DNA from: a virus
Length of the DNA: 50,546 nucleotides
Virus record (IMG/VR): IMGVR_UViG_3300022700_000305
Coordinates: 1-50,546 of that record
Strand: one strand, 5' to 3'
The notes beneath the pieces were generated by a model. The model saw only the letters and a list, made by a program, of their open reading frames with translations, did not search any database and was not told the origin of the DNA. Within the stretch, counting starts at the first letter, position 1, and each line of letters starts with the position of its first letter. Made by a program: the position numbers and the translations under genes. Below are positions 1 to 50,546 of this stretch, one piece after another.

Positions 1-2358
1 GCAAACGGATCGCAATATGTTACGGCCCAATTAGATCATAGCGATTTGGCAGGACTAAGTCCTGATAACCACCACACAGCGTTCACACCGACTGATCATG
101 ATTCTAGAGATCATAGTCCTGTTGCATCTACAATGGACTTGAATGAGTTAGCAGCACCTTCCTCCCAACTCGACATCAATTATCAAGACCTCGATAATGT
201 AGGCGTAATAGATTTCGATACAACTCCTTCAACAACATCACATCAAGAGGGTAGAGTAAGGTGGAATAATACTGATAAAACTCTACAAGCGGATACTGAA
301 ATAACTGATGTTTCATTACAAGTCGGTCAAGAAATGTATGTAAGAGTCCAAAATAATACTGGAAGCACTATTAATAATGGCGATGTAGTATATATTAATG
401 ATGGTTCTTCTGATAATCCTACTATCGGGTTAGCACAAGCAAATGATAAAAATAAAGCCCATAGAACCATAGGTATGGCAACACACGATATATCCGACGG
501 CTCAATTGGATATGTAACAACGTACGGTAGAATTAGAGGATTAGATACTTCATCCTACACATTAGGCGACGAATTGTGGTTAAGCCCAGATACTGCTGGC
601 GGTGTTACAGATACAGAACCGGTCGGATTGGATAACAGGATAAAAGTAGGGGTAGTAATAAGAAGTGATGCAAGTGATGGTATCATATTCTTCAATAAAA
701 CTCAATTCTTTAATGCATCAGATATAAAGCTCAATAATGCTGCTAATGCATCATATACTAACTTACAGCAAAAATTAGACCATACCGCTGCAACCGGCAT
801 ATATGAAGGCGGGGCGATAACTGATAATGGTGACGGAACTATCGATATATCTGGTGGTAGTGCCCAAATTAAAACAAGTAGTAGTTGGACTGCTGAAGTA
901 TTAGAAATAGATTTTAGTAGTGCAACAAATTTAACACCAACAGACGATGATAGTACATATTATTATTTGGATTATAACGGTGGTAGTCCAACAATCTCGT
1001 CAACTACATCTAGAGATAGTATAAATTTCCAAGACGAATTATATATCGGTAAGGTATATAGGAACGGTACGGACATAACCATAATAAATACTTCACAACA
1101 AGTGGCTGGAATAACAACTAAAGGTCTATATTCAACATATTATAAAGACGAAGTAAAAAGAGTAACTGGATTAACATTGAGTGAAACTGGAAACAGGTAT
1201 TTACAAATAACGGCTGGGTTATTATTTTATGGATATACAAGGATAGACATAAGCGCTAAAGATACATCAGGAACAGACACATTCACATATTGGTATAGAG
1301 ATGGTAGTGGTGGTTGGACGACGACTACTGGTAATACGCAAGTATCCAACCAGCAGTACGACGATGGTACTGGAACCCTAGCAAATATCGAAAATAACGA
1401 CTACGGTGTATTTTGGGTTTATATGGGACACGACGGGAAATTACATGTACAATATGGACAAAATTCTTATAATAAATATGCAGATGCTTTGAATGCAACT
1501 ATACCAGATGCGCCCGATTTATTGGGTACCTTCTGTACATTCATCGCTAAAATCATAATTGAAGAAGACGGAACTAACTTTGATGATGTACTGATACCAT
1601 GGATGAACGGTGGTGTTGGTGGTGCTACCGTTACAGACCACGGTAATCTAAGTGGATTGGGCGACGATGACCACCTACAATACCTGTTACATGACGGTAG
1701 TAGAGCTATGAGTGGAAATTTAGATATGGGTACAAACAACATCACTAATGTAGGCAATGTAGATGGTGTAGATGTATCTGACCATAGCACGAGACATGAA
1801 GATGGTGGTGCAGACGAATTGAATGTGGGTGGGTTATCAGGAGAATTAGCCGACCCACAAACGCCTAAAACACATGCTAGCACACATTATGATGGTGGAA
1901 CCGATGAGTTGGATGCTGCAGATTTAGCAGGAGCATCAGGAACATCCGGACAATATTTGAAGACGGATGGATCAACAGCAACTTGGGCAGATATAGAAGC
2001 TGTATCGGATCATGGAAACCTTACGGGGCTTGATGATGATGATCATACCCAATATTTGCTGGTTGATGGTACCAGGACTATGAGTGGAAACTTAAATATG
2101 GACGGAAACAATATAAATAGTGTTGGGGCTTTAACAACTAACACAATAACAGTTAATAATTCGATGAGTGCAGATTCGATCACAGCAAACACAACGTTGG
2201 ATTGGTCTGCAGGAGAAGCATTTCCAAATATTATTGAGCAGAATAGCGAACCAAGCTTGTCCTCTGGAGCTTGGGGAGTTTGGTATGATAATGATGACGA
2301 CCAAATGTGGCTTATCATTAACCACGGAGGAGATCAAAGAAAAGTAGAGATTGCGTAA
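1..2358 (+). CDS. Tail fibre / receptor-binding protein, 5' partial
   Basis: The frame is open from base 1, so the N-terminus lies upstream and about 785 C-terminal residues are visible. The protein carries fibre repeats of the form HGNLSGLGDDDHLQYL followed by RAMSGNLDMGTNNITNV, seen at about nt 1640-1760 and again at about nt 2010-2120. Such repeats are common in the shafts of tail fibres of tailed viruses. An early segment (about nt 330-690, with NNGDVVYINDG and GYVTTYGRIRGLD) resembles the small beta-barrel seen in capsid-cement and fibre proteins. The C-terminus has a QNSEP..WGVWYD..DQMWLI module shared with the fibre at 3304-4524. The protein is acidic and rich in Asn, Asp, Gly and Thr. 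Its likely role is host recognition at the tail tip. The family call is safe; the receptor is unknown. Confidence 0.85.
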   Translation, partial: ANGSQYVTAQLDHSDLAGLSPDNHHTAFTPTDHDSRDHSPVASTMDLNELAAPSSQLDINYQDLDNVGVIDFDTTPSTTSHQEGRVRWNNTDKTLQADTEITDVSLQVGQEMYVRVQNNTGSTINNGDVVYINDGSSDNPTIGLAQANDKNKAHRTIGMATHDISDGSIGYVTTYGRIRGLDTSSYTLGDELWLSPDTAGGVTDTEPVGLDNRIKVGVVIRSDASDGIIFFNKTQFFNASDIKLNNAANASYTNLQQKLDHTAATGIYEGGAITDNGDGTIDISGGSAQIKTSSSWTAEVLEIDFSSATNLTPTDDDSTYYYLDYNGGSPTISSTTSRDSINFQDELYIGKVYRNGTDITIINTSQQVAGITTKGLYSTYYKDEVKRVTGLTLSETGNRYLQITAGLLFYGYTRIDISAKDTSGTDTFTYWYRDGSGGWTTTTGNTQVSNQQYDDGTGTLANIENNDYGVFWVYMGHDGKLHVQYGQNSYNKYADALNATIPDAPDLLGTFCTFIAKIIIEEDGTNFDDVLIPWMNGGVGGATVTDHGNLSGLGDDDHLQYLLHDGSRAMSGNLDMGTNNITNVGNVDGVDVSDHSTRHEDGGADELNVGGLSGELADPQTPKTHASTHYDGGTDELDAADLAGASGTSGQYLKTDGSTATWADIEAVSDHGNLTGLDDDDHTQYLLVDGTRTMSGNLNMDGNNINSVGALTTNTITVNNSMSADSITANTTLDWSAGEAFPNIIEQNSEPSLSSGAWGVWYDNDDDQMWLIINHGGDQRKVEIA

Positions 2359-2377
2359 CGATAATAGAGGTAAAATA

Positions 2378-3256
2378 ATGGTAGAACAATATAAAAATAA
2401 AAAAGTATTGCAGAAGTTATATTATGATAAGGAAATGAGTATGTCAGAAATAGGTAATAAATTTAATGTTTCACAACAAACAATAATGTATTATATGGAC
2501 AAATATGATATTAAAAGAAGAAGTTTATCGGAAGCACTCAAAGGTGAAAATGCTCCTATGTATGGTAAAACACATAGTGAAGAAACTAAAAAGAAAATGT
2601 CAGAATCACATAAGGGTGTAAACCATCACCAGTATGGGAAAAAACTTCCTCAGGAAGTTAAACAAAAAATATCAGAGTCTATGAAGGGAGAAAAAAATCC
2701 TATGTACGGAAAGTTAGGTAAAGATGCTCCTTGGTATAATAAAAGTCATTCCGAAGAAACTAAAAAGAAAATGTCAGAATCACATAAGGGTGTAAACCAT
2801 CATTTCTACGGCAAGAATTTATCTAAAAAACATAAGAATAAGATATCAGAATCTATGAAAGGAAAAACATGTAGTGAGGAAACTAAGCAGAAAATTTCCA
2901 AAGCATTATCAGGTGAAAATGCTCCGTGGTATGGTAAATCAGGTAAAGATAATCCTCATTGGAAACCTGATAGTAATAATTATGAGATTTGGAGAGAAAG
3001 AACTTTATCAAGTAATAAGTATCAAAAAGTTAGAAAAAAAGTACTAAAAAGAGATAATTATAAATGTCAATTGTGTGATAATAATATGAAATTAGAAGTT
3101 CATCATATTATACCAATGAGAAAACTATGGGATATAGATAATAAAAAATTGGTTACAGATATAAATAATCTTATCACGTTATGTAAGAAATGTCATCAAA
3201 GTATAAAAGGTAGGGAAAAGGAATATAAAAAGATTTTTAAGGAGATTGTAAAATAA
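2378..3256 (+). CDS. Free-standing HNH homing endonuclease with NUMOD3 repeats
   Basis: This 292-residue protein is a mobile DNA endonuclease. The N-terminus has a helix-turn-helix-like segment (SMSEIGNKFNVSQQTIMYYM). The centre has NUMOD3-type DNA-binding repeats (GENAPMYGK, SEETKKKMSESHKG, KISESMKGE, repeated about four times). The C-terminus is an HNH nuclease: CQLC, then VHHIIP, then NLITLCKKCH, giving the two zinc Cys pairs and the catalytic His residues. ATG 2378 is chosen over the upstream TTG at 2351 because GAGGT lies just before it. The gene sits between two fibre genes rather than inside an intron, as free-standing homing endonucleases do in phages. Its coding is more AT- and Lys-rich than the neighbouring fibres, which suggests recent arrival. 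Confidence 0.93.
   Translation: MVEQYKNKKVLQKLYYDKEMSMSEIGNKFNVSQQTIMYYMDKYDIKRRSLSEALKGENAPMYGKTHSEETKKKMSESHKGVNHHQYGKKLPQEVKQKISESMKGEKNPMYGKLGKDAPWYNKSHSEETKKKMSESHKGVNHHFYGKNLSKKHKNKISESMKGKTCSEETKQKISKALSGENAPWYGKSGKDNPHWKPDSNNYEIWRERTLSSNKYQKVRKKVLKRDNYKCQLCDNNMKLEVHHIIPMRKLWDIDNKKLVTDINNLITLCKKCHQSIKGREKEYKKIFKEIVK
2579..2802 (+). repeat. 50-nt exact direct repeat inside the HNH gene
   Basis: Bases 2579-2628 and 2753-2802 are identical over 50 nt. They encode the same part of two NUMOD3 repeats (EETKKKMSESHKGVNHH). Identity at DNA level, including third codon positions, points to a recent internal duplication. Confidence 0.9.
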
Positions 3257-3266
3257 GGTGAGTATT

Positions 3267-3323
3267 ATGGTAGATATTAAGATTAAAATATTAGGTGATA
3301 TATATGGCAGATGGACATACTAA
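3267..3323 (+). CDS. Possible 18-residue mini-ORF after the HNH gene
   Basis: An ATG at 3267 follows a good Shine-Dalgarno (AAGGTGAG) at the end of the HNH gene and reads MVDIKIKILGDIYGRWTY before a stop. It overlaps the start of the next fibre gene in another frame. It may be a translated coupling peptide, a scar of the endonuclease insertion, or chance. Confidence 0.2.
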   Translation: MVDIKIKILGDIYGRWTY

Positions 3324-4524
3324 ATTACATTCCAACGAACATCTTAAAGGGAACGTAGACGAACTGACAGGTTTAGACGCAACACAGATCGCCGATGGTA
3401 CAGTTAACAACACGGAATTCGAGTACCTAGATGGTCTTAGCGGTACTATAGCCACCGAAGACTATGTTGATAGTAAAGTACAAGGGATAGATTGGCAGGA
3501 TTCTGTTATAGATAAGGATGTTTCAGACCCATCAACTTTGACACCGAGTGATGGTGACCGATATATAGTCGCTGCGGGTGGTTCTGGAGATTGGTCAGGA
3601 CATGACGATGACATAGCAGAATATAATGGAAGTAGTTGGGAATTCATTACACCAAACGAAGGATTTGCAACGTGGGTAGAAGATGAAAATATCCAATATG
3701 TATGGAATGGTTCATCTTGGGTAACACTTTCTAGTACGAGTGATCATGGCAGTTTGACAGGTTTAGGAGACGATGACCATACACAATACTTACTAACAAA
3801 CGGTACACGTTCTATGAACGGTAGTCTCGACATGGGTACAAACAATATAACTAATGTGGGTAACGTTGATGGTATCGATGTCAGCGCACACGACCACGAC
3901 GGAGATGCCCCTAACATTCCGAATGCGGGACTCGCAAACAGCAGTGTGACTGTAAATTCAGGTACTCTTTTGACAGGTGGTGGATCAGTAAGTTTAGGTA
4001 ACAGCATCACCTTAAATGTTGATGAAGGCTCGATATCACACGATAACATATCCGGTGTAAGCGAGAATGATCATCACGACGCATTTGTGGGGCTTGAAGA
4101 TAATGCAGGTACAAGTGTAGCACCGGCTGGCGATAACTACATTCAAATAACGGATGATGGTATAGTTAATGCGGATGCCGGAACAAACACTATAGATCTA
4201 TCAGTGTCTGAAGGTAACATTGATCATGGGAACTTAAGCGGATTAGGTGGTGATGACCACACACAATACTTGTTAGTCGATGGATCCCGTTCGATGAGTG
4301 GAAACTTAAATATGGGTAACTACGATATAACGAATTGTACTGATATAACGGCTGATGGATCAATTGATTTCTCAAGTGGAACATTAAAGATGCCTTACTT
4401 CAGCCAATCCACAGAACCCGACATAGCAAGTGATACAGTAGCAGTTTGGCAAGATAGTGATAACAGCCAAACTTGGCTCTTGATAGATGTAGCTGGAACA
4501 CAGTATAAGGTAGAGGCGGCATAA
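3304..4524 (+). CDS. Tail fibre protein
   Basis: A 406-residue fibre protein. ATG 3304 is chosen because AGGTGAT sits just upstream. It begins ADGHTKLHSNEHLKGNVDEL and carries two copies of the shaft motif (HGSLTGLGDDDHTQYLL and HGNLSGLGGDDHTQYLL), each followed by an S/NMxGxLxMG..ITN block. The segment TLLTGGGSVSLGNSITLNVDEG recurs in the fibre at 9121-10344. The C-terminal module (QSTEPDIASDTVAVWQDSDN..TWLLID) is shared with the partial fibre at 1-2358. It is cytoplasmic until assembly and then part of the virion tail. Receptor specificity cannot be read from the sequence. Confidence 0.85.
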   Translation: MADGHTKLHSNEHLKGNVDELTGLDATQIADGTVNNTEFEYLDGLSGTIATEDYVDSKVQGIDWQDSVIDKDVSDPSTLTPSDGDRYIVAAGGSGDWSGHDDDIAEYNGSSWEFITPNEGFATWVEDENIQYVWNGSSWVTLSSTSDHGSLTGLGDDDHTQYLLTNGTRSMNGSLDMGTNNITNVGNVDGIDVSAHDHDGDAPNIPNAGLANSSVTVNSGTLLTGGGSVSLGNSITLNVDEGSISHDNISGVSENDHHDAFVGLEDNAGTSVAPAGDNYIQITDDGIVNADAGTNTIDLSVSEGNIDHGNLSGLGGDDHTQYLLVDGSRSMSGNLNMGNYDITNCTDITADGSIDFSSGTLKMPYFSQSTEPDIASDTVAVWQDSDNSQTWLLIDVAGTQYKVEAA

Positions 4525-4530
4525 CACTAT

Positions 4531-4548
4531 TCCAAAACCTTTAAATAG
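4531..4548 (+). promoter_or_regulatory. Archaeal promoter (BRE + TATA)
   Basis: TCCAAAACCTTTAAATAG matches the window consensus at every position. It lies 30 nt before the ATG at 4578, so initiation about 25 nt downstream of the TATA box would give a very short leader. A 7-bp inverted repeat (CACTATT 4525-4531, AATAGTG 4544-4550) overlaps the site. Confidence 0.8.
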
Positions 4549-4577
4549 TGGGATGGTGTATATAAATACGTGATAGT

Positions 4578-4835
4578 ATGGATACATACTCTGAAGACGA
4601 GCGAAAATTAAATGAGAGAAGAGAACAGCTTCAAGATCAATTGCAGCAACTACAACAGGAAATAAATGATAAAAGAGATCAGATGCAAGATGTTAGAGAT
4701 CGTCTCATAAACATAAACGGAAAACTCGAATACATCCAATATAGGAGAGAGAAAGATGCGAAGGAAGCTGAACAAGCCGAAGAAGCTGATGTAGATTTAG
4801 AACCAAAAGACATAAATGCTAATATAGAAGAATAG
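4578..4835 (+). CDS. Small coiled-coil protein
   Basis: An 85-residue, charged, Gln/Glu-rich protein predicted to be one long coiled coil (about residues 5-60: RKLNERREQLQDQLQQLQQE). It ends in an acidic tail and has no cysteine or membrane segment. It is the first gene after a strong promoter within the fibre cluster. The next gene follows after 10 nt and has its Shine-Dalgarno at this gene's stop codon. It could be a fibre chaperone, an assembly factor or a small trimerising virion protein. No family is recognised. Confidence 0.75.
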   Translation: MDTYSEDERKLNERREQLQDQLQQLQQEINDKRDQMQDVRDRLININGKLEYIQYRREKDAKEAEQAEEADVDLEPKDINANIEE

Positions 4836-4845
4836 GTGAAAAGTA

Positions 4846-6012
4846 GTGGGAACATCCGATACAGGACATCATGATAAGCATGGTAATACGCATGCCGAAA
4901 ACGGCGATGATGAAATAGACCAAAAGTTATATCCGGGGGCATATCCCCAACTTTATGGTACTGATGGGAATAAACCAGTAGCGTCTATAGACGGACGTAC
5001 TTATTGGTCTGACGACCAACACGTATTGTGGTTAGATACTGGTAGTAGTTGGCAAAAAATGGCTGTTGCTGACCACGCCGACCTCAACGGCATAGGTACA
5101 GATGATCATCATACTAGGTATGATGACAGTGAGGCCATATCTGCAATAAACAATGATGGTGACCATGGTTCAACCGCTTCACATAATTACTATACTGATA
5201 GTGATGCTGCTAATGTAATAGAAACATATGGTGTAGATTATATACAATTTAATAATATAGAAAGCAGTACTTTAACCTCTGATTATCAATTAGGTTACGA
5301 TAATAGTGACGGATTCTACTTTATGGATGACGGTTCAACACATCAATTGTACGATGACCATCACAACCAACCGCCAAATACTCAATTGTCCAAAGAAACT
5401 GTACAAGACTATTCTTGGGATGTACTAACAGGCGTACAAGACTTTATAAACGTTACATATGACGATTCCAATAATGAAGTAGACTTTGATGTTCTTCCTG
5501 GAAATATGAGTTGGGGTGATTTAAATATATCAACATCCGATGTAAATATGGATGATATATCACCTGCAAATGTCGACCTTGATATGAACAACAACAACAT
5601 AGATGATGTGGCCTCAATAGATGGCGGTGGGAATGCTGTACAATTCAACGACCAGATTATTACTGATAGTAGGATTTATGTAGATAATCATGGATATGGT
5701 GGAAATCCCTCTATTGCCCTAGCAATAGGCGATACAGATACAGGTATTCATAGTGATACTGATGGTAGATTAGAATTTTGGGAAAACAATGATGAACGGG
5801 TAACATTAGAGAATGCCACATTAACTATGCAAAGTACAGATATAGACCTGAACAATAATAACATCAACGATGTAGCATCTATAGATGGCGGGGGTAATGG
5901 TGTAGACTTTGACGATGATGTTGATATGGGTTCAAATGCTACTAATTATACCAATTTTGAGGTAGTTTATAATAGTTCAAGTGATAGTTTAGATTTTAAT
6001 TATATAGGATAA
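4846..6012 (+). CDS. Tail fibre protein
   Basis: A 388-residue fibre protein starting at GTG 4846, with AGGTGA 7 nt upstream. It opens with a DTGHHDKHGNTHAENGDDEI segment of the type found at the base of fibres. Next come a degenerate shaft motif (HADLNGIGTDDHHTRYDD) and two copies of a module reading NNNNIxDVASIDGGGNxVxFxD. That module is shared with the fibre at 9121-10344, as is STSDVNMDDISPANVDLD. It therefore belongs to the recombining fibre family of this region. It probably forms part of the distal tail. The product call is by motif, not by a named family. Confidence 0.8.
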   Translation: MGTSDTGHHDKHGNTHAENGDDEIDQKLYPGAYPQLYGTDGNKPVASIDGRTYWSDDQHVLWLDTGSSWQKMAVADHADLNGIGTDDHHTRYDDSEAISAINNDGDHGSTASHNYYTDSDAANVIETYGVDYIQFNNIESSTLTSDYQLGYDNSDGFYFMDDGSTHQLYDDHHNQPPNTQLSKETVQDYSWDVLTGVQDFINVTYDDSNNEVDFDVLPGNMSWGDLNISTSDVNMDDISPANVDLDMNNNNIDDVASIDGGGNAVQFNDQIITDSRIYVDNHGYGGNPSIALAIGDTDTGIHSDTDGRLEFWENNDERVTLENATLTMQSTDIDLNNNNINDVASIDGGGNGVDFDDDVDMGSNATNYTNFEVVYNSSSDSLDFNYIG

Positions 6013-6019
6013 GGTATAT

Positions 6020-9000
6020 ATGAGTTTAGTTGCGTGGTGGAAGTTAGACGGAGATGGAACCGATTCATCTGGAAATGGATATGATGGAATAGTTCACGGT
6101 TCCCCTAGTTGGTCTGATGGAATAATAGGTACTTGTTATGATAATAGTGCGGATAACTCAAGTACAGGTGTGGAACTCTTACAACACGCAGATGCTCAAA
6201 AATATGATTATCAGCATAGCTGGTCTTTGTGGTTTAAAAGTACAACAAGTAGCGGATCAACAGGTAACAGGATATTGAGCAGAGATTGTTCCGAATACTT
6301 ATGTGCAAACATAGACCAAGATAGTGACCCCAATCATCTTGATTATGTAGATAGTGCATATGATGACATTGAACTTAATCAATGGTATCATTTAGCTATA
6401 ACTACAGATGATGGTGTAAACTATGATTGGTATCTTAACGGCGAACATTGTAGAAGTGGTAGTGAACCGTATGATGAAACTGCACGGCCTTGGGTTATAG
6501 GTGGAAATACAGAAGGTGATGGTGATATATCTGGTAACGAATTTGTTGGTATGATTGATGATGTTAAATTCTTTGACCATAAACTAAGCATTAAAGAAGT
6601 AAAAGAATTAAGCAGAGCCAAAGTAGCACATTGGAAGTTTGATAATTTAAATTTATTAAAAAATGCAGGATTTGAAGGTAACGATTTATGTGTGGGTGAT
6701 CCAGAACATTGGAATTATCCAAAAGATTGTTGGAAAGTTAATGATTTAAGATCTGCACCTGATAGCGATGGAAGCAAATCATTTGGTAACAATTGGGATG
6801 GAACGGCAGTGTGTGATTCAAGTAGTTCATCTGCTGGTGTTTGGCCTAATGCATATGTATATCAAGATGTAAGAGTAGGTAGTGTTGATGAAATAAACGC
6901 ATCTGCATGGATTTATATTCCATCAGGTGGTGGTTATACTGATTGTAGTTCAGGTAACCAATATGTATATGAAGATGATGGTAGATTGCATCTTTATGCC
7001 TATGATTCTAATATGAACCAAATAGGTGAAAAGAAAGGATTGTGGGGTGGTGAACTACAAAAAGGTAGTGGTTGGAGTAGGTTTAATCTTTCATGGGATT
7101 TACCAGATGGTACGGAAACAGTTAGATTTCAGATAGATGGTGGTGACGGTAATAATAGTTGTATAGACCCAGAAACAGGTCACACTGGTAATGCTGGTTT
7201 GTATATTGATGATTGTTCATTAACTCCTGTTAGATATAAAGATTCGTCTGGTTATGGTAATGACGGTACATTTAGTGGTAATGAGCCGATATGGGATGAA
7301 GATAGTGCATTGGGTAATGGATGTTTATATTTTGACGGGGATGATATGATGGTTACTGTTCCCCATTCTGATACTATAGATATAACTGGTGATGAAATAT
7401 CTGTGTCCTACTGGCAAAAATTTAAAGATGCTGGTGACCAAGATCATCCTACAATTACAAAAACTTCCGAAACTGGATGGGCTGTTAGCAACGGATATGC
7501 AATAGGCCAAGGTTGGAGTGATAATCTTTATTCAGGTTTAGCAGGTGGTAGTTTAGGCGGTCAAGATGCGTCTATTAGAGAAGATGGAACTTGGTATCAT
7601 GTAGTTCATACTTATAAAAATGGTGAAGGTATGAAAGTCTATACAAACGGTAATTTAGAGATTTCAGATAACAGCTGGTCTGGTACTATTGGTTCTTCAA
7701 GTCATGATTTATGGATCGGAGATGCTGAAAGAGGAGGTCAGTATTTTGGTAATTTAGACGATATAAGAATTTATGCAACTGCTTTATCGCAATCTGAAGT
7801 ACAAGAATTATATGAACAAAGGGCAAGCATAGATAATGTTGGTAACTTAAATTCACAAATGTTTACAGAATCACAAGATAAATTACTAATTGATGAGGAA
7901 TATTATGAATGTGTTTCAAGGTTAAGAGGTGCTAGCCCGCCAGAAACATTAAATTATTTAGATTGGGTTGAAGATGACGATACGCTAGGAAACATAGCGT
8001 TAGAAGGATTAGTTTATCTTACAACTACTGATATAATTCCAGATAGGGTTGAATTTACAAGGATAAATAATGACGAAGGCTTAACTTTTTATTATACTGA
8101 TTCAGATGTTATAATATATCCTGATGGTAATTGGAGTGTTGGGTGGAATTATGTAATATTACCTACTGTCCATTCATGGGAAAGTCCCAGTTCTACTGAC
8201 TGGTCAAATATGGATAGATTAGAAATATATAAAAATGGCTCTGATGATTCATCTCAAACCATAGGATTTAAGAATTTACATCTCACTAAATATAAAGATA
8301 ATTCAGAACAGTTAGATACACATCTTAAAAAAACAGGTAACTATTATATTAAAAGTTTAAATGAGATAGGTTCATTAGGCGATGATTTGATTGGATATTG
8401 GCCATTAAATGGAAATGCAAATGATTATAGTAAGAATAGTTATGACGGTTCATTAATGAATTCTCCTACACTAACGGATGGTGTTATGAATCAATGTTAT
8501 GAGTTTGATGGTAATAATCAATATATACAGATGCCACAGGATACATATTCAGGCGCATTATCTGATAGTGATGATACTATGAGTATTATGTGTTGGTTAT
8601 ATCCAACAGCCGTACAAAGTGCATCAACAAATCATGCTGTTCAAAATTGTTTTATAGGACATTCGTCGAGTTCTTATAATGATAATTTAGAGTTAGGAGT
8701 TGATTACGATGATTATTCACTACAAGTATATTTAGATACAAACTCGAATGATACGACGGCTACATATACTGATATTACACTTTCATTAAATACTTGGCAT
8801 CATATTGCGTTATCAGTTAACTTAGTTGATGGTAGTGTAAAAAGATATCATAATGGAAACCTTATAGGTAATGACACAACTACTTGGTCTGGTTCAAATA
8901 CATTTGATAATTCTGGTGCTGAATTTACAATAGCTGCATCTAGGTCGTACAGAGAACCTTATACAGGCAAAGTAGATGATGTTAGGCTATATAGTAGAGC

Positions 9001-9121
9001 ATTGTCTGATGATGAGATAAAAACATTATATAATATGACAAATCCAAATGAGAAGGAAAGAGTTAGTATGGATAGTAAAGGAACTGTATATACAAAAGGA
9101 CAATTTAAGGAGACGATATAA
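6020..9121 (+). CDS. Giant LamG / carbohydrate-binding adhesin
   Basis: A 1033-residue protein with three concanavalin A-like (LamG/jelly-roll) domains at roughly residues 1-205, 405-610 and 795-1010. Each has the pattern WKLDGDGTDSSGNGYDG, then a W..W/H.A..xDG core, then DDVRLYSRALSDDEI near its end. Between domains 1 and 2 (about 210-400) is a galactose-binding-like segment (LLKNAGFEGND..HWNYPKDCW) of the carbohydrate-binding type. These folds bind sugars and often occur on virion surfaces. The probable role is binding of a glycan on the host envelope. The gene starts at ATG 6020 and its TAA overlaps the next ATG by one base. There is no signal peptide. Confidence 0.85.
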   Translation: MSLVAWWKLDGDGTDSSGNGYDGIVHGSPSWSDGIIGTCYDNSADNSSTGVELLQHADAQKYDYQHSWSLWFKSTTSSGSTGNRILSRDCSEYLCANIDQDSDPNHLDYVDSAYDDIELNQWYHLAITTDDGVNYDWYLNGEHCRSGSEPYDETARPWVIGGNTEGDGDISGNEFVGMIDDVKFFDHKLSIKEVKELSRAKVAHWKFDNLNLLKNAGFEGNDLCVGDPEHWNYPKDCWKVNDLRSAPDSDGSKSFGNNWDGTAVCDSSSSSAGVWPNAYVYQDVRVGSVDEINASAWIYIPSGGGYTDCSSGNQYVYEDDGRLHLYAYDSNMNQIGEKKGLWGGELQKGSGWSRFNLSWDLPDGTETVRFQIDGGDGNNSCIDPETGHTGNAGLYIDDCSLTPVRYKDSSGYGNDGTFSGNEPIWDEDSALGNGCLYFDGDDMMVTVPHSDTIDITGDEISVSYWQKFKDAGDQDHPTITKTSETGWAVSNGYAIGQGWSDNLYSGLAGGSLGGQDASIREDGTWYHVVHTYKNGEGMKVYTNGNLEISDNSWSGTIGSSSHDLWIGDAERGGQYFGNLDDIRIYATALSQSEVQELYEQRASIDNVGNLNSQMFTESQDKLLIDEEYYECVSRLRGASPPETLNYLDWVEDDDTLGNIALEGLVYLTTTDIIPDRVEFTRINNDEGLTFYYTDSDVIIYPDGNWSVGWNYVILPTVHSWESPSSTDWSNMDRLEIYKNGSDDSSQTIGFKNLHLTKYKDNSEQLDTHLKKTGNYYIKSLNEIGSLGDDLIGYWPLNGNANDYSKNSYDGSLMNSPTLTDGVMNQCYEFDGNNQYIQMPQDTYSGALSDSDDTMSIMCWLYPTAVQSASTNHAVQNCFIGHSSSSYNDNLELGVDYDDYSLQVYLDTNSNDTTATYTDITLSLNTWHHIALSVNLVDGSVKRYHNGNLIGNDTTTWSGSNTFDNSGAEFTIAASRSYREPYTGKVDDVRLYSRALSDDEIKTLYNMTNPNEKERVSMDSKGTVYTKGQFKETI

Positions 9122-10344
9122 TGGCCGAGTTAACAACCACAAGGATTTATGGTGATTTATTCGCACACGGTGATATAGATTTATTAGATGGCAATTTAGA
9201 TGATGTAGCCTCTATAGACGGCGGTGGAGATTCCGTTCAATTTGACGATAATATATATAGCCCAACATCTTTACAAGTGTCAAGTGATAATGTAAGTATT
9301 GATATGGGTGATATAGGAGACCTCAATAATGAAGACGGTGATATTGGATTTGATATGGATAGCGGTGGTGAATTTAATGTAGGTAGAACAGGCGGAAAAA
9401 TATTCACTGTCGGTGTTACTATAAATCATTATACTGATACAGAATTAAACAACAATAATATTAATGATGTAGCATCTATAGATGGCGGCGGAGATGACAT
9501 ATTATTCGGCGATAATATAGATTTAAACTCCAATGATTTAGAAGATGATACAGTTACCATTTGGGATACATCAAACCAGTATATACCACAAGGTAGGTTA
9601 CAGAACGATAGTTTGACTATAAATAGTGGCACACAGCTTACAGGTGGTGGAAGTGTATCACTCGGTGGTTCTATAACATTAAATGTAGATGAAGGTGCTG
9701 GAAGTGGATTGAACGCCGATTTGTTAGATGGAGTACATTTAGCGGACATCACTTGGTCAGATGTAAGTATGTCCACTACAGATGTAAATATGGATGATGT
9801 TAGTCCAGCTAATGTTAATGTTGATTTAAATTCAAATGATTTAGAAGATGCCGGTACTATTATATGGGATACATCTAATCAATATATCCCACAAGGTAGA
9901 TTACAAAATGATAGTGTTACCGTTACTGCTGGCGATGGCTTAAAAAATGGTGGAAGTGCAAGTTTGGGTAGTAGTACAACTTTAGATATTGATGTTTCAG
10001 ATTTTGCAGGTTCGCATCTATCAGATGATGGTAGTGAGAATTTACAAGTTGATGATGATTTTATTTTAAATAGTGGAGACACTATGAATGGTAATTTAAC
10101 TATGTCTGGGAATATAAATGCAGGTTCAGACAGTTCGTATGATATAGGAGCGGATGGAACAAGATTTGCAAATGTATATGCTGATAATATTTATGGTACG
10201 GTTCATTATGCTGATATATCGTTTGAAGAGAAAAAATGTGCAATATGTGATGAACCTTTCGAAGTTGGAGATAGTATAAGTTTGATAGTTACAAATGTAA
10301 AAGAAGATGGTACATATATGGTTCCAAAACACGAGGGTTGCTGA
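9121..10344 (+). CDS. Tail fibre protein with Cys-rich C-terminal tip
   Basis: A 407-residue fibre protein with repeated modules: VASIDGGGDxxxFxDN (twice), WDTSNQYIPQGRLQND (twice) and TGGGSVSLGGSITLNVDEG. Near the end, SYDIGADGTRFANVYADNIYG resembles the segment that in many phages precedes an intramolecular chaperone. Instead of that chaperone, this protein ends in a short domain with EKKCAICDEPFEVGD and a final Cys (PKHEGC), possibly a small metal-binding tip. Start and stop are coupled to both neighbours by one-base overlaps, so it is co-translated with the LamG adhesin and the next repeat protein. Confidence 0.8.
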   Translation: MAELTTTRIYGDLFAHGDIDLLDGNLDDVASIDGGGDSVQFDDNIYSPTSLQVSSDNVSIDMGDIGDLNNEDGDIGFDMDSGGEFNVGRTGGKIFTVGVTINHYTDTELNNNNINDVASIDGGGDDILFGDNIDLNSNDLEDDTVTIWDTSNQYIPQGRLQNDSLTINSGTQLTGGGSVSLGGSITLNVDEGAGSGLNADLLDGVHLADITWSDVSMSTTDVNMDDVSPANVNVDLNSNDLEDAGTIIWDTSNQYIPQGRLQNDSVTVTAGDGLKNGGSASLGSSTTLDIDVSDFAGSHLSDDGSENLQVDDDFILNSGDTMNGNLTMSGNINAGSDSSYDIGADGTRFANVYADNIYGTVHYADISFEEKKCAICDEPFEVGDSISLIVTNVKEDGTYMVPKHEGC

Positions 10345-11543
10345 TGAGTTTTAGTTGGAGTGAAGATGTAAGTAGTGGTGCCTCTATAGACGATGAGGAT
10401 ATGAACGAAGTATACAATAACATACAACATGTTGAGGATGTATTGGATTCTTGGTATCAGTATGTAACATTCAACGGAACTTCAACTTACGGAGCCATAT
10501 CTGGACTTAATTATTCAACTTCTGGTGTAATATCTTCTATGACTGTTACCGCTTGGGTTAGAGTCCCTAGTGATGGTGGCGATTGGTCTATATTAGATTT
10601 TGACAGGAGTGAATATTTTACATGTGCGGCAGGTATTGCAGTCGGTGGTAATAACGGTGAAGGAAATGTAGTTAGTTTTCAAACACATCATACAAGTGCA
10701 GGTACTCATGATATGTGGGGCAATCAAGATATAAGAGATAATAGATGGCATCATATAGCATGGGTATATGATGGAACATATAAAACTATATATGTTGATG
10801 GAGCGGAAGATGAAAAGTTAGATGTTAGCGGCGATGGTAATATAGGAAGTGGAACTACACGTTATGGGTTTATAGGTGATGGTAGTGAAGCCTCATCTTT
10901 TGATGGTAGTAAAAACGACATATACTTTGAAGGTGATATCGCTAGTGTTACTTTTTGGGATAATGTTGCATTAAACCAGACAGAAGTTCAAGATGCTATG
11001 TCAGGCCATTATAAAAGCGGTATTACAGGACAATGGAGATTTAGAGAAGGTAGCGGTAGTACAGTAAGTGATAATTCTGGAAACGGATATGATGTTACTC
11101 TTTATAATTATACTTGGAATGGTTCTGATATATCATTTGGTTGGTCTGAATTTTCAGTTGAAGGTACAGAAGGTACACCTGACTCGATTACGAGTGCTCA
11201 AATGACTGATTTGAGAGACGGTACAGAATATATAGACACAAATATGTTTGCCACATATAATAGTGATAATGATTACAGTGTTGATAGTGGTCATGATACA
11301 ACGGTATATAGTGGTGAAGATTCTACATATAATGATGCTGTACAGACTGGAGATAACACAGACTATAATACTAGTGAAGATGACGGGGCTAATAATACAT
11401 ATGACGGGTCATTATTAAGTGCTGATGATAGTTCTGATTATAGTGAGAATGATACTGGTGATGATGAAACAGTATATACTTCACAGTATAATGATGAGAA
11501 TAGTGGTTATGATGATAGTGTTAGTTTTGATGGAGTGGTATAA
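10344..11543 (+). CDS. LamG-domain tail protein with tetrapeptide-repeat C-terminus
   Basis: A 399-residue protein. ATG 10344 overlaps the previous stop and is preceded by GAGGGT. The N-terminal module SWSEDVSSGASID recurs in the next gene and, more loosely, mid-protein (GWSEFSVEGTEG). Residues about 38-225 form one LamG-like domain (WVRVPSDGGDWSILDF..RWHHIAWVYDG..YVDG). From about residue 306 to the end the chain is a tandem array of four-residue units (DYSV DSGH DTTV YSGE DSTY and so on, about 23 units) rich in Ser, Thr, Asp, Tyr and Gly. It is a virion surface protein by context. The tail is a candidate substrate of the radical SAM enzymes encoded just downstream. Confidence 0.8.
   Translation: MSFSWSEDVSSGASIDDEDMNEVYNNIQHVEDVLDSWYQYVTFNGTSTYGAISGLNYSTSGVISSMTVTAWVRVPSDGGDWSILDFDRSEYFTCAAGIAVGGNNGEGNVVSFQTHHTSAGTHDMWGNQDIRDNRWHHIAWVYDGTYKTIYVDGAEDEKLDVSGDGNIGSGTTRYGFIGDGSEASSFDGSKNDIYFEGDIASVTFWDNVALNQTEVQDAMSGHYKSGITGQWRFREGSGSTVSDNSGNGYDVTLYNYTWNGSDISFGWSEFSVEGTEGTPDSITSAQMTDLRDGTEYIDTNMFATYNSDNDYSVDSGHDTTVYSGEDSTYNDAVQTGDNTDYNTSEDDGANNTYDGSLLSADDSSDYSENDTGDDETVYTSQYNDENSGYDDSVSFDGVV
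11259..11534 (+). repeat. Tetrapeptide-repeat coding array 1
   Basis: About 23 uninterrupted 12-nt units encode four-residue repeats with small residues (S, T, G, D, N) at the second and third positions of each unit. The DNA units are diverged; the periodicity shows at protein level. Confidence 0.7.
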
Positions 11544-12068
11544 ATGAGCATAACTTGGAGCGAAGATGTGAGTGTAGGAGCATCTATTGATAGTACAGAT
11601 ATAGTAGAAATAAGGAATGAAGTGGATAGAGTGGATGATAATAAATGTAATGAACATGATAGTACTTATGATAATGATGTAAATGCTACCGAATATTCAG
11701 GCGAGAATTCTAACGAAAACGCCACTAATTATTCTTCAGACAATAGCGACTATGATTCAGGTGAGAATGTTGGTGAGAATGTTAATGAGAATTTAACCAA
11801 TTTTTCATCTGATAAAGACACTAATGATAGTGGTTATTGTGGAACAAATGTGAGTGGTGACTATAGTAGTAATGATACTGGATATTGTTCTACAAATAAT
11901 ACTACTGTTAACGGTTCACATGATGGCGATGCAGAAAGTTCTTATTATAGTGGAGAAGACAGTACTTATAATAGCGGAGAAGATTCTAGTTATAATAGTA
12001 CTGAGGATAGTGGTTTTAAAGGTACTGATTATTCTGATGTATTAGGTACTGATTGTTTATTATTGTGA
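11544..12068 (+). CDS. Tetrapeptide-repeat protein with SWSED-type head
   Basis: A 174-residue protein. Residues 1-36 repeat the head module of the upstream protein (TWSEDVSVGASIDSTDI). From residue 37 to about 172 it is almost entirely four-residue units (TNYS SDNS DYDS ... SYYS GEDS TYNS GEDS SYNS TEDS), about 34 in register. The pattern is roughly small-x-x-Ser/Thr, with Tyr, Asn, Asp and Glu at the variable positions. Four cysteines are present, two of them in GYC units. Such periodicity suggests a fibrous, stacked beta structure. The radical SAM gene follows 5 nt after the stop. It may be a thin tail fibre or the substrate of peptide modification. No named family is assigned. Confidence 0.75.
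   Translation: MSITWSEDVSVGASIDSTDIVEIRNEVDRVDDNKCNEHDSTYDNDVNATEYSGENSNENATNYSSDNSDYDSGENVGENVNENLTNFSSDKDTNDSGYCGTNVSGDYSSNDTGYCSTNNTTVNGSHDGDAESSYYSGEDSTYNSGEDSSYNSTEDSGFKGTDYSDVLGTDCLLL
11652..12059 (+). repeat. Tetrapeptide-repeat coding array 2
   Basis: About 34 consecutive 12-nt units encode four-residue repeats without a break in phase. Units near the 3' end are the most alike (GEDS, TYNS, GEDS, SYNS, TEDS), suggesting expansion at that end. Confidence 0.75.
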
Positions 12069-12073
12069 TATTT

Positions 12074-13363
12074 ATGAAATTAAATGAAAGAGCAGTTGCG
12101 GTTGAAGTTGTTAGTACGGGATGGTGTCCATTAGATTGTGATTACTGTTACATCCCAAAAACAGACGAAACTAAAAATATGCATGAAAATATAGTTAATA
12201 AACTTAGGAGTGGTGAATGGATTGATAAATTAGATGATAAATTTGAAAATTTACACCATGTAGGCTTTTGGGGAACAGAACCATTACTTATATTAGATAT
12301 AGTTACAAACCAAATAGATGATTTAGTTAATGTTTTCCCAAATATAAAAACCATAGAATTTTCTACATCATTATGTTTAAATCCCTTACCAATAAAAAGG
12401 TTAAAGGATAAGTTAAACGAATATGATATTGATATGAAATGGCAAGTTAGTGCAGATGGACATTATACTGATATAAATAGGATGGATGGTGCAACCCAAA
12501 AGATTAAAGACAATTTAAAAAAGTTGGCAAAAAATATGGATAAATTTACATTGAAGTGGAAACCCACCATATCAATAGATAATATAGAAGATATGGCAAA
12601 CAACCCAGACGAGGTTGAAAAATTTCTTTCATTTTATAAAGATATGAAAGAATATGTATTAGATATAAATGATAATGTTGAAATAGCTGAGGGTTCATAT
12701 GCACCAACATTAGTAGTACCAGGTAAATATACAAGTGATGACGGTAAAATTTTTGCTAAATATATTGAAAATATGAGAAAATATAATTATGATACCGCAT
12801 ATACTAATAGATTAAAAAGAGTAATGAATTATTCTTATGACCTAGATAGAAATCCTTCTATGTTCACGTGCTCGGGCGGAGATTCTAACTTTGGTTTTGA
12901 CGATGGCAATATACATATATGTCATAGAACATTTTATCAAGATAGAAATAAATATATAGAAAGTATAAAACAACAGAAAAGATATGATAATTGGGATGTA
13001 TCATTATTTGAGGATGGTACTATAAATATGATAAAGGATAAGTATATAGTTGGTGATGATGATTTATTACGATTTGAATATGTCATGAGAAGTTATCACG
13101 ATTATTTGGAATTAAAATTAAACCACACCAATGCAATAATAATAGAATTAGCCAAATGCGGTCAAGCAGATGATATTTATATGGATAATCCTGAGTTAAG
13201 AGAAACATTGGCTTTATTTCTACACACATCACATAGTTGTCCAGCTGAGAATTTATTAAATACAGGTGTGGTTCATTTTATGCCAGTAAGTATGATAAGA
13301 TTATGGGCAAATGGAGCATTTCAAGAATTATTAAAAACAGTTGGTGATAATAATGAGTTTTAA
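12074..13363 (+). CDS. Radical SAM enzyme 1 of the tail-linked cassette
   Basis: A 429-residue radical SAM protein. C18, C22 and C25 (WCPLDCDYCY) form the CxxxCxxC site for the [4Fe-4S] cluster that cleaves S-adenosylmethionine. HVGFWGTEPLL matches the GGE-like SAM-binding motif region in diverged form. A later FTCSGGD..FDDGNIHICHR segment resembles the start of a SPASM-type auxiliary cluster region, with further Cys near the C-terminus (KCGQ, SCPAEN). ATG 12074 is chosen; GTG 12065 is the alternative. It follows the tetrapeptide-repeat gene by 5 nt and overlaps the next radical SAM gene by 11 nt. SPASM-type enzymes often modify peptides, so action on the upstream repeat proteins is plausible but unproven. 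Confidence 0.88.
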   Translation: MKLNERAVAVEVVSTGWCPLDCDYCYIPKTDETKNMHENIVNKLRSGEWIDKLDDKFENLHHVGFWGTEPLLILDIVTNQIDDLVNVFPNIKTIEFSTSLCLNPLPIKRLKDKLNEYDIDMKWQVSADGHYTDINRMDGATQKIKDNLKKLAKNMDKFTLKWKPTISIDNIEDMANNPDEVEKFLSFYKDMKEYVLDINDNVEIAEGSYAPTLVVPGKYTSDDGKIFAKYIENMRKYNYDTAYTNRLKRVMNYSYDLDRNPSMFTCSGGDSNFGFDDGNIHICHRTFYQDRNKYIESIKQQKRYDNWDVSLFEDGTINMIKDKYIVGDDDLLRFEYVMRSYHDYLELKLNHTNAIIIELAKCGQADDIYMDNPELRETLALFLHTSHSCPAENLLNTGVVHFMPVSMIRLWANGAFQELLKTVGDNNEF

Positions 13364-14630
13364 GGAAGAAAATAATGAACTTGGGAAAAATTTTATCAAA
13401 AATATGTACTTGGATTATTGGGAATCTGATGAGGATAATGGTAATCATAATAGAATTGAAATACAAACATCATATAAATGCAATTTAAATTGTAAATATT
13501 GTTATGTTGATAGGCATAGGGATAAATTATATAATGAAGTAGATGATGATGATTTATATGACAATGCGGAAATGTTAATAGATTGGTTAATCGAAAATGA
13601 TTACAATCCTTCGATAGACTATTTTGGCGGGGAAGTATTTGTTAATGATATCAATTTTAAAATATTAAATATGATATTAGATAAATTTAAAGATAAGGAT
13701 AGCGTTCCACCCAAAATTGTAATACCAACTAATTTTACATGGATAAAAAGTGAAAATATAACAAAAAAAGTAGATGAATTAATAGAAAAATCAAGGAATA
13801 TAGGTGTTCCTATATATTTATCTGCTTCAATAGATGGGAAATATTGTACTGAGAACAGACCACCAATAAAATTCGATGATGATGATTATCAAAAATTGTT
13901 CAAGTTTTGCAAAAAATGGAAAATAAATTTCCACCCTATGATATATAGTGAAGAAATAGAAAATTGGAAAGATAATTGGTTATGGTTTCAGGATTGGTTA
14001 GAAAAGACTGATAGACCTTTCGATTCTATATATTTGCTTGAAGTTAGAAATAGAGAATGGACAAAAGGACAAATAAACGAGTTTCAAGACTACATCAAAT
14101 GGTTGATTGACTGGACTATCAATAAAGTAGGTAAGGACGAACTGGTAAAGTTTATATTTGATGATGGTTATAATATATTAAGAACACCATTCACAACTAT
14201 AGGAAGAGGTATGGGTTGTTCTATGCAAGCATCTTTATTCGTCAGGTTGTCAGATTTGACATTTAATATATGCCACCGTTTATCGTACGATGAATTTGAA
14301 TTAGGCCATTTTGTTTATGATGATAAGATTGATGATTTAGTTGTAGATAAGCCTGAATTATTGATAGGAACAAAATCATTAGACCAAAAAACATATCCTG
14401 GTTGTGAAGATTGTCCCATAAATTATATGTGTAGTGGTCAATGTTTGGGTGCGATGTATGAATATACTGGGGATATGTATACACCGATACCTAATGTATG
14501 TAGATTAGAATTGGCAAAAATTAAAAGTATTATTGAAAAATTTAAGGATGAAAATATGTTAGATGAAGTAAAAAGATATGTTAACAGTAACATATTAAAA
14601 CAAATAGAGTGGATGGAGGAACAAATATGA
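13353..14630 (+). CDS. Radical SAM/SPASM enzyme 2 of the tail-linked cassette
   Basis: A 425-residue radical SAM protein with C43, C47 and C50 (YKCNLNCKYCY) and a clear GGE motif (YFGGEVF). The C-terminal part has a SPASM-like cysteine set: MGCSMQ, then FNICHRLSYDEFELG, then CEDCPINYMCSGQC and NVCR. These would bind one or two auxiliary iron-sulfur clusters. SPASM proteins include peptide-modifying enzymes (thioether formation, epimerisation, crosslinking) and sulfatase maturases. It shares the ICHR segment with enzyme 1, so the two are probably related partners. ATG 13353 lies inside the previous gene's end with GGTGATA upstream. The chemistry and substrate are not readable from the sequence. 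Confidence 0.9.
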   Translation: MSFKEENNELGKNFIKNMYLDYWESDEDNGNHNRIEIQTSYKCNLNCKYCYVDRHRDKLYNEVDDDDLYDNAEMLIDWLIENDYNPSIDYFGGEVFVNDINFKILNMILDKFKDKDSVPPKIVIPTNFTWIKSENITKKVDELIEKSRNIGVPIYLSASIDGKYCTENRPPIKFDDDDYQKLFKFCKKWKINFHPMIYSEEIENWKDNWLWFQDWLEKTDRPFDSIYLLEVRNREWTKGQINEFQDYIKWLIDWTINKVGKDELVKFIFDDGYNILRTPFTTIGRGMGCSMQASLFVRLSDLTFNICHRLSYDEFELGHFVYDDKIDDLVVDKPELLIGTKSLDQKTYPGCEDCPINYMCSGQCLGAMYEYTGDMYTPIPNVCRLELAKIKSIIEKFKDENMLDEVKRYVNSNILKQIEWMEEQI

Positions 14631-15109
14631 ACTTTGAGGAAAGGAAGAAAGCTATGTTAAAATTACTGAAAAGTCAAAAAGGACTTAATAAATATTGGAA
14701 TGACGGCGATGCTAATAAGATTAGAGATGCAACAAAATATATGATAAATACATTAGAGGATATAAAATGCGGAAAAACAGTAGTAATAGGTTCAAAAAGA
14801 GAAAATCAGATAAAAAATACAACAAATATGGTATTAGATGTTGTACTAAATCTTGGTATAACTGATTATATGAAGGACTTAGCAATATCATATGGTATAA
14901 TATTAAAAAATTGGAATGATAATACATTAAATGATGAAACTTTAAAATATGAAGCTAAATCTATCGTAAGGTTAATAGAGTCCAATTACTCAATAAGAGA
15001 CCTTATCAATATAGTAGATAAATTGAAAAGAAATAACATTGAAAATAGACATGCAAGATTGGCAAGACATTATTTAAAAACATTGGAGGATGATGTAGAT
15101 GACAGTTAA
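14627..15109 (+). CDS. Unknown helical protein of the radical SAM cassette
   Basis: A 160-residue, Lys-, Asn- and Leu-rich protein predicted to be mostly alpha-helical, with no cysteines of catalytic type and no membrane segment. ATG 14627 is set by GGAGGA 5 nt upstream; the start overlaps the radical SAM stop (ATGA) and its end overlaps the next start. Tight coupling suggests it works with the radical SAM enzymes, for example in recognising or delivering the substrate. It does not look like a classical small RRE peptide-binding domain. No family is recognised. Confidence 0.75.
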   Translation: MNFEERKKAMLKLLKSQKGLNKYWNDGDANKIRDATKYMINTLEDIKCGKTVVIGSKRENQIKNTTNMVLDVVLNLGITDYMKDLAISYGIILKNWNDNTLNDETLKYEAKSIVRLIESNYSIRDLINIVDKLKRNNIENRHARLARHYLKTLEDDVDDS

Positions 15110-15341
15110 AGAAATAAATAACAATGTTGAAGATGTAAATATATTATTAACTGAAGTAAAAGATGAAGATACAGGTGAAATAACTAGAAAAAGTCTCGAT
15201 ATAATAATATATGGTATGCGAGATAGAATAGATATGTACGGTTTTTACGGTGACTACACATATACTGATAACAAAATAATAATCAAAAAGCATAGTAGTG
15301 CGGACGGCCATCTTGTAGAAACTATAACATACAATTATTAA
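15099..15341 (+). CDS. Small unknown protein closing the radical SAM operon
   Basis: An 80-residue acidic protein (KEINNNVEDVNILLTEVKDE..) whose C-terminal half is Tyr-rich and beta-like (YGFYGDYTYTDNKIIIKKH). ATG 15099 has GGAGGA upstream and overlaps the end of the previous gene by 11 nt. It is the last gene before a non-coding stretch and a new promoter. It could be an accessory subunit or a small substrate of the cassette. No family is recognised. Confidence 0.7.
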   Translation: MTVKEINNNVEDVNILLTEVKDEDTGEITRKSLDIIIYGMRDRIDMYGFYGDYTYTDNKIIIKKHSSADGHLVETITYNY

Positions 15342-15371
15342 TGTATTGGTGCTTTATGGGGTGTGGGTTAT

Positions 15372-15389
15372 TCAATTAATATTAAATAG
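15372..15389 (+). promoter_or_regulatory. Probable archaeal promoter, weak BRE
   Basis: TCAATTAATATTAAATAG matches 12 of 17 fixed consensus positions, with the best agreement in the TATA half. It lies 45 nt before the ATG at 15434, leaving room for AGGTGG at 15423-15428 in the leader. Confidence 0.5.
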
Positions 15390-15433
15390 TATAAAAAACA
15401 TACTTATTATATATAAAGGTTTAGGTGGATATT

Positions 15434-15640
15434 ATGAAGAAGATAAAAAAGAAAGATGACCATGGTTTAATGTGGTTTACCGATGATTTCGTGGTATTGT
15501 TCCTGGTGATGAGTACAGTAGCACTGTTTGCATTAGGATACGAACTACCAGAATACCTAACGAACGGTTTCTATGTAAGTTTACTCTATACAACTGGTAA
15601 AAAAGGTCTACAGATGTGGAAACAGCTCAAAAATGGATAA
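15434..15640 (+). CDS. Small membrane protein, holin-like
   Basis: A 68-residue protein. ATG 15434 is chosen for the AGGTGG 5 nt upstream. A lysine-rich N-terminus (KKIKKKDD) is followed by one clear membrane helix (about residues 16-36, FVVLFLVMSTVALFALGYEL), a second weaker hydrophobic stretch and a basic C-terminus. Size and topology fit a holin or a small membrane anchor, but no lysin gene is adjacent, so the role is open. Confidence 0.7.
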   Translation: MKKIKKKDDHGLMWFTDDFVVLFLVMSTVALFALGYELPEYLTNGFYVSLLYTTGKKGLQMWKQLKNG

Positions 15641-15644
15641 ATCG

Positions 15645-15662
15645 TCCAAAACATTTAAATAG
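15645..15662 (+). promoter_or_regulatory. Archaeal promoter of the glycosyltransferase gene
   Basis: TCCAAAACATTTAAATAG is a full consensus match 27 nt before the ATG at 15689. Initiation about 25 nt past the TATA box would give an almost leaderless mRNA. The same 18-mer occurs on the other strand at 19543-19560. Confidence 0.85.
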
Positions 15663-15688
15663 TCAAAAAAATATATAAAAGTGATAGG

Positions 15689-16843
15689 ATGAAAATTTTA
15701 TGGTATTCAGTAGCGCCCTTCGTTGCGTCCGGTTATGGAACTCAGACTAAAGGCGTAATTAATGAGCTAACAAAAAGAGATATTGACGTTGATGTAGATT
15801 GTTTTTCGGGTCAACTACATGGAGATACAGAAGAGGAAATAAACGGGCAAACCGTAAAAATGTACGGCGGAAGCGGTGGAATATTCGATAAAGGTCTAAT
15901 AAACAGATCAACTAATTATGATGTTACCGTCACACATATGGATCAATGGATGATACCGGATCAATTAGAGAAGGTTAAAGGTGATATGATTCATTGGTCG
16001 ATAATAGACCAGACACCACCACCAAGATCCTTACAGGCAATAGATGGATTTGAAAACACAAAAGGATTTGTACCTATGACGAATTGGGGTAAAAGCCAAA
16101 TGGAAAAATATTATGATTCGGATAATATGTTTGATCCAATATATCATGGTGTTGATCTAGACATATTTACTCCAGATAAGTCAGGTTTAGACGATAACTA
16201 CCAAAAATTCGTCGATAGTGCCGATTTCTTGGTTGGTATAATCGGTACAAACACATTGAGAGAAATGATACCGAATAATTTAGAAGCATTTTGTAAATTC
16301 GCGGAAAAAATAGACGAAAAAGCTAAAATATATGTTAATAGCCAATTATATAGACAAGACGGGCATCATCTGCCAACTATCGTAGAAAATTTATTAGCAG
16401 ATTATGATGTTACTAACGATCAAATTGTATTTAGAAATCCAGATAAAAACAAATTACCAGTTGACCAACTAGCTGCATTATACGCAAACATGGATGTGCA
16501 TTTAGCAACAACAATGGGAGATAGTTTCGGAATTCCAATTTGTGAAGCGGGTGCCTGCAAAACACCGTCCATAGTTACAAAATTTAGTGCACCTCCAGAG
16601 CTAGTAGATGATGGTAGAGGACTAAAAGTAAAACCACATGCTGATATTTGGATGCAAAGAACGAATAGCAAACAGAAAATCCCAAGTACAGACGATATTG
16701 CTAGAGCATTAGAGATCTATTACGAAGATGAAAAGAAGCGTAAACTTCATGGTCGAAAAATGCGTAAATGGGCAAAAATGAACTGCAATTGGAACACCGT
16801 AGGAGAACAATGGGCCAATCTACTGAGGCGAGAATACGGCTGA
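15689..16843 (+). CDS. Glycosyltransferase, GT4-like (GT-B fold)
   Basis: A 384-residue GT-B glycosyltransferase. The N-terminal acceptor domain starts MKILWYSVAPFVASGYGTQT. The C-terminal donor domain has DVHLATTMGDSFGIPICEAG, which carries the typical E-x7-E-like nucleotide-sugar site, then SAPPELVDDGRG. It has its own strong promoter and lies between the radical SAM cassette and the head genes. It is similar in layout to the glycosyltransferase at 47321-48463. It may glycosylate virion proteins or alter the host surface. Donor and acceptor are unknown. Confidence 0.88.
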   Translation: MKILWYSVAPFVASGYGTQTKGVINELTKRDIDVDVDCFSGQLHGDTEEEINGQTVKMYGGSGGIFDKGLINRSTNYDVTVTHMDQWMIPDQLEKVKGDMIHWSIIDQTPPPRSLQAIDGFENTKGFVPMTNWGKSQMEKYYDSDNMFDPIYHGVDLDIFTPDKSGLDDNYQKFVDSADFLVGIIGTNTLREMIPNNLEAFCKFAEKIDEKAKIYVNSQLYRQDGHHLPTIVENLLADYDVTNDQIVFRNPDKNKLPVDQLAALYANMDVHLATTMGDSFGIPICEAGACKTPSIVTKFSAPPELVDDGRGLKVKPHADIWMQRTNSKQKIPSTDDIARALEIYYEDEKKRKLHGRKMRKWAKMNCNWNTVGEQWANLLRREYG

Positions 16844-16844
16844 T

Positions 16845-17243
16845 ATGATGAATGATAAGGAAATGAGACAACTGCTAGAAAAGCTAAACAAATTGATTGA
16901 TGAAAGAGAAACAAGTAATGGTTCCCTCTCAAAAGTGGAGGTATCTTTAGGTAAACTTGAAACTAAAGTAGAGAATATTGAAGAAAAACAAGGCGATTTA
17001 AATGACCGTGTTAACCAGATTTTAGGATACTTCAATGATCCCGCAAGAGAATCTGCTTCATTACGAGAACACATTGCTAACTGTCCTGCCAGAGACTTCT
17101 ATGAATCTAAAGAAAGCATGACAACTAAACCTGAAATGTATGAAGGATTGCAAAAATCCTTGATAATAAAAATGTTATTGATAAACGGCGGCATGATGGT
17201 ACTGGTTGTTGCCTTGGCGGAATTATTGATGATGATGATGTGA
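16845..17243 (+). CDS. Coiled-coil protein with C-terminal membrane anchor
   Basis: A 132-residue protein that starts at ATG 16845 or 16848. Residues about 5-65 form a coiled coil (KLETKVENIEEKQGDLNDRV). Residues about 105-130 form a membrane helix (IIKMLLINGGMMVLVVALAELL) ending in four Met. The layout recalls haemolysin XhlA-type or holin-associated proteins of phages. It could also be a head or tail membrane-docking protein. It is followed by the protease gene after 5 nt. Confidence 0.75.
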   Translation: MMNDKEMRQLLEKLNKLIDERETSNGSLSKVEVSLGKLETKVENIEEKQGDLNDRVNQILGYFNDPARESASLREHIANCPARDFYESKESMTTKPEMYEGLQKSLIIKMLLINGGMMVLVVALAELLMMMM

Positions 17244-17248
17244 TTGAT

Positions 17249-18913
17249 ATGCCTTATGAAAATGAACATGCGTGTAGGTTACAAAACCCTGATAAATATA
17301 ATCAGTTTAGAAGAGTTAATAATGATATCGAAGTTGGTGGTAAAAAAGCCGATGCAATATACGGTATAAATGGTGATACCGCTGAACTCCAAGCTGTTAG
17401 ATTTAAGACGGATAAATTCACGGAGAATGAAGCACACAATTGGTGTAGAAACCATAACGGAACATTTGAACCGGCTTCAAATAATGAAGGTAATAAAATG
17501 AAAAATACACAAGATAAAATTTTTAAAAATAAAGCAGTTCCTACCCATACACCAGATATGCTAGACGACGAATCGTGGGATGGAGATAATGCAGTTGATA
17601 ACTTAAGACAATGGGCAAGTAACGACGGATCCGGTGATAAAGAAACTATTGATTGGGATGATTACAAATACGGATTCGGATGGTATAATGATAACGAACC
17701 AGAAAATTTCACCTCTTATAAACTACCACACCACAAAGTAGTAAACGGGGAACTTAGGACATCCAAACAAGGTGTGTATGCTGCGGCAGCTGCTGTTGAA
17801 GGCGCTCGAGGTGGTATAGATATATCTGATAGTCAGTTGGCAGATGTAAGAGACCACTTAGAAACGCACTATTCACAGATGGACGAAGATCCACCTTGGC
17901 GTGAAATGCAAGATGAATATGTTTGTGAATGTCTAGAATGTGGACATATTGTAGAATCTGAAGAACATTGTAAAGATATAAAGTGTCCCGAATGTGGAGG
18001 ACAAATGAGAAGACTTGAAAGACCTGGTGAAGGCCGACATGAACAAACCGATAATTTCTATCTATTGAAACATTGGTGGAAAGGTCAATTTGTTGTTAAA
18101 TGGGGTCCGTCTAAAGAACATTGGGACTTATTTTATAACGGTAAACAAATAGTACTTGATAGCAATCCATTAGAATCAAATGAGATGGGTACCGCAATAC
18201 GCGAACCATACACAAACGACTTTGAGAAAAAGGGTTCTAATGGACCTGAATATATTGAACCAGGTACACCTGGAAATCCAACGAAGGATACGTCATGTTG
18301 GGTTGAAAGACTTGATGAGGGTACAATCAACGTCGAAATAGACACGGAAACCAAAAAAGTATTTAGTATCAACGGAGAAAATCTGACCGACACATGGGTA
18401 CTAGAAAGAGAAGATGAAAATACTAATCTTTGGGTTATGAAAAAGCAGGAACAACACAGTGAACTACAACAACATGAACTCAGCTGCGATACACCTGTTG
18501 AAATAGAACTCATGGAAATGTTACCAACAGGTAACATGAAAATAGAAGGGTGTATATTGGGTGAAGGTGTCTGGAACGGATATTTCTGGCCCGGGGACGT
18601 AGTAAAAGAAGTCGGTGAAGAAGCTATCGAAAATCTTAAAATAGAAGTTGGACCTGACCACGAAGATAAAATCACTGACGCAGGTGAAGTGATAAACTAT
18701 CAGTGGGATGACCACAAAAAAGGTTGGCATATCGAAGCAATAATCGATAACAAAGAAGCGATCGAACGTGCACAATCGTTAGAAGATCCTGGGTGGTCTA
18801 TCGAAGCAACTGCATATAGTGACAACGTAAGAAACATAATAAAAGAAATAACAGATCTTAAATCTGCGGTACTAGTAAGAGTCCCTGCATGTAAGACCTG
18901 TTATGTATCGTGA
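17249..18913 (+). CDS. Multidomain prohead protease (XkdF-like) with zinc ribbon and LigD-PE-like insert
   Basis: A 554-residue protein; ATG 17249 (MPYENEHACRL) is the expected start. Residues 1-75 are the small domain that opens many phage proteins of this kind. About 105-215 holds SYKLPHHKVVNGEL and AAAVEGARGG, seen in prohead-protease-associated regions. About 225-255 is a zinc ribbon (CECLECGHIV..IKCPECGG). About 265-400 resembles the LigD 3'-phosphoesterase fold (HWDLFYNGKQ, then FSINGENLTDTWVL, then NLWVMKK). About 415-554 (GEGVWNGYFWPGDVV..WSIEATAY) matches the XkdF-like protease domain that matures the capsid. It lies upstream of the scaffold and capsid genes. Domain boundaries are by eye and the insert's activity is uncertain. 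Confidence 0.8.
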   Translation: MPYENEHACRLQNPDKYNQFRRVNNDIEVGGKKADAIYGINGDTAELQAVRFKTDKFTENEAHNWCRNHNGTFEPASNNEGNKMKNTQDKIFKNKAVPTHTPDMLDDESWDGDNAVDNLRQWASNDGSGDKETIDWDDYKYGFGWYNDNEPENFTSYKLPHHKVVNGELRTSKQGVYAAAAAVEGARGGIDISDSQLADVRDHLETHYSQMDEDPPWREMQDEYVCECLECGHIVESEEHCKDIKCPECGGQMRRLERPGEGRHEQTDNFYLLKHWWKGQFVVKWGPSKEHWDLFYNGKQIVLDSNPLESNEMGTAIREPYTNDFEKKGSNGPEYIEPGTPGNPTKDTSCWVERLDEGTINVEIDTETKKVFSINGENLTDTWVLEREDENTNLWVMKKQEQHSELQQHELSCDTPVEIELMEMLPTGNMKIEGCILGEGVWNGYFWPGDVVKEVGEEAIENLKIEVGPDHEDKITDAGEVINYQWDDHKKGWHIEAIIDNKEAIERAQSLEDPGWSIEATAYSDNVRNIIKEITDLKSAVLVRVPACKTCYVS

Positions 18914-18918
18914 TATAA

Positions 18919-19317
18919 ATGGATCTGGAACACAAATTTAAAGACGCGATCTGCGGTGTCTCGATAGAGAAAAAAACGCGGTCTAAGCTAGGGTTAAGAG
19001 CAAGACCTTGGGTTGAAATCCACACATCAAATCATAAAGCGAGACAGATCAAATACGAACTACTAAATTACGGTATTAACGCAACAGTCAACAACGATGG
19101 CGTCAGAATCCAAGGCATAACTAATTGCGACATGATAACGAGATTCTTCGATCCGCCTAAATGGTGGCAGCAGGCGATGAATATGTTCCGCAACAAAGAC
19201 CACCTGGATAAAGAAGGCATGTTAAGAATAGTTCAATTAAGATCGAGAAATAGCGATCGAACCGTATCAAAATGGACGATCAAAAAAGTCGTTGAGACAT
19301 TGAACAAAAATGCATAA
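18919..19317 (+). CDS. Orphan LAGLIDADG-like / unknown protein
   Basis: A 132-residue basic protein (GLRARPWVEIHTSNHKARQI, then GINATVNNDGVRIQGI, then HLDKEGMLRIVQLRSRNSD). The beta-beta-alpha spacing recalls single-domain LAGLIDADG-type homing-endonuclease relatives found in archaeal viruses, but the acidic active-site motif itself is missing or degraded. Base composition is visibly more GC-rich than the fibre and radical SAM genes. It follows the protease by 5 nt. It is a real gene by coding appearance; the function is a weak guess. Confidence 0.55.
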   Translation: MDLEHKFKDAICGVSIEKKTRSKLGLRARPWVEIHTSNHKARQIKYELLNYGINATVNNDGVRIQGITNCDMITRFFDPPKWWQQAMNMFRNKDHLDKEGMLRIVQLRSRNSDRTVSKWTIKKVVETLNKNA

Positions 19318-19318
19318 A

Positions 19319-19336
19319 CCCAAAAACTTTTTATAC
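19319..19336 (+). promoter_or_regulatory. Probable promoter reading into the RNA element from the left
   Basis: CCCAAAAACTTTTTATAC matches the consensus at 13 of 17 fixed positions. Initiation about 25 nt past the TATA box falls near 19358, just at the closing stem of the foldable element. Confidence 0.45.
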
Positions 19337-19357
19337 ATCCTATCACATAAGTATTAG

Positions 19358-19520
19358 TGCAACACCACCAAGGAGTTAGGGGTTCTTTTCCCTTTCTCCA
19401 TACTAGCGCAAAATTACCGAAATGCTAACCGGCAGGGTCACTATAGCTAAGTAGCCGTCAGAATATCTCGCAGTTTAGGAGGACGGAGAAGAAACCCATC
19501 CTCCCTTTTGGTGTTGTGTG
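19358..19520. ncRNA. Candidate structured non-coding RNA
   Basis: This 163-nt stretch has no ORF, is more GC-rich than its surroundings and folds by eye into a closed multi-branch shape. The closing stem is CAACACCA 19360-19367 with TGGTGTTG 19509-19516. The arms are GGAG-TT-AGGG 19372-19381 with CCCT-TT-CTCC 19390-19399; TAGC 19404-19407 with GCTA 19424-19427; CGGC 19430-19433 with GCCG 19454-19457; and GGAGGA 19478-19483 with TCCTCC 19499-19504. Promoters face in from both sides, so the transcribed strand is undecided. The minus strand is favoured because its promoter is a perfect consensus match and a T-run follows the closing stem on that strand. No known RNA family is recognised. Confidence 0.6.
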
Positions 19521-19542
19521 TATGTTTTATATACCTGTTGTT

Positions 19543-19561
19543 CTATTTAAATGTTTTGGAC
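19543..19561 (-). promoter_or_regulatory. Minus-strand archaeal promoter facing the RNA element
   Basis: Read on the minus strand this is GTCCAAAACATTTAAATAG, a perfect match to the consensus and identical to the glycosyltransferase promoter at 15644-15662. Initiation about 25 nt past the TATA box falls near 19520, at the edge of the closing stem. No minus-strand gene follows, so the product would be a non-coding RNA. Confidence 0.75.
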
Positions 19562-19587
19562 ACATTCGCGGACTAATGTCCTACCCT

Positions 19588-19606
19588 CCCCATAACATTT
19601 AAATAG
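19588..19606 (+). promoter_or_regulatory. Promoter of the scaffold-capsid operon
   Basis: CCCATAACATTTAAATAG keeps the TATA half and most of the BRE. It lies 34 nt before the ATG at 19640, with AGGTGA at 19629-19634 in the leader. A 6-bp inverted repeat (GTCCTA 19578-19583, TAGGAC 19607-19612) brackets it. Confidence 0.75.
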
Positions 19607-19639
19607 TAGGACACCGATAGGTTTAAATAGGTGAACTAC

Positions 19640-20527
19640 ATGGGACAATCCCTCGCCGAGTACCCCCTTCCTGAAGAAAACAAACCGATGAAAGTGAGTG
19701 CCAGTGAACTCGATTCTGTAGTCCTTATTTCAAAGGGTTATGAATCTGATGATACCATGCAAGACGGTGATATTTCAAGTGAAGTTCAAGGGCTTGCAGA
19801 GAAGTTGGGGGTAAAGGAGTCTAGTGTTGAAAGTTTACTGACTCCTTTATTCATGCAAGATTCTTACCCTATGCCGGATGGTGAAGAACCGATGAAGGTA
19901 GAGGCAGGAGAACTAGAGTACGTAGTACTTGCTCCGAAAGGATACGAGGGTTACCCTCAAACTGAAGGAGGTATGCAAATGACTGAAGAAGATGAAGAAG
20001 TTACTGAGGAGGATCAAAATATGTCCGAAGATTCACAAGATCAAGAGCTTTCTGAGATGAAAGAGGAGGTCAAAAAGATGACACAGAAAAGCGAAGAACT
20101 GAAATTAGAAAACGAACAATTGTCAGAGAAAGTCGAGGAGTACGAAAACTCCGTTAGTGATTACGAAGAAAAAGTGGAACAGTTAGAACAGGAAAAGCAG
20201 GAATTACAAGACAAAGTCGATGAATACGAAGAGATGCTTGAGCAGAAAGAGAAGTCTGAGAAAAGACAACTTGCTGAAGACATAATGGAAATTCGTGAAA
20301 AGAAAGGTCTCGTAGATGAAGATTGTGATTGTGAACAAAAATTGAGTGAATTAACAGAGATGCCAAAAGATGCATTAAAGGCGATACTACAGGACTTAAA
20401 AGAAGTTAGTGAAAAGCTTTCCGAACCACAACCGAAAGTTAAAGAGAATGTGGAAGAGGAAGAACATAAAAACAGTGATGAAAAGAAAGAAGCTCTAAGA
20501 AAAGAGCTTTTCGGTGATAGAGAATAA
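19640..20527 (+). CDS. Probable capsid scaffold protein
   Basis: A 295-residue very acidic protein. ATG 19640 is set by AGGTGA. Residues about 8-35 and 78-105 are a duplicated module (PMKVSASELDSVVL and PMKVEAGELEYVVL, each followed by a KGYE). Residues about 130-225 are one long coiled coil (KLENEQLSEKVEEYENSVSD). The C-terminus is charged and ends KKEALRKELFGDRE. Position between the prohead protease and the capsid genes, the coiled coil and the acidity fit an internal scaffold that is cleaved during head maturation. The duplicated N-terminal module is unusual and may bind the capsid or the portal. Confidence 0.75.
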   Translation: MGQSLAEYPLPEENKPMKVSASELDSVVLISKGYESDDTMQDGDISSEVQGLAEKLGVKESSVESLLTPLFMQDSYPMPDGEEPMKVEAGELEYVVLAPKGYEGYPQTEGGMQMTEEDEEVTEEDQNMSEDSQDQELSEMKEEVKKMTQKSEELKLENEQLSEKVEEYENSVSDYEEKVEQLEQEKQELQDKVDEYEEMLEQKEKSEKRQLAEDIMEIREKKGLVDEDCDCEQKLSELTEMPKDALKAILQDLKEVSEKLSEPQPKVKENVEEEEHKNSDEKKEALRKELFGDRE

Positions 20528-20544
20528 TCTCCAGCAAATGGAGA
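20528..20544 (+). other. Short intergenic hairpin after the scaffold gene
   Basis: TCTCC-agcaaat-GGAGA lies directly after the scaffold stop codon and before the decoration gene's Shine-Dalgarno. It may tune mRNA stability or expression ratio. The stem is only 5 bp. Confidence 0.35.
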
Positions 20545-20568
20545 ATATAAAATTAAAGGTGAATAAAT

Positions 20569-20931
20569 ATGTCTGCAGGAGATATAGATTACGAATTCAG
20601 CCTTTGGGTTAAAAGCGGCACAGCAAACGCTTCAATAACCGCAGGTGATATCGTATATAACGGTGGAGACGGATGGATACCCGCTGACGGCAGTTATAGT
20701 GGTCAGCCAATTGGTGTTGCAAATGCGGATGCAGATTCTGCATCTTCGTTCGCGATTATCAGATCAGGTGTTGTATCCGTTGCAAAGGCAACAGGAACTG
20801 CTACAGTAGATGGTACAGAAGTTGATTTGACTAGTGGTGAAGTAGAAGAAGGTGGAACAACAACTCCAAATGCATTTGTTGTTGAAGCCACAGCAAGCGA
20901 CGCTGAAGAAGTGCAAATTTATCTAGTCTAG
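20569..20931 (+). CDS. Capsid decoration / cement protein (DUF2190-like)
   Basis: A 120-residue, Ala-, Gly- and Thr-rich acidic beta protein. The run ITAGDIVYNGGDGWIPAD, then GQPIGVANADAD, then FAIIRSGVVSV follows the pattern of small capsid-cement proteins placed just before the major capsid gene. It would bind the outer capsid surface and stabilise it. The AGGTGA site fixes ATG 20569; the capsid gene follows after 11 nt. Confidence 0.8.
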   Translation: MSAGDIDYEFSLWVKSGTANASITAGDIVYNGGDGWIPADGSYSGQPIGVANADADSASSFAIIRSGVVSVAKATGTATVDGTEVDLTSGEVEEGGTTTPNAFVVEATASDAEEVQIYLV

Positions 20932-20942
20932 AGGTGATATGA

Positions 20943-21758
20943 ATGGGTAAACTAGTTGTTAGAGACGATTTGTCAGATCCGATGAAGGCTGAAGTAATAC
21001 TGGAAGAAGTCTATAGAGAAGTGAGAGCATCATATAATTTAAGAGAGGCTTGTAGAGTAATTGGTACGGGTGAAGCATTAAATATTGAGATTCCACTTGT
21101 AACCCAGAGAGTATCTGGTCAGCAAGATGTGCCTGAATTAGAAGAGGCTGAGATCTCAAGTCAAGCTTATAGTCACATTTCATCCAAGTTACACAAGAAT
21201 GTCGTACACATAGCATTGTCCAGAGAAGCACAGATGGAAGCTAAACAAGATATATTGTCGATGCATGTACAAGATGCAGGTCAAGAGATCGGTAGAATGG
21301 AGAATGCAGAGATCGCTGATGAGTTTAGCGCATTAGACAGTAATAGCGGCAGCGATTGGTCAGCATCCAATGATCCGTTCGACGACATAATGACAGCTGC
21401 AACCACTGTACGTGAAAATGGATATGAACCAACACAATTGTGGATGGAACCGGGTGTTTATTCCGCGTTAGTATCCAACGATGACATACTTGACAGGCTC
21501 GAAAGAGGTGCTACAGCAGACGGTCAGTTAGGAACCATAGCTGGTTTTGATATAAGACTTGATCAGGAACTACCTGATGGAGAAGCATATCTGATCGATC
21601 CAACCGCACCAGCATTCGTGCTGTTCGATGGTCCAGAATGGATATCTGAATATAGTTCAGATACAGCATTCTATGATGGTTATATCATAGCGGACTTCCT
21701 CGGATTAGAGACAGTATTACCAAATGCTGCGTATAGGCTGACTGATCTATTAGGTTAA
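20943..21758 (+). CDS. Major capsid protein (HK97 fold)
   Basis: A 271-residue acidic protein. ATG 20943 follows GAGGTGAT. The N-terminal region (residues about 1-60) would be the arm. The middle holds the E-loop and spine-like region (SHISSKLHKNVVHIALSREA). The later part, from PTQLWMEPGVYSALVSND through AGFDIRLDQELPDG to the C-terminus, fits the A-domain of HK97-type capsid proteins of about this length. Its place between the decoration gene and the head-tail adaptor supports the call. The gene ends just before a T-rich element that also follows the tube gene. Confidence 0.88.
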   Translation: MGKLVVRDDLSDPMKAEVILEEVYREVRASYNLREACRVIGTGEALNIEIPLVTQRVSGQQDVPELEEAEISSQAYSHISSKLHKNVVHIALSREAQMEAKQDILSMHVQDAGQEIGRMENAEIADEFSALDSNSGSDWSASNDPFDDIMTAATTVRENGYEPTQLWMEPGVYSALVSNDDILDRLERGATADGQLGTIAGFDIRLDQELPDGEAYLIDPTAPAFVLFDGPEWISEYSSDTAFYDGYIIADFLGLETVLPNAAYRLTDLLG

Positions 21759-21766
21759 ATAGACTA

Positions 21767-21791
21767 AAACCCCTTTCCTTTATTTATTATG
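21767..21791 (+). repeat. T-rich intergenic element, copy 1 (after capsid gene)
   Basis: This 25-nt element (AAACCCCTTTC, then T-rich, ending in the ATG of the next gene) is 24/25 identical to 26024-26048. Both copies follow very abundant structural genes and end on the next start codon, and neither start has a Shine-Dalgarno. It may act as a leaky T-rich archaeal terminator or an mRNA processing site. Confidence 0.6.
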
Positions 21792-22151
21792 GTTGAAGTA
21801 ACGATTGATGATGTGAGGGTGGCTTTAAACGAAATAAGCCAAGAAGAATTAGCTGATGCGACTATTCAGCAAAAAATTGATGATGCTAATGAGATAGCCG
21901 ACGAAAAAGGATTGTCGGGATTTAATAGGAAAAGATTTGTTAGAGCTTGGGCAGCGCTCAAGTCATTCATAGTTTCAAATACTTATACTCAAGCCGATTT
22001 TGGCGATATTGAAGTTAGAAGGGCATGGGAAACAATATTAGAACAATTAGAACAAGAAGTTAAAGATTCATTGATAGAAGCAGATGCAATGACTGGTTTG
22101 GTCATTGAATCAACACCGATGTTTGATGATAGACCAACACCAGACGAATAA
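21789..22151 (+). CDS. Head-tail adaptor (gp6-like)
   Basis: A 120-residue, alpha-helical, acidic protein (TIDDVRVALNEISQEEL, then TIQQKIDDANEIADEKG, then RKRFVRAWAALKSFIVS). Length, helical pattern and position straight after the major capsid gene fit the HK97 gp6-type adaptor that binds the portal ring. It starts without a Shine-Dalgarno, on the T-rich element. Confidence 0.7.
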   Translation: MVEVTIDDVRVALNEISQEELADATIQQKIDDANEIADEKGLSGFNRKRFVRAWAALKSFIVSNTYTQADFGDIEVRRAWETILEQLEQEVKDSLIEADAMTGLVIESTPMFDDRPTPDE

Positions 22152-22168
22152 CCTGAGAAAACCTCAGG
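22152..22168 (+). other. Hairpin after the adaptor gene
   Basis: CCTGAG-aaaac-CTCAGG starts one base after the adaptor stop codon. It is a perfect 6-bp stem with a 5-nt loop and is followed by a G-run. There is no T-run, so it is more likely an mRNA structure than a terminator. Confidence 0.45.
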
Positions 22169-22181
22169 GGGATATTAAAAT

Positions 22182-22246
22182 ATGATGTCGGAAGACCCGA
22201 TAGTTGAATGTATGCTACTTTTTTATGTAGGTGATAGTCTTGTTTG
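22182..22246 (+). CDS. Possible 21-residue mini-ORF before the neck gene
   Basis: ATGATG at 22182 follows CAGGGGG and reads MMSEDPIVECMLLFYVGDSLV, ending 7 nt inside the next gene. It could couple translation to the TTG start at 22240, or be chance. It fills the gap between the adaptor and the neck gene. Confidence 0.25.
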
Positions 22247-22659
22247 AAGGCTTTGTTGACCGTGTTAGGGATATGATGGACGGTCAAGATGAAAAAATAG
22301 CTGATGAGGCTTCAAAACGATTGATGGAAATCATCGAAAAAGAATTTATAAATGAGGGTCATCCTAGTCATAAATGGGCTCCGTTATCTCCTATAACAAT
22401 AAGAATAAAAAAGAAAAAAGGATATCCAAAACCGGAACAAATATTAGAAGCGACGGGTAAATTAAGAGGTAGTGTCGAAAGAAACCAAATTGATAAAAAT
22501 ACATATGAAGTTATTATTGATGATGATAAAGCGGCTTATCATGAGTACGGAACCGCACATATGCCTGCACGTCCTATTTTGAGACCAGCAGTACAACAAC
22601 TAAAGCGCGAGTATCCAGATCTTCAAATCGTTTCAACATCCGGGGGAGTATTGATATGA
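22240..22659 (+). CDS. Virion morphogenesis protein (Mu gpG / tail completion type)
   Basis: A 139-residue basic protein. TTG 22240 is preferred over GTG 22231 because the AGGTGA at 22229-22234 is then properly spaced. HKWAPLSPITIRIKKKKG, then ILEATGKLRGSV, then AAYHEYGTAHMPARPIL is the signature of the phage virion morphogenesis (Mu gpG, HK97 gp10-like) family. These proteins act at the neck joining head and tail. The gene overlaps the next by 4 nt. Confidence 0.85.
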   Translation: MFEGFVDRVRDMMDGQDEKIADEASKRLMEIIEKEFINEGHPSHKWAPLSPITIRIKKKKGYPKPEQILEATGKLRGSVERNQIDKNTYEVIIDDDKAAYHEYGTAHMPARPILRPAVQQLKREYPDLQIVSTSGGVLI

Positions 22660-23036
22660 TAAAACCTATTAAAGGACTGGGTGCAAACTTAAAAACGTTT
22701 GAGGAGCTTGCAACTTATGTATCTTACGACGATGCTACTGTTGATAGTGATGGGTATGTTAGAGGAGGTGCCAGGCAGGATGCTGATTTGAAAGTTGCTG
22801 TTGTTGAGAACCCCGAAGAAGAATATGATGTTGATAGATTAGGTGATAATATTACTGGTGTTGCAAACATATATATTAGAGTAAAAGGTCAAGATTTAAA
22901 TATAGAACCTGATGTTGGAGATAGGTTAGTTGTTGGTGATGTTGAATGGAAAATATTAGAAATGTCTGATTTTGATACTGTGATTAAGTGCATGTGTGGA
23001 CGTGTTGAAGGCGGTGGTGTAGATGCTATCGACTGA
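22656..23036 (+). CDS. Head closure / neck protein
   Basis: A 126-residue beta-rich protein. VANIYIRVKGQDLNIEPDVG followed by DRLVVGDVEWKILEM fits the small beta-barrel of head closure proteins (SPP1 gp16 type), where a defined field and unit are read from 'GDxxxVGDxxWxI'. It overlaps both neighbours by a few bases (ATGA; ATG inside the end). The family is assigned mostly by position. Confidence 0.6.
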   Translation: MIKPIKGLGANLKTFEELATYVSYDDATVDSDGYVRGGARQDADLKVAVVENPEEEYDVDRLGDNITGVANIYIRVKGQDLNIEPDVGDRLVVGDVEWKILEMSDFDTVIKCMCGRVEGGGVDAID

Positions 23037-23769
23037 GTTGCAAAACGATTTTCTTTCGAATTTACCGAATTCAATAACGTTAAACGATCACGATATTAGT
23101 GTGCATAAAAGATATGCAAATCAATTTGTTGGGGATGAATTTCCAACGATCACACTTATGTATTACAATACTGGTGTTGTTAATTATATTTATTTAAATG
23201 AGGTATATAAAACTTCAAATGAATCAATAGATGAGTTTACGTATAATAAAAATGAATTTGAATTGGAAACACCAAGTCCGAACGAAATCTTAAAAGTTAT
23301 GGGGTATGTTGATGATAATTATGTTGAGGTTAGTGATAATTATTATGATTTAATATTGGCAGACGATACTGGCTATATAACGTTTAATAGGGATTTAGAT
23401 GATGAAACACAATTTGAAGTTAAATACAAGCATGATACCATAAAGGCTGAATATGGTGGTGAATTTTCAGATTATGTTCAATTAGATGTTTATACAAAGG
23501 ATATAAAAATCGGTGATGATTATATAAACGGTATATTATTAAATAAAGCAATTGTCCGTAATTTAGAAAAGCAAATTAGATTTAATTTAGATAATGAAAA
23601 TTATGTTATAAGGGATGTAACAAATGCATCTGATTTCTCTGATATATCGGGTGAAGAGTATGTATATAGGAGACAATTTGATGTAGAAATTGCATACCAT
23701 GATACATTTGTTGAATATCACGATAAAATGGAAGAAGTTAATTATGTAATGAATACGCAGGTGAGATGA
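23023..23769 (+). CDS. Probable tail terminator / completion protein
   Basis: A 248-residue acidic protein. It begins with an alpha-beta segment (LPNSITLNDHDISVHKRYAN, then GDEFPTITLMYYNT) of the kind seen in tail terminators. A beta domain follows, with a repeated 'YVDDNYVEVSDNYYDLIL' stretch, and a C-terminal region DISGEEYVYRRQFDVEIAYH. Its place between the neck genes and the sheath supports a role in capping the tail tube. It is longer than usual terminators (about 130-180 residues) because of the inserted beta region. Confidence 0.55.
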   Translation: MLSTELQNDFLSNLPNSITLNDHDISVHKRYANQFVGDEFPTITLMYYNTGVVNYIYLNEVYKTSNESIDEFTYNKNEFELETPSPNEILKVMGYVDDNYVEVSDNYYDLILADDTGYITFNRDLDDETQFEVKYKHDTIKAEYGGEFSDYVQLDVYTKDIKIGDDYINGILLNKAIVRNLEKQIRFNLDNENYVIRDVTNASDFSDISGEEYVYRRQFDVEIAYHDTFVEYHDKMEEVNYVMNTQVR

Positions 23770-24134
23770 TGAAATATGAAATAAATGCGTTAGAAAATGT
23801 AATATTAAGATCGTTAAATATGAATCTTGATGCAGGTCAACGAATTACGGTAGAGGACCCATCAAATAGACAAATTAATGAGATTGAGGATAGTGCGAAA
23901 GCTTCACTGATCAGATATGACAAGTATGAAGAGCAACAAGTAGATACATATGAAGAACCACAATCGATACAAGAAGATACAATTGAGGAGGACAACGCTA
24001 TAGTGGAGATAGAAATAGATACTTATGATAAGTATTATTGTCCATTGTGCGGACATTCGCATTATACCGATTCAAATATAGGTCAAGAACATTTAGAAGA
24101 ATTAAATGAGGAAGATATTAAATGGGAGAAGTGA
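23766..24134 (+). CDS. Small protein with C-terminal zinc site
   Basis: A 122-residue acidic protein. Its start is ATG 23766 (or the next ATG at 23769). The N-terminal 40 residues look like a small beta unit (ENVILRSLNMNLDAGQRITV). The middle is Glu- and Gln-rich and disordered. The C-terminus has YYCPLCGHSHYTDSNIGQEH, a CPLC pair with His residues that could bind zinc. It lies between the terminator and the sheath. The role is unknown. Confidence 0.7.
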   Translation: MMKYEINALENVILRSLNMNLDAGQRITVEDPSNRQINEIEDSAKASLIRYDKYEEQQVDTYEEPQSIQEDTIEEDNAIVEIEIDTYDKYYCPLCGHSHYTDSNIGQEHLEELNEEDIKWEK

Positions 24135-24139
24135 TATAG

Positions 24140-25501
24140 ATGCCAGAAGATTTAGTAACGATTAGCACATCCGTGTCTACTATCCCCGATACATCCGATT
24201 ATTATGGTAATGTAGCTATAATCGGTGGGGATAACGGAGGTTCTGCTAGTGCAGGACAAGCTGTAGGAGTTTCTACTGCTACACAAGCGGAGACGGAGTT
24301 TGGTGCTGATACAGATTTAACAAATGCAGTAAGCGAAGTTTTAGATCAAGGAGTCGGAGTGTGTTACGGAGTAAAAGCCAGTATTTCAAGTAATACGGAA
24401 ACAGTTGATAGTGTAGCCGCTCTGTCTTATATGCCTAGTATGTTAGGAACGAGTGATCCGTCGGCTACTTCACAAACAGTTTATGCGACTTATGATGATA
24501 CACCAGGTGATTGGACAGTTGATGCCGACGAAATGGTGATAAACACTTATACTAAGGATGCCAAAACTGGTTCAAGTGATGATATAACTTATGATTACGT
24601 TGAAAATTGGGATGATGTACAAGCGGCTGTTGAAGCGATACCTGATTTAGGTGTCGTTGGAATTGCAGGTGCACATAAAGCTAATGCAGTAAATGATAGT
24701 GATCCAGTATCGGATTATGGTATGGATACGTCTGATGTATTTGATTACAGTGATATTGTTAGTGTTGTTAATTTCTTAGGAACAGCACGCGCGGTTATGC
24801 CGCTACCAATATACGGATATGATGATTCCGACGGAAGCGTAGACACCACATATGCAAAAGCACATACAACTGATGTGAGCGAATACGAGAATAAAGGAGT
24901 AGTACCTATCGCTCACATGTTTGATGTATCAACAGATGAGATGAATGGTATATTAGCTGGTACCATAGTTAGATATCCATCATATGATAAGTTACTATGG
25001 AAACAGATCAGAAGCATAAGCAGTGAACCACAAACATTTTGGACAACTACACAGATCAGTACTTTAGAAGATGCACAGATAAACGCAGTACTCGAAAAAG
25101 ATGATATGTATGTGTTTAGTAACGGATATTCTGGATCAACTGATAGCACATATCAATGGATAGATATCGTGAGGACACAGTATCTGATCGAGGACTATAT
25201 AAAGGATTCGTTAAATCAGTTAATAGGTAACGCAAATGTTCCCTTCAATCAGAAAGGAATCAATATGGTTAAGGATGCTATTGAAACAGGTTGCAGAGAA
25301 GCAGTAAGCGTAGGTGCAATTTCCGGATCTTACATCAATGATGACGGACAAAGAGTTAACGGATATAAAGTATCAATGCCAAAATACACAAATATCAGTG
25401 ATAGCGATAAAGAGAATAGAATTTTGGATGATGTCGAAGTAACTGCAAAATTACCTGGACATATACATGAGATAAATATGACGATGTCCTTGATGATCTA
25501 G
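24140..25501 (+). CDS. Tail sheath protein
   Basis: A 453-residue contractile sheath subunit. The N-terminal strand leads into SDYYGNVAIIGGDNGGSASA and a variable middle. The C-terminal half (WIDIVRTQYLIEDYIKDSLN, then NVPFNQKGINMVKDAIETGC, then HEINMTMSLMI) has the conserved layout of myovirus sheath proteins, including the C-terminal strand that links neighbours. This gene shows that the virus has a contractile tail. It is followed by the tube gene after 11 nt. Confidence 0.92.
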   Translation: MPEDLVTISTSVSTIPDTSDYYGNVAIIGGDNGGSASAGQAVGVSTATQAETEFGADTDLTNAVSEVLDQGVGVCYGVKASISSNTETVDSVAALSYMPSMLGTSDPSATSQTVYATYDDTPGDWTVDADEMVINTYTKDAKTGSSDDITYDYVENWDDVQAAVEAIPDLGVVGIAGAHKANAVNDSDPVSDYGMDTSDVFDYSDIVSVVNFLGTARAVMPLPIYGYDDSDGSVDTTYAKAHTTDVSEYENKGVVPIAHMFDVSTDEMNGILAGTIVRYPSYDKLLWKQIRSISSEPQTFWTTTQISTLEDAQINAVLEKDDMYVFSNGYSGSTDSTYQWIDIVRTQYLIEDYIKDSLNQLIGNANVPFNQKGINMVKDAIETGCREAVSVGAISGSYINDDGQRVNGYKVSMPKYTNISDSDKENRILDDVEVTAKLPGHIHEINMTMSLMI

Positions 25502-25512
25502 AGGTGGTATAG

Positions 25513-26025
25513 ATGGTAGATACAGGTAAAGTTTATAATGTAAAACATGTTGACTTTTCAATCAGGAACGTAAGTACGGGTGGTTCGACCGTTGAGGTCG
25601 GAAAATTGCAACCAGTTGAAGGTATTTCTAGTGAAGGATTTGGAATAACTCCAACATCGGAAACAGAAATAATTGAAGGATTAAAAGGTGAGGAAGGGTT
25701 CAGTGTCGATCCATCAGACGGTGCTGAGATCTCGCTTACTTTGAAGAGTACAAGTCCTTCAATCAAGTCGATGATACAGTTGTATAATGAACAGCAAGAT
25801 GGCAATCTTGCTCCATTTACAATTGAAGTTACCGTTTCGTCAGCAGATGAAACCGGTGGGACTAATGCACAAGCTGCGTTCGGTTTTTCAAAGATAGTCG
25901 TACAGAATGTGATGCTACAAAGTTATGCTGCATTTGAAACTGATGACCAGTCAGCACCAGATTATGAATTCGAGATGATGGGTTATGGATTAGAGATCCA
26001 GGAGCCTGAAGGAACTCTCGAATAA
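25513..26025 (+). CDS. Tail tube protein
   Basis: A 170-residue beta protein directly after the sheath. VYNVKHVDFSIRNV, then KLQPVEGISSEGFGITP, then GFSVDPSDGAEISLTLKSTS, then FGFSKIVVQNVMLQSYA fits a tail tube subunit of the myovirus type, forming the hollow inner tube. Its stop codon begins the T-rich element shared with the capsid gene, consistent with a highly expressed product. Confidence 0.85.
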   Translation: MVDTGKVYNVKHVDFSIRNVSTGGSTVEVGKLQPVEGISSEGFGITPTSETEIIEGLKGEEGFSVDPSDGAEISLTLKSTSPSIKSMIQLYNEQQDGNLAPFTIEVTVSSADETGGTNAQAAFGFSKIVVQNVMLQSYAAFETDDQSAPDYEFEMMGYGLEIQEPEGTLE

Positions 26026-26048
26026 ACCCCTTTCTTTTATTTATTATG
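26024..26048 (+). repeat. T-rich intergenic element, copy 2 (after tube gene)
   Basis: This is the second copy of the element at 21767-21791 (24 of 25 bases identical). It starts inside the tube stop codon and ends at the ATG of the second tube-like gene. Confidence 0.6.
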
Positions 26049-26546
26049 ACACGAATATATAATGTTAAGGATATAACATTACAGTTACATGATGTACCGT
26101 TCAGTATAAATCCTGAAGTTACTGGTATTGCTAACGAGGGATTAAATATTAAATTTGATAGTACAGCAGAACCAATAAATGGTATTGGTGGATATACTTC
26201 ATATTCTATTAAATCAAATAATGGTGCATCTATTACACTTAATTTAGTCAGTACTTCAGATTATTGTCCCATTTTTTTACAAATGTATGATATGCAAATG
26301 GATGGTAATTTGAATCCTTTCAAAATGATATTATCAGCTGAATCAGATTCGTTTGCATTTAGCAAAATACATTTTGAAAACTGTATGATATTGGAAGTTT
26401 CACAAATTAGTATATCACGATCCGTAACTCAATACGAATTCAGTATTAAGTGCGGAACTTTTAACATTGATCCTTTACCATCTGGTAAAGGGGTTACACC
26501 ACAAAAATTAGCAGGAAGAACACCTTCCGAAGTTTATGTGAGATGA
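26046..26546 (+). CDS. Second tail tube-like protein (paralogue)
   Basis: A 166-residue protein that aligns along its whole length with the tube protein before it: RIYNVKDITLQL against KVYNVKHVDFSI, DGNLNPFKMIL against DGNLAPFTIEV, and FAFSKIHFENCMI against FGFSKIVVQNVML. It lacks a Shine-Dalgarno and starts on the T-rich element, so it is probably made in smaller amounts. A low-copy tube paralogue could form the tube initiator ring, the tip or the terminal ring. The C-terminus adds a Pro-, Gly- and Thr-rich tail. Confidence 0.8.
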   Translation: MTRIYNVKDITLQLHDVPFSINPEVTGIANEGLNIKFDSTAEPINGIGGYTSYSIKSNNGASITLNLVSTSDYCPIFLQMYDMQMDGNLNPFKMILSAESDSFAFSKIHFENCMILEVSQISISRSVTQYEFSIKCGTFNIDPLPSGKGVTPQKLAGRTPSEVYVR

Positions 26547-26550
26547 TATT

Positions 26551-26862
26551 ATGAAAGGAAATATAGAAGACCTATATGTGGATGAAGAACCAAAAATAAT
26601 TGAAGTGAATGGCGTAGAGATAAAAATCCAAGAATTATCTGGATTTGATTACACAGATATAATCGACGAATTGGGCGTAACACCCGGTAGTCAAGAAGCA
26701 TTAGAAAACACAAAATATATGAAATTATTGCTTGAGAAATGTGTAGTTGAACCCGATATAGAAGTAGAAAAATTAAAGGTTGACGCAATGAATAAAATTG
26801 CAACCGAAGTCCAGCAGGGATTAAATCTTGATGAAGAGGTTGATAATTTAAATTTAAAGTAG
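26551..26862 (+). CDS. Tail assembly chaperone, short form (gpG-like)
   Basis: A 103-residue acidic protein lying between the tube and tape measure genes, where tail assembly chaperones sit. IIEVNGVEIKIQELSGFDYT opens it and the rest is helical. It ends at TAG 26860-26862, directly after two slippery heptamers, and a -1 shift would extend it into the downstream frame. By analogy with lambda gpG/gpGT, it would coat the tape measure protein during tail assembly and not stay in the virion. Confidence 0.8.
   Translation: MKGNIEDLYVDEEPKIIEVNGVEIKIQELSGFDYTDIIDELGVTPGSQEALENTKYMKLLLEKCVVEPDIEVEKLKVDAMNKIATEVQQGLNLDEEVDNLNLK
26847..26859 (+). promoter_or_regulatory. Programmed -1 ribosomal frameshift site
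   Basis: Two tandem heptamers of the X_XXY_YYZ type, T_TTA_AAT (26847-26853) and T_TTA_AAG (26853-26859), are both in the correct register of the short form and immediately precede its TAG stop. The -1 frame is open from here to 27152, giving a fusion of about 200 residues. Confidence 0.82.
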
Positions 26863-27152
26863 AACGGGAATTCGGATTCTATTTAGTTGCGATGGAATTC
26901 GGGCTTCCCGTCGATGTAGTAAAGAGTTGGCCGTTAAAAAAATATATGAAATATACGATATTCCTCGAAATGTATTATAAGAGGAAATACGGTGATCCAG
27001 ACGATTACGAAGATATGGATAGATCTGTTAAAATGCCGAATGTACCTAAAAACCCGAAGTCTGCGCTTCGAAAGGCTAAGAATTTAGGTAGGATCAAAGG
27101 TAGAAAAAACTCAGGACATGGAGCATCGGGTCATACATACAAATTTAGGTGA
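26859..27152 (+). CDS. Tail assembly chaperone, frameshift extension (T domain)
   Basis: This is the -1 frame continuation of the chaperone, entered by frameshifting. From the slip site it reads VEREFGFYLVAMEFGLPVDV and ends in a basic tail (KNPKSALRKAKNLGRIKGRK). The ATG at 26892 has no Shine-Dalgarno, which argues against a separate gene. It stops 4 nt before the tape measure gene. In the lambda system, the T domain of the minor fusion binds the tube protein while the G domain binds the tape measure. Confidence 0.8.
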   Translation, partial: VEREFGFYLVAMEFGLPVDVVKSWPLKKYMKYTIFLEMYYKRKYGDPDDYEDMDRSVKMPNVPKNPKSALRKAKNLGRIKGRKNSGHGASGHTYKFR

Positions 27153-27156
27153 ATAA

Positions 27157-29805
27157 ATGCCCGGACTTGTTGAACATCTTAAAGGTTTTGTCAGCATTGG
27201 CGGTGCGCAATCCGTTAACGATAAGCTTGCCGATATGAGATCTAGCTTTCGCCAAGCTGAAGCGTCGATAGCTAATATGAGAGCTGCGCTTCTGTTCGCA
27301 TCGTTCGGATTGATGGCAGCCGGTCAAATATTAAAACAATTTACTGATCCGCTTGTTGAACTCAGGGAACAGTTCGAAGAAACTTATAAGGCAATTGAAT
27401 TCCAGGCGATGTCCGTTTCTACTATTTTAACGGGCACTGGCGAAGTAGTAGGCGATGTCACTGAACAAATGTTAGAATATGGTAGAGATACTGAATGGAC
27501 AGCAAAAGAAGCCGGAGAAGCTATGGAATATCTGGCAAGAGCTGGATTCGATGTTCAAACAGCGATGGAAGGCACTGGAGTTGTATTGGATCTTGCTACC
27601 GCGACAACATTAAATACAAAACAAGCCGCAGATGTATTATCCGGATCATTATTAGGTTGGTCGCAAGGTGCAGTTGATGCAACTACAGCAACATCTGAAT
27701 TATCAATGCATGCAACTGAACTTATGATGTCTGCGCATAGTGCAAGACAAGAAGTAAGTGATATGGCACAAGCACTGAAATATGCTACCGCCGCAGCTCA
27801 AACCGTAGGATGGGAATTCGAAAATGTTGCTGGAGCCATAAGTCTTGCAGCTAACAATATGGTGAGAGCAGGAATTGCTGGCCGTGCTATGAGAAGAATG
27901 ATGACTCGTCTCGCTAGAATTTCGGGTACTACATCTGCAGGAATCAATCAGGCGAAAAATACCTTAAGAAAATATAATATTGAACTTACTGATGCACATG
28001 GTAATCTAAAATCGCTTCCTGAAGTCATCGGCGAGTTGGAAGAAGCTACTGCCGATCTAACAAAAACCCAAAAGGCTAATTTATATGCGCAGCTTGCAGG
28101 TATGCGTGGTATGAACACCATGTCTATATTAGTTAGCGAAGGACAAGATAAGCTTGAGAAATATGCTTTAACATTGTCCGCAGCTGCTGCAAAAGAAAGG
28201 ATCTTACAGAAAGAAGGCGGTAATGTAGCGAAACGCCTAAAACAGTTAAGAGAAAGAGCGCGTCGAAATGCGGAAGGAACACAACGATTTGCAAACCAAA
28301 TGTCATACCTAACCAATGAATTAGGATATAATAAAGAAGAAGCTAAAAAAATAAACTCTGTTATAACAGATACCGCAGTTTCTACTGAGGAGTGGAATGA
28401 TGCCATCAAAAAAGCGCATTCATTATCAAAGGTAACAAAGTCAAGATTAGAGACGTTAGAAGGTACGATGATTCTGCTTAATTCTTCCGTTGAGGCATTA
28501 CACGCTTCATATGGAAAGCAACTTGCACCTATTTTAAAATTCGTATATCAATTATTTAGAAATTTAGCCGATATCATAAGTGGATTCCCTGGATGGCTTA
28601 AAACAATAATAGCTGTCTTAGTGCTGGTCATAGCAGTATTTTCGCAAATAGGATACAAGCTAATAATGACATACGGTATGCTTATGATGGCAAAAGCAGC
28701 TTGGGTGTCGTATAAGCTCGAGATGGATGAGGTTAATAAAGAAAATGTAAAAATGCTAACTATGACGGATATGGTTAGAGATTCTCTTGGTGGGTTAAAA
28801 AATACATTACATTTAACAGCAATGACAGCTGTTAGCGCCGCCGTATCAATCGGTTTATTAGTAATGTCTACGCAAATGTTTACAAAGGAAGGCTATAAAG
28901 CAACAAAGTCCCAAAGAAGGATGCGCCAAATGATGGTAATACTGATTCCCGTGATTATGACTGCATCACAAGTATTATCATACCTTACAAGTGTTGAGAT
29001 TTTTAACATGTACATTAGTGCCATGTTACGTCAGGCATATAACAATTTGGCAATTTCAATAGGAAGTGTATTGGGAATTGCATTCTCATTATTCTTATTA
29101 TATAAATTGTTAGGTAAATGGGGAAAATATCTTATCCCGATCATATATGGTATAATTGGTGCTGTATATGCATTAAGTTCTGCATTTTCAACTACTCCAT
29201 TAGGATGGTTAATATATGCATTATCAGGTATTGCGACTCTTATTTTAATTATTACAGATTACATATGGGGGTGGACAGATTCAATATACGGTACTGAGGA
29301 TGCACTAATAGGGAACAGTTTAATTCCAGTACTGCAGACGTTCAAAGATATACTAGGTTTAGGCGCAGATGCATTAGAATGGATATCAAATAAATTATCA
29401 TTCTTCGGAGAAATTGTTTCATATGTTGAAAAAGGTATACAAAGTATGACGAAATGGGTTAATGATTTAATCCAGTCGATAGTTGGTGCAGGTGACTGGT
29501 TGAAATGGCTTGGTAAAGTTTCGGATAAAATGATAGGACATTCAGTGATTCCTGAAAACTTCGAAAGAGGTGTTGGTAGAATACAAAATGCGTTAGGACA
29601 ACTAGAGGATACAAATTTCGCTATGAAAGCCGGTATATCTGAAGAAGAGGCTACTAAAGTAGTCGGATCACCCCGCATCAGCGTTGATATGAGGAATATG
29701 AAGGTTGAAGAACCATTAAGCGCTGATCAAATATCGGATATAGTAAAACAGGCTTCTGATGAATCACTTGATAAATGGAAAAAGGAGGTTAAAAGGACAA
29801 TATGA
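27157..29805 (+). CDS. Tape measure protein
   Basis: An 882-residue protein of the TP901/PhageMin tail family. Residues about 60-350 carry the conserved Ala-rich region (TEWTAKEAGEAMEYLARAGF, then GMRGMNTMSILVSEG). Residues about 475-690 hold several hydrophobic helices (TIIAVLVLVIAVFSQIGY, IPIIYGIIGAVYALSS), as is usual for a protein that enters the host membrane. At about 1.5 angstrom per residue it would set a tail of roughly 130 nm. It follows the chaperone by 4 nt and its stop overlaps the next start. Confidence 0.93.
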   Translation: MPGLVEHLKGFVSIGGAQSVNDKLADMRSSFRQAEASIANMRAALLFASFGLMAAGQILKQFTDPLVELREQFEETYKAIEFQAMSVSTILTGTGEVVGDVTEQMLEYGRDTEWTAKEAGEAMEYLARAGFDVQTAMEGTGVVLDLATATTLNTKQAADVLSGSLLGWSQGAVDATTATSELSMHATELMMSAHSARQEVSDMAQALKYATAAAQTVGWEFENVAGAISLAANNMVRAGIAGRAMRRMMTRLARISGTTSAGINQAKNTLRKYNIELTDAHGNLKSLPEVIGELEEATADLTKTQKANLYAQLAGMRGMNTMSILVSEGQDKLEKYALTLSAAAAKERILQKEGGNVAKRLKQLRERARRNAEGTQRFANQMSYLTNELGYNKEEAKKINSVITDTAVSTEEWNDAIKKAHSLSKVTKSRLETLEGTMILLNSSVEALHASYGKQLAPILKFVYQLFRNLADIISGFPGWLKTIIAVLVLVIAVFSQIGYKLIMTYGMLMMAKAAWVSYKLEMDEVNKENVKMLTMTDMVRDSLGGLKNTLHLTAMTAVSAAVSIGLLVMSTQMFTKEGYKATKSQRRMRQMMVILIPVIMTASQVLSYLTSVEIFNMYISAMLRQAYNNLAISIGSVLGIAFSLFLLYKLLGKWGKYLIPIIYGIIGAVYALSSAFSTTPLGWLIYALSGIATLILIITDYIWGWTDSIYGTEDALIGNSLIPVLQTFKDILGLGADALEWISNKLSFFGEIVSYVEKGIQSMTKWVNDLIQSIVGAGDWLKWLGKVSDKMIGHSVIPENFERGVGRIQNALGQLEDTNFAMKAGISEEEATKVVGSPRISVDMRNMKVEEPLSADQISDIVKQASDESLDKWKKEVKRTI

Positions 29806-30929
29806 TCGACCCTTATCTACATGCAAAATTCAGAATCACGGATGAAAAGGACAATCCATTATATCAAGATATTGATAAATCTAAGGATACATCATATAAG
29901 ATCACTTTATTTGCAAACAAGGTAGTTACCGATGTTGAATATGGGGATTATACCCAAGTCCCAGATACTGACGTTGATAAGCGTTTAATAAAATCACGTA
30001 CATACGAAAAATCACCCGAATACGCGGAGTTTGATATACCTTGGACATTATATTATCTCAATAAACAAGGATTAGATTTCCTTGTTCAGCCCAAAACTAT
30101 ATATGATCAAGTTAGACGTCAACATATTTCATGGGAAGATTTAGAAGTATCACATGATGAACCGATTCACTTTACATGTGTTAGGTTATTTCCTTATCCT
30201 GACGAAGAATGGGAAACAGTTGATTATGTAGATAAAGAAAAGAGGAATTTTGTACCTGATAAAAGACATTTTGGTAATAATAATATAATTTTACAATGGT
30301 CTTCATATCAATATATGACATTACAAAACATTGAAAAGGCGTCATATTCATTACAAAATAATATAACGGACAAAAATATAGGATATTACCAAAATAAAAA
30401 TATGGAAACATTTTCAAATACTGAACCAGCAAAAGTTGAAGTAGAAGGTATGTTAGGTCCAATTTATAGTGATGGTAACCAAATATCGAATCGTGACGAA
30501 CAACTACGCAAATTATACGATTTAGCCAATAATAAAAGGCCATTCGTATTTTATTCTGATTTTGCTATTTTTGAGGACGCTATAATATCAAATATATCTG
30601 TATCACAAGATGAATCCACTTCTAATTATTCGGTGTCTTTAGGCATTAAAGAGATTGATTTTTATGAACCAACGCATATGGCAATACAAAAAGCAGATCA
30701 TAAATCGAAATATAATGAAGTGAGGTATGATCCGCCTACTACATCTGGTATTAATGGCCAAAATTATGATAAATATGAACCACCTGGTTATTGGGATAGA
30801 AATAAAGATATAATCGAACGAGGCTCAACTACACGAATTAATCCTATTGATAATGCTAAAGCAATTTATAATGATGCAAAAGATGCATGGAATTGGGTAG
30901 ATAAAAAAATACCGGATTGGGGAGATTAA
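29802..30929 (+). CDS. Baseplate protein A (hub-proximal, unnamed)
   Basis: A 375-residue protein. The C-terminal half contains REQLRKLYDLANNKRPFVFY-like spacing, then FEDAIISNISVSQDESTSNY and SVSLGIKEIDF. This matches a domain found in baseplate proteins just after tape measure genes: a head position (RDxxLxxLxxL), then 'SNISVSQD...YSVSLxIKEI'. The next gene has the same arrangement, so the two are diverged paralogues. It probably joins the tube end to the hub. No exact named family is claimed. Confidence 0.65.
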   Translation: MIDPYLHAKFRITDEKDNPLYQDIDKSKDTSYKITLFANKVVTDVEYGDYTQVPDTDVDKRLIKSRTYEKSPEYAEFDIPWTLYYLNKQGLDFLVQPKTIYDQVRRQHISWEDLEVSHDEPIHFTCVRLFPYPDEEWETVDYVDKEKRNFVPDKRHFGNNNIILQWSSYQYMTLQNIEKASYSLQNNITDKNIGYYQNKNMETFSNTEPAKVEVEGMLGPIYSDGNQISNRDEQLRKLYDLANNKRPFVFYSDFAIFEDAIISNISVSQDESTSNYSVSLGIKEIDFYEPTHMAIQKADHKSKYNEVRYDPPTTSGINGQNYDKYEPPGYWDRNKDIIERGSTTRINPIDNAKAIYNDAKDAWNWVDKKIPDWGD

Positions 30930-31885
30930 TGACAAATGTAAGATTACGATTTATCAATAATGAACAGCAAACAATAGATGTATCTTGTGTGCTAACTATC
31001 ACGAGCGATATATTGCAGGAGAGGATCAAAACGGATGTATATCAGGGTATGATAAATTTAGAACTCGGTCCCGGGACTTATTATTTTAATGTTTTTCCTA
31101 ATGAAGTATATGAAGACAAACAATTTAACAAAACAATTAAAGTAGGAGAGGATGCTGTCAATTATGTGATATTATTGAATAGAGCATTTGGTGGCACTGT
31201 CGAAGAAATCGATTATCCACCTAATAAGTACTCCTATCTTAAAAATATAGATATTGATGCGAGCCCTGATACTTATATACTTCTTAAAGAAGCAGGAGAT
31301 TCTGATTTTTATGTGCTCGCCGCAATGGCAACGTCAATGGAAGGGCAATTCAACTATGAAACATTAGACATTAAAAATAGTGATGGATATATTGAAGATA
31401 TAAAGAGTAGTCCTCACGAATTTTCGATCGATCTAACATTAGGCGATGTATATTTAAATGATGATATTATAAGAAGCAGGGATTCAATGTTATCAAAACT
31501 AAAACACATGGTGCAAAACAAAATGTTATTAGAAATATATAGTAATATAACAGATGCTATTTCACACAATTATTTGCAGAAAACTGGTAATGAAAATTAT
31601 ACAATTGATACCAATTTAATCATAACATCATTAAGTATCACACAATCGAGTTCACAAAATGCATATGATGCGTCATTAGATCTTAAAAGAATGGAATTCG
31701 TTGAACATGGATATCATATTTCACATACAGTTGGTAAAACTGATATACCGTGGAAGCTGCCTGATGATGGACCTATGATAAATATTACGCAATCGTCGAT
31801 TGAAGTTGAAAGAGAAGATGAAAGAAATGATCCGTTTCTTGGATTACCATATCCACCCGACATAGGAGGTATTGGAGGACCATGA
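30929..31885 (+). CDS. Baseplate protein B (paralogue of protein A)
   Basis: A 318-residue protein. ATG 30929 overlaps the previous stop (TAATG) with GGGGAG upstream. The N-terminal half is a beta domain (INLELGPGTYYFNVFPNEV). The C-terminal half has RSRDSMLSKLKHMVQNKMLL, then LIITSLSITQSSSQNAYDAS and LDLKRMEFV, the same plan as protein A. It ends in a Pro- and Gly-rich tail. It is probably part of the tail tip or hub. Confidence 0.65.
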   Translation: MTNVRLRFINNEQQTIDVSCVLTITSDILQERIKTDVYQGMINLELGPGTYYFNVFPNEVYEDKQFNKTIKVGEDAVNYVILLNRAFGGTVEEIDYPPNKYSYLKNIDIDASPDTYILLKEAGDSDFYVLAAMATSMEGQFNYETLDIKNSDGYIEDIKSSPHEFSIDLTLGDVYLNDDIIRSRDSMLSKLKHMVQNKMLLEIYSNITDAISHNYLQKTGNENYTIDTNLIITSLSITQSSSQNAYDASLDLKRMEFVEHGYHISHTVGKTDIPWKLPDDGPMINITQSSIEVEREDERNDPFLGLPYPPDIGGIGGP

Positions 31886-32193
31886 CTGAGTATTTAGTTA
31901 AAAGACTACCATATAATACATCAGAAGGATTTCCTCAAAAAATCAATATGATGTATAAAGGTAATGTATATCAAGTAACATATAGAAGAAATTCATTTAA
32001 TGATGATATGATTATCGAAATATTGAGAATGAGAGACCGTAAAAAGGTATTTACAGGTAAAATAACATCCGAATCTATGCATCCAGTAAGAGATCCTGAC
32101 AACGGTGATTATATTTTCATATTATATGCGATGAATGCAGCTCCGTCAAACTTAAATATATGGTTAATCGATGAGGATATGAGGCAATTATGA
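31882..32193 (+). CDS. Baseplate plug-like small protein
   Basis: A 103-residue beta protein (LVKRLPYNTSEGFPQKINMM, then GNVYQVTYRRNSFNDDMIIE, then DRKKVFTGKI). Small beta proteins with this pattern sit beside the hub gene in simple contractile phages, where they plug the baseplate (as in cyanophage Pam3). The family assignment is from pattern and position. It overlaps both neighbours by 4 nt. Confidence 0.6.
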   Translation: MTEYLVKRLPYNTSEGFPQKINMMYKGNVYQVTYRRNSFNDDMIIEILRMRDRKKVFTGKITSESMHPVRDPDNGDYIFILYAMNAAPSNLNIWLIDEDMRQL

Positions 32194-33347
32194 TACATTA
32201 TGGAAGAATTACGAGAGTCCTTATAACTAAGGATTACACGCATGAAAAAATCCCTATTGATACGGCTACAGTTAAATCTGCGACAGCATCATTATTAGCA
32301 GGATGGGATGATATATTTCCCGAAAAAAGTTATGATGAGCATGAAATTACTATTACACAAGATGTTACTACAACGAGGTGGCTCGACTTAAGAACTGCAA
32401 TAATACAAGAAGATGATAACGAAAAATATCCGTATAATATTACACAATGGCGCGAATTATATGACATGGATGTTCAAATTGAAAATGATTCAGACGGACA
32501 ACTGAGAGCCACCGTAACAATATATAACCCTCCTGAACAATGGAAAGGAAAAACATTTGCACAGTATGGTTTTAATAATGAGGATGTAAGCTGGAAACCT
32601 ATAAAAAGCGACCAAGACGCATACCAAACCATTGTAATATATTCAGGATATAGGAATGATTTGCCTCGTATTTTTTATGGTACAATCGATAATATAACAT
32701 TCACACATGAAGAGAATGAATCAAAATTTGAAATTAAAGCGATCAGTGACACAACACCGAAGAACTCAAAATTTAAAGATGTCACATTACCAATTGGTAT
32801 AGATCTTTCAGAAGCAATAACAATAGTTTGTAATACTGCAGATATTACGGTGGGACGTTTAGTTACCGAATTTGATGATGGTACGGAAATAAAGCTTGAA
32901 AACCAATATTCATTTTCGAATAATACGAAGGCAAAAGACGCAATCAACAAAATATTAAAAAAGGAAAATTTAAAAGCATCATTACCGAAAGATAATAGAA
33001 GAATCGACCCAGGGCTTAAAGCGACTTTTGATAATGGATTTGTTAGTGTCATACCTGAAACCTGGCATATTAAAACAGGATATAAATTTGATTATTCCAA
33101 CGGATTGATCCAATTTAAGGAACGTGAATCGCAACAGGATAGCGGTAAAGAATATGAGTTAAAAACAACGTTCTTGCCTAATATATCAACACATAATGCC
33201 GTGTTAGCTCATACCGGATATAAAAGCGACGGTACTAAAAAATATTCAGCCTTTAATGTTAAGGCATACAATCATGATATACCTGTGGATAGTTCAGCTA
33301 CAACCACACTAGTGTGCAGCCATTTAGATTTGGAGGATAAAGAATGA
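32190..33347 (+). CDS. Baseplate hub protein (gpD / gp27-like)
   Basis: A 385-residue protein. MDVQIENDSDGQLRATVTIY, then VIYSGYRNDLPRIFYGTIDN, then FTHEENESKFEIKAISDTTP has the layout of hub proteins: a first beta domain describing a 'gradient' of NP-type strands, then a second domain with a helical linker (TKAKDAINKILKKENLKASL). It lies between the plug and the spike. It would form the trimeric ring that holds the spike. Confidence 0.75.
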   Translation: MIHYGRITRVLITKDYTHEKIPIDTATVKSATASLLAGWDDIFPEKSYDEHEITITQDVTTTRWLDLRTAIIQEDDNEKYPYNITQWRELYDMDVQIENDSDGQLRATVTIYNPPEQWKGKTFAQYGFNNEDVSWKPIKSDQDAYQTIVIYSGYRNDLPRIFYGTIDNITFTHEENESKFEIKAISDTTPKNSKFKDVTLPIGIDLSEAITIVCNTADITVGRLVTEFDDGTEIKLENQYSFSNNTKAKDAINKILKKENLKASLPKDNRRIDPGLKATFDNGFVSVIPETWHIKTGYKFDYSNGLIQFKERESQQDSGKEYELKTTFLPNISTHNAVLAHTGYKSDGTKKYSAFNVKAYNHDIPVDSSATTTLVCSHLDLEDKE

Positions 33348-34003
33348 CAACAACTGGTGATATATTAAGAGATGTTATTGAGGAAGAAATCAACGATATA
33401 TGGACTAGTGTTCCTGGTAAAGTAATGAATGTTCATGAAGATAAGTTGAAGGTTGATGTAATCCTGAAAGTTAAATGGCTAGATAATCCCATAAGATTAA
33501 ATAATGTAAGAATAGTGTTTCCACAAGGCAGTGGTGCGAAAATAATGTTTAAAATTGAAAACGGTGATAATGTACTTATGATTTTTAGTAAATATGCTGT
33601 TGACTGTCTGCATACTTCACGTATTATTGACGTCGAGCAGGATGATACATTTGATATAAATGATGTGGTTGCATTACCGGGATTCGCATTAGATTCAAAT
33701 CTATCTGATGATTTCCATGGTATGCCGATAAGCATACCTAATGGGATACATTTGGTAACTGAAGGTGAAGTAGTAGTTTCTTCAGAAACGTTTAAGTGGC
33801 ATGACGGTGAAACGTTTTATGATATATTAACATCAACAACGGGATCATTAGGAGGTTTAGATTTTATTGCTAGTCAAACTGAACCCGATTTAACAATTAG
33901 CCAGGCCGCGGTCTGGACAAAGTTGGATGCAGGAGGAACACCTGTTTCGGATTATTTTATTGCTAAAACACAAAATGGACAATATGGAGTTGAGTTAGGA
34001 TGA
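33344..34003 (+). CDS. Central spike protein (Gp138/gpV-like)
   Basis: A 219-residue protein with an OB-fold-like N-terminus (GKVMNVHEDKLKVDVILKVK, then DNPIRLNNVRIVFPQGSGAK, then GDNVLMIFSKYAVD) of the Gp138/gpV spike type. The C-terminus, IASQTEPDLTISQAAVWTKL to the end, is a fibre-tip module also found at the ends of the fibres at 1-2358 and 3304-4524. It would pierce the host envelope on contraction. The gene is coupled to both neighbours by 4-nt overlaps. Confidence 0.8.
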   Translation: MTTTGDILRDVIEEEINDIWTSVPGKVMNVHEDKLKVDVILKVKWLDNPIRLNNVRIVFPQGSGAKIMFKIENGDNVLMIFSKYAVDCLHTSRIIDVEQDDTFDINDVVALPGFALDSNLSDDFHGMPISIPNGIHLVTEGEVVVSSETFKWHDGETFYDILTSTTGSLGGLDFIASQTEPDLTISQAAVWTKLDAGGTPVSDYFIAKTQNGQYGVELG

Positions 34004-34353
34004 AAACATTACAGATGAACGATAATTGGGATATCGATATAACGGATAATGCATTTAGTATGATAGAAGGAAACGATAAAACGCTGCAGGATATCGAAAT
34101 GGTTGTTAAGACTGTAAAGGGCGAAAATATTTTTTATGAACAAATGGGAATACCATGGATACAAATAATGCAAAACCCGACTGAAAGTAATGTTAGAAAC
34201 GCGATAATAAGCGCCCTCAACCAATCACCCTTAAATGTTGCACTAGAAGAAATCAATATTGATAATGACTATGAAAATCGAGTAATGAATATTACTGTAA
34301 AATTTAGGCTTCAAAATGAAGTAAATGAAGTTTCAATCGAGGTAGGTGTGTAA
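34000..34353 (+). CDS. Baseplate wedge protein (gp25/gpW-like)
   Basis: A 117-residue protein with the gp25-like pattern: MNDNWDIDITDNAFSMIEGN, then LQDIEMVVKTVKGENIFYEQ with G-x-P (MGIPW), then VRNAIISALNQSP and a final strand. The T4 gp25 family links the sheath to the wedges and is universal in contractile systems. It is followed by gpJ. Confidence 0.85.
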   Translation: MKTLQMNDNWDIDITDNAFSMIEGNDKTLQDIEMVVKTVKGENIFYEQMGIPWIQIMQNPTESNVRNAIISALNQSPLNVALEEINIDNDYENRVMNITVKFRLQNEVNEVSIEVGV

Positions 34354-34354
34354 A

Positions 34355-35503
34355 ATGAGTTACGGATTAGACGATGATTTTGGATTTGATAGGAAACCAC
34401 TATCACAAATAACTGAAGATATGCAAGATAGAGCAAAGGAACAATTTGGTGATGATATTGATTTAACAGAGACATCGCCTTTGTCGCAAATAATCAATAC
34501 AGTTGCATTAGAAATCGCTCAAATGTGGGATATAGCAGAAGACGTATATTATTCTGCGTTTTTAGAATATGCATCCGGACAAGATCTCGATAGAATTGGT
34601 ATGTTAGTAGGAGTTTATAGAACCCCTGCTCAATTCTCAACCGGCGAAGTTACTATAAATACAGGTAATGAATATGTTATCATCAAAGGCCGTGATGACT
34701 ATGATCAACCTCTTAAGGTAGCTACTGACGGTGGTAAAGTATTTGTTGTTACTGAAAGCACAGAGGTTGCCACATCAACTGATTCGGTTACAGTAAATGT
34801 CCAAGCCGCTGAACAAGGACCGTCATATAATGTAACTGCTGATACTATTACAGAATTCTATGCAAACATACCGTCTGGTGTAGAATCAGTAACAAATAAT
34901 AACGCAACAACTGGAGGGTCTTCAGTTGAATCAGATGCTTCGTTTAGACCGAGGGTTAGAAACGCAGTTATCGATAGAGGTTTAGCAACTAAATCTTCGC
35001 TTGAATCAGCAATTAATGACGTTGATGGTGTTAGATCAGTATATATTGAACAAGTACAACCGGGTGAAATTAACATATACGTAGGTATTGAATCTGGATA
35101 CACAGAATCTGATGTACTAACCGCAGTTGATAATGCGGTCGACGAAACAAAGGCTTTTGGTGTACAAGCAAATGCAGCCGAATCGGTTACTGGTATAGAT
35201 GTTAGTGTACAGGGTACGATCACGACAACAGATGAACCAGGAATAACAGAAAGCGATGCTGTTGATGAAATCGAAAGCCAGATTATAAGTTATATGAACG
35301 GATTAGAACCAGGCGATGATGTTGTGTATGCAAAAATGTATGACGTAATATATAATACTGCTGATTGGGTATATGATATAGCCGGATTAAACATTAAAGA
35401 AGGAACCGGTTCATGGCAAATAACAAACATCAGTATAGATTCCGATGAGATAGCTACACCAGTTGACAAAGCAACTATGGATATTTCAGTATCAATACCG
35501 TGA
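34355..35503 (+). CDS. Baseplate wedge protein gpJ-like
   Basis: A 382-residue baseplate J family protein. ATG 34355 lies one base after the previous stop. The sequence DIDLTETSPLSQIINTVALE, then ASGQDLDRIGMLVGVYRTPA is the classic start of this family, and VESDASFRPRVRNAVIDRGL, then GVRSVYIEQVQPGEINIYVG is its middle. It would form the wedge that triggers sheath contraction. Confidence 0.92.
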   Translation: MSYGLDDDFGFDRKPLSQITEDMQDRAKEQFGDDIDLTETSPLSQIINTVALEIAQMWDIAEDVYYSAFLEYASGQDLDRIGMLVGVYRTPAQFSTGEVTINTGNEYVIIKGRDDYDQPLKVATDGGKVFVVTESTEVATSTDSVTVNVQAAEQGPSYNVTADTITEFYANIPSGVESVTNNNATTGGSSVESDASFRPRVRNAVIDRGLATKSSLESAINDVDGVRSVYIEQVQPGEINIYVGIESGYTESDVLTAVDNAVDETKAFGVQANAAESVTGIDVSVQGTITTTDEPGITESDAVDEIESQIISYMNGLEPGDDVVYAKMYDVIYNTADWVYDIAGLNIKEGTGSWQITNISIDSDEIATPVDKATMDISVSIP

Positions 35504-35507
35504 TATA

Positions 35508-36077
35508 ATGTATGATGATGAGATGCTAGAAAAATTGCCCAATTTCTGGGCAAAGGATGAAGATAGCAATGTAGCCAAATTAATGAGGATCATAGGTGAA
35601 GAACTAGATGAGATTTGGACAGAATTAATGCTTCAAAAGACAGACAGATCGGTAGAATTTGGATCAGCTGAATCTGTACGGGTGCTGGCACGTAACATCG
35701 GATTATATCAAAAACCTGGCGAAGATAAAGAAGCATTTAAACAAAGAATTAAAAGCCATGTACAAGGTGCAGTAGGCGGTGGTACATTAGAACAGCTATC
35801 GTTCTCTATGGAACAATTTCTAACGAAAGAAAGCTATTATATGTTTTCTGAAACAGATCCTGGTGAATTTGATTTTTACTACCAAACTTATGGACTGACG
35901 GTAGATGATAGCGTTGTCGAAGAACAAATAAACAAGTATAAAGCAGCTGGTATAAATGTAACATTCCATGATATAACTGGTTGGACAACTGAAATCGATA
36001 TTCAAGAAGATGATGAGATTGCCGCTGCTAGATGCGGTACTGCATTAGTTGGTCATGGTAATATTGTAGGAAGTTGA
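35508..36077 (+). CDS. Tail protein I (gpI-like wedge)
   Basis: A 189-residue protein. ATG 35508 lies 4 nt after the gpJ stop. MLEKLPNFWAKDEDSNVAKL, then IGEELDEIWTELMLQKTDRS, then KEAFKQRIKSHVQGAVGGGT fits tail protein I / Mu gp48-like wedges, which follow gpJ in compact baseplates and link to the fibres. The C-terminus ends in a Cys- and Gly-containing tail. Confidence 0.8.
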   Translation: MYDDEMLEKLPNFWAKDEDSNVAKLMRIIGEELDEIWTELMLQKTDRSVEFGSAESVRVLARNIGLYQKPGEDKEAFKQRIKSHVQGAVGGGTLEQLSFSMEQFLTKESYYMFSETDPGEFDFYYQTYGLTVDDSVVEEQINKYKAAGINVTFHDITGWTTEIDIQEDDEIAAARCGTALVGHGNIVGS

Positions 36078-36082
36078 TATTT

Positions 36083-36526
36083 ATGAAGGAAGAATGTGGA
36101 TTAAAAGGTAAAGTAACAGTTACAAATGAGAACGGAACAATATTGTGGGAAAGCGATAACCTAATACTTAACACAGGATTAAATGACGTAATAAGTATGA
36201 TAGGATTTTCGACTGCAAAACCATATAGTGTAATTGCATTAGGTGACAATAATACAGGTGCTTCAGGAACTCAAACAGACCTACAAGGTTCAGAAATACG
36301 GAGGAGTACAACAGTAAATTCTTATGCTGGTATTGGACAAATGACAGCACACGCTACGTTTGAAATAGCTACTGCAGGTGGTGAAGATCATTATGAAGCT
36401 GTATTCGCAAACGCAGACAGTTCATCAGGAAACAGAAAATGTTTATCCAGAGTAGTAATGGGTGACGGTGTTCATGTTGATGAGAACGAGGAGATAACGT
36501 ATACATGGGAAGTAACAGTCGTATGA
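36083..36526 (+). CDS. Distal tail / fibre-associated protein
   Basis: A 147-residue beta protein (LKGKVTVTNENGTILWESDN, then IALGDNNTGASGTQTDLQGS, then AGIGQMTAHATFEIATAGGE). This pattern, with LGDNNTxASxTQTxL, is frequent in small proteins beside phage fibres and gpI. ATG 36083 is used because the previous gene ends at 36077. It may join a fibre to the baseplate or act as a chaperone. Confidence 0.65.
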   Translation: MKEECGLKGKVTVTNENGTILWESDNLILNTGLNDVISMIGFSTAKPYSVIALGDNNTGASGTQTDLQGSEIRRSTTVNSYAGIGQMTAHATFEIATAGGEDHYEAVFANADSSSGNRKCLSRVVMGDGVHVDENEEITYTWEVTVV

Positions 36527-36536
36527 GGTGATTTAT

Positions 36537-37160
36537 ATGGGAGAATATACTAAAACTGATTGGAGTTATGGAGATAAGATAGGCGCATCATTACTTGACA
36601 ATATGGAAGACGGAATTGAATACGCTAATGAGAGTTTGATATCGTATGGGTCAGGTTCACCGTCCGGTGGCCAAAATAACGATCTATATTTCGATGATGA
36701 AAATAATGCGATATATTTTAGAGAAGGCGGAAGTTGGACTGAGGTTCAAACATTCATAGACAGGGATATAGGTCAAGGCCTAAGGTTTAATGCGAGTGAA
36801 CAGATCGAAGTTGGTATAGGTAACGGCTTAGATTTTGATGATGCTGACTGGTTAGAGGTTGATCCAAGTGAGTTTGCAGGATTAGGCGTAGACTCAACTG
36901 GCGGACATATGAGATTAGACCAAATTCAAACAGGATCTGTCACAAACCTTACTAGTGGTAATTCATCGAGTATAGAAGTGCAAGACGGAGGACCGTTCTA
37001 TGTAGCATTCTATGTTGCTCATGATGATACTAGTGGTGACGCAGAAGTGTCATACACACAACTACATAGAGACGGAGATACATACCCAAGGATAAAGTTC
37101 ACAAACGACGGTACTGCTCAATGTGATATCCAATATAGTGTATTCAGGGCACATTTATAA
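36537..37160 (+). CDS. Distal tail fibre protein
   Basis: A 207-residue acidic protein. ATG 36537 has AGGTGA upstream. It opens KTDWSYGDKIGASLLDNMED, a fibre-attachment-type motif, then PSGGQNNDLYFDDENNAIYF and a beta-rich C-terminus (GGPFYVAFYVAHDDTSGDAE). It closes the structural operon; the next gene has its own promoter. It is a probable short fibre joined to gpI. Confidence 0.75.
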   Translation: MGEYTKTDWSYGDKIGASLLDNMEDGIEYANESLISYGSGSPSGGQNNDLYFDDENNAIYFREGGSWTEVQTFIDRDIGQGLRFNASEQIEVGIGNGLDFDDADWLEVDPSEFAGLGVDSTGGHMRLDQIQTGSVTNLTSGNSSSIEVQDGGPFYVAFYVAHDDTSGDAEVSYTQLHRDGDTYPRIKFTNDGTAQCDIQYSVFRAHL

Positions 37161-37171
37161 ATGGACACATA

Positions 37172-37189
37172 TCCAGTACCTTTAAATAC
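37172..37189 (+). promoter_or_regulatory. Archaeal promoter of the metallophosphoesterase gene
   Basis: TCCAGTACCTTTAAATAC keeps the TATA box and the TCCA of the BRE. A perfect 6-bp inverted repeat (CAGTAC 37174-37179, GTACTG 37192-37197) brackets the TATA box. Initiation about 25 nt downstream falls near 37210. Confidence 0.75.
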
Positions 37190-37208
37190 TAGTACTGTAT
37201 TTATTATA

Positions 37209-37259
37209 ATGCCCGAAAACCGGAAAGTGGGGTTATTTCCCTTCTTTCCTATTATGTGA
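37209..37259 (+). CDS. Possible 16-residue leader peptide
   Basis: ATG 37209 lies almost exactly at the expected transcription start and reads MPENRKVGLFPFFPIM, stopping 5 nt before the metallophosphoesterase ATG. It could be a leaderless control peptide. Its codons overlap the hairpin at 37222-37249. Confidence 0.3.
   Translation: MPENRKVGLFPFFPIM
37222..37249 (+). other. Leader hairpin before the metallophosphoesterase gene
   Basis: GGAAAG 37222-37227 pairs with CTTTCC 37244-37249, with an inner GGG/CCC stem. The two-part stem with an internal loop resembles the first arm of the RNA element at 19372-19399. Confidence 0.45.
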
Positions 37260-37264
37260 TTATT

Positions 37265-38320
37265 ATGGCAATTGAAGATGATGTAGTAAACGTACTCCGG
37301 CAAAATCCAGATGGGTTGACAGCGGAGGAGTTAGCAGTCGAATTAGGAAGGAATTCTAAAGATATGGCTAAATCAGGACATAGTGCAGTGTACGAAGCGA
37401 AGAAGAACGATAGTAGACTAGAAGAAAAGATCGATAAAAAATGGATAAGTGAACAGGAATGTTATAAATATTTTGTTAAGGGTATTGATAGAGAAGCTTT
37501 ATATGACAGTATAGCTAAAACAAGTGAAATATTGAGACAGGATGTACCAAGAAGAGATGGTGTAGATGTTGTACTTGAAACAGATGAACCAATAATGCTG
37601 GTAATATTAAGTGATTTACATTTAGGACATAAATATAGCGCATATGACCGCATTAAACGCGCTTGTAAACAGCTTTCTGATTATGATAACGTATATTTCG
37701 TTGGTCTCGGTGATCTCATTGATAACTCGCTTAATACGCACGCTCCGCAAGGGGCTCAGAACTTATCAGATAAAGATCAGCAGTTAGAAATGGTGAAACA
37801 TCTATTCTTAGATGTGATCGGTGGAGAAAAAATACTCAGGTTATACGAAGGTAATCATGAAATCAGAAGTTGGATAAGTGACCACTTTTTGCCCTCAAAA
37901 TGGATGGCGCTCCAGTATGCATCAACATACGGTTATTTTAGTGAACCATTTATCATCGAGATTGGAGACAAAAAATGGCAATTTTTCATGAGACACAAAG
38001 CGACAGGTGGTAGTCAATATGATCCAGTGCATAATTGTGTGAGGACCTGTTTATTTGACGGGGCAGAATTAGCCAGAGATGCCGATGTTGTCGTTACAGC
38101 GCACGAACACCAGCCTGGCATAGGTCAGTGGGTTGTTGGCGGAAAAATGCGATGGATGCTGTCAACACCTTGTATGGTCGACTTTGATGATTATGCCGAA
38201 AGAATCGGATTTGTATCAGGAATGGATACGAATATACCAGCTATTTACTTAAGAGAAGACGAAGAACCAGTGATCAGAATGGATTACAAGGACATTGTAA
38301 ATGATTACCTTGAGAAGTAA
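37265..38320 (+). CDS. Calcineurin-like metallophosphoesterase with N-terminal winged helix
   Basis: A 351-residue protein. Residues about 1-60 look like a winged-helix DNA-binding domain (VVNVLRQNPDGLTAEELAVE). The rest is a dimetal phosphoesterase: SDLHLGH, GLGDLIDN, GNHE, FMRHKAT and TAHEHQP supply the Asp, His and Asn metal ligands. Such enzymes cut nucleic acids, nucleotides or phosphoesters. The fusion to a winged helix is found in phage and archaeal nucleases of unknown substrate. It has its own promoter, leader ORF and hairpin, so it may be regulated apart from the structural genes. Confidence 0.88.
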   Translation: MAIEDDVVNVLRQNPDGLTAEELAVELGRNSKDMAKSGHSAVYEAKKNDSRLEEKIDKKWISEQECYKYFVKGIDREALYDSIAKTSEILRQDVPRRDGVDVVLETDEPIMLVILSDLHLGHKYSAYDRIKRACKQLSDYDNVYFVGLGDLIDNSLNTHAPQGAQNLSDKDQQLEMVKHLFLDVIGGEKILRLYEGNHEIRSWISDHFLPSKWMALQYASTYGYFSEPFIIEIGDKKWQFFMRHKATGGSQYDPVHNCVRTCLFDGAELARDADVVVTAHEHQPGIGQWVVGGKMRWMLSTPCMVDFDDYAERIGFVSGMDTNIPAIYLREDEEPVIRMDYKDIVNDYLEK

Positions 38321-38338
38321 TCCAAAACGTTTATATAG
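38321..38338 (+). promoter_or_regulatory. Archaeal promoter of the small membrane protein gene
   Basis: TCCAAAACGTTTATATAG starts one base after the metallophosphoesterase stop and lies 30 nt before the ATG at 38369. It differs from the consensus only in the TATA core. Confidence 0.8.
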
Positions 38339-38368
38339 GATGACCGTTTTTGATTTAATGGTGAAACA

Positions 38369-38656
38369 ATGGATCCAACATTGATGTTCTTAACAGTCCT
38401 AATCGCAGGTGCAGTAGGCGGAGCACTAAGACTATTGCTCAATGTACAGCATTTCAACAATCCAAAAGAATTAGGCAAAAACGCATTTATTGGAGCAGTA
38501 GCCGCATTTTTTATATATGCTACTGGTGTAGTAAGTGTTGCAGGACTGTTAATATACCCGATATTGATCGGAAGTGGTTTTGCAGGACCTAGTGTCCTTA
38601 GAGAATTCATCGAAAGGTATAAAGGTGAAGTTAAACCGTTAGCCGGTCTTGAATAA
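38369..38656 (+). CDS. Small multi-span membrane protein
   Basis: A 95-residue protein with two or three membrane helices (LMFLTVLIAGAVGGALRLLL; AFIGAVAAFFIYATGVVSVA; LLIYPILIGSGFAG) and a short charged C-terminus. Size and topology are holin-like, and it is expressed from its own strong promoter after the structural genes. No lysin is adjacent. The call as a holin is a guess; the membrane nature is clear. Confidence 0.75.
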   Translation: MDPTLMFLTVLIAGAVGGALRLLLNVQHFNNPKELGKNAFIGAVAAFFIYATGVVSVAGLLIYPILIGSGFAGPSVLREFIERYKGEVKPLAGLE

Positions 38657-38698
38657 TAAAAAAAAAACAATTTTTAAAATATTTTCTTTTCTTTTTAT
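38657..38698. terminator. Bidirectional A/T-rich terminator between convergent genes
   Basis: A run of ten A is followed by T-rich blocks (TTTTTAAAATATTTTC, then TTTTC, CTTTTT), giving U-runs on both strands. It separates the + strand membrane protein gene from nrdG on the - strand. Archaeal terminators are U-runs, so it can serve both directions. Confidence 0.7.
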
Positions 38699-39337
38699 TT
38701 ATACATTTCGGACGCTACATCTCTTAAAATTATGCTTTATATTTTCTTTTATGCCAATCAATTTATCCGCGTTCATTGATTGTTTATAATCTTTTACTTG
38801 TTGTAAATAATATCTTTTTGCAGGTTTTATTTCATCAACAATATTATATATATCACGTTCCGATAATTCAGCTACGGTAGTTCTGAACTCATAATCAATA
38901 TTCATTGTTTTTATCGTTTCAATACTTTCTCTAATATTATCGATGTTCACGTCTACATTCGTCACGTCACTATATTTCTCAAGTGGTGCCTTTATATCCA
39001 TCGCCACATAATCAATGTCAAGGTTCCGCAGCTTTTTTGGAAAACTACCGTTCGTATCTAATTTGACATCATAACCCATACATTTTACTTCATCAATAAA
39101 TGAAGATAGGTCATGGAGAAGCGGCTCACCACCACTAATCACAACACCGTCTATAAACTTTTTTCTATCATCTAAGTACGATATAATTTCTGAATCGTCA
39201 CTATAACCATCTGCATCTATGATATCAAAGTTGTGGCAATATGGGCATTTGAAGTTACATCCAGCTGTCCAAACTACTGAGCTTATCCGATTCGGGAAGT
39301 CCACATACGACAACTTCTTAAACCCAGCCACCTTCAT
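38699..39337 (-). CDS. nrdG: Anaerobic ribonucleotide reductase activating enzyme
   Basis: A 212-residue radical SAM protein. The cluster motif is CNFKCPYC (CxxxCxxC) in TAGCNFKCPYCHNFDI, followed by VVISGGEPLLHD. It opens the glycyl radical on NrdD. Its start overlaps the nrdD stop by one base, so the two are coupled. The N-terminal VAGFKKLSYVDFPNRISSVV is typical of the archaeal and anaerobic form. QueE-type activity was considered but the nrdD neighbour decides. Confidence 0.93.
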   Translation of the reverse strand: MKVAGFKKLSYVDFPNRISSVVWTAGCNFKCPYCHNFDIIDADGYSDDSEIISYLDDRKKFIDGVVISGGEPLLHDLSSFIDEVKCMGYDVKLDTNGSFPKKLRNLDIDYVAMDIKAPLEKYSDVTNVDVNIDNIRESIETIKTMNIDYEFRTTVAELSERDIYNIVDEIKPAKRYYLQQVKDYKQSMNADKLIGIKENIKHNFKRCSVRNV

Positions 39338-42300
39338 TATGCCACCCTGAATTCCTCACGATCCTTGTATTCCTGAGTCTTTCCTTCATTCCACTGATTG
39401 ACTGGTCTTAAATATCCAACAACCCGTGAATATATTTCACAAGCGCTACCGCAATCAGGGCATTCTTCCTTTTCACCTTCTATATATCCGCATCGGGGAC
39501 ATACGCTAAACGTAGGCGTTAATGTATAGTAGGGTAACTCAAAGTTATTTGCTATCTTTCTGACGAGATCTTTCGTCACTCCGATATCATCTATTTTTTC
39601 GCCTAAGAATCCATGGAGGACTGTTCCACCAGTATATTTGGTTTGTAACGGATCTTGTAACTCGAGTTCTTCGAAAATATCGGATGTGTACCCTACCGGT
39701 AACTGCGACGAGTTAGTATAGTAAGGTTTCGCATCCGGATCCTTTACCTGATTATATATCTTTATATCATCGAACTCTTCATCATCAAGTTTAGCCAATC
39801 TATAACACGTTGATTCAGCAGGCGTAGCCTCTAAGTTGAATATATCGCCCGTTTCTTCTTGGTAATCCGCTAGCTTATCTCTCATATGTACTAATACCTT
39901 TTCCGCAAATTCAATACCTTTATCAGTGCCTATATCAGTACCTTTCAAATTTAACAACATATCATTCATGCCAACTAATCCAATTGTCGAGAAATGATTC
40001 TTCCAATATTCGCCAAACCTATTTTCAATATCCGACAAGTAGAATTTTGAATACGGATGTAATCCTTGGCTTGTTAACCTTTCAATCACTTCTCTCTTCA
40101 CTACAAGGCTTTCCTTCGCAACTTCCATCCTCTCATCTAACATATCGAAAAACTCTTGCTCGTTAGACGCTTTATAGCCGATTCTAGGCAGGTTAATAGT
40201 TACAACACCAATACTACCAGTCTTTGGATTACTTCCGAATAAACCGCCACCACGTTTGCGTAACTCGCGATTATCCAGTCGTAACCGGCAGTTATGCGTT
40301 TTTAACCCATCTGATGTCTCAAAGTATGGTGATCCATCGTTTACTTGTAAACAATATACATAATTTGAATTATAGTTTATCTGTTCAATGTTCGTAATTT
40401 TAACAGCAAATGCATCTGAAACTTTATTATATATTCTACCGTTTTTAGGATCGCATTCATGAATAGTGTATAATGTTGTATCATACATTTTATCGTTTAA
40501 TTTATTATGCATCTCCTTTTCTCTCACATTTATCAACTTGTTTAACATAAACGCAACATTCTTCATTTGGTTTGCCAATTTCTGTGACGTTGTATAAATC
40601 TCTTTATCGGAACCATCACCTATTTTCCAGCCATCCCAGATACCTTCTAACATTTCCTTACCTAATTTTTGCAAATTTTTCAAATATTTGCCATCTTCAT
40701 CGCGTCCGACGAATTTTTGTGTTAATTCACGTATATGCTTTCCGTTAACAAACAGACTTAGAGATTTACCGGTATTTGGCTGTATTTGTAGATGCGAGGC
40801 TAAATTATTCACATATTTCTCTATAAACTCTATAATATCATCTTCATTTTCACCAATACTAAATTGTATTGCTGTATCTCCAAGCACATTTCCTTCGGCT
40901 AAATATAATCCAATGAATTTGCCTGTATCATAATTACCAACTCCATTAAAGCTTGGGAAGTTAGAACTAAATAACAACTTATCATTTTCATTTAGTTCGT
41001 CCGCAAATTTGTCGCCCTTTATGGTTGGGAATATATGATCCTCTGTAACTCTATAATTAAATCCATTTCTAAGTTCGATATCATACACTTCCTTTTTACC
41101 ATCTTTTTTATCCCTAGTTGTCTTTATCGGTTCTGCCGACACCCATTCTCCTTCTTGAGGTGCTTTAATTTCATCAAAAGAACGTTTATAAAGTTTTCTC
41201 AGTGAGATTGTTCTCACATCATCATCTGTTTTTACTGTTACTTCAGTATCGCCTGTAAAACAGCACATACTTCTCGCATCTTCTGGATTCATATCGCTAT
41301 TCACGTAATTCGAGAAGTAAGGTATACCGTACTTAGCCGTCATCTCCCAAACAGGATCTAATGTTTCATTGTCCCAGTCGAAGTCTTCTGTAATATTATA
41401 TGTTGGTATCGGGAATGTAAACGGCCTATTTTTAGCATCTCCTTCAATCATCACTTCTGCAAAAGCCCTATTCAACATATCCATCTCTTCCTGGAAATCG
41501 CTATATGTATCTTCAGTCATTTCGCCGCCAATTATCACGGCTTCATCTTCCATATATGATGGCGGTTCTAGATCCATCGTAATATTAGTAAATGGTGTCT
41601 GAAATCCGACTCTTGTTGGCACATTCATGTTAAAGAGGAACATCTGCATCTGCTGCTTTACTTGCTCATACGTTAAATCATCATGTCTTATGAAAGGTGC
41701 TAACAAAGTATCGAAGTTAGATATTGCTTGGGCTCCTGCGGCTTCACCCTGTAATGTATATAAGTAGTTAACGATTTGCATCAAAGCCACATTAAAATGC
41801 TTTGCGGGCTTGCTTTCTATTTTACCTTCCGCACCCTTAAATCCTTTGGTCAATATCTCTTTTAAGTCCCAACCAACACAATAAGGTCCTAATGTACCTA
41901 AATCATGTATATGTATGTCACCGGATTCATGAGCGTTTCCTATCTTAGGCGAATAAATCTTATTTAGCCAATAATCTGATACAATTGATTCCTTTGCATA
42001 CACATTTAAACCTTGAAGAGAATAACTCATATTGCTATTTTCTTTAACTTTCCAATCGCCCCTATCTAAATATTTATCTATCATTTCTATTCCTTCGAGC
42101 AGACCTCCTACCTTACGAATATCCTCATGCTGCTGTCTATATAAAATATACGCTTTAGCAGTCTTATAATGACCTCTTTCCATTAAGACTTTCTCAACCG
42201 TATCCTGGACATCCGAAACATCTGGTATTTCGCCATAATCTAAATCATTTTCAATCGTCTTTATTACATCACTAGTCATCGTATGTACTTCATCCAAATC

Positions 42301-42408
42301 CTTTTCTCCTACTGCCGAGCAAGCCTCCCAGATCGCATTTGTTATTCTGACAGGATTAAAATCATCGACATTACCATCTCGTTTAATTATCTTTCTAATC
42401 ATCATCAT
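39337..42408 (-). CDS. nrdD: Anaerobic ribonucleoside-triphosphate reductase (class III) with intein
   Basis: A 1023-residue precursor; without the 324-residue intein the enzyme is 699 residues, the normal length. It makes deoxynucleotides under anaerobic conditions by a glycyl radical. Residues about 3-95 are the ATP-cone. The catalytic part includes RSMC at the intein site and NRELRKRGGGLFGSNPKTGS after it. The C-terminus has a zinc site (CPRCGYIEGEKEECPDCGSA) and the glycyl radical loop RVVGYLRPV, with G998 of the precursor as radical site. It starts with MMM; any of the three ATGs is possible. A promoter lies about 100 nt upstream. Confidence 0.95.
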   Translation of the reverse strand: MMMIRKIIKRDGNVDDFNPVRITNAIWEACSAVGEKDLDEVHTMTSDVIKTIENDLDYGEIPDVSDVQDTVEKVLMERGHYKTAKAYILYRQQHEDIRKVGGLLEGIEMIDKYLDRGDWKVKENSNMSYSLQGLNVYAKESIVSDYWLNKIYSPKIGNAHESGDIHIHDLGTLGPYCVGWDLKEILTKGFKGAEGKIESKPAKHFNVALMQIVNYLYTLQGEAAGAQAISNFDTLLAPFIRHDDLTYEQVKQQMQMFLFNMNVPTRVGFQTPFTNITMDLEPPSYMEDEAVIIGGEMTEDTYSDFQEEMDMLNRAFAEVMIEGDAKNRPFTFPIPTYNITEDFDWDNETLDPVWEMTAKYGIPYFSNYVNSDMNPEDARSMCCFTGDTEVTVKTDDDVRTISLRKLYKRSFDEIKAPQEGEWVSAEPIKTTRDKKDGKKEVYDIELRNGFNYRVTEDHIFPTIKGDKFADELNENDKLLFSSNFPSFNGVGNYDTGKFIGLYLAEGNVLGDTAIQFSIGENEDDIIEFIEKYVNNLASHLQIQPNTGKSLSLFVNGKHIRELTQKFVGRDEDGKYLKNLQKLGKEMLEGIWDGWKIGDGSDKEIYTTSQKLANQMKNVAFMLNKLINVREKEMHNKLNDKMYDTTLYTIHECDPKNGRIYNKVSDAFAVKITNIEQINYNSNYVYCLQVNDGSPYFETSDGLKTHNCRLRLDNRELRKRGGGLFGSNPKTGSIGVVTINLPRIGYKASNEQEFFDMLDERMEVAKESLVVKREVIERLTSQGLHPYSKFYLSDIENRFGEYWKNHFSTIGLVGMNDMLLNLKGTDIGTDKGIEFAEKVLVHMRDKLADYQEETGDIFNLEATPAESTCYRLAKLDDEEFDDIKIYNQVKDPDAKPYYTNSSQLPVGYTSDIFEELELQDPLQTKYTGGTVLHGFLGEKIDDIGVTKDLVRKIANNFELPYYTLTPTFSVCPRCGYIEGEKEECPDCGSACEIYSRVVGYLRPVNQWNEGKTQEYKDREEFRVA
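40291..41262 (-). mobile_element. LAGLIDADG intein in NrdD
   Basis: This is a 324-residue in-frame intein, residues 383-706 of the precursor. It starts with C383 (CFTGDTEVTV, block A) and ends with HN706 before C707 of the host protein, so splicing joins SMC to CRLRLDN. NYRVTEDHIFP is the block B-like region with its His. Two LAGLIDADG-type motifs, GKFIGLYLAEGN (about 497-508) and LEGIWDGWKIGDGS (about 587-600), mark a homing endonuclease. The insertion is at a conserved catalytic-core site of NrdD. Splicing residues look intact. Confidence 0.93.
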
Positions 42409-42504
42409 ACACCGTGAGCGTCATCTTTAGTACGTTGTTAGGGAGAAAAGGAGAAAAATCCCCGATCTCCGCCGTGTGTGCGCATAATATTAAATCAATT
42501 CATC

Positions 42505-42522
42505 ATATATAAAATTACTGGA
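42505..42522 (-). promoter_or_regulatory. Archaeal promoter of nrdDG
   Basis: Read on the minus strand, TCCAGTAATTTTATATAT keeps TCCA and a TATA box. The start would fall near 42484, giving a leader of about 75 nt before the nrdD ATG. The leader holds a small GGAGA/TCTCC stem. Confidence 0.65.
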
Positions 42523-42538
42523 CACGAGTTTCTGTCCA
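42519..42538. promoter_or_regulatory. Inverted repeat between divergent promoters
   Basis: TGGACA (42519-42524) and TGTCCA (42533-42538) form a 6-bp inverted repeat with an 8-nt spacer. It falls at the BRE ends of the two divergent promoters, so the symmetry partly reflects two mirrored promoters rather than a separate operator. Confidence 0.5.
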
Positions 42539-42552
42539 CAAGTTTTAAATAC
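42535..42552 (+). promoter_or_regulatory. Archaeal promoter of the sulfatase-like gene
   Basis: TCCACAAGTTTTAAATAC lies 22 nt before the ATG at 42575. Initiation about 25 nt past the TATA box would make this mRNA essentially leaderless. Confidence 0.7.
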
Positions 42553-42574
42553 CTCGTCATATCATATAATTATC

Positions 42575-43276
42575 ATGCAGAGCCAGTACGACCTAATTCA
42601 TGATACACAATGGGATACACTTGTGATACTTGACGCGTGCCGGTTTGATATTTTTGAGAAACGCGTTCCAAATTATCTTGAAGGAGATTTGATAAAAGTT
42701 AAAAGTGAAGGTAGTAGTACGCCCGAATGGCTCAAGAAAACATGGCCGTGTGAATATAATATCGATTATATTAGCGCAAACCCCGGTATTACTAGTAAAG
42801 GTGCTATTAAATCTTGGTGTGACTATGACGCATCTAAACATTTCAGGAACGTTATCGATGTCTGGGATTGGGGGTGGTGTGATAAATTGGGTACCGTCCA
42901 TCCTGAAGAGGTAACGCTCGGTGCTATGTTTGAAGGCCGTAAAATAGTGCATTATTTACAGCCGCATTTTCCGTTTATTGGAAGACACAAAGTATTAAGG
43001 AATGGCGATTTATCTAAGAGAAGAGGCGGAGGTTATGCTGCTGTTAAAAATCTGCTTGATGAAGGACATAAAGAATACGTAAGGCTAGCATATCAAGATA
43101 ACGTCGATCTTGTTTTAGAATATGTAAAAGAATTATGGCATTATTGCCAAGCAAACGGAGATAATGTTGTTGTTACAGCCGATCATGGCGAGTATTTAGA
43201 TAGGCCAGAAAGACATCCAGGCGGCTGTAACGACCCTGTATTAAGAGAAGTACCTTGGTACATAATTAGGTTTTGA
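42575..43276 (+). CDS. Sulfatase / alkaline phosphatase superfamily protein
   Basis: A 233-residue protein of the alkaline phosphatase-like fold. DTLVILDACRFDIFEKRV supplies the first metal Asp and the nucleophile region; VHYLQPHFPFIG and VVVTADHGEYL supply the further metal ligands (Asp-His). Proteins with LDACRFD occur in archaea beside glycosyltransferases and may transfer or hydrolyse phosphate or sulfate on polysaccharides. It is short for the family, so some loops are reduced. It is transcribed against the glycan cluster and overlaps its end by 11 nt. Confidence 0.8.
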   Translation: MQSQYDLIHDTQWDTLVILDACRFDIFEKRVPNYLEGDLIKVKSEGSSTPEWLKKTWPCEYNIDYISANPGITSKGAIKSWCDYDASKHFRNVIDVWDWGWCDKLGTVHPEEVTLGAMFEGRKIVHYLQPHFPFIGRHKVLRNGDLSKRRGGGYAAVKNLLDEGHKEYVRLAYQDNVDLVLEYVKELWHYCQANGDNVVVTADHGEYLDRPERHPGGCNDPVLREVPWYIIRF

Positions 43277-44282
43277 AATATTTTCTAATATTTCTTATTA
43301 TATATCTTATCTTTTTGTCCGACAAGCATGCATGCATAGGTATATATACACCTTTATTATGCACACTATCACAGTTCGGTAAATCTTTTGAATGCTCTAA
43401 ACATCCTGCTTTAATTGTTGGTATATTTTTGTGTTGTAAATACTCGCAAAAATCATTTCGGCCTTCAACCAATAATTGATATTTTTGGAACGTACATTCA
43501 CCGTCTTGTAATTGTACGGGAAGGTCTTTAAAGGATTCATTATATTTCTTCGCTATATTTTGTCTTTTTTGAATTAATTCGTCTATTTTATTTAACTGTG
43601 ATATACCTAATGCCGCATTCATTGACGACATGGTAAAATTAAAACCAGGAATAGATGATTCTTTTGATTGGAATCTTATTTGTTTCAAATTATCGTATAT
43701 GTGTTTATTATCTGTGACAACTGCACCGCCTTCTCCCGTTGATATTATTTTGTTGAACGCAAAACTAAATATACAAGCATCACCAAATGAACCAGCTGGT
43801 TTACCATCTAATGTACTGCCTAATGATGGTGCACCATCGACTATCAAAGGTATACGTTGGTCTTCCGCAATATCTTCGAGCACGCGAATATCTCTACATG
43901 TATATCCTAACATATGAATTGGTATTATAGCATCATATTTTCTGTTGATATCATCTGCTTTCATACCATATGTGTCAAGCTCTATATCAACATAGTCATA
44001 TGACAAACCAGTGTTTTGAATGCAGTTACGCGTTGCTATATATGTATACGGTGCAGTTACTATCTTACCTTTAATATCAAATGCTATCAATGAAGCGTAT
44101 AATGCAGATGTACCCGAATTAAAAGTGACACAGTACTCCCTGTCACAATAATCTGCAATCATATCCTCGAATTCATTAACTTCGTTGCCTTTTGACCACC
44201 AAGTATCTCTTTCAACAACACTTTTTACAGCTTCTATATCCTTTTCATCAGAATATGTTTTATATAACCATATATCATCCAT
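43266..44282 (-). CDS. DegT/DnrJ-type sugar aminotransferase
   Basis: A 338-residue PLP enzyme. ATG 44282 is chosen for the AGGTG upstream; GTG 44291 is the alternative. FNSGTSALYASLIAFDIKGK binds the cofactor phosphate, VDGAPSLG holds the PLP-contacting Asp, and K178 in FSFAFNKIISTGEGG is the Schiff-base lysine. The family transfers an amino group to a keto-sugar nucleotide. It overlaps the formyltransferase gene by 8 nt, which suggests that the amine it makes is then formylated. It is slightly short for the family (about 370). Confidence 0.9.
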   Translation of the reverse strand: MDDIWLYKTYSDEKDIEAVKSVVERDTWWSKGNEVNEFEDMIADYCDREYCVTFNSGTSALYASLIAFDIKGKIVTAPYTYIATRNCIQNTGLSYDYVDIELDTYGMKADDINRKYDAIIPIHMLGYTCRDIRVLEDIAEDQRIPLIVDGAPSLGSTLDGKPAGSFGDACIFSFAFNKIISTGEGGAVVTDNKHIYDNLKQIRFQSKESSIPGFNFTMSSMNAALGISQLNKIDELIQKRQNIAKKYNESFKDLPVQLQDGECTFQKYQLLVEGRNDFCEYLQHKNIPTIKAGCLEHSKDLPNCDSVHNKGVYIPMHACLSDKKIRYIIRNIRKYFKT

Positions 44283-44754
44283 CAATAACACCTACCGAAA
44301 TATCCACTATCGTTTCTTTGAATAATTGGAATAGATAATAATGACATATGTTTCCGAGTTCATTCGGATGACAAGGAACGGATTCTAATTCGAAATTTTT
44401 CTCCTGAATTATTTCACCATCATCGACACGTTGTACCATTTTGTGTAAAGTTACACCATACTGTCTAACGGAATCATCGATTGCCTTTGCATAAGAACTA
44501 TATCCTTTATATTGTGGTAATGGATGTGGGTGGTAATTGTACCAAGGTCTGTTCTGACCCTGTATCTTCTTTTCTTTATCAAAATCAATAATGAATCCAG
44601 CACAATAGCTAATACCGATATCAAAATCACTATAATAAGCAAAATGTTCGTTTGTTTTCCCTTTTGAGTAAATAACATAATCAATATTAGTCGTATTGAG
44701 GAAATTTACGATTTTTTCAACATGTATCTGTTTACAAAAAATTCCGAGTTTCAT
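44275..44754 (-). CDS. Sugar N-formyltransferase-like protein
   Basis: A 159-residue formyl-transfer domain (Formyl_trans_N type). NYHPHPLPQYKG is the folate-enzyme motif with Asn and His, and VTLHKMVQRVDDGEII holds the catalytic Asp. The protein has no C-terminal tRNA-binding domain, so it is not methionyl-tRNA formyltransferase. With the coupled aminotransferase it could N-formylate an amino sugar using 10-formyl-tetrahydrofolate, or the folate analogue available in the host. It is shorter than sugar formyltransferases of bacteria (about 240), so the N-terminal part is compact. Confidence 0.8.
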   Translation of the reverse strand: MKLGIFCKQIHVEKIVNFLNTTNIDYVIYSKGKTNEHFAYYSDFDIGISYCAGFIIDFDKEKKIQGQNRPWYNYHPHPLPQYKGYSSYAKAIDDSVRQYGVTLHKMVQRVDDGEIIQEKNFELESVPCHPNELGNICHYYLFQLFKETIVDISVGVIDG

Positions 44755-45726
44755 CTAATCACACCTGATAAAATCAATATATTCTTTCATACCTTCTTCC
44801 AGATCATACGATGGATTGTATCCTATTTTATCTTGTGCTTTAGATATATCAAGAGAACCCCTATTTGGTCTATATACATCCTTCATCTCTACATAAGTTT
44901 CGGTTGATGGTATATATCTCTTTATGGCTTGTGCTAATTCTTTAATAGTCCTGCCTTGACCCCTCGTAATGTTAAATGTATCATTTATAGCTTTTTCGCT
45001 TTGCGATGCCAATATAAATCCATCCACTACATCTTTAACATATGAAAAATCCAGTTTATGATGACCTCCATTATCCAACCGTAATCTCTTACCCTCCATT
45101 GCTCTATCCACAAATATTTCAGTAACACGCCTGTTACAATCAGTAGGACCATACACCGCCGAAGGTCTGATTATCGTATATGGGATATCGAAGCGGTGAT
45201 TATATGCCTTTGTTACAATTTCACCGCTTAATTTCATGGCACCATAAATACCGAGCGGATCACAATGCTGCGATTCAACAGCAGGGATAATATTTCCTTT
45301 TTCATCTTTGTTGAAATCACCATACACCATGCTAGATGAAGTATATATGAACCTGTTTATGTTAAAGTCTTTTAACACATCCAAAATTGTACAAGTACCA
45401 TCAAATATATTACGTTTTGCTTCCTCAGGGTATTTATTAGACACATTTGCGATCGGGAGTGCTGCTAAATGAATAACAATATCAGGATCAAATAGTTTAA
45501 GTTTCTCCTCCAACAATCCTCTATCAGTAGTGTCGCCCCTCACTATATGTACACCTGCTTGTTTTAGTTCTTGTATCCTATATTGGGAATATTCGGGCCA
45601 CATACTTTTATCTAATGGTATATAATGTTTTTGGGCATCATATGTCATAACGTCATGGTCATCAGATAATTCCTTACTTATATGATACCCAATAAATCCT
45701 TCGCCACCGGTTATAAAATACTTCAT
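44755..45726 (-). CDS. NAD-dependent sugar epimerase/dehydratase (extended SDR)
   Basis: A 323-residue extended short-chain dehydrogenase. GGEGFIGYH is the NAD-binding loop, YTSSSMVYGD holds the catalytic Ser region and YGAMK the Tyr-Lys pair. IRPSAVYGP and the C-terminal sugar-binding part follow. It resembles UDP-glucose/GlcNAc 4-epimerases more than 4,6-dehydratases because the dehydratase Asp-Glu pair after the Ser is not seen. It is coupled to neighbours by ATGA-type overlap and by direct TAG-ATG contact, so it acts in the same pathway. Confidence 0.9.
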   Translation of the reverse strand: MKYFITGGEGFIGYHISKELSDDHDVMTYDAQKHYIPLDKSMWPEYSQYRIQELKQAGVHIVRGDTTDRGLLEEKLKLFDPDIVIHLAALPIANVSNKYPEEAKRNIFDGTCTILDVLKDFNINRFIYTSSSMVYGDFNKDEKGNIIPAVESQHCDPLGIYGAMKLSGEIVTKAYNHRFDIPYTIIRPSAVYGPTDCNRRVTEIFVDRAMEGKRLRLDNGGHHKLDFSYVKDVVDGFILASQSEKAINDTFNITRGQGRTIKELAQAIKRYIPSTETYVEMKDVYRPNRGSLDISKAQDKIGYNPSYDLEEGMKEYIDFIRCD

Positions 45727-46532
45727 CTATTGTCACCTACAATCTTGAACGCTCTTCCGACATCACTCGGATCCTCATATATGTTTTTATATTGATCTGG
45801 CCAACCTTTGCGATTATATGCAGATTCTCGCTGATGTAGTCCCGTCTTACCAACGTAAGCAGCTCTCGGTAAACACGTATGAGCAAATCCTATATTTTGT
45901 TTCTTGCAAAAAGATGCCATTATAGCGTCATAGGATGAATGAGTCACGTCGGGAAACCTTTGTCTGATCGCACCATGATTTCTGCTTGCATAATCATCAC
46001 CAATAAAATCTAAATACTCCTGTACACCATCACGAGTCTTCAAATGATGATCTTTACCAACAACGAGTCCCCTAACTGCTTTTCCTTTAGTTACCACCAC
46101 ACCCGACGGATCGTTAGCTCCCACTTGCGCCGGTCTTTTTGGACCACATGAACAAATAAACTGAGGAAATTGTGAATATAAGTTTTGGGATACCTCAAGG
46201 AAATACTTTGTCGGGATTATATCATTCTCAAGTACAAGTATGCTTTCTTCATCTCGCTCAATCAATACGTAATCCTTTAACCGCTGAATCTGTTCTGCTA
46301 TTCCTCTGTTATACTCCGATATATGAATCCCCGCATCATATTCGAAATCGCGCAATAAATCTAAATTCTTCTCAATTTTTTTATCAGAACACTTTCTGGT
46401 ACCCGATCTAGTTACCGCACCATCTTGGAAAAAGACATAATTAAATTCATCCGCTCTATAACAACCCTCTAACGCGCTTAAACACTTCTTTAAATAATGA
46501 TCTCGTTTAAATGAAAGCAGTCCAACTATCAC
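45723..46532 (-). CDS. Glycosyltransferase, GT-A fold
   Basis: A 269-residue protein starting at GTG 46532. MIVGLLSFKRDHYLKKCLSA is the usual start of GT2-like or related GT-A enzymes, and ILVLENDIIPTKYFLEVSQN holds an END acidic motif in place of DxD for metal and nucleotide-sugar binding. A later SSYDAIMASFCKKQNIGFAH matches the acceptor side. It is the first gene after the leader at 46533-46610 and a promoter in the upstream gene's 3' end. Sugar and acceptor are unknown. Confidence 0.85.
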   Translation of the reverse strand: MIVGLLSFKRDHYLKKCLSALEGCYRADEFNYVFFQDGAVTRSGTRKCSDKKIEKNLDLLRDFEYDAGIHISEYNRGIAEQIQRLKDYVLIERDEESILVLENDIIPTKYFLEVSQNLYSQFPQFICSCGPKRPAQVGANDPSGVVVTKGKAVRGLVVGKDHHLKTRDGVQEYLDFIGDDYASRNHGAIRQRFPDVTHSSYDAIMASFCKKQNIGFAHTCLPRAAYVGKTGLHQRESAYNRKGWPDQYKNIYEDPSDVGRAFKIVGDNR

Positions 46533-46555
46533 GATAGCACCCCATAAAAAGTAAA

Positions 46556-46600
46556 AGAAGGAAAAGGTATATATTCACGATATCCTTTTTGTAACCTTCT
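46556..46600 (-). other. Leader hairpin of the GT-A operon
   Basis: An imperfect long stem: AGAAGG 46556-46561 pairs with CCTTCT 46595-46600, AAAAGG with CCTTTT, and ATAT with ATAT, around a 7-nt loop. It lies in the presumed 5' leader of the minus-strand operon. Confidence 0.45.
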
Positions 46601-46635
46601 CTTGTTGTCTTGGCAATACATATATACACCTACTC

Positions 46636-46654
46636 CTATTTAATCATTGTGGAA
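46636..46654 (-). promoter_or_regulatory. Promoter embedded in the sulfotransferase 3' end
   Basis: Read on the minus strand, TTCCACAATGATTAAATAG matches 14 of 17 fixed consensus positions. The TAG of the TATA end is also the stop codon of the sulfotransferase gene. It would drive the operon from 46532 downward. Confidence 0.6.
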
Positions 46655-47328
46655 TAGGTTTCAGATAGTTCCTTATATAAATCTGTGTCTTTATATTTTT
46701 GTACCTTTCTGGTTTTTCTCTTGAATCCAGGTGTTATGTATTTAATTGATTGTGTATTATATCCCAAATTTTCTAATCGTTTAATTAGGTATTGTTCTGA
46801 TTCTTGTAATTTTCCTGTAGATATTATCTCCACGTGTGACTTCCTTGATAACGGTTCAAAATATTGATCATACATGTATTTGATCGCTCGTAACAAATCT
46901 TCATTTTTGTCATTTGTTTTATTATCTAATATATCACGCGGGTAGTACCAACCCTTTTTTGCACAAGAATATGCTATCATTGGGATGTCTTTATAAACTA
47001 ATAACGTATTGCATTCTTTTTTCGCTACAAAATCACATACAATATGTGGTACTACCACATCTTTTAATACCCCAAACTCATTTGATTCTTCAAATTGTTG
47101 TAATACCTCTTCTCTAATATGTCTTCCTTGATCTGTCCAATGTTTAAAATTTTGTTTCTTGTTTTTCATTATATAATGAGTATCCGTCATTGCGACTCCG
47201 ATTCTATCCGGATTCAATATTTCACCTGCGCTTGCATATCCGCATCTTCCACCTATTGATTTCACTGTTTGTTTATAAACGAAGCTTGTCATGCTCCTTG
47301 GACATCCAATTATATATAGATTATCCAT
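46636..47328 (-). CDS. Sulfotransferase-like protein
   Basis: A 230-residue protein. ATG 47328 is chosen because GGAGAG precedes it and it overlaps the upstream stop, as elsewhere in this cluster. LYIIGCPRSMTSFVYKQTVK is the 5'-phosphosulfate loop of PAPS-dependent sulfotransferases (GCPRS/T). The C-terminal half is Lys-rich. It probably sulfates a glycan. The 3'-phosphate site is diverged, so a related nucleotide-binding role is possible. Confidence 0.72.
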   Translation of the reverse strand: MDNLYIIGCPRSMTSFVYKQTVKSIGGRCGYASAGEILNPDRIGVAMTDTHYIMKNKKQNFKHWTDQGRHIREEVLQQFEESNEFGVLKDVVVPHIVCDFVAKKECNTLLVYKDIPMIAYSCAKKGWYYPRDILDNKTNDKNEDLLRAIKYMYDQYFEPLSRKSHVEIISTGKLQESEQYLIKRLENLGYNTQSIKYITPGFKRKTRKVQKYKDTDLYKELSETYSTMIK

Positions 47329-48463
47329 CAATATCTCTCCATATCTGTTTGAGTCTTTTTTCGACCTTCTCAGCCGCATCTTCCCAAGTGTATTGGGATA
47401 CATCCGGAACCTTCGGATCATCGTCTTCATATACTTTCCTCATCTGTTTCCTAAGACTTTCTATGGACGGTTCTCCGAATTCTAATCCGGTGCAGTTAGG
47501 TTGGTGTAGGAATGCGTTTTCCCACGCATACTGTTTAGTACCTTCTATATCTATCCAATATACGTCATTCCCTAGGAAGTCTGGTGGTGCACTATAATCA
47601 GTAGTAATCACGGGTAATCCACAAGATGCTGCTTCGAATAATGGTAGTCCGAATCCTTCACCTCTTGTTGGTAATACAAATACGTCACCACTAGCATATA
47701 ATTTAGGCATTTCCTTTTGGTCTAAAAAACCGAAGGATAATCTTACCATCATATCGTTATCATACTGATCTGTTATTTTGTTGATTTCATTTACAACATA
47801 TTTTCTGTGTTGCTCCTGACATGTATCATACCGCGTATGTAATAATAACGATACATCTTCATCTTCATCAAATTCTTGATGAAACGCGTGTAAAAGTTTA
47901 TCCCATCCTTTCCTATGTGTAAAATCGAATATAGACAAGAATGTATATTCATTTGTTTTCACTTTGGATTTATACCCATCTGTATAAAAATCTGTATTAA
48001 TCCCTTCAGGCATAACATATATGTCTGGTTCAACGCCACTATTTTCGAATGACTTCTTCACGAATGGTGCGGGAACCCATATCTCATCGAACATATTAAG
48101 GATACCAACCCAGGGTTCTGGTATAGTTTCTGCTTCATATACTGTATATGCTATTTTATGAATGTTTGGGTTGTATAGACTATGTACACCTGCACAATGG
48201 ATCGATTGTGCATTTAAATTCCAAACTTCAATCGCTTCGTTTATGTCTTGTCTAGAATTATTTCTTGGATTACCCAATACATCATTCAACCAATCTAATT
48301 CCTTTTTAACGTCATGTGATGCACCAACTTGTATTACATTAATGTCTATACTGTCAGATAAATTTTTAACAATACCTCTACCGTGTGTACCGTATCCAGT
48401 CCAACTATCGAGTACACCGTACCAATCTACTTTAACTTTATCGTCCAATATTTCAATACTCAA
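47321..48463 (-). CDS. Glycosyltransferase, GT4-like (GT-B fold)
   Basis: A 380-residue enzyme. TTG 48463 is preferred because AGGTGAG lies upstream; TTG 48478 and GTG 48472 are alternatives. It begins VDWYGVLDSWTGYGTHGRGI and has the donor motif TRGEGFGLPLFEAASCGLPV, then TTDYSAPPDFLG. It resembles the glycosyltransferase at 15689-16843 and may be its paralogue. It overlaps the genes on both sides, so it is part of a coupled glycan operon. Confidence 0.88.
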   Translation of the reverse strand: MSIEILDDKVKVDWYGVLDSWTGYGTHGRGIVKNLSDSIDINVIQVGASHDVKKELDWLNDVLGNPRNNSRQDINEAIEVWNLNAQSIHCAGVHSLYNPNIHKIAYTVYEAETIPEPWVGILNMFDEIWVPAPFVKKSFENSGVEPDIYVMPEGINTDFYTDGYKSKVKTNEYTFLSIFDFTHRKGWDKLLHAFHQEFDEDEDVSLLLHTRYDTCQEQHRKYVVNEINKITDQYDNDMMVRLSFGFLDQKEMPKLYASGDVFVLPTRGEGFGLPLFEAASCGLPVITTDYSAPPDFLGNDVYWIDIEGTKQYAWENAFLHQPNCTGLEFGEPSIESLRKQMRKVYEDDDPKVPDVSQYTWEDAAEKVEKRLKQIWRDIDG

Positions 48464-48917
48464 TTTTCTCACCTTCAATAATCATGTTTGGATGTGAAGT
48501 TTCATCGACGTTAACTATCTTTATATATCTATCGCCTAATAATTTTATTAAATCGTCTTTTGTAAATACGCTTTTGTGCAAACTAGCTTTCACATCATCT
48601 TCCTTTCTACCAAACACCCACCACGACATATCTTTCCAATCTTCATCAGGATCCTTGATATATTTTTCGAAATCAGGGACGCGTATTATAATATGTCCGC
48701 CTCTCACTAATAATGACGCCCAATGATCTAATGTATCTTCCACTTCGGTATAATGGATGTGTTCTAATACATCATATGCTAATATTTCATCAACTGATTT
48801 TTCATCATACGGCAAATTGCGTACGTCTGCCGCAATATCTGGATCAACACTTTCCCTGATATCAATATTTATGTATCCTTCTCTCTTATCTTCACCGCAA
48901 CCTAAATTCAGCTTCAT
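48453..48917 (-). CDS. SAM-dependent methyltransferase (class I)
   Basis: A 154-residue methyltransferase. MKLNLGCGEDKREGYINIDI is the SAM-binding glycine loop with the following acidic residue. ILAYDVLEHIHYTEVEDTLD and GGHIIIRVPDFEKYI match methyltransferase type 11 motifs. It is short, so the substrate-binding cap is small. Within the cluster, O-methylation of a sugar is the natural guess. It starts at ATG 48917 with CAGGAG upstream. Confidence 0.85.
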   Translation of the reverse strand: MKLNLGCGEDKREGYINIDIRESVDPDIAADVRNLPYDEKSVDEILAYDVLEHIHYTEVEDTLDHWASLLVRGGHIIIRVPDFEKYIKDPDEDWKDMSWWVFGRKEDDVKASLHKSVFTKDDLIKLLGDRYIKIVNVDETSHPNMIIEGEKIEY

Positions 48918-48980
48918 ATGTGTTATCTCCTGGAGCTATACCGGGTATCCCCAACGACTGTTTTTTGGCATTTGAGCGAG
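48918..48980. other. Intergenic leader with no gene
   Basis: 63 nt between the methyltransferase start and the 61-residue protein stop. It holds the CAGGAG Shine-Dalgarno of the methyltransferase. I see no promoter matching the consensus. Confidence 0.5.
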
Positions 48981-49166
48981 TTAATATTTTATGCGCCATT
49001 CTCTAATCGCTCCCATCAATTCACGTTCAACGGATCCATCACCTTTTTCAATTATAAATTTTCCATTATCACCATTAATGGCACGAACATTATCAAATGT
49101 CCTTCTACCATCATATTTTTTATGTTGGGGTATTTTTGCATAATATTCTATTTCAACTTTCATCAT
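48981..49166 (-). CDS. Small unknown protein
   Basis: A 61-residue basic protein (KVEIEYYAKIPQHKKYDGRR, then IIEKGDGSVERELMGAIREW) with a short beta-then-helix look. ATG 49166 follows the queC stop by one base; the ATG at 49163 is an alternative start. No family is recognised. It is coupled to queC by position. Confidence 0.6.
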   Translation of the reverse strand: MMKVEIEYYAKIPQHKKYDGRRTFDNVRAINGDNGKFIIEKGDGSVERELMGAIREWRIKY

Positions 49167-49167
49167 A

Positions 49168-49854
49168 TCACTCGTAAGTTATCGGATCCTCAATACCAAC
49201 CCTATCAAATGCTTCTAACCTCAACTCACAACTATCACAAGTGCCACATGCTAATTCTGTATCCCTGTAACAACTCCATGTATGTTCATATGGGACATTA
49301 ATTTTATTCCCTTTACTCACTATTTCCTTTTTATTCATGTGTTGTAACGGATTTTCTATTTGAATTGGTTCACCTTCAATTGCTTGTTTTGTTGCCAACC
49401 CAAACAACTCTTGCATCTTATTAATGTATTCAGGTCTGCAATCTGAATAACCACTATAGTCCATATGATTCGTTCCAATATACAATTTGTTACAATCGTT
49501 CGCTTCACCATACGCTAATCCAAACGATAAAAATATGGTGTTACGTGCTGGTACATATGATACTGGTATTTCATCATCACCATCACCCAACTCAATATCA
49601 TCATCAGTTAATGCTGATCCACCAATCATCCTAAATGTATCACTAACATCAAATATTTTATGCTCCATCAATTTATTTGGATACTCATTTTCATAATACT
49701 CATATGCATTTTTTGCAACCTCAATTTCTTTCCTATTTGATTGTCCATAATCAAATGTTATTGGATACACTTCATCACAATTCTTTAATGCAATCCCTAA
49801 ACATGTTGTACTATCCATTCCACCACTAAACAAAACTACCGCTTTTTTATACAT
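49168..49854 (-). CDS. queC: 7-cyano-7-deazaguanine (preQ0) synthase
   Basis: A 228-residue QueC. ATG 49854 (MYKKAVVLFSGGMDSTT) is preferred because AGGTGA lies upstream; GTG 49863 is the alternative. SGGMDSTT is the PP-loop for ATP. The C-terminal Cys set (SCYRDTELACGTCDSCELR) binds zinc. QueC converts CDG (7-carboxy-7-deazaguanine) to preQ0, the precursor of queuosine, archaeosine and 7-deazaguanine DNA bases. QueD, QueE and the insertion enzyme are not seen here, so they must lie elsewhere on the virus or host. Confidence 0.93.
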   Translation of the reverse strand: MYKKAVVLFSGGMDSTTCLGIALKNCDEVYPITFDYGQSNRKEIEVAKNAYEYYENEYPNKLMEHKIFDVSDTFRMIGGSALTDDDIELGDGDDEIPVSYVPARNTIFLSFGLAYGEANDCNKLYIGTNHMDYSGYSDCRPEYINKMQELFGLATKQAIEGEPIQIENPLQHMNKKEIVSKGNKINVPYEHTWSCYRDTELACGTCDSCELRLEAFDRVGIEDPITYE

Positions 49855-49855
49855 T

Positions 49856-50014
49856 TTAATCACCTATTTTTAACATTCTTTCACCACAATGTAAACATTC
49901 AATTATTATTTCATCTTCACTATCATATATGTATACTCTATTGTAACATTCTGGACATAACATTTTTGTTTCCGATGCATTTAACGCCTTTTGCAATTTA
50001 TATACTCTTTTCAT
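49856..50014 (-). CDS. Small zinc-ribbon protein
   Basis: A 52-residue protein read from ATG 50014. CPEC at residues 20-23 and CLHC at 40-43 form a treble-clef or ribbon-like zinc site with ERMLKIGD at the end. It lies between the kinase-like gene (17-nt overlap) and queC (1-nt gap before the ATG), in an operon arrangement. Small zinc ribbons are common in archaeal viruses as nucleic-acid or protein adaptors. The function is unknown. Confidence 0.75.
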   Translation of the reverse strand: MKRVYKLQKALNASETKMLCPECYNRVYIYDSEDEIIIECLHCGERMLKIGD

Positions 50015-50546
50015 AATATTTCAACACCGTATCGATTGTTTTAACTCTTTCTTGATGTTCTTTTGTGGAAATTGTTATATAATCAATATTATATAATTCT
50101 AACATCATTTTTATCATACCATCTATTCTACACACATCACACCAATCAATTGAACCCCTAACACCATCATCATCTAATAATTGTTTATGCGGCTTAACAT
50201 AAAACACTAATGAATGAGCCAATTTATCCATATAATGCGCTAATTTATCCCCATCAATCAAATGCGCAATTGTCCCATAATAACAAGCATACGCAATATT
50301 ATCAAAAGCCCTATCACTAACAAAATCATGTTTACCACGCTCCCTTTCTATTTGCTTTTCGAATACTTCTTTTTGGAACTCATTCACTTCATCAATATCT
50401 AATCTTATTTCGTCTAAACTTTTATCATATTGTTCAATTATTTCCCTAACCACTTCAGTCAATAATTCAAGGTCGTATTTGTTTGATACGTATTTAGCTA
50501 ATGTCGTTTTGCCAACACTTTGCGGGCCTATAAAATAAACTCTCAT
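49998..50546 (-). CDS. P-loop NTPase, NadR/kinase-like (AAA_28 type)
   Basis: A 182-residue protein; ATG 50546 is the last base triplet in the window and begins MRVYFIGPQSVGKTTLAKYV, so the start appears complete. GPQSVGKTT is the Walker A loop, and FVSDRAFDNIAYACYYG resembles the DR-containing lid of NadR/ribosylnicotinamide kinase and phage nucleotide kinases. The substrate could be NAD precursors or a deoxynucleoside. Its place beside queC and nrdDG fits nucleotide metabolism. Confidence 0.75.
   Translation of the reverse strand: MRVYFIGPQSVGKTTLAKYVSNKYDLELLTEVVREIIEQYDKSLDEIRLDIDEVNEFQKEVFEKQIERERGKHDFVSDRAFDNIAYACYYGTIAHLIDGDKLAHYMDKLAHSLVFYVKPHKQLLDDDGVRGSIDWCDVCRIDGMIKMMLELYNIDYITISTKEHQERVKTIDTVLKYYEKSI

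Follow-up and report, generated by a model that had tools for sequence, protein, structure and literature searches.

The stretch of viral DNA analysed here (the window, 50,546 nt) carries a compact cassette in which two repeat-bearing proteins are followed by two radical SAM (rSAM) enzymes and two small genes:

10344–11543, plus strand: rep1, 399 aa, virion-type protein with an anchor motif, a LamG/ConA-like domain and a tetrad tail
11544–12068, plus strand: rep2, 174 aa, a short anchor followed by a four-residue register
12074–13363, plus strand: rSAM-A, 429 aa, radical SAM enzyme with CxxxCxxC, apparently twitch-like
13353–14630, plus strand: rSAM-B, 425 aa, radical SAM/SPASM enzyme
14609–15109, plus strand: C, about 160 aa, conserved with the enzymes
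15099–15341, plus strand: D, 80 aa, no assigned role

Only 5 nt separate rep2 from rSAM-A, and rSAM-B overlaps rSAM-A by 11 nt; these coordinates confirm the tight spacing between repeat proteins and enzymes noted in a preliminary description of this DNA. Gene C can start at GTG 14609 or at ATG 14627, the latter creating an ATGA overlap with the stop codon of rSAM-B, and its product carries a conserved C-terminal [LI]S[RK]HYL motif.

Rep1 combines an N-terminal anchor motif (W...G..I...NE) with a LamG domain (E 3e-16) and a tetrad-repeat tail spanning approximately residues 304–399, and in phage isolates it matched mostly LamG-type proteins. Rep2 begins with an anchor (MSITWSEDVSVGASID..EIRNEVDRVDDNKC) and continues for about 142 residues in a four-residue register, with an autocorrelation at lag 8 of z=8.4; the rep1 repeats are more degenerate (z ~3 at lags 8, 12 and 16). 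A four-state register model, trained on the repeats of other viruses with the window left out, scored z=15.9 for rep1 and z=26 for rep2 against shuffled sequences, with 0/500 shuffles reaching either value, and traced an unbroken register over 91 and 142 residues, respectively. Open reading frames and repeat statistics thus bear out the earlier statement that two tail-type proteins end in four-residue repeats. Their neighbours and domains suggest that both are virion components. No match to rep2 was obtained by tblastn in phage isolates.

Motif and fold matches place both enzymes in the radical SAM superfamily. The CxxxCxxC cysteines (C18/C22/C25 in rSAM-A; C43/C47/C50 in rSAM-B) are invariant in all 32 A and all 33 B sequences, and while the Pfam model PF04055 scored 29.3 and 24.0 bits, just below its cut-off of 29.5, PF13353 exceeded its cut-off for rSAM-B. 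Seven SPASM cysteines (C289, C307, C351, C354, C360, C364 and C383) are invariant across the 33 B sequences, and the SPASM model TIGR04085 assigned rSAM-B to this class (29.5 bits; cut-off 27). The motif attributed to both enzymes, and the SPASM-like cysteines attributed to the second, were therefore correctly recognized. Outside CxxxCxxC, only C266, C283 and C389 are invariant among the 32 A sequences; from this pattern rSAM-A appears twitch-like, falling short of the full seven-cysteine SPASM set.

AlphaFold models of high confidence (pLDDT 92.6 for rSAM-A and 93.5 for rSAM-B) most closely resembled the folds of CteB, anSME, EpeE and TigE for A, and of CteB, anSME, ChlB and SuiB for B, and the NCBIfam relatives of all A and B members are mostly peptide or protein maturases. 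Despite this resemblance, neither enzyme reached the cut-off of any named family. Scores were far below those required for the PapB-type ranthipeptide maturases (NF047865; B 62.7 and A 45.1 bits against 340), for HxsB (TIGR03978; 44.2 against 370) and for the CXXX-repeat system (TIGR04115; A 16.7 against 350), and the regular Cys-X3-Asp/Glu spacing of PapB-type substrates is missing from the repeat arrays. The suggestion of a sulfatase-maturase-like role received no support from family cut-offs, since TIGR03942 gave 32.4 bits for B and 13.3 for A against 349, despite the anSMEcpe-like fold. A phmmer search of the PDB with rSAM-A returned no match. The cassette showed no canonical RiPP leader or recognition domain; apart from an N-terminal helix in the B model, neither model has anything ahead of the barrel, although RiPP enzymes do not all possess an RRE.

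Single-protein viral scans with A or B matched only an overlapping contig of the same virus, and tblastn with A in phage isolates gave no match. A family search opened by alignment A1 and seeded by B alone, hence blind to the repeats, recovered approximately 40 distinct loci (38 viral loci and a few MAG contigs) from unrelated viruses in which B was 28–53% identical. The cassette carriers are uncultured archaeal and bacterial viruses. In all loci for which DNA could be obtained, A matched no more than a few kb from B, albeit only as short fragments in some recoded viruses, and the two enzymes codiverge (distance correlation r=0.89; Mantel 0/2000). Gene C lies directly 3′ of B, and 3′ of A too where A and B stand apart, and may encode an accessory or recognition subunit. 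D found no match among the related loci covered by the initial scan and probably lies outside the conserved cassette; of the two small genes originally assigned to it, C is retained with the enzymes and D is not. Among 50,697 isolated-phage records the family was absent, except for 24%-identical Campylobacter phage enzymes, and in cellular genomes it occurred in 3 of the 367 searched within the seed genomes' own groups, these three being the seeds themselves. This near-absence from both sets indicates that the family behaves as viral genes rather than as host metabolic genes.

The enzymes are closely linked to repeat proteins. A clear short-period repeat-type protein, usually paired with a second, was found within 3 kb of A–B in 36 of 41 testable loci, so that the combination the preliminary description had proposed to look for in other viral contigs is indeed present; the contrary outcome, rSAM genes found widely without a repeat protein nearby, did not emerge, as two loci had none in reach (L017 and L116) and three had weak ones only (L019, L057 and L066). 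Period-4 open reading frames made up 33 of 247 near the cassette, compared with 1 of 364 in the remainder of those loci (Fisher p 6e-13), a count that omits frames between A and B or overlapping either. Furthermore, the register model detected 49 long-register frames, all at the cassette, compared with 0/392 in controls drawn from control phages and from the virus's own upstream 60 kb; on these two counts, a coincidental neighbourhood was rejected. Conversely, a DNA search with the repeat-protein anchor pattern EIRxN[IV]D yielded five real matches, 5/5 in A–B contigs; a sixth (L178) was an unrelated protein. The repeat protein may precede A, lie between A and B (L015, L050 and L056) or follow C (L048, L067 and L019), and the survival of the linkage through these changes of gene order argues for a functional association rather than inherited order. 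Virus-encoded modification of the virus's own tail repeats is thus well supported by association, that is, by genomic linkage.

We considered whether A and B could instead perform an unrelated metabolic or host-takeover job on a small molecule, sugar or cofactor, standing by chance as morons beside fast-evolving repeat tail proteins. Phages do carry radical SAM genes with metabolic or unassigned roles, including 11–12 in Campylobacter phages CP220/CPt10, for which the authors proposed a metabolic role (PMC2853527), and many in T4-like marine phages (PMC5332604); the window virus itself encodes NrdD with an NrdG-like activase, QueC and sugar genes elsewhere. We regard this explanation as unlikely, given a linkage that outlasts both rearrangement and great divergence, the proximity of both enzymes to peptide or protein maturases by family and fold, and the rarity of the family in cellular genomes.

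Across viruses, the register model followed 5,933 repeat residues and needed 12 shifts in total, strict runs extending to 327 residues, and the tetrads conformed to the code [Y/V/D/H/E/N]-[D/N/Y/C/H/K/L/R]-[S/A/T/G]-[T/G/S]. Gly, Ala, Ser, Thr, Val, Ile and Pro are almost fully excluded from the second code position (tetrad position 1), which holds nearly all cysteines: 65 of 69 repeat cysteines fell at one tetrad position when the register was set by S/T/G alone, blind to Cys. Cysteine nevertheless accounts for only about 7% of this position, is not regular, and is missing from whole arrays (for example, L015). Repeat residues otherwise vary strongly: in some arrays Asp/Val/Ala/Thr or His/Thr/Leu predominate, some viruses have a period of 3 or 5 (period 5 in L069, L070 and L072), and an H-S-x array occurs only in L020.

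Strict register and position-specific exclusion of residue classes together imply constraint along the whole array, an observation that bears on the proposal that A and B target a short non-repeat part, either the anchor or a conserved Cys after it, with the repeats serving as flexible spacers. Consistent with such a target, a Cys at the array start is common (VDDNKC, KDNEAC, DDEKC), and in the registers of rep2 and L185/L186 it sits right where the array begins; some arrays (L015) have no internal Cys, and the three loci with weak arrays combine these with anchors. We nonetheless judge it improbable, given this array-wide constraint.

Even less probable, in our estimation, is that the repeats, with their Asn-X-Ser/Thr and Ser/Thr-rich tetrads, serve mainly as a platform for viral glycosyltransferases, the rSAM pair editing the sugar or being incidental. 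A glycosyltransferase gene does lie at 15689–16843, a sugar epimerase, an aminotransferase, a formyltransferase and a second glycosyltransferase lie at 43–48 kb, and rep2 contains 12 N-X-S/T sequons against 5.8 expected. However, the tetrad code itself produces the excess of sequons, the arrays dominated by Asp/Val/Ala/Thr or His/Thr/Leu fit poorly, and the glycosyltransferase at 15689, unlike A, B and C, went unmatched when the related loci were first scanned, so glycosylation was rejected as the role of the cassette.

Given the residue variation, none of the known rSAM reactions can by itself account for every repeat. As a general reaction, the three-residue cyclophane was rejected because no aromatic residue stands two residues before the restricted position, and thioethers because Cys is too rare; the two internal repeat cysteines of rep2 have V and N at i+4. 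Epimerisation is favoured by the side-chain tolerance but not by the family matches, and would leave the exclusion of Ala at position 1 unexplained. Our favoured, though weakly held, guess is that the side chain of the second tetrad position is the site or the route of an iterative chemistry, which could, for instance, link it to neighbouring tetrads by C–C or ether bonds, or by thioethers if a Cys stands there.

Several known systems share features with the cassette. In TvgA/TvgB, a radical SAM enzyme was experimentally shown to convert Val to cyclopropylglycine in a TVGG tetrapeptide-repeat precursor (PMC9062424), working repeatedly along tandem tetrapeptides; that system, however, belongs to a bacterial RiPP cluster containing a single rSAM enzyme, a fixed TVGG, a dioxygenase and transporters, whereas the viral cassette has two enzymes, a degenerate code and virion-type putative substrates. 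The Hxs system likewise couples two rSAM enzymes (HxsB/HxsC; PMC9062424) to a short-repeat protein, but its repeats are His-Xaa-Ser, and the viral cassette differs in its period of 4, its tail context and its score far below the HxsB cut-off. Maturases with period-4 or period-5 targets are also known from the CXXX-repeat system (TIGR04115/TIGR04119) and CefB (NF038107, Cys every fifth residue), to which similarity is weak, the cysteines of the viral arrays being sparse or in some arrays absent. PapB/CteB maturases form Cys-X3-Asp/Glu thioethers (PMC9413430; 5wgg/5why), and their i/i+4 spacing resembles the tetrad; PapB is the best-shared family match across the whole set of 33 B and 32 A proteins, and CteB the best fold match for both enzymes, yet most viral arrays have no regular Cys and the B model shows no apparent N-terminal RRE-like domain. 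In thuricin CD biosynthesis, two different rSAM enzymes, TrnC and TrnD, assemble into a single complex that modifies two precursors (PMC12093266), paralleling two enzymes with usually two repeat proteins, although the products are non-viral, bacterial sactipeptide antibiotics without repeats. Among phages, the Campylobacter Firehammerviruses CP220/CPt10 encode rSAM enzymes that include one distant B relative (24%) but are not orthologous to B; in a genome of this type, CxxC-repeat proteins lie near rSAM genes.

Collectively, we consider it quite probable that the cassette is a virus-encoded protein-maturation system acting on the tail repeats. In this view, rSAM-A, rSAM-B and the accessory protein C probably cooperate, either within one complex or one after the other, and would introduce covalent modifications repeatedly along the tetrad arrays of two tail-type virion proteins, their putative substrates. 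This would happen ahead of tail assembly or while it proceeds, and may stiffen or protect the fibre. More tentatively, and with somewhat less than an even chance in our view, the pair may modify every repeat, the register forming an enzyme-plus-structure code for a rigid, cross-linked or otherwise non-standard fibre, in what would be the first known radical-SAM virion maturation. No prior description of a viral rSAM pair with tail repeats was found in the literature searched, which did not extend to bioRxiv and most subscription papers.

The cassette probably represents a variant of the rSAM/repeat-protein maturation systems, and the viruses that carry it probably modify parts of their own tail chemically. 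Radical SAM genes in phages have often been reported, only to be given a metabolic label or no explanation at all. The present cassette allows an entire enzyme family to be connected with specific putative substrates whose four-residue code can be read. Other phage rSAM clusters lie beside tail-type proteins with Cys-rich CxxxC or CDCNYCTC repeats, which suggests that such systems may be common in viruses of anaerobes. If correct, the proposed maturation would be a kind of virion chemistry that virology has not met before, and it would supply enzymes that modify peptides iteratively while being unusually undemanding about side chains.

The open reading frames of this cassette proved to lie as the preliminary description had placed them, with coordinates in agreement for two tail-type proteins ending in four-residue repeats (rep1 and rep2), two radical SAM enzymes (rSAM-A and rSAM-B, here A and B), a small protein (C) and an 80-aa ORF (D):

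10344-11543: rep1, a LamG domain and a degenerate repeat tail
11544-12068: rep2, a short conserved N-terminal anchor, then about 140 repeat residues
12074-13363: rSAM-A, starting 5 nt past rep2
13353-14630: rSAM-B, with an 11-nt overlap with rSAM-A
14609 (GTG) or 14627 (ATG) to 15109: C, overlapping rSAM-B
15099-15341: D, next after C

The ATG at 14627, within an ATGA overlap with B, is the more likely start of C. Autocorrelation revealed a strong period in rep2 (z = 8.4 at lag 8 and 2.4 at lag 4) and a weaker one in rep1. The cassette occupies the tail-fibre region, with LamG proteins encoded at 6020-9121 and in rep1, and a baseplate-like protein at 9121-10344.

The window, an IMG/VR virus record, overlaps a second contig of 82 kb at 100%, and the upstream DNA of the virus is represented by L006-L009. 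The virus is contractile-tailed, as it encodes a sheath, tape measure, baseplate hub and wedge, major head protein, and terminase-like and portal genes. It looks archaeal and anaerobic because of an archaeal/eukaryal-type release factor, an anaerobic ribonucleotide reductase paired with an NrdG-like activase, strongly acidic proteins and a Thermoplasmata-labelled relative of B; the reductase and activase make an anaerobic host likely. That relative, which lies in a bin named Thermoplasmata and has 53% identity in B, is the nearest among the matches listed from 84,980 species genomes. Relevant genes are as follows:

L007:7768-8754 (-): peptide chain release factor, archaeal/eukaryal type, eRF1 domains 1-3, in the upstream part of the same virus
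38699-42408 (-): NrdD anaerobic ribonucleotide reductase and adjoining NrdG-like radical SAM activase
43266-48917 (-): sugar cluster of aminotransferase, formyltransferase, nucleotide-sugar epimerase, glycosyltransferase and methyltransferase
15689-16843: second glycosyltransferase
49168-49863 (-): QueC homologue (7-deazaguanine pathway), possibly serving DNA modification

The same virus carries an extra stand-alone radical SAM gene distant from the cassette (L006:11829-12629, -).

The A-B family was first opened by an alignment that included both A and B, and a later alignment used true B relatives; searching with the latter recovered 38 family loci among viral contigs, several sharing source samples, with 28-47% identity except for the virus itself. 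The 84,980 species genomes yielded at least three matches, one of them in a MAG holding two further copies on small contigs, and the family appeared in no other genome among 367 from the groups of these three. The MAG with the further copies is labelled Thermoplasmata and contains three different cassettes in all, on short contigs (L102, L185 and L186): related viruses, several of them, binned together, and a possible clue to the host. Among 50,697 isolated-phage records, B was matched only by Campylobacter phage enzymes at 24% identity and A had no match. On these counts, the A-B pair belongs mainly to viruses that are uncultured. A adjoins B or lies within a few kb at all loci with DNA there, C follows in most, and A and B distances correlate (r = 0.89, 31 loci; Mantel, 0/2000). 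Seven loci read through a stop codon inside B (TGA in L018, L061 and L063; TAG in L021, L066, L067 and L068), and these viruses probably use recoded genetic codes.

The association of the enzymes with repeat proteins was established by a search seeded with B alone and therefore blind to repeats. A clear short-period repeat-type protein lay within 3 kb at 36 of 41 distinct loci with enough flank (40 distinct B loci minus L061, plus L185 and L186), bearing out the expectation that the pair would recur in other viral contigs. The linked repeats mostly have a period of 4, with 5 in L069, L070 and L072 (SNGTC-like) and 3 in L020, L021, L068 and L103. Only weak anchored Ser/Thr/Asn-rich proteins were present in L019, L057 and L066, and L017 and L116, which have A-B without a repeat protein within reach, are two clear exceptions among the 41. 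Within the same loci, period-4 ORFs made up 33 of 247 at distances up to 2.5 kb versus 1 of 364 farther off (p = 6e-13); the first figure is too low, since any array lying between the two enzyme genes or overlapping them was excluded. There are usually two repeat proteins per cassette, situated mostly before A, between A and B in L015, L050 and L056, or after C in L048, L067 and L019; because the association outlives gene order, it argues for a functional tie and is the best genomic evidence for one. In the inverse test, the anchor motif EIRxN[IV]D.[IV].DN occurred at six places, five A-B contigs and one unrelated protein, a small sample yet a clean result.

A fixed four-residue phase (register) and a residue code were likewise established. 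An HMM trained without the window scored the rep1 and rep2 tails at z = 15.9 and 26 against shuffles, and four other window segments at -1 to 1.5. In-register runs of at least 40 residues occurred in 49 ORFs from 28 loci, every one at a cassette. None occurred in 392 control ORFs, which were taken from CP220, four unrelated phages and the 60 kb upstream in the virus itself. The register held across 45 arrays (5,933 residues, 12 shifts; longest unbroken stretch, 327 residues) and in the held-out arrays of L185 and L186. With the register set solely by Ser/Thr/Gly versus all other residues, position 1 held 65 of 69 repeat Cys and 761 Asp/Asn of 1,420, along with 1 Gly, 5 Ala, 0 Ser, 0 Thr, 14 Val, 3 Ile and 1 Pro; the absence of Ser/Thr/Gly there is partly a product of this procedure, whereas neither the scarcity of Ala/Val/Ile/Pro nor the location of Cys is. 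Position 0 takes Val (235) and most His (203), and positions 2 and 3 mainly small residues. One reading of the unit is big-big-small-small; arrays often start, directly past the anchor, with a Cys. Such array-wide constraint would be imposed alike by an iteratively acting enzyme and by a regular fibre built on a four-residue repeat, and it does not separate the two.

The enzyme class is established by a complete SPASM Cys set in B and a twitch-like set in A. Family matches for B were PapB (33/33 proteins), the QhpD maturase (32) and the SCIFF maturase (31), and for A PapB (32/32) and the cyclophane-forming GrrM family (30); for A and B of the window, all enzyme-family scores were far under the cut-offs. 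AlphaFold models were confident (92.6 for A and 93.5 for B), and the best solved folds were CteB, anSME, ChlB and SuiB for B (TM about 0.5-0.65) and CteB, anSME, EpeE and TigE for A. The enzymes with these folds act on peptides or proteins.

We consider it likely that A and B modify the repeat proteins, as the preliminary description had proposed. A and B, together with C, would act on the repeat arrays, which would sit in the tail, and the modification may stiffen, cross-link or protect it. Precedents exist both for two radical SAM enzymes forming one complex on two precursors (TrnC/TrnD; PMC12093266) and for a tetrapeptide repeat modified by a radical SAM enzyme (TvgB; PMC9062424). The restricted position points to chemistry on a side chain that has a beta-methylene, but residue variety disfavours a single well-known reaction; any particular chemistry would be an improbable guess.

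Radical SAM/repeat-protein systems already exist in Hxs, CXXX, CefB and Tvg; the cassette enzymes scored below the cut-offs tested. Full-text literature searches of incomplete coverage returned no account of viral radical SAM enzymes modifying virion proteins. The many radical SAM genes of CP220 were termed highly unusual and tentatively considered metabolic (PMC2853527). In Campylobacter Firehammerviruses, CxxC-repeat proteins lie in the same region as unexplained radical SAM genes (L026:15834-17059; L027:15842-16213). Cys-rich short-period tail-type repeat proteins also adjoin further radical SAM clusters in phages, only distantly related, with repeats of the types CHSNCHSDC, CTCDCNYC, CNCNFCTC and CQSSCESSC (L022:10502-11113; L023:12567-13070; L030:5265-6305; L031:9143-9691; L032:4622-5155; L034:5665-6887; L036:6096-6497; L043:11899-14853). 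These clusters form a broader class on the same theme.
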